From NCBI GenBank assembly GCA_964035015.1, contig OZ035997.1, positions 18,383,866-18,447,865 of the forward strand: a stretch of 64,000 nucleotides of DNA, written 5' to 3'. The DNA comes from Corallium rubrum. Lineage: Eukaryota; Cnidaria; Anthozoa; Scleralcyonacea; Coralliidae. The position numbers and the translations under genes are program-made. Of this stretch, positions 1-64,000 are shown in pieces. The notes below the pieces were generated by a model. It was not told where the DNA came from, searched no databases, and saw only the letters and a program-made list of their open reading frames with translations. Within the stretch, counting starts at the first letter, position 1; every line of letters starts with the position of its first letter.

Positions 1-53
1 GAAACTGTCAACTGAACATTGTTCAAATTAATATACTAATCTTGTGTTCAAAC

Positions 54-290
54 TCAAATTATATTGTTTGCAAGCTCTTCAGATTTTCCAGGCTCACTGT
101 TATAATGTTCTGTGTCATAATCTCCTTCAAAGCTCTCTTCCTCACCAATGTCATGCCTGCCATCGCTTGGTAATTGAGATGTGTTGTCTCTTCTAATCTT
201 AGCCAGAGCGCTAAGCAGTTCTCACTTGTTATCTACAGACTTTCTTAAAGAATCTTCCACTTTACGCTTTGCTTTGATTTTTGATGACAT
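54..290 (-). pseudogene. Unrecognised short frame with an internal stop
   Basis: Reading leftwards from an ATG at 290, the frame encodes 22 residues beginning MSSKIKAKRKVEDSLRKSVD, meets an in-frame TGA, then continues 55 residues (ELLSALAKIRRDNTSQLPSD and an acidic stretch containing EEESFEGDYDTEHY) to a stop at 54. The composition, a basic N-terminal part and an acidic tail, looks protein-like rather than random. I do not recognise the family. It could be a decayed retrocopy, one exon of a spliced gene, or chance. Confidence 0.25.
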
Positions 291-590
291 ACTGTAATTA
301 TGCACCTCCGCTACAGTGCAATTCGGGTTTGTTCGTGAGCATCCGTACTATGTTAATACATACGAATAAGCCTTCTGATCGATGATCATATGCATTGATC
401 ACGTGATTGACAAAACATCTCTACACACATAGTCAAGTGCAACTGGGCTCATGACACAGTGGACCTTGGTTTAGCATCCAGTATCCGCAAAAACACGAAT
501 TCTTTTTGGTATGACATTTACAGATGAGTATAACAGTCGTTAACAAAAGGTATGCTATGCATACATGTATCTGCACCAAAATTAGCCTTA
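291..590. other. No gene seen
   Basis: AT-rich unique-looking sequence. The only repeat link is around 541-580, where a short segment resembles the left end of the dispersed repeats at 4525 and 6971. Confidence 0.4.
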
Positions 591-984
591 AGGGCCTGTT
601 CATAAGGGGATAGGGTTACCCTTAGCACCCGGGTTATCCTTGCACCCTGGTTACCCTAGCTCTTGTACATTGCTTGGTTTTTTTTTAGAGCTGCTCCCGA
701 TTAATCGATTAATCGATTATTTTTCCACAATCGATTATGCTTAACAGTAATCGGATCATCTATAACACCACACAGTGTGATGCGGGAATGAGTTAATTTC
801 TTTCCGGATTAAAAAATTCACTCGCAGCGTGCAAAGTTTACCATAGTCTGATCGGGTTTACCAGTGCTGCAAAAATATCTTTAAAGTTTTTTATTAGAAG
901 AATTTATTACCATTTGCGTCCAACATTGCGGCGTGCGGATTTTAAAACCTTGTTTCACGTTTCAAAACGTTAGTTTCGCCATGC

Positions 985-1365
985 CAAGTGTCATGTTTGA
1001 GCGATTAAATTGACACGTTTGGGGGCGTTAAACCTTAATAACAAACATGTTTTGCTCATGCACTTGAAAGGTTTCGCGTTTTTCCCCCCGCACGTTTGTA
1101 ATTGTAAGCAAGGTTATCAGGTTATTAAGTAATAAAGAATAGAGTTATATTTTAATTTGCTGGTGTTACGTTCAATCAAGTTCTAAAATACAACTGTATT
1201 CTTTATTCAGTAATGCCACAGGTATAATACTTGCTTACAAGTTACAAACGTGCGAAAAAAATCGGGAAACCTTAAAAACCTTTCAAGTGCATGAGCAAAA
1301 CATGTTTGTTAATATTTAACCACCCAAACATGTCAGTTTCATTGCTCAAACATGACACCTGACAC
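985..1365. repeat. Imperfect inverted repeat inside the hAT element
   Basis: Arms at about 985-1130 and 1220-1365 match in opposite orientation (for example aacatgttttgctcatgcac and its complement), separated by an AT-rich loop. It is probably a further fold-back insertion, or an expanded subterminal repeat. Confidence 0.6.
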
Positions 1366-1407
1366 ATTCAACTTGCGCTTTGTCGCACAGCTTTCTGTCT
1401 TTTCGAC

Positions 1408-1656
1408 ATGTCTCAAAGCCGAAGTGACGTCTGGGACCATTTTGTTGCCGAGAATCAAACATCAGCGAAATGCAAACACTGCGACGCAACAATTCGCCGA
1501 CATGGCAATACAACAAATATTCGAGAACACCTTATTAGACGCCACTCGAATGTTTACCAACCAACCTCATCGATTAACGTTCATTTTAAACGCAGATTTA
1601 AAACGTTTATACTGACTGGTGCAACCCCAAAAAATTTAATAAAAACTTTAATTTAA
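1408..1656 (+). CDS. BED-type zinc finger fragment of a hAT transposase
   Basis: 82 residues from an ATG. The N-terminal half reads SRSDVWDHFV followed by C-x2-C (KCKHCDATI) and an H-x4-H pair (REHLIRRHSN), the signature of a BED zinc finger. This is the DNA-binding module at the N terminus of hAT transposases and ZBED proteins. The frame ends soon after the finger, and no RNase-H-like or dimerisation region follows. In an autonomous hAT element this domain would bind the terminal or subterminal repeats. Its location inside a TIR-bounded element with 8-bp flanking repeats supports the assignment. Whether the short protein is expressed cannot be told from sequence. Confidence 0.75.
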   Translation: MSQSRSDVWDHFVAENQTSAKCKHCDATIRRHGNTTNIREHLIRRHSNVYQPTSSINVHFKRRFKTFILTGATPKNLIKTLI

Positions 1657-1937
1657 TTACAAACCACCATGGGCATGTCAATGATGTCATATTTAAATTA
1701 ATTTTCAATACGATTAATCGATATTAATCGATTGTTGACAACGATTAATCGATTACGAAAATTAACCGATGGGAGCAGCTCTATTTTTTTTGTATGTTGT
1801 GTTTATAAGAATGCTAGGGTAACCTGGGTGCTAGGATGACCCTACCTCCTTGTAAACAAGCCCTCACTATTTAATCTTATTATTCATCATTGTTCACACC
1901 CATTGAAGCAAATTTGGGAAGCATCAATTAATTCAGC

Positions 1938-2251
1938 CATAGTTAAATAGAAAATATACATGGTTTGGAAACCTTGCAAACTTCAAGGTGGTTAACAAAC
2001 AAGCTACGACTCATGTTGAAAGGTACAGAAGGTACATAAATCCTCTGTGTAAGGTTTATTAATATTTAAACAGTACAGTACAGTCAAGTGATTGAACCCA
2101 AATGTTGCTATTGGATGACTGCTTCATTATACAGAAAACACAATATGTTCAGTAACCGAGAAAGTGCATAAATTTCCATAAACCTGAACAAAAACATAAA
2201 ACAATGGCTTTTGTTGAACTTCCAAACCATGTATATTTTCTATTAACTATG
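1938..2251. mobile_element. MITE of family A (CATAGT ends), copy 1
   Basis: The terminal inverted repeats are catagttaaatagaaaatat at 1938 and its near-complement ending at 2251 (ctattaactatg). The internal landmark ggtttattaatatttaaa (about 2050) and the later tgttcagtaaccg segment are shared with the copies at 45861..47081 and 55080..55476. There is no coding potential. Confidence 0.75.
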
Positions 2252-2634
2252 ATCCAACTCAGTTAATGTATTAAAATAAGTGAATCATTGAGATGAAAGG
2301 TCATCCCTTGATATTAAAAAGATATCGTGGGGCAGATCATGGCTATTTAGATACTTCATACAGCGAGCAGTCAATGAGTACATGTGTGTACTATACTGCT
2401 AATAAACTTGATTGCATTAAAAATAAAAAATGATGCTACCGGTTGTGAAGTATATACTTGTAAGTTTCCTCCAAAGAGAATTGTTTGTCTTCCGAAGAGT
2501 AATGTTTGTCACTTGAAGACGGTCCTATTAATAAACTTACAGGTTACATGAGTTGGCCTGAGTCACCTGACTCGATAAATCACCCGAGTTGAAAACCTTT
2601 TGTCAACTCTTCAATCATTCTGTATAAAACACAA
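2252..2634. other. No gene seen
   Basis: AT-rich sequence without a convincing ORF, RNA gene or repeat structure. Confidence 0.4.
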
Positions 2635-2960
2635 AAACTGTGGTAGATCACACTTGCAAGTTTACTATAAGTCATGTTAAAAATACTTGCCATTTGTATC
2701 AGTAATATTGTCTTGCTTCGAAAATAGTGTTGCTCTTTGACCAGCTTCAAATTTGTACAATATATAAATGTGGCAATGAAATAATATATATACATGATCA
2801 GGATTAAGGGGTGGAGGAGGTAAAACTTCGGGAGCAATTTTGGAAAATCCAGAGGGATAGGGGGTCATAAAGGAAATCCCTTCTGGGGGGGGGGGGGAGG
2901 TATATATATTTTCTGGAACTACACATTGCATGCAACGAAAATGGCCATTCTGCTCAGTAG
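2635..2960. repeat. Mosaic of dispersed repeats
   Basis: 2635-2700 matches the segment containing cacaaaaactgtggtagatc in the repeats at 4733 and 7195. 2800-2960 is a G-tract repeat with a 14-G homopolymer near 2887. On the minus strand the reading frame gives CVVPENIYTSPPPPEG, a phrase I recall from many spurious cnidarian protein predictions, so I treat it as a dispersed repeat and not a gene. Confidence 0.5.
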
Positions 2961-3045
2961 AATTCAATAATTCTGGCATTCCACCCAAAAACAAGAAAAT
3001 TAATTCAAATCCCTACATCTACCAAATTCCCAACCCCAAAGAAGG

Positions 3046-3370
3046 TGTCAAACGTCAAATTCCCAGGGTATGCCTGGGGGGGGGGGGGGGGATGCGTTTC
3101 GGCTAAAAGAGATGACTCAAAAGGACCCATCCAGTCCTTTTGCAGCTTTTCCACAATATATCATCAAATGTTTTTCCAAAAAGCTGGGGGTAGATTTCTG
3201 ATTAGGGTTAGTTTTACCTTGTGGTTAGGGTATTGAAAAGATTGCTAAAATCTTGAAACTGGAAAAAAACAAATTTGACAACATATTTTGGAAAAGCCAC
3301 AAAAGGACTGGATGAGTCCTTTTGAGTCATCCCTTTTGGCCTGGGGGGATGCTGAAGTTTCGAATTGACC
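3046..3370. mobile_element. Inverted-repeat element with G-rich shoulders
   Basis: Arms at about 3098-3175 and 3275-3345 pair (gatgactcaaaaggacccat versus gagtccttttgagtcatc, then ttttccacaatat versus atattttggaaaa). Outside them lie a G run at 3077-3091 and its shorter counterpart near 3343. It looks like a fold-back MITE. Confidence 0.55.
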
Positions 3371-4067
3371 AGTGATAATTTACAGTTCAGACATGAAGAC
3401 AATCGTCATTGTTTTAGAAGCATTTTTATACAAAACGAGCGTTAAGAAATGAAATCTCTTAAAATGACTATCAACCACATACTAAACTCTCGCTAACAAT
3501 CCATATGGAATAAACCAAACGAATCCAGAACAAATTCCCAACCTACGGGGTCTAATAATCAGCTTGCATTTTGCACACAAGTGATACAATTTGTTTACCA
3601 ACCATATTTGAACCAGGCAGAGCTTTTGAAACTATTTCCTTTGACGCTTAAAGCTCCATACTTCATGAGAAACTTTGTGTTTTTGGAAAGTTGAATAATG
3701 TAGAAAACCTCTCTCCGGCAATAAAACAAGTTTCAGTAAACTTCTGATAGCATTTCCAAGATTCGCTAGCTCACAAGTCATATTAACTCATATAAGCTAG
3801 AACGAAGCTATCAACATCGATCTATAAATTGTAAAACTACAAAGTCAAAACCTCCTTTATAGATCTTTCTATCACATTTTGTATACCTTTGTTCACAGAA
3901 CGGAATGAAAAACGTCCCTAAATGCCTATTTTTGTCGATTTATTTTGCCAACGAACGATCAGCAAATGAATTGAGTGTGCGTCAGTTGAATGAGTTGATG
4001 TTGTTTCAGCCGTTTGCCACTAGGAAAGTGAAACTGTATGTATAATTCCGTATATGAAGTAACTTAC
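3371..4067. other. No exon resolved; possible intron of the exon at 4068
   Basis: If the minus-strand exon at 4068..4113 is real, this stretch is its first intron. I could not find a convincing downstream exon in the required phase. Confidence 0.3.
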
Positions 4068-4113
4068 CTATAGACATCACAGCAAAAACGCACAATACTG
4101 TTGTTCGAATCAT
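4068..4113 (-). CDS. Putative first coding exon of a secreted protein
   Basis: On the minus strand an ATG at 4113 opens MIRTTVLCVFAVMSIG, a short basic start followed by a hydrophobic core, as expected of a signal peptide. After 15 codons plus one base it reaches a strong splice donor (G|GTAAGT). The arrangement, a signal-peptide exon ending in phase 1, is the same as in exon 1 of the gene at 47471. The downstream exons were not found; they may be to the left of the repeats or beyond the window. The call rests only on the hydrophobic start and the donor, so it remains tentative. Confidence 0.4.
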
Positions 4114-4441
4114 CTTGTAAGTGAACAGGCAATAATCCAGTCAAGGTATAAAAAGACACACTTCGCTAAACACGAGTGAAAATGGAAAAGGACTATTATG
4201 TTACTTCCTATATTAAAGTCACATGCTTTTCATGTGACCGTCAACCTGTTTTGTGGCATGCGGTTGCACGCTGGGTTGACGTCATGACGTCATAATTAAG
4301 AAATGGCTCATGGTTTAGCGTGCTCCATCGAGTTTTAGTATACATCGTCTATTACAAATCCTGCATTCTGATTGGCTACTCAACCGTTGTCTATTCGTGA
4401 TGGACAACGTTTGAGAAAAATGAAAACAAACCTGAAAAAAT

Positions 4442-4576
4442 ATGGCAGTAAACTCTCGTTTTGCAGACGTTTCGGAGGAATTTTTTGAGAGTTTGATAGA
4501 AAATTCTATATCCCTGAGAAAACTAACAAAAGGTCCGCTATGCGTACATGTATCTGCGCCATACCCACCACTGTGA
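4442..4576 (+). pseudogene. N-terminal fragment of a Crypton/DUF3504-type protein
   Basis: From an ATG at 4442 the frame begins MAVNSRFADVSEEFFESLIE, which resembles the SRFA-x-VSEEE start I recall for cnidarian Crypton-type or ZMYM2-like tyrosine recombinase proteins. The similarity stops at about 4524, where a dispersed repeat (aacaaaaggtccgctatgcg) begins, and the frame ends at 4576. It is therefore a truncated copy interrupted by a repeat. A C-terminal part of the same type of protein is present at 63178..64000, but the two are too far apart to be one gene. Confidence 0.45.
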
Positions 4577-5450
4577 GAATCACTTGTCAAGATCTTGTGC
4601 GATCTTGGAAAATCTTGTAAGATCTTAAGAAAAATCGTAGATCTTATAAGATTTTATCGAGATCTTATAAGATAATTAAAGATCAGAGAAAGTACACGTT
4701 CAATTCTCTGACCAAAATAATTTATCATGACTCACAAAAACTGTGGTAGATCGCAGTCAAAAGTTTACTATAAGTCACGTTAAAAATACTTACCAGTTTT
4801 ATCAGCAATATCCCCTATCTGCGAAATGTTTTAGTGCAAAGCTTTGTCGGAAATATAGCATTTAATGGCTAACTGAAGATATATCCCAATACAGCTGTTG
4901 AGCCGGACACCGCGGGTCTAAAGTATACCCCTGAATCGCCTGTGGGTAAGGTTTGTGCCATTTTGGAAACTTATACCGTTAGATGGAGCGTTAATTCTGT
5001 ACAACAAATGTGAATTAAAAAAATCGTAGAATAGCAACGGAGAAAAATCTATTTGAACTGAGATGAGCGCCAAATATCAAATGTCAATTATCGGGTCAAA
5101 CGCAATCATATTTAAAGTATCCCTGAATCGTCTGTAGGTTTGTGCCATTCACGAAACTGTCTTCTACAGTGAGATAGAGCGTTAAATACTCTACAACACA
5201 TGTGAATTAGAAAAAATCGCATAGAATAGAACCTTGAAAAATCATAGTGTTTTAGTCAAAAACTTTGTCGGAAATATAGAATTTAACGGCTAACAGCCGT
5301 ATTGGAATATATCTTCATTGCAGTTGAGCCGCCCGCGGATACCGCGTTTTTAAAGTATACCCCTGAATCGTCTGTACGTTTGTGCCATTCACGAACTCAA
5401 CAGTTATATAGAGCGTTATATTGCTTGTACCTGAAAGGATTCCTCCCTGA
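4525..5450 (+). repeat. Dispersed repeat R1, copy 1, with internal tandem segments
   Basis: It starts acaaaaggtccgctatgcgt, then acatgtatctgcgc and a run of GATCTT motifs, and is closely matched by 6971..7690. The downstream part contains a segment repeated at about 4930, 5120 and 5360 (ccctgaatcg...gtttgtgccatt). On the minus strand it carries a good splice-donor-like site (actg|GTAAGT) near 4790. The repeat may therefore derive from a captured gene piece. Confidence 0.65.
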
Positions 5451-5499
5451 TGTATGCAAGTTGTCAGGAAGGCTAAAAAGTAACTATATTATAAACTAG

Positions 5500-6097
5500 G
5501 AGTGTCACACGACGCGTTATTTCCTGTAATGTACAATTTTCTTAAAACTCCGATCGGTTACCTTGCAATCATGCAGTTGCACGTGCGAAAAATTACCTCG
5601 TGACATGTATTTAAGTTAAGAGTTGTGTTCAGGGTTTGATTTTGGCTATGGATTTGTGACGATAAAATGCTAATTATGACGTTACAATATCAACTGAGCG
5701 TAGACTATAAATCCCAAATATATATCCTAACCTGGTCTCTGACGTAAACTGGACTAGGACAGGTAAACAAATTTGAAATTTCTCAAAGACGAACGTCCTG
5801 TTGTTACCAATACTCCAGTGTAAACAGTCCTATCTTTGGTGGTTGCACGAACCAGTGCAGTGTGTAACGCTGCTCTCTCTCCTCTGCAGAAGCTTCCCTT
5901 GGGAGAAAGCGTGCGTTACCGTCTACACTCGTACCTGAATTAACTGAAGAAGCCTCCCTCTGCGCAGGATCGGAGAGAAGTGTAATGTGCACGTGCTATG
6001 ATCAAAATCGTGCAATCGATGATTTTTGTCTCGTATGAAAACGAATAATTCTATCTGAAGCGCCAACTAAAATGTAAATGTAGCGAGGGGTATGTAA
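5500..6097. other. No gene seen
   Basis: Mixed-composition sequence with short frames only. The minus-strand frame over 5804-5992 has no recognisable domain. Confidence 0.35.
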
Positions 6098-6270
6098 CGG
6101 GTTGGATGGGGCTTAGTATTTCAGATGGGTGATCATGACCGTCTGGGAATAACCCCGTTCTCGAGCTTGGACCATGTGAGTAGAGTTTATTAGAGTGTGT
6201 GTTGTGCTCCGAGGGTTTTTCCCCCATGCTCTGATTTTCCTTCCCTCTGCAAAATCAACACCATCAGGGA
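6098..6270 (+). mobile_element. 5S-rRNA-derived SINE, copy 1
   Basis: The head reads cagatgggtgatcatgaccg then tctgggaataacccc, resembling the TTGGATGGGTGACCGCCTGGGAATACC region of 5S rRNA, which contains the internal pol III promoter. The tail gtgttgtgctccgagggttt then ttcccccatgctctgatttt is shared, with changes, with the minus-strand copy at 10308..10664. This fits SINE3-type elements. Confidence 0.65.
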
Positions 6271-6779
6271 TAGGAGTGGCACTCCAAAAAATCTCGTACA
6301 CCTCGCCAACAAATCCCTAAACTGATCCAGAATCGAAATCCCTGCAGATCTTAAGTCCCAAACATCGCTGAAATAAACTGAAAAAACACCTTAAAAATCC
6401 GGCCTAACTGACTGATCATGAAACCTTGAAAATCCAATAATTTCTGGGAATCCCTGGAGGATCCTAGAGAATCACCCTGGCTTAAGGGCTTCAATATGTT
6501 CAACATAAAAATAGATAAAGTCCCATATAGTGTTTTGAAAATCTCAAATTGCATGGACGAGTTAAACTGAAAAACTCCATAAAATTATAGTTTGGATCTG
6601 ACAATTTGAGGCGCGCGGAGAACGTTTTATTGTCTCCTTTGCTTCATAGAAAACGCCACTCAGGGTACGTATTACTGACTGCTGCCTTTTGTACAACTTG
6701 TCGTGCAACAAATTGTCTTGCTTCAAATTGCATGGAATTTGGAAACATTGCAAAAAGTTAATTATAGTACTAGTCACTT

Positions 6780-6870
6780 CCATAGGCGGCGGAACCGGGG
6801 GGGGGCTGGGGGGCTAAAGCCCCCCCCCCCCAACTTTGTAAAAGTGGAAAAAAGGGGGGCCCCGTGCCTT
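6780..6870. repeat. G/C-tract dispersed repeat fragment
   Basis: ataggcggcggaaccggggg followed by C and G homopolymers. Compare the hAT-linked G-tract repeats at 36655, 43735 and 60060. Confidence 0.5.
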
Positions 6871-6970
6871 TGCGCCGAAGATAAGGGTGATTATACGTGG
6901 AATATTTATACATCTTCGATATACAGCATTTTGAAAATTCCATCATCACTGCAGGGTGACAATCGTAAGA

Positions 6971-7690
6971 CAAAAGGTCCGCTATGCGTACATGTATCTG
7001 CGCAAACCCACCACTGTGAGAATCATGTCAAGATCTTGTGTGATCTTGGAAAATCTTGTAAGATCTTAAGAAAAATCTTAAGATTTTTACACGTAGATCT
7101 TATAAGATTTTAGCGAGATCTTATAAGATAATTAAAGAGAAAGTACACGTTCTCTGACCTTAATAATTTTTTTGTCATGACTCATCATGACTCACAAAAA
7201 CTGTGGTAGATCACACTCACAAGTTTACTATAAGTCACGTTAAAAATACTTAACCAGTTTATCAGCAATATCCCCTGTCTCCGAAATGTTTTTGTGCAAA
7301 ACTTTGTCGGAAATATAGAATTTAACGGCTAACTGCTGGAAGATATATCCCAATGGCCAATAATACGGCTACGGAGACTGACATGAGCGCAAATATCAAA
7401 TTGAATTATTACGCTATTTACTTGGCGTACGGTCGAACGCGATCATATTTAAAGTAAATCAATCGTCTGTAGGTTTGTGCCATTTGGGAAACTTGTGCGG
7501 TTAGATAGAGCGTTAAATTCTGTACAACATATGTGAATTAGAGAACATGGTATAGAATAACAACGGAGAAAAGGCTATTTGAACGGACATGAGCGCAAAT
7601 ATCAAATTGCATTATTACGCTATTTACTTGGCGTACGGTCAAACGCAATAATTTTAAAGTATCCCTGAATCATACTACTCCAATCATACA
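6971..7690 (+). repeat. Dispersed repeat R1, copy 2
   Basis: Same order of landmarks as 4525..5450: acaaaaggtccgctatgcgt, the GATCTT-rich run, cacaaaaactgtggtagatc and gtttgtgccattt. It ends near ccctgaatcata. A 9-bp-arm hairpin (tatctgcgc gtt gcgcagata) follows at 7863-7883 and may mark the end of a larger unit. Confidence 0.65.
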
Positions 7691-8608
7691 GCATTGCAAT
7701 TGACTTTCTTCGAAAATAATGTTGTTCTTCGTCTCACTCCGTAGTTCATACAACATGGCGAGGAAATATAAACAGTCACACTACTGCACACATTACAGGT
7801 CAGCGGTTACACCAAAAAGTTAACACACAAACAAACACACAAACACACAACACGATAGCAATATATCTGCGCGTTGCGCAGATACAAAAATCGTGCCGTG
7901 TGATAGCTCAAAACGCATTTCATGAAGTACTCCAGGTATTAGCATTTGATGACTGCTGACCAGAAGTATTATGAATGAGCCATATCGAAATGTTTCTCAA
8001 AGTTTGAACAATGCGTTTTCGTCTGAGCCGCCAAAGATATGGATTCTTCACGTGGGATATGATGGTCTTATCCGACCATTGTGTTTGTGCTGTTAACAGC
8101 GCTGATACTCATAAAACTTTAAGAGCACTGTTTTCCTCGAGAGTGACCACTAAAACGTTCATGACCTCGATGAATACTTCCACAAGCAAGTATAAAAGAC
8201 ATGATCAATTTATCTTACCGTTTACCGTGAAAGGTCAGGCCGGGCCTTCTTTTTACCTGGCGTTTTTACACGTTTTTGCTGGCCGCACTTACTTAACGCA
8301 AGTGGATAGCGCACTTTGCTGCAGCCTCGTACCCAGGCTCTTCACTGCTGTCATACCTAATCTGCTTGCATGGTCAGGGGGGTTCAGAAACAACATCTCG
8401 AAATCCGAAAATTGAATACGCAGCCATGCATAGCTCGGCAAAAAGACTAGTGCATGAGCACGAGTAACGCAGAGTACAGCAATAATCCATAATTCAATAT
8501 TGGCGCTATGGGTAGTTCGTTCAAAATTTTTCATGTATAAATCGGACAGCGTTCTATCAGCGTGCCAGGACCGCACCAATTCAAGTTCAGTGCGCTTATA
8601 GCACGCTC
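7691..8608. other. No gene supported
   Basis: A 134-codon plus-strand frame (8011-8415) and an overlapping minus-strand frame (8289-8681) exist but show no known domain, splice context or codon pattern that supports either. Confidence 0.35.
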
Positions 8609-8850
8609 TCATAGGCGTATTAGGCAAGGGGCAGCGGGCAATTGCCCTCCTAAAATATTTGAAAAAGGAAAATTCGGGCACTTTCTGTTCGGAATTTCGG
8701 GTAATTTCGATGTTCTGCTTTGAAATGTTTAAGCAAAATTCATAAGTTAAACTAAGACTGAAAAATACGACTTATAAATCAATATCGAACCCTAAAATTT
8801 TCGGGCAAAAAATCTCTGCCCCCGAGAATTGGGGTGCTACTCCTATGCAC
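8609..8850. mobile_element. Short inverted-repeat element with CATAGGCGTA end
   Basis: The left end cataggcgtattaggcaagg is imperfectly complementary to the right end ggggtgctactcctatg. The interior repeats attcgggca three times. No ORF. Confidence 0.5.
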
Positions 8851-9058
8851 GCTGTATAACTTGGATAAGAAGATACATGATTACGAATTTAGGACTCGTG
8901 TGACTTGCTTAGCCGTAATTCCAAATCTAATATTTTAGCATTTGGAATATACTCACCTGATAAACTGATGGTGTGGCCGGCGTGTGGGCGAAGTAAGAAG
9001 GGCATGAAGAGGAGACTAATCAGTTTCTTTAAATGTCACCTAGACCACCTAGGTCAAT

Positions 9059-9263
9059 TCAGGGGCGTACGAACCGGGCGGCAGAGGGGACATGTGCCTC
9101 CCATCTTTGTCGTAAAGTACCCTTTTCGCAAAAGAAAAGTGCCCTTTTATGATAAAACATGCATGTGCGTCAAGTGCCTTTTTGACAAGCTCTATACCCC
9201 AAACACAATGCCCTTTTAAAGCTCTGCCCTTCCAAAATCAACTTGCTTCATACGCCACTATAC
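9059..9263. mobile_element. hAT-like MITE with CAGGGGCGTA end
   Basis: It begins caggggcgtacgaaccgggc. The right end (cttcatacgccactat) is partly complementary. The terminal CAGGGGCGTA matches the better-defined hAT-like element at 45920..46829. No clear target duplication was found here. Confidence 0.5.
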
Positions 9264-9934
9264 CACCAGGTTACACTAGTAAAAACAGAAATAACACCGA
9301 AACGTCAGAAATTCCTAAAGTACAAGTCTGAACAAATCGGGATTTGTCATTTCCGCAATGAATGCGGGCTAGGGCACAAATATATTCCATACAAAATTTC
9401 CTGTGACTTAACGCCAAAATAAATCCTCGTAAGAGCAACAAAAATTACAAGTACGCATTTTTAAATTTCTGATTAACAAACTGTCTTGTGATGGTAATCC
9501 AAGTAAACAAAGCAACTCTTGTGCCAAACAACATCACTAATTTCGACAAAAGACAAATCTTGCCGTTCGCCATCTTGTTGTAAGACCTTGCCTAATTAAC
9601 TGACCTCACTGACAAGCTCGGTAAACATGATGAAACTTATTCTTCGATCTGGCGGCTGAATTTCTGTGGTATGTTTTATAGTTGCGGTTTAATCAAGAAT
9701 GAAAATCATCTGCAAAAAAATAAAAATAATTAACATCATGCGATGTGCATGTGTTGTTGTTCCGCAGGTAAAAAATAAGTTTCAGACTTAAATATGTGAA
9801 AGTGTTCTCGCTTTACCCAGCTTGTGACGTCACATGCATATCAAAAAGTGTACAAGATGGCAGATACTGATTCAGATTAGCAACTTTAAAAGTGCAATTA
9901 AGTTGTTTTATTGGAATACAGAATACTTTGGGTC
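9264..9934. other. No gene seen
   Basis: AT-rich non-coding sequence leading into the (TAAG)n array. Confidence 0.4.
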
Positions 9935-10307
<373 letters not shown>

Positions 10308-10664
10308 GACAGGGGGCTAATCATCCTTACTTGCAGCCAGTGGCTGAATTGCAAAGGACGCAGATCAACGTGGCCGTGTCGAGGCATATCAAGGCGCTCG
10401 AAGCAGCCGCCAACGACACAGTTCAGACCACGGATCACAGCTGAGATGTTAGGTGTTGATTTTATGGAGGGAGGAAAACCGGAGAACCCGGCGAAAAACC
10501 CTCGAAGCACAGGAGAGATCAACTACAACTCTACTCACATGAGTCCAAGCCGGACAACGGTGTCATCCCCAAGCGGTCACCCATCCAAGTACTAACCCCG
10601 TCTAACTGGGCTTAACTATTGGTGAGAGGCAGCGCGCTAACAGCACACGCCACCCGTGCTCCCC
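10308..10664 (-). mobile_element. 5S-rRNA-derived SINE, copy 2
   Basis: Read on the minus strand it contains TTAGTACTTGGATGGGTGAC then CGCTTGGGGATGAC, very close to the 3' half of 5S rRNA. A long unrelated body with ctgtgcttcgagggtttttc follows, ending in the TTAC microsatellite. Its body matches that of the copy at 6098..6270. Confidence 0.75.
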
Positions 10665-11842
10665 ATAAGTAACATCTTCATGTCATTGGTTTGCTTTTGA
10701 AATTCAGTTTTGTTTTTAATTTTGCACACCCTTTATTAATCTAGTATTGGTTTTTAAGTGAGTGTATGTTTGCACGGTGAATGGAACAAAACTGCACGGT
10801 AATGACGGCGGTAGGAAGCCTATAGGAAGTACAATAGAAATTCTATTTAATAACCCTTAAAAATCAATAATTAATCTGCTAATCAAAAAGCAATAATTAA
10901 GTACAATGTGATTCTTAAAAAATCATTAATAATTCATGAGGAAAACACAAAGGAAATCAGTACCATGTCGGTGGTTTTATACCTGATAAAACTTATTGAC
11001 GTCAGAAAGAATACCAATAAACATAGAATCTTATTACTATAAAATTAGATCCTTATTTGCAATTGAATGACTGATAAAAAAAAGAAAGGAAGAAAAAAAC
11101 AATAAGGGAACAGATATTTTATAGATAAAGACACAGTAAAAGTTTTATGGCCTAACAAGAGCTGGTTGCTAATTTGGCGGGAAATTTACTGGATTTACGG
11201 GATAATTGAGAAATTTTACAATTTTTCGGTGATTTTTATTTGTTTGAAGTTTGCCTAGTTCAAGAATAAGCTTATACCTTTCTACTACTTTTTTTTTTAT
11301 TCTATCGCGGAAGAATTTTGCCTAAAGTTAAAAACCATTAAATTTGATATTGACAAAGCCACAACGTAACAAATGAAAATGCTCCGCGACTCAATTTCCT
11401 CAAAACTGTAAAATTTGAAAACATTTCACTAGAGAAAACTCAAGAAATGGCTGGCAGCTATAGAAAGAAGATAAAAACTATCAAACCGTCTCTACTTTTA
11501 ACTTTAAAGCCCTAATCTGAACGCGCTATCTCAGCCAGCCGCTCTGAATAGTTTCCCGAAAATATCATGTACCATGACAAAGTTAAAACTTGTTTAAAAC
11601 ACTCATGAAACCTTTATTTTGCTAATTTGGGTGTTTGAACGACCGCCACAGAAATTCTGACTGCCAACTTGCGATGACTTGCGTTCTCGTTTGATTAGGC
11701 CGTAATACTAATAGTAATAATTTTCCAAGAGCGAATAACGAAAAAATTTGCAAGAATGTTAAATATTTAGAATTTTATTAACATATATCACAAGAAAAAA
11801 AATATGGTAGGATACCTTTATAAATACATTACATATAGCCCT
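10665..11842. other. No gene seen
   Basis: About 1.2 kb of AT-rich sequence with stop codons in every frame and no recognisable repeat. Confidence 0.4.
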
Positions 11843-13499
11843 AACGGGGCCCGATTACATAGCCGGGGTGAGATTAATATTGCGATTACATGAGGCGGGC
11901 TAGCTCGGTAAGCAGGTGCCCCAGTAAATGTGTCCCCCCACAAATATGTCCCCCCAGGGGGACACATTTCCTAGGAAATGTGTCCCCCTCTCCGGAAATT
12001 TGTCCCCCCCTCAGAATGATTCCTTACAGGATAATTGATATACGTGTAATGTGGACAAAACTTTTCAAAAGTAAAAAATATATATTTCTGAATGATAAAT
12101 TATAACAGCTAAATATATATTTAAATAAACTGTTTTTTGCTTTCTAAAGAGCTGTTGGCTCGAGGTTAATGAAGGGCTCCGCGTGAAACGTCAGTATTTC
12201 GTTGTCGAAATTCTCGGCAGCTCACCATTTTCTTGCTTTGTTGTTAGTATAATAGTGTAGTTTGCCGTTTTCAAAAAACTGTATATACAGAAGTATTTAT
12301 TATGCATGGTAGTCATGATTCGCAAACGCCAGTAGACGCCTTTTTTCAATGAGCGATGACTCTCAGAAGCGATCCGTATTGGTCATAATGATCAGGAATG
12401 GCTTTGCCATTCATGTGTTCCACCATCAAAACTTTGTAAAAATGATTATTGATTAGTTTAGTGACAGTCCAATTAAGTCAAAGTTTTTATTAAATAAATA
12501 AGTTTGTAAATATATATTCAGCTGTTATAATTTATCATTCAGAAATATATATTTTTTACTTTTAAAAAGTTTTGTCCACAATACACGTATATCAATTATC
12601 CTGTAAGGAATGGGGGGGGGGGGGGGGGGATTTCCGAAGGGGGGTACATATTTCCTAGGAAATCTGTCCAGGGGGGGACACTTTTTTTTGGGGGGGGACA
12701 TATTTCCTGTGACACTGGGATGAGTTTTTCGATGATTTCGAATTGAATTGAATTTTAATCAAATACTTGAATGGCAAATTTACAAAAAAATTGAACAACT
12801 CGAGTTTACAGTGAATAAAACGTAAAAATATATATAAATTAACTAAGGTACAATTTGCAACAGTGAAACTGATTAAAAGTATTAAATGTTACTCAGATAT
12901 ATAATATGAAATGCGCTTAAAAAAACCTAAGGCTCCGTATCCCACGTCCTAATCGCGAAAGGGATGAAGCTGTTCTGAAAACGTTTAGTTCGACATTTCA
13001 CAAGTGGTAGTGTTCTAGGATGAATGTACAGTTGGAGGAGGCAAAATGTTATGAATTCAACCCAAAATTAAAGCAAATATTGCTTAATTTGGGCTTAGTT
13101 TACTGCAGTTTTACACTATTATTTAAGTCGATGCAATTTTTTGTAACTATCATTAATAAAAAGATTGTTCAGTTGTCTTGGCTAACTCAGAGAAAGTAAA
13201 TTTATTAACACAAACATTGTTTTGATGCTCTATCTGAGTTCATTTCAGCTATATTTATTCATACGTATACAATCAAGTAAACAAACAAACACGCGGCAGA
13301 ACGAGTCAAACAGTTTTTCAGCCCGCTTCGCCGGGCCAACTCGGCAACTGAAAGCCGATTATACATGGGAAAAGGTGAAATTTTCACCAGCTCGGTTGCC
13401 ATGATGTAATCGAAATTTTGAAACAAGAGATCATGATAAATATACGAAGCGGGCCACTCGGTTAGCCGGGCCAACTCGTCTCATGTAATCGGCCCCTAA
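11843..13499. mobile_element. Inverted-repeat element with GGGGCCGATTACAT ends
   Basis: The left end ggggcccgattacat is complementary to the right end atgtaatcggcccc at 13483-13496. Inside both ends lie short GCTCGG and GGGCC-rich segments in opposite orientation. The right half carries a 60-codon frame (13222-13404) but no domain. A second element is nested at 11919..12719. Confidence 0.6.
11919..12719. mobile_element. Nested fold-back element with GTGTCCCCC arms
   Basis: The arms at 11919-12130 and 12480-12719 pair over about 200 bp: ccccagtaaatgtgtccccc, tccttacaggataattgata, and the AT-rich segment with aaatatatatttctgaatga. Homopolymer lengths (an 18-G run near 12612) differ between arms. 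The loop of about 350 bp has no ORF of note. Confidence 0.75.
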
Positions 13500-14185
13500 G
13501 ACGGCCCAGTATAGTTATAAGCATTACAGAATTCAGTACGTAGAAACAATTCTCAATAGTGCCCTTTGGCAATTTTTACTCTAATGCCAAATTATTTTAA
13601 TCCATCAAGAGAACGCCTGACATAGAAGGGTGAAAGCTGGGTTAAAAAAGACTATTACAGGTGCATACAGGTACAGTATATGGCTTTGTAATATCTTGAG
13701 TTCTGATTTTTTACAACGCATGCTCTGTACGTGTAAAATGTATTTATTTATTATATATGAAATAAAAGTAGTGTGCTGCGTATAGGCAGTGTAGAAACAA
13801 CAATCGAAATAGAGTAGAGTAAGGTTTAGATTAATACTGCCGACACAGAGATTAGACTTTCGGCAGTATATCTTATTATATATCGCTGGATTCGTTTTTC
13901 GGTCCGTACGCAAAACGATGCATGCTGATTGGTTCTAAACAGAAATAAACTGAGAGAACTAAATTAAATATTAGGAACATTGCTGCTGGTTTTCCTTAAA
14001 GCTGTTTACCTAAAAACACGACAAATGAAAGCCGAACTGGTGTAAACAAGAAGCGACACAGAAAAGCTGACAGGTAAGGGGGGCCCCAGGTAAGGTATAA
14101 GCGGCAAACTTCAAAAACGAAACAACCTTCATACTTTGAAATAAAATGAACCATACTAGCCATATAATAAATTCCTTATTAACCT
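13500..14185. other. No gene seen
   Basis: The longest frame (minus strand, 13605-13913) has no recognisable domain. Confidence 0.35.
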
Positions 14186-14273
14186 CGTTTGCATGAGGTC
14201 TGTACTGGAAAGCATTTGCAAAACCTTCTGAAGGTTTTGCAAATGCTTTCCAGTACAGACCTCATGCAAAACG
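14186..14273. repeat. Near-perfect palindrome, 43-nt arms
   Basis: The left arm tgcatgaggtctgtactgga then aagcatttgcaaaaccttc is mirrored around T14229; only one base (a missing T near the outer end) breaks the symmetry. It would form a cruciform or RNA hairpin with a one-base loop. Confidence 0.9.
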
Positions 14274-14653
14274 AGTGACAGTCCTCATGATCAGGCAAAT
14301 ACTTTCTGCTGTGCAGACCTAAATGCGCACACTTGGTTAATAAGGGTTTATTACAAAAATAATAGAATAGCCATATAATAAACAATTTATTAATCTTGTC
14401 ACGAGCGGGCTATACTCAGTCCTTCCCAACTGTGGCTGATACATGTAGTCATTTACTGTTACTACTGTATATGCCACAGTCAGTCTTTGAAGACAAAATA
14501 TACAGCTGATGACTGTATTAATTAAGATACACATAGCATGTACTACTGCATACTCATCTGAAGGAGACAAAGTGGACATAAAACTACTTATTTTCAGTCC
14601 TGCCATGTCAAGAAATCTAAGTTGTCAAAAGAAAATTTGTATAAATATTATAT

Positions 14654-14743
14654 TTACAGTTTGGTGCAATTGTGGCATGTAATTGGCAATGTTTGTGTCC
14701 CAGCATCCTTTGTACTGACATTAGTTGTGACTTTCGTAGGCAT
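14654..14743 (-). CDS. Possible terminal exon, unrecognised
   Basis: On the minus strand a polypyrimidine-AG acceptor (ctatttttag) is followed by 29 open codons (MPTKVTTNVSTKDAGTQTLP, then ITCHNCTKL) and a TAA. The coding-like composition after an acceptor suggests a last exon, but no upstream exon was found, so it may be chance. Confidence 0.25.
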   Translation of the reverse strand: MPTKVTTNVSTKDAGTQTLPITCHNCTKL

Positions 14744-15257
14744 CTAAAAATAGAATGAAGTGTAAAAACAATAAATACTGTACCATAAATAATACAGTAA
14801 ATATTTATTTATTTTTTTTAAATTTTTTTATTGATTTGCCCATATACATGTATATAATTATAAAGATCTAATAATTCTATAATTTTTTTAAGTTTGGGCT
14901 AGGGGCCTATACTAGAAACCTGAATAAGCTTTTTACTTAAGATCCCTAGTTGTGACTACATAAATGTGATAATTACAAGTAATATTTACAGAAAATCAGT
15001 TCGAAGAAAATGTATATGTGTGTATACATATTTGTGCATTACTAATTCATGAGTTTTGCAGCCAATCCAATTTCAGAAATTACGTCACATGTATATCCCT
15101 GTAAACCCCATACAAACTAAAACCAATGATGCTAATTAGTTACAACCACTAGTGGATGTATACTCTTCTGATACAACCACTACTGCTTGTAACTAATTAG
15201 CAAATTAGCATCTCAATATCCCAAAGGGATTTTTACTATTATTCATTTCACAAGTTG

Positions 15258-15354
15258 TTTACAACACTCGCGTCCTTGTTGTATTGAATATACAATCACT
15301 CGCCTTCAGCTCGTGATTGTATATTCAATACAACACGGCCGCTCATGTTGTAAA
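15258..15354. repeat. Inverted repeat, about 45-bp arms
   Basis: gtttacaacactcg...tgttgtattgaatatacaat pairs with attgtatattcaatacaaca...tgttgtaaac around the short centre ccttcag. A second small inverted repeat (gctaattagttacaa) lies just upstream at 15132-15208. Confidence 0.8.
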
Positions 15355-15357
15355 CAT

Positions 15358-15358
<1 letters not shown>

Positions 15359-15417
<59 letters not shown>
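15359..15417. repeat. (AT)n microsatellite
   Basis: About 29 AT units between two inverted-repeat elements. Confidence 0.95.
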
Positions 15418-15421
<4 letters not shown>

Positions 15422-15423
15422 AA

Positions 15424-15880
15424 AATATTACCAGGGTTAAGTCACGTTGGCCTGAAAAACAGAGAAAAATCTTCTCGATGTTTCGAGCGAAGGCCCTTTG
15501 TCAGGAGAAATTAGTAAACAACTAACATGTGGTCACGCGTATTTATAGCAGAGCTACACTGGGAATCACGTGAACACATGTAAGCCAATAAAAACAAAGT
15601 AAACAAATAAATTAATATGTAATTTTAGCCTGTGTGCAGGTGCTGACACAAATTGGGTCAGCACCTGCACACAGGCTAATATTACATATTAATTTATTTG
15701 TTTACTTTGTTTTTATTGGCTTACATGTGTTCACGTGATTCCCATTGTAGCTCTGCTATAAATACGCGTGACCACATGTGAGTTGTTTACTAATTTCTCC
15801 TGACGAAGGGCCTTCGCTCGAAACGTCGAGAAGATTTTTCTCTGTTTTTCAGGCCAACGTGACTTAACCCTGGTAATATT
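15424..15880. mobile_element. Near-perfect 457-bp fold-back element
   Basis: The arms (15424-15645 and 15658-15880) are almost identical in inverted orientation, from aatattaccagggttaagtc outside to tgtgcaggtgctgaca inside, around a loop of about 12 bases. The differences are a handful of substitutions, so it is recent or homogenised. Each arm contains a gaagggccttcgctcgaaac motif. Confidence 0.9.
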
Positions 15881-15925
15881 TGGATTTCAACCGTGGCCGA
15901 CGCTGTCCTAGAAGCTTTTAACTAG

Positions 15926-20106
<4,181 letters not shown>

Positions 20107-20182
20107 AGTCATGGTGGTCGGACACGGCTTTTAGAGCTCCGCCGATATCGAACGTTTTACGCCCGTCTGTTTATTGCTGATC

Positions 20183-21544
20183 ATGGCAGAGTTAGATGAC
20201 GTTATTGTTCAGTTCAAGGGTCAGCCTAGGGATGTTTTGGTTGGTAAATTATTGGATGAAGGCTCGGTTGACACTCTAACAAATTTAAAGCTTATGCTAG
20301 CTGAGAAATGCCGAGTAATCGATGGGTTTCCTAAAGGTGAATTCTTCGCAAGGCGAACGCCGAAAGGAACCAGTTTATACTGCAGTTTAGAAGAACGTTT
20401 GGCTGGTGATATAACCGAGTTATTGAACTTTCTGGACACAGAATTCGTAACGCCGGAATTGCGAAATATGTTCAAGGCGCCTGTGGTCTCGGTTGATGAA
20501 CACTGTATTCCAAATCAGGCCGAGAAGAGGCTTTCGTTTTCTAGCCCACTTCTACATGAAAGACCCAGCGGTTGGTCCGGTATGAAAAGGCAGCTCTTAA
20601 CAATTCAGACCGAGCTCCAAACATTTAAAGAAAAAGTGTCGAGAAAAATTGTAGGCCTTGAAAACAAAATCGATGAACTGTTTGGGGTCATTAAAATTCA
20701 GGACAACGATATTTCTTTTCTCAAGAAACAAAATGAGGATTTGCATAATATTTGCATTAATGCATCGAATGCATCGACTTTCCATCCCGTGGGAATACCA
20801 GCTCCATTATCAGATGAAATGGATACTACGCTTAATGCAGTGAATACAACGACGTGCAGTAATTTTATTCCTGTCATGTCACAACATAACCCTTTGGAAA
20901 CATCATCAGTTCAAATATTAGATGAAACGAGCAAATATGAAAACACTATAACCAATAATAATAAAGTGAACGCCACAGAGAGCAGCAATTATCAAAACCC
21001 ACTCCCTGATACACAAGAAAAACAAATGGCGGTCGCGGTTGAAAGCAGAGAAAGCAATGATCTAAATTATTCTAATGCAGTTAAGTCGGCAACGAAAAGC
21101 GTAAACAACACTCACCAGGCTGCAACAAATAAAAAACCTGGAGAAAACAGCAAAGGCACGGGAGGGATTAGCCAACATGCCCAGAGAAGTATAGTTATCT
21201 GTGATGAACAAGAGAACGTCTCGACATCTGAAAGTGATGGATTTATTGGTGTCAAGCGGGCACGGGTCAATACCAAGCGCTTTTTCCTTAGTGGCATTGC
21301 AGAAAACGTAACTAGGGAAATGATTTTGAGTTACTTATCTAAAAGAGAAGTAAATCCCACACTATTAAGAATCTTCTCCAGTCGACGAAAGGGTACAGTT
21401 TCTGCCAAACTGAATGTGCGTATTAGTGACGCTAATACCATTTCCAAAGACAACTTCTGGCCTAAATTTGTGATATGCAAACCTTGGCTCTCAAAAGAGA
21501 AACTTAGCAAAGATAATGCAGAAAAAACCAAAACAAATGAGTAA
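20183..21544 (+). CDS. LINE ORF1 protein (RNA-binding, coiled coil)
   Basis: 453 residues from ATG 20183 (MAELDDVIVQFKGQPRDVLV); an upstream TTG is less likely. Residues about 130-195 are heptad-like (LTIQTELQTFKEKVSRKIVG, then LENKIDELF and ISFLKKQNEDL), predicting a coiled coil for trimerisation or dimerisation. A low-complexity Asn/Ser/Thr-rich linker follows. The C-terminal part (RFFLSGIAENVTREMILSYL, SRRKGTVSAKLNVRI, FWPKFVICKPWL) resembles the RRM-like module seen in ORF1 of CR1/L2-type LINEs. The expected role is binding element RNA to form the ribonucleoprotein particle. Its stop overlaps the beginning of ORF2, in a different frame, which suggests translation coupling. Confidence 0.8.
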   Translation: MAELDDVIVQFKGQPRDVLVGKLLDEGSVDTLTNLKLMLAEKCRVIDGFPKGEFFARRTPKGTSLYCSLEERLAGDITELLNFLDTEFVTPELRNMFKAPVVSVDEHCIPNQAEKRLSFSSPLLHERPSGWSGMKRQLLTIQTELQTFKEKVSRKIVGLENKIDELFGVIKIQDNDISFLKKQNEDLHNICINASNASTFHPVGIPAPLSDEMDTTLNAVNTTTCSNFIPVMSQHNPLETSSVQILDETSKYENTITNNNKVNATESSNYQNPLPDTQEKQMAVAVESRESNDLNYSNAVKSATKSVNNTHQAATNKKPGENSKGTGGISQHAQRSIVICDEQENVSTSESDGFIGVKRARVNTKRFFLSGIAENVTREMILSYLSKREVNPTLLRIFSSRRKGTVSAKLNVRISDANTISKDNFWPKFVICKPWLSKEKLSKDNAEKTKTNE

Positions 21545-24500
21545 TAAAAATATACGATTTGCAACAATTAACATAAATGGGATTTTAAGTAATATACCGT
21601 ATGTTGAACATTGTCTCAAGTCAGCCGATGTTATGGTTATCCAGGAACACTGGTTATATCCAGATTCACTAAACTTTCTTCAAACTTTCCATCAGGACTT
21701 TACTGGCTGGGGCAGATCGAGTAAGGATTTAAACTTAGATTCCACATGGCGGCGAGGTAAAGGTGGTGTTGCCATTTTATGGAGAAAAGTCCTGGATAGG
21801 AATATTGAACGTTTGTTTGACATTGGTAATGATAGGATTATGGCTATCCGAATAAAAACTGTTACTGGATGTAACTTATTCATTATTAGCGTATATTTGC
21901 CATCGAGTAACTCTTCAGTGAATACATATAAAATGTGTCTTGAAGAACTAGAAGATGTTATAAACCAGCTATATAATCGTGGTACAATTATAGTACTTGG
22001 TGACCTTAACTGTCACATAGGTATGCATGGTGGATCAAGAAGTTTTTCAGAACTTAACGAAAGGGGTAAACTGTTTGTCGGACTGATGCAACGATTTTCC
22101 TTTATTTCACTTAATTCGCAACAGCTATGCTCCGGTCCTCTCGAAACTTTTTACAGCAGCAATGGACATATTAAAACTACTGTTGACCATATACTTATTA
22201 AAGAAGACCAAGCGCATTTAATCAAATCCTGCTATGTAGGGGATGATAACAGCTGCAGTCTATCATTTCACCGTCCAATTTTCTGTGTGTTTCAGGCTGA
22301 CTTAAAAAGTACGCCTACATGTCTAACATCCCGTATTAACTGGAGAAATATGAGAATCGCCACTGTTAAAGAAGCCTACCAGCATGATGTTGCAGTTGGC
22401 CTGGAAAATGATAGCGAATGCGAAACTTCACTAACCAATCTAAATGCAATCGAACAGTCTTTAGCTAAAATAACGTCAATTGTAAAATTATCAGCAGAAC
22501 GATCCATTCCGAAAACAAAATTGAAAAAGAATTTGAAGCCTTTCTGGAAAGAGGGGTTAAAACCCCTTCACGAAAGCTGCCGCCGATATAGGAGACTATG
22601 GATAATGCAGGGTCGCCCTCGCGGATCAGAAAACTGCTTCTTCAGCGATTATAAACGGGCAAAAAGAAATTTTCGTAGAGAACTAAGGCGAAAAGCGTTC
22701 GAGTATGAATCAAGAGAATATGAGCGCCTTGGAAAAACTTTCGAGGTTGATAATAGCTCTTTCCAAAGAATAATGTCAAAAAGAAGAAAGCAGAGAGGAA
22801 TGCAAACGAAATCGCTAAAGATTGATGGGAAATTAATAGATGAACCAGATGACCTACGAAACGTTTGGAAAGAGCACTATTCACAACTATACACCCCGAA
22901 ATTAAATCCGGAGTATGATGAAAGTTTTCTGAATTATGTTACAAGCTGTGTAAAAAGATATGAGAACGAGTCTTACTTCACAGACTACGACGCTTTAGAC
23001 GATATCTTTACGGTCGAAGAAGTTAACAATACTATTGTTCAATTGCCAAATGGGAAGTCCTCCGGTCCGGATGGTTTAACATACGAGCATATTAAATACG
23101 GCGGTATTGCACTAATAACTTTACTTACAACAATACTCAATGCTATTACGTCATTAGAAACAGTCCCGAAAGATTTTACAATGGGCAATATTATATCGTT
23201 GTACAAGACAAACAAGAAAAACCGTTATAACAAGGACAATTACAGAGGGATAACACTAACTAATATACTCTCAAAAATTTTTGAAAGATTGATCCTAAAT
23301 AGATGGATGCCTTATTTTGAAGAAAAGGGTTTTCCAAACAACTTGCAATTTGCTTACCAAAAAGAAAAGAGTTGCATCGACGCAAGTATGTCCTTACAAG
23401 AGTCCATCCTTCATAACATAGAGCATGGAAGTAAAGTTTACTGCTGCTTTCTTGACTCGACTAAAGCGTTCGATACCGTATGGATAGACGGTCTTTTCTT
23501 CAAGATGTATAACCTCGGCATTCAAGGTAAAACTTGGCGTCTTCTACGTAACTGGTATAGTGCACTAACTAGTCGAGTTCTTTTCGATGGCGTTGTTTCT
23601 GATGATTTCTCAATTTTGCAAGGTGTGCGACAGGGTAGCGTTCTTTCTCCCTGGTTGTTTATGATTTTCAACGATGACTTACCTGAAATGGTTAACAAAT
23701 GCAATCAAGGGCTTATGCTCGACAGTCTTTCTTGTAACCCCATAATGGTTGCAGACGACGTAACGTTAACATCTACACGTGTCAAAGGTCTACAAAAAAT
23801 GCTGAACACTCTGGAATCTTACAGCAGAAAGTGGCGCTTCGATTTTAGTCCAACAAAAACTGTTGTAATAACCTTTGGGGAGTCAACCCAAATGTTTAAC
23901 AAACTGAAACGTTATAGAAAATGGACACTCTACGATCGTCCAATAGAACAAAAACGTGCCTGGCCTCATGTTGGTATTGAGCTTTCAGGAAATTTTTCCA
24001 GTGCTAAAAGAACTGAACAAGTTTGCATCAAAGCAAAATTTCAAATGTCTAGCCTAATGAGTATTGGTGCTTGTCCCAGTGCCTTAAATCCAATCTGCGC
24101 CTGCTCATTGTGGCGTACTGTTGGTATTCCAACATCTTTATATGGATGCGAACTGTGGAATAATCTCACAACTAGCGAAATAGAATCACTTGAAAGAACT
24201 CAGAGATTCAACGCTAAGCGCATTCAAGGTCTAGACCCAATGACAAGATCGGAAGCAACAACTGGTAGCATTGGCTTGTGGTCAATGGAGGGAACAATTG
24301 ACAAAGCTAAACTGATATACTTTGGTCGTTTATGCCGTTCAAAAGAAATACTGTTTTCCAAAAGAATATTCACAGCTCGTCTTACTTCACATATGCTACA
24401 TCCAGCAAGACAAAAACTGGGTTTCATACCCGACATCATTCGTACCCTTAATAAATATAACTTGGCAAACTACCTTACCACATACCTAGACGAACAATCA

Positions 24501-25040
24501 TTCCCTTCGAAGTTACCCTGGAAAAACATTGTTTACGATGCGATCGAAAATATTGAAATTGAGAAATGGAAGAATGGAATGTCAGACAAAGACGAGTTAA
24601 CGTTCTACCGTAGAACTCATGCAACTCTCAAGCCATTATATTTATGGGAAGCGGCGAAAAGGAATCCATGTCATAAGGCATCAATCGCTTTGTTAGTGAA
24701 TATCTTATGCGGTAATATACCGCAAACGTTTAACTCATGGATTAGTTGTGAAGATTCTGTAGATAACTGCAACTTCTGCGGTGAACAAAGCTCGAACATA
24801 CCATTCCATTTCGTTATGTTATGTCCAAACTTTAATTCGTGGCGAAATAAACTGTGGGACAAAATCACAGAAACGTTCCCTTTACAGATTGTAGCGGAAC
24901 TATTCTCCCTGGACAACACTGAGTTATACGAGAGTATCATTTCCGGAAATATGCCATGTAGGAACGAGGAACCTGATGTACGTGATCGATTCGCCATTTT
25001 GGTGGCAAGGCACATTCGTGCTCTTACTAAGAATATTTAA
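21516..25040 (+). CDS. LINE ORF2: AP-like endonuclease, reverse transcriptase, zinc knuckle
   Basis: 1,174 residues from ATG 21516; a second in-frame ATG at 21537 fits the ORF1 stop more tightly. The exonuclease-endonuclease-phosphatase domain is complete: TININGI (about 18), QEHW with the metal-binding Glu (44), LGDLNCHIG (161-169), TTVDHILI (221-228) and SFHRPI (250-255). The RT follows with PNGKSSGPDGLTYEHIKYGG, FLDSTKAFDTVW near 645, LQGVRQGSVLSPWLF and VADDVTL near 746. Ala-Asp-Asp is preceded by Val instead of the usual Tyr or Phe. Near residue 1085 a C-x2-C...H...C cluster (NCNFCGE, HFVMLCPNF) forms a zinc knuckle. It would nick target DNA and prime reverse transcription there. No frameshift or stop. 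Confidence 0.92.
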   Translation: MQKKPKQMSNKNIRFATININGILSNIPYVEHCLKSADVMVIQEHWLYPDSLNFLQTFHQDFTGWGRSSKDLNLDSTWRRGKGGVAILWRKVLDRNIERLFDIGNDRIMAIRIKTVTGCNLFIISVYLPSSNSSVNTYKMCLEELEDVINQLYNRGTIIVLGDLNCHIGMHGGSRSFSELNERGKLFVGLMQRFSFISLNSQQLCSGPLETFYSSNGHIKTTVDHILIKEDQAHLIKSCYVGDDNSCSLSFHRPIFCVFQADLKSTPTCLTSRINWRNMRIATVKEAYQHDVAVGLENDSECETSLTNLNAIEQSLAKITSIVKLSAERSIPKTKLKKNLKPFWKEGLKPLHESCRRYRRLWIMQGRPRGSENCFFSDYKRAKRNFRRELRRKAFEYESREYERLGKTFEVDNSSFQRIMSKRRKQRGMQTKSLKIDGKLIDEPDDLRNVWKEHYSQLYTPKLNPEYDESFLNYVTSCVKRYENESYFTDYDALDDIFTVEEVNNTIVQLPNGKSSGPDGLTYEHIKYGGIALITLLTTILNAITSLETVPKDFTMGNIISLYKTNKKNRYNKDNYRGITLTNILSKIFERLILNRWMPYFEEKGFPNNLQFAYQKEKSCIDASMSLQESILHNIEHGSKVYCCFLDSTKAFDTVWIDGLFFKMYNLGIQGKTWRLLRNWYSALTSRVLFDGVVSDDFSILQGVRQGSVLSPWLFMIFNDDLPEMVNKCNQGLMLDSLSCNPIMVADDVTLTSTRVKGLQKMLNTLESYSRKWRFDFSPTKTVVITFGESTQMFNKLKRYRKWTLYDRPIEQKRAWPHVGIELSGNFSSAKRTEQVCIKAKFQMSSLMSIGACPSALNPICACSLWRTVGIPTSLYGCELWNNLTTSEIESLERTQRFNAKRIQGLDPMTRSEATTGSIGLWSMEGTIDKAKLIYFGRLCRSKEILFSKRIFTARLTSHMLHPARQKLGFIPDIIRTLNKYNLANYLTTYLDEQSFPSKLPWKNIVYDAIENIEIEKWKNGMSDKDELTFYRRTHATLKPLYLWEAAKRNPCHKASIALLVNILCGNIPQTFNSWISCEDSVDNCNFCGEQSSNIPFHFVMLCPNFNSWRNKLWDKITETFPLQIVAELFSLDNTELYESIISGNMPCRNEEPDVRDRFAILVARHIRALTKNI

Positions 25041-25182
25041 TAACACCATACATAAACGTATTCTTTCCCTTATCACTTTCGTTAATGTCTATTCTTATTC
25101 ACTTGTTTTATTTTTATTTTTATATGATATAATCCACTGTTTTGTAAAAATATCTTCAGAATTGGAGGAATTAAAGTCTATG

Positions 25183-25764
<582 letters not shown>

Positions 25765-26142
25765 TTATCGAAATACATTTGGAATCTAAAAGAAAAAAAT
25801 CAAAGTTTCGACATAACCTGGTCTATACTAAAACACTCAATTTCTTACACGGGAGGATCAAAAAGATGCAATTTATGTTTGGACGAAAAACTTTTCATCA
25901 TGAAGGCAGACAAACAATTTTTACTAAACAAAAGATCAGAAATAGTTTCGACCTGTCAGCACAAAAACAGATTTCGGATCAATAACCTAAACAATCATAG
26001 GAATGCACGCAACGTTTCGACACCCACACCCACGCTCCAAAGGAATGCGCCGGACGTTTCGACACCCTCACCCACGTCCCAACGAACGCATTTAAGCAGC
26101 CCACTAACCGATATTTTCCAGTCGCCTGATGATCCCGTTTAG
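25765..26142 (+). pseudogene. Penelope-like element: C-terminal GIY-YIG endonuclease tail
   Basis: The open frame 25765-26142 reads LSKYIWNLKEKNQSFDITWS, then a zinc-binding-like CNLCLDEKLFI, then LLNKRSEIVSTCQHKNRF. This string follows the GIY-YIG endonuclease domain at the C terminus of EN-positive Penelope-like retroelements; I identify it from memory of that family. The RT and the GIY-YIG catalytic core are missing, so this is a 3' fragment, cut off on the left inside AT-rich repeats. Three TP(T/S)PT-containing repeats (NARNVSTPTPTLQ and similar) form a lineage-specific tail before the stop. The stop codon lies within the candidate hammerhead motif that follows. Confidence 0.75.
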
Positions 26143-26167
26143 GGTGAAACCTCTGGTAGCGAAGACT
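26120..26167 (+). ncRNA. Candidate type I hammerhead ribozyme of the Penelope-like element
   Basis: Core in the correct order: CTGATGA (26126-26132), stem II TCCC/GGGT around GTTTA (three G-C pairs and an apparent U-U), GAAA (26146-26149), a minimal stem III (ACC/GGT, loop TCT) and cleavage-site A26158. Stem I then pairs GCGA (26159-26162) with TCGC (26122-26125). Hammerheads with very short stem III are established in Penelope-like elements. Activity is inferred, not shown. Confidence 0.6.
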
Positions 26168-26185
26168 TTAAGGTAACTATACTTC

Positions 26186-26190
<5 letters not shown>

Positions 26191-26248
<58 letters not shown>
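26191..26248. repeat. (AT)n microsatellite
   Basis: TA repeats immediately after the Penelope 3' end. Confidence 0.9.
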
Positions 26249-26251
<3 letters not shown>

Positions 26252-26552
26252 TATTAATATATATTTCCTCCACCAGACCCCAACCAAACCACAGTATACC
26301 AAACTATATACAAACTATATACAAACAAGAAGATAATTGTAAGTGTACAGTATATATAATGATTATGATTATTGTTCACTAGTTGTATTAAATTTGTAAG
26401 AAATATTTTTTTGTTTCCCTTATATAAATGTTATAAGATTTAATATTTTTTATGTTAAATTCCAAACCATTCCAAATATCAACTCCTAGTTTGTTAGAAA
26501 GAGTACATAAGTTAATTTGTTCGTTTATAAGGTTTTTCATGTGTTATGATGA

Positions 26553-26560
26553 CAAATTTC
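26553..26560 (+). repeat. Left target-site duplication CAAATTTC
   Basis: Identical to 35749-35756. The two copies directly flank the inverted termini of the giant fold-back element. Confidence 0.8.
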
Positions 26561-26625
26561 GGCCCTTTCTCGATATATGAGCAACCGAAATAGAGGAGCT
26601 TTTTGGGAAGAGAAGCATACTTAAC

Positions 26626-29600
26626 TCGCCTTAGTCCTCCTTAGACCGACTTAGTCCTCCTTAGACTGCCATAAACTGCCATAGACTGCCTTAGACTGCC
26701 TTAGACTGACTTAAACCAACTTAGACCGACTTAGACTGACTTAGACTGCCTTAGACTGACTTAGACTGACTTAGACTGACTTTGACTTAGACTACCTTAG
26801 ACTGACTTAGACTGACTTAGACCGACTTAGACCGACTTAGACCGACTTAGACCGACTTAGACCGACTTAGACCGACTTAGACCGACTTAGACCGACTTAG
26901 ACCGACTTAGACCGACTTAGACTACCTTAGACTGACTTAGACTGACTTAGACTGACTTAGACTGACTTAGACTACCTTAGACTACCTTAGACTACCTTAG
27001 ACTGCCTTAGACTGCCTTAGACTACCTTAGACTGACTTAGACTGACTTAGACTGCCTTAGACTACCTTAGACTACCTTAGACTGCCTTAGACTACCTTAG
27101 ACTGACTTAGACTACCTTAGACTACCTTAGACTACCTTAGACTGACTTAGACTACCTTAGACTGCTTAGACTGCCTTAGACTACCTTAGACTGACTTAGA
27201 CTACCTTAGACTGCCTTAGACTGCCTAAGACTTCCTTACACTACCTTAGACTGACTTAGACTACCTTAAACTGACTTAGACTGACTTAGACTGCCTTAAA
27301 CTGACTTAGACTGACTTAGACTGCCTTAGACTACCTTAGACTGCCTTAGACTGCCTTAGACTACCTTAGACTGCCTTAGACTGCCTTAGACTACCTTAGA
27401 CTGCCTTAGACTGCCTTAGACTGACTTAGGCTAACTTAGACTGCCTTAGACTGCCTTAGACTGCCTTAGACTGCCTTAGACCGCCTTAGACTGACTTAGA
27501 CTGACTTAGACTGACTTAGACTGCCTTAGACTGCCTTAGACTGACTTAGATTGCCTTAGACTGCCTTAGACTGCCTTAGACTGCCTTAGACTGACTGACT
27601 TAGACTGACTTAGACTGACTTAGACTGCCTTAGACTGCCTTAGACTGCCTTAGACTGCCTTAGACTGCCTTAGACTGCCTTAGACTGCCTTAGACTGACT
27701 TAGACTGCCTTAGACTGCCTTAGACTGACTTAGACTGACTTAGACTGACTTAGACTATCTTAGACTGCCTTAGACTGCCTTAGACTGCCTTAGACTGCCT
27801 TAGACTGCCTCAGACTGCCTCAGACTGACTTAGACTATCTTAGACTGCCTTAGACTGCCTTAGACTGCCTTAGACTGCCTTAGACTGCCTCAGACTGCCT
27901 CAGACTGACTTAGACTGACTTAGACTGCCTTAGACTGCCTTAGACTGACTTAGACTGACTTAGACTGCCTTAGACTGATTTAGACTACCTTAGACTGCCT
28001 TAGACTACCTTAGACTACCTTAGACTGCCTTAGACTGCCTTAGACTGCCTTAGACTGACTTAGACTGACTTAGACTGACTAAAACTGACTTAGACCGACT
28101 TAGACTACCTTAGACTGCCTTAGACTGACTTAGACTGCCTTAGACCGACTTAGACTGACTTAGACTGACTTAGACTGACTTAGACTGACTTAGACTACCT
28201 TAGACTGACTTAGACTGCCTTAGACTGACTTAGACCGACTTAAACCGACTTAGACTGCCTTAGACTGACTTAGACTGACTTAGACTGACTTAGACTGACT
28301 TAGACCGACTTAGACCGACTTAGACTGACTTAGACTGACTTAGACCGACTTAGACTGCCTTAGACTGACTTAGGCTGCTTTAGACTGCCTTAGACTGCCT
28401 TAGACTGCCTTAGACTGCCTTAGACTGCCTTAGACTGCCTCAGACTGCCTCAGACTGACTTAGACTATCTTAGACTGCCTTAGACTGCCTTAGACTGCCT
28501 TAGACTGCCTTAGACTGCCTTAGACTGCCTTAGACTGCCTTAGACTGCCTCAGACTGCCTCAGACTGACTTAGACTGACTTAGACTGCCTTAGACTGCCT
28601 TAGACTGACTTAGACTGACTTAGACTGCCTTAGACTGCCTTAGACTGCCTTAGACTGACTTAGGCTAACTTAGACTGCCTTAGACTGCCTTAGACTGCCT
28701 TAGACCGCCTTAGACTGACTTAGACTGACTTAGACTGACTTAGACTGCCTTAGACTGCCTTAGACTGACTTAGATTGCCTTAGACTGCCTTAGACTGCCT
28801 TAGACTGCCTTAGACTGACTGACTTAGACTGACTTAGACTGACTTAGACTGCCTTAGACTGCCTTAGACTGCCTTAGACTGCCTTAGACTGCCTTAGACT
28901 GCCTTAGACTGCCTTAGACTGCCTTAGACTGCCTTAGACTGACTTAGACTGACTTAGACTGACTTAGACTATCTTAGACTGCCTTAGACTGCCTTAGACT
29001 GCCTTAGACTGCCTTAGACTGCCTTAGACTGCCTTAGACTGCCTTAGACTGCCTCAGACTGCCTCAGACTGACTTAGACTGACTTAGACTGACTTAGACT
29101 GCCTTAGACTGCCTTAGACTGACTTAGACTGACTTAGACTGCCTTAGACTGATTTAGACTACCTTAGACTGCCTTAGACTACCTTAGACTACCTTAGACT
29201 GCCTTAGACTGCCTTAGACTGCCTTAGACTGCCTTAGACTGACTTAGACTGACTTAGACTGACTTAGACTGACTAAAACTGACTTAGACCGACTTAAACT
29301 ACCTTAGACTGCCTTAGACTGACTTAGACTGCCTTAGACCGACTTAGACTGACTTAGACTGACTTAGACTGACTTAGACTGACTTAGACTAACTTAGACT
29401 GACTTAGACTGCCTTAGACTGACTTAGACCGACTTAAACCGATTTAGACTGCCTTAGACTGACTTAAACTGACTTAGACTGACTTAGACTGACTTAGACC
29501 GACTTAGACCGACTTAGACTGACTTAGACTGACTTAGACCGACTTAGACTGCCTTAGACTGACTTAGGCTGCTTTAGACTGCCTTAGACTGCCTTAGACT

Positions 29601-30287
29601 GCCTTAGACTGCCTTAGACTGCCTTAGACTGCCTTAGACTGCCTCAGACTGCCTCAGACTGCCTCAGACTGACTTAGACTATCTTAGACTGCCTTAGACT
29701 GCCTTAGACTGCCTTAGACTGCCTTAGACTGCCTCAGACTGCCTCAGACTGACTTAGACTGACTTAGACTGCCTTAGACTGCCTTAGACTGACTTAGACT
29801 GACTTAGACTGCCTTAGACTGATTTAGACTACCTTAGACTGCCTTAGACTACCTTAGACTACCTTAGACTGCCTTAGACTGCCTTAGACTGCCTTAGACT
29901 GACTTAGACTGACTTAGACTGACTTAGACTGACTTAGACTGACTTAGACTTACTAAAACTGATTTAGACCGACTTAGACTACCTTAGACTGCCTTAGACT
30001 GACTTAGACTGCCTTAGACCGACTTAGACTGACTTAGACTGACTTAGACTGACTTAGACTGACTTAGACTACCTTAGACTGACTTAGACTGCCTTAGACT
30101 GACTTAGACCGACTTAAACCGACTTAGACTGCCTTAGACTGACTTAGACTGACTTAGACTGACTTAGACTGACTTAGACCGACTTAGACCGACTTAGACT
30201 GACTTAGACTGACTTAGACTGACTTAGACCGACTTAGACTGCCTTAGACTGACTTAGGCTGCTTTAGACTGCATTAGACTACCTTAG
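26626..30287 (+). repeat. Left 10-bp tandem array (TTAGACTGMC)
   Basis: About 365 units, mainly TTAGACTGCC, TTAGACTGAC, TTAGACCGAC and TTAGACTACC. The array keeps its 10-bp register with rare slips (27591 and 28816 carry an extra GACT). Longer blocks recur at about 1.2-kb spacing. Reading frames are stop-rich because TAG recurs. It is not a CRISPR (no spacers) and not telomeric. Confidence 0.97.
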
Positions 30288-32683
30288 ATTTGGCCTACAC
30301 AAAGGTGTTCCAGTGGAACTGGGAGAGTAAAGCTTTATACATGTACTTTTGACTTCTTGATAAAAAGTTTAAAAAAAGTCATGAGAGTGTCAATGCAAAC
30401 GAACAGTGAATGGGTTGAACAGTTAATTTATGTGGAAATAGGTAAGTTTATATTTGCGTGTAGATATTTTGATTTTATGTTGTATAAGATATATTACTAA
30501 AATAATTACCAATTGTTGGACCAGGTGAGCAAAATATTATAATTTGTCAGTATCGTAATTAAAGTAAATATTGTAGTAAATATCGTAGTAATTAATCGTA
30601 GTAATTATCGTAGAAATTAATCATAGTAATATCGTAATTATCGTAGTAATTAATTGTAGTAATTATCGTAATAATTATCGTAGTTATAAAATATTTAGTG
30701 TGTCTTTATAAGCAGATTGCTTGATTTACAAGTTCAAAAGCTATTCAACTTTTCTATTCCAGTTTTTTAACTTTAGCACAAATACTGAAATGCAAATCAA
30801 TCCATTATTTGATATTTCAACATACACTTTCACTAAAACTGCTTGCATTTATTACAGTACATGTAGATGTACTGCATCTCGTGATTAAAGTAATTTTAAA
30901 GCAATACACAGTCAATACAAGACTTATACAAGACTGACAAAAAGAGTTTATATTTAAAATTGTCAAAACACTACAACTGTAATTAACAACAAATTATTTA
31001 CAAAATTATACAGACAAATGTTTATTGAGCATTAATGTAAGATCTAAAGTACTTTGAGATCTTAACAATAAGCCATTTGCACGAGGACGTAAAATAGCCT
31101 TGGGTGACTGCAACTACCAGAATGCTTTGCCGGTCCGCTCAATTTATCAGCACTAGGATGCTAGCGAAGCATTCTGGTAGTTGTAGTCAACCCAACGCTA
31201 TTTTACGTCCTCGTGCAAATGGCTTATTGTTAAGATCTCAAAGTACTTTACATCTTACATTAATGCTCAATAAACATTTGTCTGTATAATTTTGTAAATA
31301 ATTTGTTGTTAATTACAGTTGTAGTGTTTTGACAATTTTAAATATAAACTCTTTTTGTCAGTCTTGTATAAGTCTTGTATTGACTTTGTTATATACCAAA
31401 GACTTTCGTTTGCCAAAGATGAAATCCTATTGGTCAAATCATGGTCACGTGTTGTTCAACAAACTCAATGTTTCTTTCTGCCGAGGGAAACATTGCACTG
31501 TTTCCCTCTGACGTCAACAATGAAGAAGGAAACAGTGCAATGTTTCCCTCTGACGTCAGCTTTAAACATGCGTTGTTCACGTGAATACACAATGATTATT
31601 GCATCAGATCAAGAACTTTGGACTTTTCGGAACATTTTGAAAACAAGAGCTGTTTCGAGCTTGTTTGGTACGAAATAGTCCATTTTCCAAAGGAAAGAAT
31701 ATCTATACATCTCTTAAAAGAGGATCTGAAGAAAACCTGGATAAATTTAAAGCTGTTCTTTGTACTTGTTGAGTCTGGTGTATTTGTTTAGTTGAATTGA
31801 AATACGAAGACAAAGTCAGTGTTTTGGTAAGTCTTTTTGCCTTTTGCAAGTTTCGAGTCAGTTTGGTGTTTTGTATTTTAAAAGTCTTTGGTATATAACA
31901 AAACGCTTGTTGACTTTTGCCTCGGGAAACATCGAGTTTTACGGTCCCTCAGGCTTCAATGTCACCCTCGGGCTAAAGCCCTCGGGTAACATTGAAGCCT
32001 TCGGGTCCGTAAAACTCGATGTTTCCCTCGGCGCCACTCAACAAGTGTATAGTGTATTGCTTTAAAATTACTTTAATCACGAGATGCAGTACATCTACAT
32101 GTACTGTAATAAATGCAAGCAGTTTTAGTGAAAGTGTATGTTGAAATATCGAATAATGGCTTGATTTGCATTTCAGTATTTGTGCTAAAGTTAAAAAACT
32201 GGAATAGAAAAGTTGAATAGCTTTTGAACTTGTAAATCAAGCAATCTGCTTATAAAGACACATTAAATATTTTATAACTACGATAATTATTACGAAAATT
32301 ACTACAATTAATTACTGCGATAATTACGATATTACTATGATTAATTTCTACGATAATTACTGCGCTTAATTACTACCTAACGATATTTACTACAATATTT
32401 ACTTTAATTACGATACTGACAAATTATAATATTTTGCTCACCAGGTCCAACAAATGGTAATTATTTTATTAATATATCTAATACAACATAAAATCAAATT
32501 ATCTACACGCAAATATAAACTTACCTATTTCCACATAAATTAAAAAGTGAAAAACTACCCATTCACTGTTCGTTTGCATTGATACTCTCATGACTTTTTT
32601 TAAACTTTTTATCAAGAAGTCAAAAGTACATGTATAAAGCTTTACTCTCCCGTTCCACTGGAACACCTTTGTGTAGGTCAAAT
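30288..32683. repeat. Inner palindrome arms and centre of the fold-back element
   Basis: The left arm 30288-31140 and the right arm 31165-32683 are inverted copies (for example acacaaaggtgttccagtgg versus ccactggaacacctttgtgt-like sequence), with scattered differences. The centre is a hairpin around gaatgctttgc...gctagcgaagcattc. AT-rich runs with atcgtagtaatt repeats occur in both arms. No coding sequence was recognised. Confidence 0.9.
31385..32050. mobile_element. Insertion found only in the right arm
   Basis: The left-arm counterpart reads straight across (tattgactgtgtattgc), whereas the right arm is split after tattgact and resumes at gtgtattgc. The first 517 bp are bounded by ttgttatataccaaagactt and its complement near 31882-31901. 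The rest holds a 100-bp hairpin (ggaaacatcgagttttacgg and its complement, 31924-32030). Repeated gaaacattgcactgtttccc segments lie in the middle. Confidence 0.7.
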
Positions 32684-35600
32684 CTAAGGTAGTCTAATGC
32701 AGTCTAAAGCAGCCTAAGTCAGTCTAAGTCAGTCTAAGTCAGTCTAAGTCAGTCTAAGTCAGTCTAAGTCAGTCTAAAGCAGTCATAGTAAGTCTAAGTA
32801 AGTCTAAGTCAGTCTAAGGCAGTCTAAGGCAGTCTAAGGCAGTCTAAGGCAATCTAAGTCAGTCTAAGTCAGTCTAAGTCAGTCTAAGGCAGTCTAAGGC
32901 AGTCTAAGTCGGTCTAAGTCGGTCTAAGGCAGTCTAAGTCGGTCTAAGGCGGTCTAAGGCAGTCTAATTCAGTCTAAGTCAGTCTAAGTCAGTTTAAGTC
33001 AGTCTAAGGCGGTCTAAGGCAGTCTAAGTCAGTCTAAGTCAGTCTAAGTCAGTCTAAGGCAGTCTAAGGTAGTCTAAGGCAGTCTAAGGCAGTCTAAGGC
33101 AGTCTAAGGCAATCTAAGTCAGTCTAAGTCAGTCTAAGTCAGTCTAAGGCAGTCTAAGGCAGTCTAAGTCGGTCTAAGTCGGTCTAAGGCAGTCTAAGTC
33201 GGTCTAAGGCAGTCTAAGTCGGTCTAAGGCAGTCTAAGGCAGTCTAAGGCAGTCTAAGTCGGTCTAAGTCGGTCTAAGTCAGTCTAAGTCAGTCTATGTC
33301 AGTCTAAGGCAGTCTAAGGCAGTCTAAGGTAGTCTAAGGTAGTCTAAGTCGGTCTAAGTCAGTCTAAGTCAGTCTAAAGTAGTCTAAGTCGGTCTAAGTC
33401 GGTCTAAGTCGGTCTAAGTCGGTCTAAGGCAGTCTAAGGCAGTCTAAGTCAGTCTAAGGCAGTCTAAGTTGGTCTAAGGCGGTCTAAGTCAGTCTAAGGC
33501 AGTCTAAGGCAGTCTAAGGCAGTCTAAGGCAGTCTAAGGCAGTCTAAGTCAGTCTAAGTCAGTCTAAGTCGGTCTAAGGCGGTCTAAGGCAGTCTAAGTC
33601 GGTCTAAGTCGGTCTAAGTCGGTCTAAGTCGGTCTAAGTCAGTCTAAGTCAGTCTAAGTCAGTCTAAGGCAGTCTAAGGTAGTCTAAGGTAGTCTAAGTC
33701 AGTCTAAGTCAGTCTAAGTCAGTCTAAAGTAGTCTAAGTCAGTCTAAGTCGGTCTAAGTCGGTCTAAGTCGGTCTAAGTCGGTCTAAGTCGGTCTAAGTC
33801 GGTCTAAGTCGGTCTAAGTCGGTCTAAGTCGGTCTAAGTCAGTCTAAGTCAGTCTAAGTCAGTCTAAGGCAGTCTAAGGTAGTCTAAGGTAGTCTAAGTC
33901 AGTCTAAGTCAGTCTAAGTCAGTCTAAAGTAGTCTAAGTCAGTCTAAGTCGGTCTAAGTCGGTCTAAGTCGGTCTAAGTCGGTCTAAGTCGGTCTAAGGC
34001 AGTCTAAGGCAGTCTAAGGCAGTCTAAGTCAGTCTAAGTCGGTGTAAGTCGGTCTAAGGCGGTCTAAGTCAGTCTAAGGCAGTCTAAGGCAGTCTAAGGC
34101 AGTCTAAGGCAGTCTAAGTCAGTCTAAGTCAGTCTAAGGCGGTCTAAGGCGGTCTAAGGCGGTCTAAGGCAGTCTAAGTCGGTCTAAGTCGGTCTAAGTC
34201 GGTCTAAGTCGGTCTAAGTCGGTCTAAGGCAGTCTAAGTCAGTCTAAGGCAGTCTAAGTCAGTCTAAGGCAGTCTAAGGCAGTCTAAGGCAGTCTAAGTC
34301 AGTCTAAGTCAGTCTAAGTCAGTCTAAGGCAGTCTAAGGCAATCTAAGGCAGTCTAAGGCAGTCTAAGGCAGTATAAGGCAGTCTAAGGCAGTCTAAGGC
34401 AGTCTAAATCGGTCTAAGTCGGTCTAAGTCGGTCTAAGTCGGTCTAAGTCAGTCTAAGGCAGTCTAAGGCAGTCTTAGGCGGTCTAAGTCGGTCTAAGTC
34501 AGTCTAAGTCGGTCTAAGGCAGTCTAAGTCAGTCTAAGTCAGTCTAAGTCAGTCTAAAGTAGTCTAAGTCAGTCTAAGTCGGTCTAAGTCGGTTTAAGTC
34601 GGTCTAAGTCGGTCTAAGGCAGTCTAAGGCAGTCTAAGTCAGTCTAAGTCAGTCTAAGGCAGTCTAAGTCGGTCTAAGTCGGTCTAAGTCGGTCTAAGTC
34701 GGTCTAAGTCAGTCTAAGGCAGTCTAAGGCAGTCTTAGGCGGTCTAAGTCGGTCTAAGTCAGTCTAAGGCAGTCTAAGTCAGTCTAAGTCAGTCTAAGTC
34801 GGTCTAAGTCAGTCTAAAGTAGTCTAAGTCAGTCTAAGTCGGTCTAAGTCGGTCTAAGTCGGTCTAAGTCAGTCTAAGGCAGTCTAAGTCAGTCTAAGGC
34901 AGTCTAAGGCAGTCTAAGTCGGTCTAAGGCGGTCTAAGTCAGTCTAAGGCAGTCTAAGGCAGTCTAAGTCAGTCTAAGTCAGTCTAAGTCGGTCTAAGGC
35001 GGTCTAAGGCGGTCTAAGGCGGTCTAAGGCGGTCTAAGGCGGTCTAAGGCGGTCAAAGGCAGTCAAAGGCAGTCTAAGGCAGTCAAAGGCAGTCTAAGGC
35101 AGTCTAAGGCAGTCTAAGTCGGTCTAAGTCGGTCTAAGTCGGTCTAAGTCGCTCTAAGTCGCTCTAAGTCGGTCTAAGTCAGTCTAAGTCAGTCTAAGGC
35201 AGTCTAAGGCAGTCTAAGGCAGTCTAAGGCAGTCTAAGTCAGTCTAAGGCAGTCTAAGGCAGTCTAAGGCAGTCTAAGGCAGTCTAAGGCAGTCTAAGGC
35301 AGTCTACTGTAAGGCAGTCTAAGTTGGTCTAAGTTGGTCTAAGTTGGTCTAAGTCGGTCTAAGTCGGTCTAAGTCGGTCTAAGGCAGTCTAAGGCGGTCT
35401 AAGTCGGTCTAAGTCGGTCTAAGGCAGTCTAAGTCAGTCTAAGTCAGTCTAAGTCAGTCTAAGGCGGTCTAAGGCAGTCTAAGGCGGTCTAAGGCGGTCA
35501 AAGGCAGTCTAAGGCAGTCTAAGGCAGTCTAAGTCGGTCTAAGTCGGTCTAAGTCAGTCTAAGTCAGTCTAAGGCAGTCTAAGTCAGTCTAAGGCAGTCT

Positions 35601-35690
35601 AAGGCAGTCTAAGGCAGTCTAAGGCAGTCTATGGCAGTCTAAGGCGGACTAAGTGTTAGTCGGTCAAAGGAGGACTAAGGCGAGTTAAGT
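32684..35690 (-). repeat. Right 10-bp tandem array
   Basis: The same 10-bp family on the opposite strand (read here as AGTCTAAGTC / GGTCTAAGGC), about 300 units. Variants differ in proportion from the left array: GGTCTAAGTC is commoner here. The two arrays have therefore evolved separately since the palindrome formed. Confidence 0.97.
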
Positions 35691-35748
35691 ATGCTTCTCT
35701 TCCCAAAAAGCTCCTCTATTTCGGTTGCTCATATATCGAGAAAGGGCC

Positions 35749-35756
35749 CAAATTTC
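35749..35756 (+). repeat. Right target-site duplication CAAATTTC
   Basis: Matches 26553-26560 exactly and directly follows the terminal GGGCC of the element. Confidence 0.8.
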
Positions 35757-36654
35757 ATTATTCGCTACAAAATAATTTGTGAATATACCTCTGGTAAATT
35801 CTTAATATAATGGATATTCATCAATTTTTGAATTCGCTTTTTGTATGTATTACCCATAATAAGTAATTTCCATAGATTAATTAGATATGGATAGACTAAT
35901 GCATAACAAATTCATTTTAACGTATAAATAGAAAATACTATTTATAAAGTAATAAATAATGATCAAATAACGTCTGATGTTATCTACGATACATCCCAAG
36001 AGAACCAATATAATTAAAAATTCAAGGGCTGTACAGTATATAGATATTGTCATGGTCAACAGGCCAATATATAGTTATTTAATTGATATGTTTTTTAGAA
36101 AACCTCCTCAATTAGATTAAATAACTATTTAGCTAAAAGCTTCAAAGCCTCAGTTCACGGTACATGTAATTAACTCTTAATACAGTGTGTGTGTGTGTGT
36201 AATAATACTGTAATATTAGAATTATTGCATTTTTAACACTGTGACCGCAAATATTGATTTACACTAGATTAAGCAGCCAAAATTAATAGAAATTTTCACA
36301 CTGCTGTCTGCTGGTGGATTCAATTTATAAAGTTTAACTAAAAATTGTTCATTAAATTAAAATTTTCTTTTTTCCTAAAAATGACAAATAATAAAATATA
36401 ATAAAATCAATAAATTCAATTGTAATAGCTTGCAGTGGTTTTATTAATTCTAGGATCACAGTGCCAAAAGCTGTTGTGGTTACTCTATCACTGTCTTGTA
36501 TAATTTATGATTTATTCTTTGTATAATGCAGAATTAAGACAATCCTTCAGGGCATCATACATATTTAGGTATGGGGCCTCAGAGATCAAAAGACAAATCG
36601 ATTCCAGTTAATGATGTCACTTTACTGTCAAAATATTATGTAAAAAATTGTAAA
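35757..36654. other. No gene seen
   Basis: Very AT-rich, with a short (GT)n run near 36187-36200. Confidence 0.4.
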
Positions 36655-36790
36655 AACATCACCCCTCAAAACACAGGACGGGGGGGCAGTAAGACAACTA
36701 AATTTCTAGGGGGGTCCAGGGGTATGCTTCCCCGGAAAATTTTTGAAAATTGAGTCTCTGAAATGGCATTTCCCGTGATCTGACATCATA
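36655..36790 (-). repeat. G-tract hAT-linked repeat, minus copy
   Basis: Read on the minus strand: gccatttcagagactcaatt, then tttccgggg and aagcatacccctggaccccc. The same order of motifs recurs at 39510, 43735 and 48725 and, inverted, at 60060. Confidence 0.65.
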
Positions 36791-36900
36791 TTTGAGCAAA
36801 CTTTTTAACATTTTAAAACATATTTTTTAAGACAGTCATTCTCTCATTTTTACAAAAGATTTTGTCTAAAACTACAGTATCACATTTACAAAGACAACTA

Positions 36901-37135
36901 CAGTCATTTGCAACTCACTTGTCACTTTTCACCAAAATGTTCACTGAGAAGTTCGTTTTGGAAATTCAAAGTTCGTTTTGAACAAGGCAATTGATTGCCA
37001 GCTACTAGGAACCAAGAAGGCAAAAGTCAATCAAATGCGTAGTTTAAAACGAGCTTTATTTGAACTTCCCAACAAACTTGTGAACTTCGGAACGAACTTC
37101 CGAACATTTTGGTGAAAGTGAATAGCAAGTGACTG
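36901..37135. mobile_element. MITE with CAGTCAYTTGC ends
   Basis: The left end cagtcatttgcaactcactt and the segment ttcaccaaaatgttc are complementary to gaacattttggtgaa and aatagcaagtgactg at the right. The middle holds repeated gaagttcgttttg motifs. Non-coding. Confidence 0.75.
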
Positions 37136-37283
37136 TAAAATAATAGTTACTCTAAGGGGCTAAAGCATGAACACAACGCGAAAATTCATTATCAGAGTTA
37201 TGATATTAATTAAACAACTAGTTAGTTCTTTATTCTGTGACTCTGGGAACAAATGTGATGTGTGACATTATAAAAATCATATT

Positions 37284-37410
37284 TTGGATTTTCTCAAGGG
37301 GGGGGGGGGGGGGCAGTTGCCCCTATCTATGGCCCTGGTAGGAGCTGCTCCCCAAATTCCAGTTTTGAAACTTTGGGGGCAAGGACATACCCCATTGTCA
37401 TTTTCTAGAG
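37284..37410. repeat. G-tract repeat fragment
   Basis: A 17-G run, then cagttgcccctatctatggc. It resembles the edges of the G-tract elements but is too short to define. Confidence 0.4.
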
Positions 37411-37697
37411 ACCTCTACTCAACTATTTTGCCTCATGCAGACCTGAGGATGTCTCAATTTCAGAAGGCCTGCAATCAACTTAAAAATCATAACGTACTGA
37501 ATCACATGCGAAGTACATTAATATTTTGACTATATTTAATTAATATTATGATTATGGTGGACTGCGGACAAACTTAGTTGGAGTGGGCAAAAAGTGTAAA
37601 TTTACACTTATTTAACTTCAAGGAGATACAATGTAAATACAAAAAAATGGGGTCACCGCTAAACATGGGTGATGGGTATCTAATTTGCTATGTTTAC

Positions 37698-38309
37698 CTC
37701 TAATGCTTCCTTTGACGACACAATCTGCATTACTCTGGTTTCTTGTGTAGTTGGTTGTGGCATAAATGGAAACGATTTTGTAAAAACTACAATCTGTGCA
37801 AGATTGCCATCCGTCATCTTAGTATTGACTACAGTAGCTTTTGATGCCTGGTCATATTTTGAATCAAATTCCTTAAAAAGTAAAAAGTGGATAAAATATA
37901 TTGTATACCCATATCCTTATCAAAAATGAAAGGACTGAAAATAGTTTAAATTCTTACTTACCTTCCAACTGACAGACATGCCTCTTGTGTTTTCTGGGAA
38001 TAAGACACTAGGCCAAACACATACTCCAATGCTGTCCTTTCTTAAGCGAGGCATCAACGGTTTTTCCTTATCATAAACTCCTGCAAAACGTCTCATAAAA
38101 TCCTCTGGTACAAAATGTTTTGAACATACCACAGACGAATGTGATGGAGTCCAATCTGCTCTTGTTTCTCTGACGAAGTCGATCCATAATTTCCTTCTCC
38201 TCATCGCCTCAGGTCGTTGGTCGTTAGAATAAGGAATAGAATGTAATGCTATACCATCGTACACATTTGGTTCATTTGAGCAGCCGAGCATAATGCACCG
38301 GTTTGGCAT
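37698..38309 (-). CDS. THAP-domain protein, two predicted exons (3' end unresolved)
   Basis: Exon 1 (38309-37962, 116 codons) starts MPNRCIMLGCSN and carries the THAP C2CH zinc finger: Cys5 and Cys10, LWIDFV with the conserved Trp, then SSVVCSKHFVPEDF supplying Cys and His. It ends in phase 0 at a GTAAGT donor. After a 90-bp intron, an acceptor (ctttttaag) opens exon 2 (37871-37698, 58 codons, EFDSKYDQASKATVVNTKMT onward) to a GTAAAC donor. THAP domains bind specific DNA and occur in transcriptional regulators and P-element-type transposases. This could be either; no transposase core is visible. Exon 3 is not certain: candidate acceptors near 37465-37480 give only short tails. The exon structure argues for a host gene over an intact transposon. 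Confidence 0.8.
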
Positions 38310-38516
38310 TGCTTTGTTTTACAACACTTTAAATAAGCAAAGAACAAACCAACAAAATAAAGATTTGATCTGAATTAAAAATCTTGTCTCGTTGTCAACA
38401 ATGTTCGCAGTCTCAAAGCGGGTACCTTGTTTAACGTCACTTCCGGTATGAAGATTCTTCCGCCAGTGCTCGCTGTTCGCCTGAAAATCTTGTCACTCAC
38501 AAAAATACGTTGGTAT

Positions 38517-38519
38517 ATT

Positions 38520-38563
<44 letters not shown>
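38517..38563. repeat. (AT)n microsatellite
   Basis: About 22 TA units. Confidence 0.9.
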
Positions 38564-38565
<2 letters not shown>

Positions 38566-38716
38566 CTTCATTTCTTTTTTTAATAATATATCTGATTCTT
38601 TTCTCCATCCGATCCACGCAGTGAGAAACATCAAAATCATTACCGGCTAGCCATGGCATATACCAACGCGAAAATCTTTCTGACTGCGAAAACGAATTCG
38701 AGTACCTGCATGGAGT

Positions 38717-39123
38717 TCAAAATGGAAATACCTTCACATCTCTACTTCTTCACACCCCACCCCACCCCATACTGCTTCTGTAGTTTGCAGTCCCGCCCCA
38801 AACTGCTTCAGTCTGTAGTTTGTTGTATATAACTGTATGTTGTATATTACTGTATTTCTAACCGCTACAGAAACGTCAGAAAAATCTAGTGCATGATAAA
38901 AGTCGCTTACTCTTGATTTATATTTGTTTTTGGCGTTGATTTGGGAGAAATATTCGTTATATTATGATTAAATTCCATGAAAGCTAAATTATAATTTTTA
39001 TTCACATTTTTCGACAAAAAATTTTCCTCACGCCTCAGTAGTGACTACAGAAATACAGTAATATACAACAAACTACAGATCAGCTGAGTGGGAAGAAGTG
39101 GGAAGGTCAGATTTCCATTTTGA
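38717..39123. mobile_element. Inverted-repeat element
   Basis: The outer arms tcaaaatggaaataccttca and gatttccattttga pair, and the inner arms tgtagtttgttgtatat (38815-38850) and atatacaacaaactaca (39060-39080) pair. Non-coding. Confidence 0.6.
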
Positions 39124-39150
39124 CTATAACATATCCTGTGTACAGTGTAT

Positions 39151-39319
39151 TATAGAGCGTTTTCACTCATGTGATCGGTGGCCCATTGGGGTGGTGAAAC
39201 AATACGAAATATTTGAATAAGAAAGAGCTAATTCCCATACCGTACACCAATACGGCCGCCATTTCATTCTTTTGGTACACCAATATGGCCGCCGTGACGT
39301 AAGATGAAAACGCTCTATA
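39151..39319 (+). mobile_element. MITE family B, copy 1
   Basis: 169 bp with ends tatagagcgttttca / tgaaaacgctctata. The interior has two gtacaccaatayggccgcc segments, the same core that makes up the minisatellite at 44507..45260. Confidence 0.85.
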
Positions 39320-39509
39320 CTTACACAGTAGGTCTCCAAGACCGTTCTCGCGAAAAGCTTAAATCCAAGTGAGTACACAGTGATGCGTTATATATATAAT
39401 ATATATATAAATATAAAGATATTTTGGCGTGTATCGTTCTATGTTCCGGTTTGATTTCAACAAAAATTTTTAATTTATGGTTTTCAGATCACTCTTAAAT
39501 ACTTGCTTC

Positions 39510-39615
39510 AAAATGCAGGAAAGTGTGTCTGAGACCCTGGAAATCCAAAATTTTCCGGGCGAGCATGCCCCCCTCCTCCCCCCCCAAGGAGACGGAGGTT
39601 CTTGGCCCCCTTGCT
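39510..39615 (+). repeat. G-tract hAT-linked repeat, plus copy
   Basis: Contains aaaatgcaggaaagtgtgtc, gagaccctggaaatcc and ccgggcgagcatgccccc, in the same order as the copy at 43735. Confidence 0.65.
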
Positions 39616-39622
39616 ACGTCAC

Positions 39623-39791
39623 TATAGATCGTTTTCACCTGACGTCACGGCGGCCATATTGGTGTACCGAAACAATGAAATGGCGGCCATATTGGTGTAC
39701 CATTAGTGTACAGCGCTATTAGTATTCTTATTCAAATATTTCGTATTGTTTTACCATGGGTCCACCGATCACATGAGTGAAAACGATCCAT
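39623..39791 (-). mobile_element. MITE family B, copy 2
   Basis: 169 bp, opposite orientation to copy 1 (tatagatcgttttcacctga at the left and gtgaaaacgatccata at the right), again with two gccatattggtgtacc segments. Confidence 0.85.
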
Positions 39792-40703
39792 ATTTACAAA
39801 AAAAAACAACTAACAAAGCCAATTTTACTTTGTCATGTCATTTTGCATTTCTCAGATTATCGTAATAATACCATGTTTACCAAAATTTCTTTTGTTTTTA
39901 TAGACCTTATTCAAAAATAAGAAAAATTAGAATTCTTTTATGTGCATATAAATTAACCATTATGACCTAAAGTAAAAATTCTTTTGAATTTCCTACATAA
40001 AAACGAATTTATAAGGGTTATTAAATTTATATGTATTAACAGCTAATATACTTCAATATTATTTCTTCCAATATATACTCAGGGCCGCCGAGGGGGGGGG
40101 GGGGGGGGGACATGGGTAGGGGAAATTTGCTCCATGGCGTCATACATTATGGAGGGCCTCAAAGATCAAGGGGCCTTACAGAAATGGCCCACAATATTAG
40201 CAAAAATTAAAGTAGATTTAGTTGTTTATTTCAAATTTTAATAGCCATGCACTGCAGGAAATACTGGCTTTCAGTAACCTGCGTGCAGACGCTTGTATTT
40301 CCAGAGCGTGGGTAATTCAATTACCCAAGCTGCGGAAGTGGCACAGGAACCTGAAAAATTTTCCGTTGGGGCCAACCTCGTCCCCAGGGCTGACCCGATC
40401 CCGACCGTCGTCTCTCTGTGGGCCTGAATCCCAGTGCAGTTTTGTTGGATAAATTTGACAAAAGTTTTTCATCATATTCATATGCAATTATAATTTCATC
40501 CAACATGGTGAAAATATCTTTGTCCTTCGAATCTCAAGGGATTGGTTCATTTGGTTGCACACCACCTATAAGGGGTTTGAAAAATATGTATAATGTTACG
40601 ATATTGTCATGAAAGGGGTTTGTAAGAGACCATATATAGACTACACTATACTATGTTGGTGTAGCCCATTCTCTTTCTTAAATTGATTGTATATAATATT
40701 TGT
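39792..40703. other. No gene seen; G run and short repeat remnants
   Basis: AT-rich, with a 17-G homopolymer near 40093 and a fragment ccaacctcgtccccagggct at 40373, which resembles the terminal repeat of the Mutator-like MITE at 46057. Confidence 0.4.
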
Positions 40704-40979
40704 GATCAAGCTCTGAAATTGAGTGTGGGAGTCAATTTCAACGAATTAAAAAAACTAATTCCTAAACCCCCCACCCCAACCCCAAACCACAACCCCCAGG
40801 AAACCCTAAACCCAACCACAACGTACCCCCCGGTGGCCCTAACCCTAATCACAACCCTCCGGAGAAAATCACAACACCCCTACTGGGGGTTTTCCCTATA
40901 CGCGTTTTAGTTTAACATCCCGCATGTGGGACAGACTTGACGTTGAAATTGACTCCCACACTCAATTTCAGAGCTTGAT
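40704..40979. mobile_element. MITE with 40-bp inverted ends
   Basis: gatcaagctctgaaattgag then tgtgggagtcaatttcaac is mirrored almost perfectly at 40938-40979. The interior is C-rich (repeated aaccccaa/ccctaa-like runs), not coding. Confidence 0.85.
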
Positions 40980-40984
40980 TACAA

Positions 40985-42946
40985 TAGACCTTTTCACCAA
41001 TAGCGGCGCCATCTTGAATTCGCAGGGCATTATCACAGAATAAGGATCAACCAGAAGTCCAACTCGCGGAAAAAAGTGTCCCATTATTTTTATGCGCATG
41101 CGCCAGTCCGCCATTTTGAAAGTAAGTGCACCCGGGAAATTATCCCCCTCGTCCTTACGATCCTCGGGCTCCTGTAGTCAATTACTCTTGGCCTTCTTGT
41201 GACCTTGTAATTAACTTTACATTGTTGTCTATATATATATATAAATAATATTTAGTTAAGTAAATAAGTAATTTACTTTAGAAAACGATTCTTTGGAGAT
41301 GAAATTCTTTGACCACGAGGCTATTAAAACTTCACTACGCGGATACTACGGGTAAAAGTCCGTGGCAAAAAAGTCCTGTACTCACGAAGCGGGTTTTACA
41401 TTTCTCGATTAATGCCGACACATTTGTTTATAGAACAAGATGGCTAAAATTTACGGAACTACGCATTGTTGAAATACATCGGGTACGTATGTTGTTACTT
41501 GTAAATTTTATAAGCTTTCATTCGGTATATAGTTCAAATCATAGTGTTACCTGTAACTTTTTAAAATGTTCAAAATGTTCTGATCATTGACCATAAAAGT
41601 TTTAATATTTTTTCATATATTCAAAAGGTATGATCACTAATTTGCACCAAAAACGTTTTCAACTTCAACTAGAAATCTGCAAACATTTCCACTCCTTTCA
41701 TTCCTTTCATATTTGAATTAGTTTCTGTTCAAGAAATATCTTAGGTCCATGCCAGAAGTCTTTCTGAGGTTATAGCAAACACCAAAACAACAAAAGGCAA
41801 AACAAACTTAAGAAATTCATCCATATCAGACGGTCCACGTCAAAATAATGGGGTTTTTTCATATTTTAAAATACTTCCCAGCAAGAAAATTAAAAGTTTA
41901 GACATGAATAGCACTTGACAGTACCCTTTGTGTAATATCTTGTTCAGGGCTGTGTGTTTAATATTTAAAAACAAAATCCAAAATTCTATAACACTTGTGA
42001 GGAGTCCATTTCCCATTATATAATTCTTATTTTACGAGCAATGGTGAGAACATTTTGAACATTTTAAAAAGTTACAGGTAACACTAAAATTTGAACTATA
42101 TACCGAATGAAAGCTTATAAAATTTCTAACAACATACGTACCCGATGTATTTCAACAATGCGTAGTTCCGAAAATTTTAGCCATCTTTTTCTATAAACAA
42201 ATGTGTCGGCAAAATCGAGAAATGTAAAACCCGCTTCGTGAGTACAGGACTTTTTTGCCACGGACTTTTACCCGTAGCATCCGCGTACTGAAGTTTTAAT
42301 AACCTCGTGGTCAAAGAATTTCATCTCCAACGGAACGTTCTCTAAAGTAAATTACTTATTTACTTAACTAAATATTATTTATATATAGAGAGAACAATAT
42401 AAATTTAATTAAAGGTCACACCAAGGCCAAGAGTAATTGAATACAGGAGCCCGAGGGTCGCAAGAACGAGAGGGCTAATTTCCCGGGTGCACTTACTTTC
42501 AAAATGGCGCCGGGATCGCGAGGCCGACATTTCCCGAGGACGCTTACATCAAAGGTGCCGACAGAGAGTTGGACTTCTGGTTGATCCTTATTCTGTGGCA
42601 TCATGGTCTATCCAGGGTAACAAGCTCACAATGCAGTAATTTTTTCTTTATAAATACTTTCATGGCAACAATATCTAAATATAATAATTGTCATATTGGT
42701 AAAAGCAACAATTATCGGACGTGTAAGGATAGATTCATGGCAAATGTATCCTTATACGTACGAGAATTACTGCTTTTACCATTATGACAACGATCATATC
42801 TAGACATTGTTGCCATGAAAGTGTTTACAAAGAAAAAATTACCGCATTGTGTCTCAACACTAAGCAATCACCCTTTTAATGGAGCTTGTTACCCTACTAC
42901 AATGCATTGCGAATTCAAGATGGCGCCGCTATTCAGTGAAAAGGAG
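40985..42946. mobile_element. Fold-back element of about 2 kb, with a nested insertion
   Basis: The left arm 40985-41590 and the right arm 42050-42946 are inverted copies (caatagcggcgccatcttga, acttttacccgtagcatccg versus its counterpart, ttttaaaatgttcaaaatgt). The loop 41591-42050 is AT-rich. The right arm is split at about 42606-42905 by a younger element. The short frames here (41309-41590 and 42416-42604) are arm sequence. Confidence 0.85.
42606..42905. mobile_element. MITE nested in the right arm
   Basis: The ends ccagggtaacaagct and agcttgttaccct are inverted, as are inner segments such as ctttcatggcaacaatatct and ttgttgccatgaaag. The uninterrupted left arm shows the empty site. Confidence 0.75.
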
Positions 42947-43023
42947 GTGTGATAATTTCTTCGTTTTTACAGTAAAATTTCAACTATACTCGGTGTAGAA
43001 TTAAATGAAAAAGTTCGCTCAAA

Positions 43024-43185
43024 TTGCTGCAAATGGTGTTCCGAGGTTCTAGATTTCAAAAATTTCCGAGGGACGACCCCCGGCCCCTCCTGAAATGCGG
43101 TCACTATTTTCCATTTGCCACTACTGCCCCCCCTCCACCCCCTCCCCCCCCCCCCCACTTTTTGACACCTTGCTACGGCACTGAT
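43024..43185. repeat. G/C-tract repeat fragment
   Basis: ctagatttcaaaaatttccg, then agggacgacccccggcccct, followed by C-rich runs to 43157. Same family as 43735. Confidence 0.5.
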
Positions 43186-43256
43186 TGTTGTTGTGGTTGT
43201 GGTTGTGGTTGTGGTTGTGGTTGTGGTTGTGGTTGTGGTTGTGGTTGTGGTTGTTG
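43186..43256 (+). repeat. (TTGTGG)n hexamer repeat
   Basis: About 11 units of GTGGTT. Not the TTAGGG telomere sequence of animals. Confidence 0.92.
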
Positions 43257-43734
43257 AGTGTTCTCGAAGAAGCATAACGGGGATATCTAGTATCCTAAAT
43301 TGTTTAGAATACTGAACGACTTTGCCTTTTTATTGCGTTCAACAGGACGGCAGTCGTAACAACCAGTGCAATTCGAGCTCTGCTTATTGAACTCAGCTTT
43401 ATATAAAATAAGTAATTACGTAAAATTATTAGTAAAATTACAATGTAATGTTTACGCTAAAAATAATAATTATCGCTTAGCAAAGCTAAAAAGAAGATTA
43501 CGCTGATAATAATGTGACAAGTAATACAAGGTACAGCCACTGAGGATACATCTTGAAATGGCCAGTGAAATACTTGGCTATCACAATTGAAGTACTAGTA
43601 ATGCATGATTATAATCAAAGCAGGCCCGGATTTACCGGCTTACCCGATCTACAGGCTTACCAGGCTATATATAGCCGGTAGGCCCACAATTTGGACGGCC
43701 CATGTTTTAAAATATGTTAAAAAATGGGATTTCA

Positions 43735-43870
43735 GACCTTTATATTTTGCTCAAAAGTGTCCTCCAAATGCAGGAAATGTTGTTTCAGAGACCCAAAATT
43801 CAAAAAAATTCCGGGGGGGGGGGGCATGCCCCCGGAGCCCCCCTAAATGTGTCGTCACACTTAGCCTGGA
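43735..43870 (+). repeat. G-tract hAT-linked repeat, best plus copy
   Basis: cctccaaatgcaggaaatgt, tgtttcagagacccaaaatt and attccggggggg then gcatgcccccggagcccccc. It defines the motif order used for the other copies. Confidence 0.7.
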
Positions 43871-43974
43871 TGTAGGCCCAAAATTGGTAAATCCAAGCCT
43901 GAATCAAGGAGTGGCAGTGGCGGCACTATACGTTGGTGTGGCGCATGGTGCGAGCCTCCTTCCAAAGTGATGAT

Positions 43975-44095
43975 ATCAGTAGGGGTCCTAGGGTGTCGGG
44001 GAGATGCTCCACACTCCACAGGAAAATTTAATTTAGAGTCTCTGAAACATCATTACCTGAATTTCGAGAGCATCTTAATTTGAGTAAAATCTAAA
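43975..44095 (-). repeat. G-tract hAT-linked repeat, diverged minus copy
   Basis: taggggtcctagggtgtcgg, ggagatgctccacac and tttagagtctctgaaacatc in the reverse order. Confidence 0.55.
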
Positions 44096-44506
44096 GACTA
44101 CAAATCACTTTTTTTAGTGCATCCATAAAAATATATTAAAACACGATCAAGTCGGTTTTCTTTGGTTTTTTGTAAATTTATATATAGGGATTGTATATAT
44201 AAATCCTGGGGATTATATTCAGAGAGATCGTAAATTGATGGGGATTATATATATATAAAGCCTGGGGATTATATATATAATCCTATGAATTTATAATTGC
44301 CCAATTCATAGGGTGCATGCTACAACGATCTCGTATCGTAACGCCGGTAGCACATACGAAAAGGAGAGCAAGCCAGCAAGGGTTTGCTTTTCGCTCACGT
44401 AGTTTACGAGAGGAAGGCAAACCAATGAAAATCATCAAAATCTGTTGGTTGAGACAGCACTTTATTACACTGAACGTTGAGCATAAAATGTGGGATTGAT
44501 ACTGTT

Positions 44507-45260
44507 TGTTTTGGTACACCAATATGGCCACCATTTCATTGTTTTGTACACCAATATGGCCACTATTTCATTGTTTTGGTACACCAGTATGGCCACCATT
44601 TCATTGTTTTGTACACCAATATGGCCACTATTTCATTGTTTTGGTACACCAATATGGCCGCCATTTCATTGTTTTGTACACCAATATGGCCACTATTTCA
44701 TTGTTTTGGTACACCAATATGGCCACCATTTCATTGTTTTGTACACCAATATGGCCACTATTTCATTGTTTTGGTACACCAATATGGCCACCATTTCATT
44801 GTTTTGTACACCAATATGGCCACTATTTCATTGTTTTGGTACACCAATAAGGCCACCATTTCATTGTTTTGTACACCAATATGGCCACTATTTCATTGTT
44901 TTAGTACACCAATATGGCCACCGTTTCATTGTTTTGGTACACCAGTATGACCACACTATTTCATTGTTTTGGTACACCAATATGGCCGCCATTTCATTGT
45001 TTCTGTACACCGATATGGCCACTATTTCATTGTTTTGGTACACCAGTATGGCCACACTATTTCATTGTTTTGGTACACCAGTATGGCTGATTGGCCACTA
45101 TTTCATTGTTTTAGTACACCAGTATTACCACTATTTCATTGTTTTAGTACACCAGTATGGCCACTATTTCAATGTTTTGGTACACCAGTATGGCCACTAT
45201 TTCATTGTTTTAGTACACCAGTATGGCCACCATTTCAATGTTTTGGCAGACCAGTACGGC
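44507..45260 (+). repeat. 33/32-bp minisatellite derived from MITE family B
   Basis: About 23 units of ttttggtacaccaatatggc then caccatttcattg. In the first two thirds, 33-bp units with GGTACACC alternate with 32-bp units lacking one G, so a 65-bp dimer is the real repeating block. Units diverge after about 44940 (ccagtatg variants). The long HQYGHYFIVL-type reading frames over this region are artefacts of the repeat. Confidence 0.95.
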
Positions 45261-45860
45261 TGCCAAAAATGTTTTAGTACAACTACTACAGTCAATCGAC
45301 TGAAAATTGCATCAAATTCAACCATTAACTCCAAACAGCACTGCTGTTGTTATATTATTTTTCAAGGCGCTAGCCCACAGTAGCCCGAGTTCACGCCTAG
45401 CGGGCGTCTTGTTCAACATTATTTGACAAAGATCACTTTAAATACGGCAATTTCATTAAGTTCGACTGACAGTGCCATTAAATACGACGAGCCCAGTCGT
45501 ATGATACGACTCAACTATACGGCGTTGGTGCAGACGGGGTACAATTCATGCGCCGAATAAAATGCATACATTAATTTACAATATGATAATACATTTTCCA
45601 TCCACAATTCATGTTTGTAACATCATTTCCAGACCTACGACTCGAGAACTGTAATTTATTCGACTTATTAAATACGACGAAAATACGCTGTATAGCTCAA
45701 CAGGAACAATTTCAGAATTTGGCTCGACTATAATAGGTATTTTATACGGCGCATGAAAAATACGCCGTTTGTCACAGACCTTAGTTACACATATGACAGA
45801 TAACATCAGACGATTTATCGTGTGGGTGTCAGCAGTAAGAACTTTATACGTGGTGGCGCC
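45261..45860. other. No gene seen
   Basis: Several taaatacgacg/tatacggcg motifs in both orientations suggest an old inverted-repeat element, too diverged to delimit. Confidence 0.35.
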
Positions 45861-45919
45861 ACCATAGTCAATCGAGATATATGGTCTGGAAATTCGGCAA
45901 ACTTCAAAGCGCCTATAAT

Positions 45920-46829
45920 CAGGGACGTAGGAAGCAGGGGGGGGGCGCCCCCCCCCCATATTTTATAAAGGGGGCCCGGAATAGCTTTCGCCCCCCCCCC
46001 CCCCCCCCCAAAAAAAAATAATTGAATTTAAAAAAATCGCATTATAAGTGCGACTTCAACCTCGTCCCCAGGGCATTTTGCCTCCACGTTGGGAGGTCGG
46101 CGAAAATGGCCCTGGCATCGGCTGGTCGATTCTATAATCGGATTGGCCGGTTTAAAAACTTGATTAATTCAGATACAGTGTAATTTATTCATCAAAATGT
46201 GAATTGCAATAAATCCACACTGCGAAGTTCATCCAAAGAATTGTAACGATAGCTTTGGTTAAAGTCAAGAACAACATTAGATATATGTTTCTTCCCGACA
46301 TTTAAATGCATCCTGGATAATCGTGGGGAGTATCATGATGAATAATGCCAGCCAGTTGCATTTATGATAAAGGTTCACATGAGTGATTCGGCAGAGCGTT
46401 AAATATTTCTTATTTATTATTCATGTATACGTATTATACAAAAACGAAACACAAAGACCGCATAAATTTTCTTGCCAAAACACCCCAAAATTCTGGGTGT
46501 CACGTGACCAGCCGATGCCAGGGCCATTTTCGCCGACTCCCAACGTGGAGGCAAAATGCCCTGGGGACGAGGTTGGTGCGACTTCGATTGCGCTGATCGG
46601 CCAATTAATAATAATAATCCATCCTGACTCATGGATAGCAATAGACTCACAAATTATAATGAAAGAATTAATGAAAGGGCCTAACGAAAGAGGTAGAGGA
46701 GACTCTGAAAATGCCATTTCCGACGATCTAGAGACTCCAAATTTTCAAAATTTTACCGCTCGGCGCCAACCATGGTGGCGCCTCGTGGGAGTGGGCCCCC
46801 CTAACTTTATCAAGCTTCCTACGCCCCTG
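45920..46829. mobile_element. hAT-like MITE with G-tract interior
   Basis: The ends CAGGGACGTAGGAAGC and GCTTCCTACGCCCCTG are inverted; both sides carry the direct repeat CCTATAAT (45912-45919, 46830-46837), the 8-bp size of hAT elements. The right interior (ctctgaaaatgccatttccg, gagactccaaattttcaaaa) is the same sequence seen in the scattered G-tract repeats, which identifies them as hAT-type. It is split by the element at 46057..46575. Confidence 0.85.
46057..46575. mobile_element. Mutator-like MITE, 519 bp
   Basis: The terminal repeats CAACCTCGTCCCCAGGGC and complement extend about 70 bp with one indel. Flanking direct repeats GTGCGACTT (46048-46056 and 46576-46584) are 9 bp, the size typical of Mutator-like elements. 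No transposase. Confidence 0.85.
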
Positions 46830-47470
46830 CCTATAATGAGCTGTGATTTTATGTTGAACCGTACCTTACACCGTGCACATCCTTTGTTTTAGGTTTATTA
46901 ATATTTAAATAGCACGGTTGAGTGATTGAACTGAATCGTTGCTATTGGGCAATTCGTTCATTATACTAAAATACAATGTGTTCAGTGACCGTGCACCGTG
47001 CACAAAAATGCATAAAGCGAACAAAAAGATAGACCAAAGACTTTAGCTGAGTTTCCAGACCATATCTCGATTGACTATGGTCTCAAGAACGTGAAAATGC
47101 TCTCAATGACATCTTGTGTAGAACGACGACGGCGTTCACTTTGCTCTTGGAATTTTAAATTGCTCATTATCATTGTTTTGAATGAAAAATGCTATTGAAT
47201 TAAAACGCCGTCCGTAGCTGTAAAACGGCTGTTGCTTAAGCCCTCTATATATGCATGCGGCGAACCATTAATCAGTCTGTCGTATATCGCATCAAGAAAG
47301 GCAAATGATCAATTGAATCACTTCGTCATCTACATATTAGTCAAGAACAATATCGCATTTGTACCAACTAAAGAACTTCCTTGATTACATACCTATATAT
47401 ATACCTTTTATATCCAACTGAGTTAACTGAAGTTAAGAAGTCTAATAGCTAATTCTTCAAACTGTTCAAG

Positions 47471-50400
47471 ATGCTTAAAGGAAATTATTTGGTCATAGTA
47501 TTGATATTCTGTCAAGGTAAGTTGCTTCTACAGTATCTGTATTCTTATAGCCAACACTCTTATATATTAGTGCATGGAAAACTGGTCGCTTACCGGAAAC
47601 TGAAGCAACACAGTTTAGCCCAAAATTGAAGTGAATGCGTAATAATATAAATGTAGTGCATGCCTTTATAGCTCATATATGCCAAGCATGTAGACAATGC
47701 CACATCCTTAAAACTCATTTATTCTTGGTTTGTATAACACATTTATTTTTACATTTTATGAAAGTCAATAAATAGTGACTTCATGCAGTAAATACAAACT
47801 AAACAAAATAAAATCTGCAATGACAAAGCCGTACATGCACGAGGTAGAACTATCGAAATTGGGAGTAAAACATGCTCGATATAGATAATGCGCATTCAGT
47901 TCTTTATCAGTAAAGCCTAGTTCACACTTGTCGTAAGAATCGCAGCAATGTTATCGTGGCCGATGGCATAGAGTGCTGTCATTCTAGACTGTGTGATTTG
48001 CATATATACAGTAGTCAAGACACAATAGAACAATAGAATAATATTGTATTGTGTCTTGACTACTGTACATATGCAGACTGGCAGCACTCAATGACATCGG
48101 CCAGCATAACATTGCTGCGATTCTTACGACAAGTGAGAACCAGGCTTTAGCGCCATTAATAATTGAACTGTTATGACGTTATTTGAATAATGATTAAGTA
48201 GTAAGGGACGGACCATTATATTTTTGAGGAGGGGGTACCAAAATTCGTGCACAACAAATCAATAGGGAAAAAATATCGAGCAAGCTATATTAACAGAGTT
48301 CGGTTGTTCAATTTCCGGGGTCTATATTTCTGTGTTTTTGTAGATTTTCTTGCACCATGCACTGCCTTTTCTACAGGGCCTTTTTTAACTGATACAAGCT
48401 CCCTCCTTGAGCCCACCCCCCCCCCCAAAGTCCCCTCTTGAGCCCTCCACGAATTGATTTTGCTCCCCCCGAGTAAAAGTTCCTTTTTGCTGAAGTACGG
48501 AAAGAAATGAACAAAGAATAAAGCAATAAAGATATAAAAGGAAAATTTCGGACTCAGGCTATTACCATAAACAGGTATAGATAAATCTTTGCAGTAAAAT
48601 AGTTTATATTTTGATAAGATTATGTGGTGACGAAAAATCATTTTACTGTTCCTCACAAAATTTTCCACATTGTATTTGAAAGTGAACAAGCTGATGAGTT
48701 CTGACAAAGCGAAACGACCTTCAGTGTTCTTAAAAATCACCCCTCCGAATGCAGGAAATGGCATTTACGAGACTCTAAATTTCAAAAATTTCCGGGGGGC
48801 ATGCCCGCGGACACCCCTGGAAGAGTCCCTTTTTGGGAACGGTAGTTTATCAAACAGCAGTTGATATGAGCAGCTGTTGTAAATCCCAAACACCGGTTCG
48901 GCCACGAATATATTGTATGCTTAAAATACGGATGCATCTTAACATATAACGATGTTTATCGATTATATTGGAGATTCGAGCCATTTTAGCTGAGTAAATC
49001 GAAAGAAGTTTATGCAACTCGACACGATGTTGTATCCGATTGACAGTATACTGATTAGGAGCCATTTCTTTTATCGTTTCTTCATGAATTGTTAATGATA
49101 TTTTAACTTAGTTAATTATTTATATAATTATAAAAAATGTATATGGACGAGAGTCGAATCGCACCGGAAAACGCAAGAGATTTTGGGTTTTTTCAAAATC
49201 CCGTGGAATTTAGGGGTTTTTAAATTTTTATTTTTGAGTTTTTCTTTATTTTTTACCAAAATGGTGTATATTTGAATAATATTTGTCTAACTAAATAACT
49301 ATAAGTATTTAATTATTTAACTTAACTAAATTTTTAAGGTTTTCAAGTTGTTTTCTCAAGACGATTGTTTATCAGGCATGGTGGACGAGACAACATTTCT
49401 TGTGGAAACTCGACTTCTCCATGCAGTAGTGTAAGATTTGCAGTGAATATTTCCAATTCTGGCGACGAAATTCTCATTGATCACGCGCAGGGAAGACCAT
49501 ATAATGAATGTGAATCTTTTAAACAGTCGCAATGTTCCATTGAGCTGACTAAATCTCTTTCATTTTCTGGCATTAATGGGAAAGCAGTTATACAGTGCGA
49601 AAAAAATGCGCGGATTTTTTAAAGATACAGAGTTCTGGTTTTAACATAACAAAAATTGTTTTTACTAATCTTGTGATTTCAACGTCCACTACTTTAATAA
49701 GATGTTCGAAGTCAAACTTTGAATTGGTGTTGAAACATTGTATTTTAAAGAACTATAACGATGGTGTTTACACAAAAGGTTCAACACACTGCTCAGTTGA
49801 AGCATTCAACTCAAGTTTTGAAGAAACCTCGAATTTTGGAATTTGGTTAAGTTGTCTCAATCTTACATCTAATTTCACATCCGCTTCTTTTAACGCAGCG
49901 CCTGTAGCTCTTCAAACCATCTTTGACATCCAAAAACGTTGGCAAACAACCGAAATTTTTATCTCGAACTGTATTTTTGATGGCAGACAAAAACAAAACA
50001 TGTGTGCTGAACTGCTTTCAATAAAACCTTTTGCTGTAATAGTGAGTATTACTGTCGAATTATCAAGATTTAGCAATCACTTTGGGATGTGTTCCAGTGG
50101 TGGTCCGTTTTACACATTAAAGATACAAGATGACAGCACTGGTTTGCAAGAAGCAACATTAATGACTTTGAGTAAACTACTTATCGAAAATAACCACTGC
50201 GATTTATCAGCCGTCAAATTGTCCCCTGCGTTCAACTTCAAAATGTTTACAGTAGAATTATCAAACAGCATTTTCAGGAACAACTCCGGAGCTTTGCTTA
50301 AGATGCACGATGTCAAAAGATCAAGCGGATCTAGTATAGTGATTTTCAATAATATATTTCGAGAAAACTATAAAGGACATGGAATTACAAGCTCTACAGC

Positions 50401-52553
50401 CATTTATTTCGGTAACGGTAAAAGCCATGTGATTTCTTGCCATTTTCTTGACAACATGGCAGCCAATAATCCCTTTGCAGGAGTAGTTACTATTTCAAAA
50501 CTTGCTGTTGTAATGTTTGAGAACTGTTTGTTTGAAAACACCCAAACTACCACAAAATCTGTTCAAGTGTTTTCACAAGGCAGCAGCGGGCTTTGGTTCA
50601 AAAGAAACAATACGTTCAATATTATCGGCTTGAAAGCAGAACAACCTATTTTTATTTACATGCAAAGCGACAAATACTCTAAACTACATTTAAGAAAATT
50701 ATTTAAAATTGTATGCCCACTTGGATACGTTCTTACTACTGACAGGCAATGTACAGTTACAGAGGATAAACTAGATTGTTCTTTCTTTTATACTTCATGC
50801 CAGCAATGTCCTTGGAAGAAGTACTCACTCAAAAGAGGAGAACTTAATTTTAATATTACCAATAAAATTGTGTGTCAGGATTGCCCTCGAGGTGGAGAAT
50901 GTGAAGGAGGACAGGTTGTGGCTAAGCCAAACTTTTGGGGATATAAAGAGAAAGAAAAAGTCTCTTTTCTGTCATGTCCTCCCGAGTACTGCTGTGACGC
51001 AGAAGATTGCTTTTCTTACCACAGTTGTCATGGAAATAGAACTGGTACTCTTTGTGGCAAATGTCCGGAAGGCACATCAGAACCTCTGTTTAACGCAAAA
51101 TGCAAACCAAACGAAGAATGTACAAGCTTTATATTCTGGCCAGGTGTTTCATGTCTTTTGATTCCCTATCTTTTATTCTTCTTGTATCATCAAGAAATCA
51201 CAAGTTTTGTTAGAAAAAGTTTGCTCTTCAAGATTCCTTATAAGATTTTGAGGAAACAAGAAAGCAATGTTCGGACGTCCAGTGAAGATGTGAGTTCTCA
51301 AAACAACCAGAACCAGATTTCCAAAAGCAGTGGCCTTCTTAAAATAATCTTCTATTATTATCAAATAGTCAACTTATTCAGACACTCTATTGGGGCAAAT
51401 AGAAGCCAACACATGCTCGGAATAGTCGAACAAACATTTTCCAGAATACTGAATCTAATTATTATCAATATCCCATCCTTTGATTGTCCTTTTCAAAATC
51501 TTCGACCTGTCAAAAAGGCAGCCATCTTGCATTCAGTAGGATATTGTCTGCTGGCTCTCATTGCTTTACTTTACTTGCTTACTAAGATTTTCAAAAGTAG
51601 AAGACTATTAAAAAGATTTAGAAATCGTAGTCAGGCAACACAACAGGAATACATTAAAACGTTTAACCCGACCCAAAGAATCACTACTTCGTCATTTTCT
51701 GTTCGCATCGTCTCAACTTTCACGTACATTTCTTTATTAATGTACTCCTCCTCAGCTCAGCTTTGTTTATCTCTGCTTCATTGTGTTCCAGTTGGAGATG
51801 GGCAAGTTCTGTTCATTGATGGTACTATAAAATGCAATCAACCTTTTCAATATTTCCTTCTTGCTTACGTGTTCTTTTCAATCCTTCCATTTTGTCTTGT
51901 TCCAGTTCTTGGTTCGTATCTTCTGAAAGTAAATCGCATTTCCGTGTTTCAGTTTTGTATGGCTTGCATTCTTCCTTTGCCATTTTGTTGTTTCTGGTTG
52001 TATTTATTGTTGAAGAACCATTCTTGGCGTCATGACGGTAGTTATTCCTCAATAGAACAAGAATCCGATATAACAATATCGTACAAGAGAATAGTAGTGA
52101 GGCATGCTCTTCTAAAGCGGCCATTCTTGGCGTTCTTTTAGGTCCATTCAGATTTCATAAGCCTCTTCTTTGTTTCCCACCTCGATTATTCCATGGGAAG
52201 GCTTCCTTATCTTTCGCAGATTACTCCTTATTATTGTGTTGACTTTCATCTACGATAATCGTTTGCGAATGATCATAGCCTTGATAATGTGTGTCGCTAT
52301 ATTAGTTTGCCATATGTATGTTCATCCATTTATTAGTGGTCGTGAGAATTTCCTAGAAACTCTTTCATTAAGCACATTGATTGTGCTCTGTGGATTTACT
52401 CTCGTCAAAGCCCTTTATCTAGGTGAAGATCTCTCTTCTTCCTCCAACAGTTTGCCATTACTAGATGGTTTCAACATGGTGGAAGACATTCTTATAATTA
52501 CTCCTCTTGCTGTAATCATTTTCATTGTAATACTTTCTCTGTTCATCAGCTGA
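47471..52553 (+). CDS. Beta-helix-like, Cys-rich, multi-pass membrane protein (frame-broken)
   Basis: Exon 1 (47471-47516) encodes MLKGNYLVIVLIFCQ, a signal peptide, and ends phase 1 at GTAAGT. An acceptor at 49338 (tttttaag) restores the frame in exon 2 (49339-52553), giving about 1,085 residues. An Ig-free extracellular part (RFAVNISNSGDEILIDHAQG, repeated F-x-N-N segments) looks like a right-handed beta-helix. A Cys-rich stretch follows from about residue 475 (CPLGYVL, CQDCPRGGECEGG, GTLCGKCPEG), then roughly ten hydrophobic segments (FIFWPGVSCLLIPYLLFFLY first, near 616). I know this architecture from large uncharacterised cnidarian families; the function is unknown, possibly a receptor. 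The frame shifts by one base at about 49615, 52075 and 52165, each fitting a one-base loss. Either it is a recent pseudogene or the sequence has small errors. Confidence 0.8.
47911..48149. mobile_element. MITE in intron 1 of the membrane-protein gene
   Basis: taaagcctagttcacacttg then tcgtaagaatcgcagcaatg is mirrored at 48107-48149. The inner arms (cagtagtcaagacacaatag) also pair. Confidence 0.85.
48725..48840 (+). repeat. G-tract hAT-linked repeat in intron 1
   Basis: cctccgaatgcaggaaatgg, tttacgagactctaaatttc and tccggggggcatgcccgcgg. Confidence 0.65.
48841..49338. other. Remainder of intron 1
   Basis: AT-rich, no ORF of note. The acceptor tttttaag at 49338 closes the intron. Confidence 0.5.
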
Positions 52554-53833
52554 TTGATATTTTGTTTTCGATTTTGCATTCGAGTTTGTCGTCAACGATT
52601 AAGATGTTTTTGCAGTGAACGTTGAGCATGTAAGGGACCGTTCATAAAATATCTACAACCCCAGGGCGGAAGATAAACCTTGATTTTTTTAAAAACTTTA
52701 ACATTCCTAACAAACTTTAATGTTTTTAATTCTACGCCATGCTATTCAAATGTTACTAGAATATTTTATACGCTTCCTGTAATATAAATAACATAATTTG
52801 AAAATAACTGTAATATGTTTAAAAAATAAAAGGAAAAAAATCACAAGGGGCATTAATGAAATGTCCATTCTCTGGCTGAAGTTTGCCTGAAGAGAAATAC
52901 ATTCTTTTAGTATGACACTATTTAACAATTATTTATTTTGCACATTAATAATAGATCATATTTTAGGCTAATTTTAAATAGTATATTTGATATATGTTAT
53001 TAAAATGTTTTGTGCCCCATTAAGGTGGCTCCCTACGGTAATTTTTAGAAGGGACTGGTGACGGGTATATCGTCGGCACGTGCGTAAATAGCAATCTTGT
53101 CGAGTTGATATTCTGTCACGTCAACGTCATTTCTTCATAATTAATTAATTAATTACATTGGAATTAATGAGGAAATGGCGTCACATCAGTAGTTACCAGT
53201 CTCAATATTGACCAAATAGCATTTCCGGCAATTTCCAGCGAATAGGATATTTTGCCAATGTTCAAAGAGATATATCTCGGAAACAAAACAACCAAATCAA
53301 AAACTGTAAAATAACTTTACAACTGTTTTTCCGCCCTCTAAACAGGGAACTAAAAACTGTGGAGGGTTTATATGCACTTTAAACATATTTAATATTTTAA
53401 AAATTTTATAAGACAAAATTTTTTTAATCCATTAAGTTTATAGCAAAAAAATCTGTCTTGACAACTTCCTCTAATATTTTGCTGTAGTGTTCTATATGGA
53501 AAAAACTGACCAGATGACAACTTTGGAAATTTTGACCGAAGAAAATTTGAGATTTGCGTCTAAATAGACGAAAACCGTGTAAATTTGACAAATTTCAAAC
53601 GCCACTACCATGGTAACAGCAGATATTCACAACTCTCTATAAAATTACTTGTATACTATGCGATCCCTGGTTTCAAACTCAATTATTAGGTACTTTAATG
53701 CATGACACGACAATGTGCTGTCAAACATTGCTTTCTTTTATTGTAAAAAAGTTATCTAATTTGGAAACGTGAATATAAACATATATAGAACCCTATAATT
53801 TAAACCTTAAGACATTAAAACTTATTTTAATTA
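52554..53833. other. Space between convergent genes, with a dispersed repeat
   Basis: Contains aataaa at about 52824 for the plus-strand gene, and a repeat-like block starting aaggtggctccctacggtaa at 53022 and running to about 53640. A minus-strand AATAAA near 53738 could serve ATG4. Confidence 0.5.
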
Positions 53834-62787
<8,954 letters not shown>

Positions 62788-62806
62788 CTAATAAAATATA
62801 ATAATT

Positions 62807-62914
62807 AACAATTATTCACCGAAGTGGAGGTGAATAGTGCTGGATATTCACCGAGCCGCGAAGCGGCGAGGTGAATATCTACACTATTCACCGACACTGA
62901 GGTGAATAATTGTT
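62807..62914. mobile_element. Palindromic MITE with TTATTCACC ends (ATG4 intron)
   Basis: aacaattattcaccgaagtg...gatattcaccgagccgc pairs with gcggcgaggtgaatatc...gaggtgaataattgtt. It begins only 20 bp upstream, in transcript sense, of the acceptor of the exon at 62787. Confidence 0.85.
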
Positions 62915-63177
62915 TTAGCATATAACAAAACAGAACAATAAAAATTAAATTTAATTACAACTTGTATAAATTATCATGATAATTAATGCACGCGCCTGCA
63001 TGAAAATGAGGTTAAAGTCACATGATAACAAATAACAACCAGCAAGCAATTGCAAGTGGTTCTGAAAAGATGTTCCAAAGCACTTCTAACGAAAAGACAG
63101 TTCAGACTAAAGACTGATAACTTATCGAAAAATACATCAATTAAAACCAGGTACAGTCCTCGAAACTAGATTGTTTT

Positions 63178-64000
63178 TCACATGTTTTGTTGGCTATTCC
63201 TGCCTGGAAAGTTCACATTAAAGTTTAAATTACAGTTGTGAAATGTGCCGCCGGTAACGAAAGCACGAGAAGAATTCTGGAGATCATGAGCTGCAAAAGA
63301 AAAATTATCAGCTGAAGATACGCTGGGAATCGCTGCTGGCGTAGAAGTAGAAACTACTGCTTGAGAATCATCATTTATTACATTGGATTGAGCATCGCCA
63401 TCGCAGCTGTGATCAGAATGAAGAAAATTGGACAGGATGTTTGACATGGTTTTGAACTGCTGAAAAGTTGGCGTTTCACAATAGCTTTCGATGCTGGTAT
63501 CGCTCTGATGACCCGTTATTGCCTTGATGTGTCGACTTTCGATATTTGACGAGGACAATACTGTAACCGTGGTTGCCCTGATTGAGTGGTTTGTCAAATA
63601 CGGATTTATTCCAGCTCGCGAAGTCATCCCACGAAGCATGTTTTCAAGTGTGTTATGTCCAAGCGGCGCTGAAGAATACCAAACATTGTCTTTAGCAGGA
63701 TTGAAGGTCTTGCAGGGATTTCTTGGCTTCTGGAAAAGATTATCGCTCTTCTGGTTGAGATGTGATAAATACTGCTGGATAGTTTGAACTGGACAACGCA
63801 TAGATTTCGGTGCTTCAAAGATTTTGCCGTTTGACAGGTCTTCTTTATCATCTAATCCTCCTTGGTGATTTTTTGTTGCCAAGACCGTTCCAGATAAACC
63901 TTTGTTGAGTTCAAAATACGACAAGCCGCTTGGAGTTTTTCTTAGTATCAGCAAATTTTTCGTCATGGACTGCTGGTTTTCTCTGCCTCGCTTACCAAGA
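63178..64000 (-). CDS. Crypton/DUF3504-type tyrosine recombinase, C-terminal part
   Basis: The frame is open from the right edge (GKRGRENQQSMTKNLLIL) to a stop at 63178; an ATG at 63966 is internal. Visible signatures of tyrosine recombinases are TNHSIRATTV (the H-x-x-R box) and KAITGHQSDTSIESYCE, with the G-H pair and the likely catalytic Tyr in SIESYCE. A low-complexity tail (FHNCNLNFNVNF) follows. This is the catalytic half of the DUF3504 family shared by Crypton transposons and animal proteins such as ZMYM2 and QRICH1. The N terminus lies outside the window. No stop or frameshift is seen. It lies in the same orientation as ATG4 and upstream of the first visible exon, so it probably occupies an ATG4 intron. 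I cannot tell a live element from a domesticated gene. Confidence 0.8.
   Translation of the reverse strand, partial: LGKRGRENQQSMTKNLLILRKTPSGLSYFELNKGLSGTVLATKNHQGGLDDKEDLSNGKIFEAPKSMRCPVQTIQQYLSHLNQKSDNLFQKPRNPCKTFNPAKDNVWYSSAPLGHNTLENMLRGMTSRAGINPYLTNHSIRATTVTVLSSSNIESRHIKAITGHQSDTSIESYCETPTFQQFKTMSNILSNFLHSDHSCDGDAQSNVINDDSQAVVSTSTPAAIPSVSSADNFSFAAHDLQNSSRAFVTGGTFHNCNLNFNVNFPGRNSQQNM

Follow-up and report, generated by a model that had tools for sequence, protein, structure and literature searches.

A 9.2-kb foldback element with inverted 10-bp tandem arrays in Corallium rubrum, probably a non-autonomous DNA transposon

The locus and its neighbours

We analysed a 64,000-nucleotide stretch of Corallium rubrum contig OZ035997.1, hereafter the window. 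Positions 26561-35748 of the window (9,188 bp) form a near-complete inverted repeat with mirrored arms and exact 8-bp direct repeats on its flanks. Most of the element consists of these long inverted arms, which measured 4.5 kb on the left and 4.6 kb on the right, the latter including an insertion without which it is ~3.9 kb. Drosophila FB arms reach several kilobases, and we therefore make no claim to a size record.

The longest stop-to-stop frame in the element was 117 aa; this frame opens within the inner arm (31325) and extends into the nested insertion. None of the six window ORFs scanned against Pfam is located within the element, and Rfam at the gathering threshold and ARAGORN each returned 0 matches. 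Within the window, no second terminus was present with as many as 5 substitutions allowed per 30 bases, and there was no empty site, as the joined flanks matched themselves only. Terminus and array patterns, two per collection, gave 0 matches, a result confined to viral and prokaryote sequences.

Several other repeats and coding sequences surround the element. Upstream, the interval 15922-25681 holds two reverse-transcriptase ORFs, one at ~17.2-19.2 kb and one at ~21.5-25.0 kb. No more than ~160 bases after each of them comes a long array of tetranucleotides (ATCT/TCTA) that looks like a retrotransposon 3' tail. Downstream, a THAP-domain exon was detected by Pfam on the minus strand at 37920-38318, with a splice donor recognised by eye after the exon. 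An unrelated second long palindromic element of ~2 kb occupies 40989-42944; its arms (41109-41598 and 42030-42509) are 92% alike and its outer inverted ends (40989-41031 and 42901-42944) 91% alike. An inverted-repeat, MITE-like element at 39151-39792 holds two stretches, at 39267 and 39648, that resemble the 33-bp unit of a minisatellite at 44506-45260 with 4 substitutions in 28 bases each. This resemblance suggests another transposon-derived tandem array.

An 854-aa ORF at 49577-52553 matched nothing in Pfam at 0.001; it has 142 relatives, several of them on shared contigs. Among the matches listed (120 of 142), those from the octocorals Paramuricea, Dendronephthya and Xenia showed 36-49% identity below the best 19, and those from the stony coral Oculina came after the octocorals at 27-28%. 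The ORF apparently belongs to a multi-copy octocoral gene family.

Termini, arrays and inner arms

The two ends of the element are mirror images. The left terminal inverted repeat (26561-26642, plus strand) starts with GGCCCTTTCTCG and extends on its inner side into the first units of the array; the right terminal inverted repeat (35667-35748, minus strand) is identical to it as a reverse complement at 82/82 bases. The terminus begins GG (GGCCC). Directly abutting both termini is the target-site duplication (TSD) CAAATTTC, at 26553-26560 on the left and, as an exact match, at 35749-35756 on the right. At local base composition, 8 bases would match by chance at a set boundary with a probability of ~6.7e-5. 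Beyond these flanks, the window holds one further copy of the octamer, at 53589, and two copies of its reverse complement, at 11995 and 40122. A duplication of 8 bp falls in the foldback range of about 7-10 bp.

Inside the termini lie two tandem arrays of opposite orientation, both with a TRF period of 10. The left array (26628-30288, plus strand) comprises 365.8 copies with 90% matches, and its commonest units are CTTAGACTGC and CTTAGACTGA; the right array (32683-35654, minus strand) comprises 297.7 copies with 91% matches. Separate tokenising gave unit counts of 363 and 295, respectively. Array copy numbers in the assembly are approximate and may be inexact. Exact 9-mers of the array unit were confined to the element, with 407 occurrences inside it and 0 in the rest of the window. 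Counts across the 10-bp unit mostly favoured CTTAGAC, yet off-consensus unit types were spread over many positions, and we claim no constraint on this core.

The arrays differ in their higher-order structure. In the left array, two copies of ~1.2 kb (27395-28628 and 28629-29812) align over 1,184 bases at 97.4% identity, with 50 gap columns. The right array has its own 20-unit higher-order repeat, present as two copies in 33599-33998 with 20/20 units matching. Correspondence between the arms was seen at the array edges: the three innermost units are identical between arms, and the outer units are close counterparts of each other. Off-consensus bases were scored over ten outer and five inner units per arm, with odd-length units given a flat score of 5. 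Scores per unit were 0.8 (left) and 0.9 (right) for the outer ten units, 0.6 at the inner edges, and 0.20 and 0.12 in the cores; a single odd-length unit contributes 5 of the 9 points scored for the outer edge of the right array, and without it this edge stands at ~0.44 per unit.

Unit-by-unit local alignment of the two arrays gave a score of 35.0; 200 Markov shuffles averaged 23.9 (sd 3.9) and 1/200 reached that score, a result in favour of a degree of common order. The reversed-order control scored 32.1, and the maximum of 12 earlier shuffles was 35.8. The 520 bases beside the inner marker were 88.7-90.4% identical between left and right, compared with 87.3% (sd 1.5, maximum 91.0) in 60 random in-register windows. 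Given the reversed-order control, the earlier shuffle maximum and random windows reaching 91.0%, we claim a shared unit order for the array edges only; overall, unit order is at most weakly related between the arms.

Between the arrays, the arms continue as unique sequence. The left inner arm (30280-31105, plus strand) is an inverted copy of the right inner arm, which is divided by an insertion into an inner part (31190-31385, minus strand) and an outer part (32052-32691, minus strand). The inner part matches the left arm, reverse-complemented, at 194/196 positions (2 mismatches, 0 gap runs; 99.0% identity), and the outer part shows 610 matches, 20 mismatches and 3 gap runs (96.8% identity). 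The central loop (31106-31189) contains an imperfect 29-bp hairpin formed by 31102-31130 and 31164-31192. A DNA fold of the central 496 bases (30900-31395) had z = -41.3, and 0/100 shuffles were equally good.

The nested insertion of 666 bp (31386-32051) is present in the right arm only, its junctions being defined by comparison with the uninterrupted left arm. It consists of a segment with 22-bp inverted ends (31385-31406 and 31881-31902) followed by a palindrome at 31898-32053. By eye, no clear TSD of this insertion was recognised. The insertion is later than the arm duplication.

The first-pass annotation had described inverted termini, perfect 8-bp flanking repeats, inverted 10-bp arrays, inverted unique inner arms and a short central hairpin, all of which were recovered here. 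Its placement of the element among foldback-class transposons with tandem-repetitive arms is supported by this anatomy.

Nature of the element and source of its transposase

We consider it probable that 26561-35748 is a foldback (type-2) cut-and-paste DNA transposon that is non-autonomous and relies on a transposase supplied by a different element, most likely a Mutator-like/Phantom one. Movement in trans had been proposed in the first-pass annotation and fits an element with no frame above 117 aa. Nothing we found supports the accompanying proposal of a hAT- or P-type transposase; in the published passages considered, elements with short tandem repeats in their terminal inverted repeats (TIRs) and 8-10-bp TSDs are Mutator-like. 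We prefer the Mutator-like superfamily because this is true of Muta and Tm1, and with moderate confidence a Mutator-like attribution would replace the hAT/P attribution.

The 8-bp duplication does not discriminate among superfamilies, being compatible with Mutator-like, hAT, P and Merlin elements. Mutator-like elements are described with 8-11-bp TSDs and commonly long TIRs, and Mutator-like transposases of the Ghost subgroup are on record in cnidarian genomes (PMC6446971). Both the duplication length and the long TIRs are found here, though they are not exclusive to Mutator. Short subterminal tandem repeats, which are usual but not defining for Mutator-like elements, were also present by TRF. 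In the view of the authors describing Tetris, the majority of foldback elements seem to belong to Mutator, although exceptions exist (PMC4079207).

It is unlikely that the element was moved by a P-superfamily, Galileo-like transposase whose THAP domain binds the repeats. P-type termini begin CA, and P elements have TSDs of 7-8 bp; the 8-bp TSD observed here fits P but not the 7 bp of Galileo, and the GG end departs from CA. Such a source would be consistent with the long, internally repetitive TIRs of Galileo and the THAP sites within their repeats (PMC3573991, PMC3688188), and with the description of Drosophila FB as P element-related (PMC7642927). Binding of the THAP domain of the transposase to tandem-repeat sites in the TIR was shown for Galileo, and the same source states that for Foldback and Phantom elements such repeat binding still awaits experiment (PMC3688188). 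Galileo repeats, however, are ~210 bp long and its TSD is 7 bp (PMC3573991). The THAP-domain exon at 37920-38318 is only 2.2 kb away, but it lies outside the element and is followed by the splice donor seen by eye. A protein search with this exon yielded one candidate and no match over a range of ~73-231 aa, in which full-length transposase relatives are invisible. Lying outside the element and giving no match within this length range, the exon was rejected as part of a P-type partner.

Movement by a hAT or Merlin transposase appears somewhat less likely again. The 8-bp TSD is compatible with both, since hAT elements have TSDs of 8 bp and Merlin elements of 8-9 bp. Merlin termini may begin GG, which would fit the end seen here. 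hAT termini begin CA or TA, and the GGCCC end departs from both. Against either source, the literature passages considered describe no hAT or Merlin foldback element with short tandem arms.

We regard a non-transposon origin as very improbable. On that reading, breakage or replication template switching inverted and lengthened a minisatellite, and the 8-bp repeats arose by chance or repair. A single copy is in view, and inverted duplications are common, as is the growth of minisatellites, but the termini outside the arrays are base-identical and abut the 8-bp repeat on both sides (8-mer chance ~6.7e-5), and the layout matches foldback families already described. An assembly or sequencing artefact, whether from a fold-back read or from an arm duplicated in error, is equally improbable. 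Long palindromes and arrays of short units are difficult for assemblers, but the arms differ by 22 substitutions and by indels, and their unequal array lengths, different higher-order repeats and one-arm 666-bp insertion argue against a fold-back read.

For a foldback transposon mobilised in trans, we propose that a transposase encoded by another element, most likely Mutator-like/Phantom, would recognise the terminal 70-80 bp. We infer that the 10-bp units may act as secondary binding sites for this Mutator-like transposase. Such secondary binding would raise recognition of the ends and so offset the cost of length. Unequal exchange or slippage within each arm would then expand and homogenise the arrays, such that the array cores turn over fast, and the array edges and unique inner arms would retain a record of the original inverted duplication. 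Differing array organisation, shared edges and cleaner cores are the expected outcome of unequal exchange or slippage confined to the individual arms. The arrays look like tracts that expand independently and carry possible secondary transposase sites.

A further suggestion, which we hold to be very doubtful, is that the several hundred sites and the palindromic form are functional and not the product of drift. The element would then serve as a transposase sponge, or would produce long dsRNA that silences its own autonomous family, as a natural equivalent in an animal of the Muk inverted repeat of maize, and would be large for that reason.

At 9.2 kb and with no transposase of its own, such an element would test the limits of terminal-repeat growth, whether repeated binding sites pay for length, and the speed at which arrays diverge between two mirrored arms. 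Inversions and gaps in assemblies are also likely consequences of long palindromes.

Comparison with known foldback systems

Sea-urchin TU elements, compared by description only, have mirrored short-tandem-repeat arms, a middle region and unequal arms, like the element described here. TU is named among foldback elements (PMC4079207), and in the passages considered known foldback elements come from insects, one nematode genus, plants and sea urchin. Among the titles listed from mostly non-subscription literature on foldback or Mutator elements and corals or cnidarians, no cnidarian foldback family was recognised. In the portion of PMC6431247 considered, the sole mention of foldback concerns Drosophila.

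The first-pass annotation had called the element very large, and its arms of 4.5 and ~3.9 kb bear this out against TIRs of up to 1,735 bp in Tetris, ~1.26 kb in Galileo and 1,193 bp at most among 322 types of arthropod MULEs, as given in the passages considered. Drosophila FB, again compared by description only, likewise has mirrored short-tandem-repeat arms, a middle region and unequal arms (PMC7642927). It differs in its 27-31-bp repeats in blocks of five, end sequences of 467-479 bp and 9-bp TSD (PMC7642927).

Galileo, a member of the P superfamily, resembles the element in its long, internally repetitive TIRs with differing repeat numbers in the two TIRs (PMC3573991). Secondary transposase-binding sites in the repeats, putative here, and non-autonomous copies consisting of two TIRs are further likenesses (PMC3573991, PMC3688188). 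Unlike the present element, Galileo has a 7-bp TSD, ~210-bp repeats and, in D. mojavensis, TIRs of no more than ~1.26 kb (PMC3573991). Tetris of D. virilis is also a foldback element with an 8-10-bp TSD and no transposase found, and the tandem repeats within its TIR occur as satellite-like arrays as well (PMC4079207). Its units are ~220 bp long, in contrast to the 10-bp units here, and its TIR reaches 1,735 bp (PMC4079207).

Closer likenesses were seen among Mutator-like elements. In the Aedes Muta MULEs, 9-15-bp subterminal tandem repeats occur in 10/12 long-TIR families and 8-9-bp TSDs in 14/14 families, and a short terminal motif is followed by the subterminal tandem repeats, as in the present element (PMC5225508). 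Muta1 is classed by its authors as a type-2 foldback element (PMC5225508). It differs from the coral element in its 145-bp TIR, where nine 12-bp repeats alternate with spacers of 3-4 bp, in encoding a transposase and in being without multi-kb arrays; its 10-bp imperfect palindromic end has no counterpart here by eye (PMC5225508).

Tm1 of Meloidogyne, a Mutator/foldback element, shares short tandem units in the TIRs in unequal numbers at the two ends, a terminal motif outside the array and a TSD of 8-10 bp (PMC3169594). A further likeness is that only one transposase-encoding member, of Phantom type, is described, in M. incognita (PMC3169594). Tm1 differs in having 1-9 units per TIR, most often of 14 bp, compared with ~300-366 here, in the ~0.9-kb size of its histone-hairpin class compared with 9.2 kb, and in its asymmetric 7-bp ends compared with symmetric termini (PMC3169594). 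The C. rubrum element is an outsized new representative of the already known foldback class.
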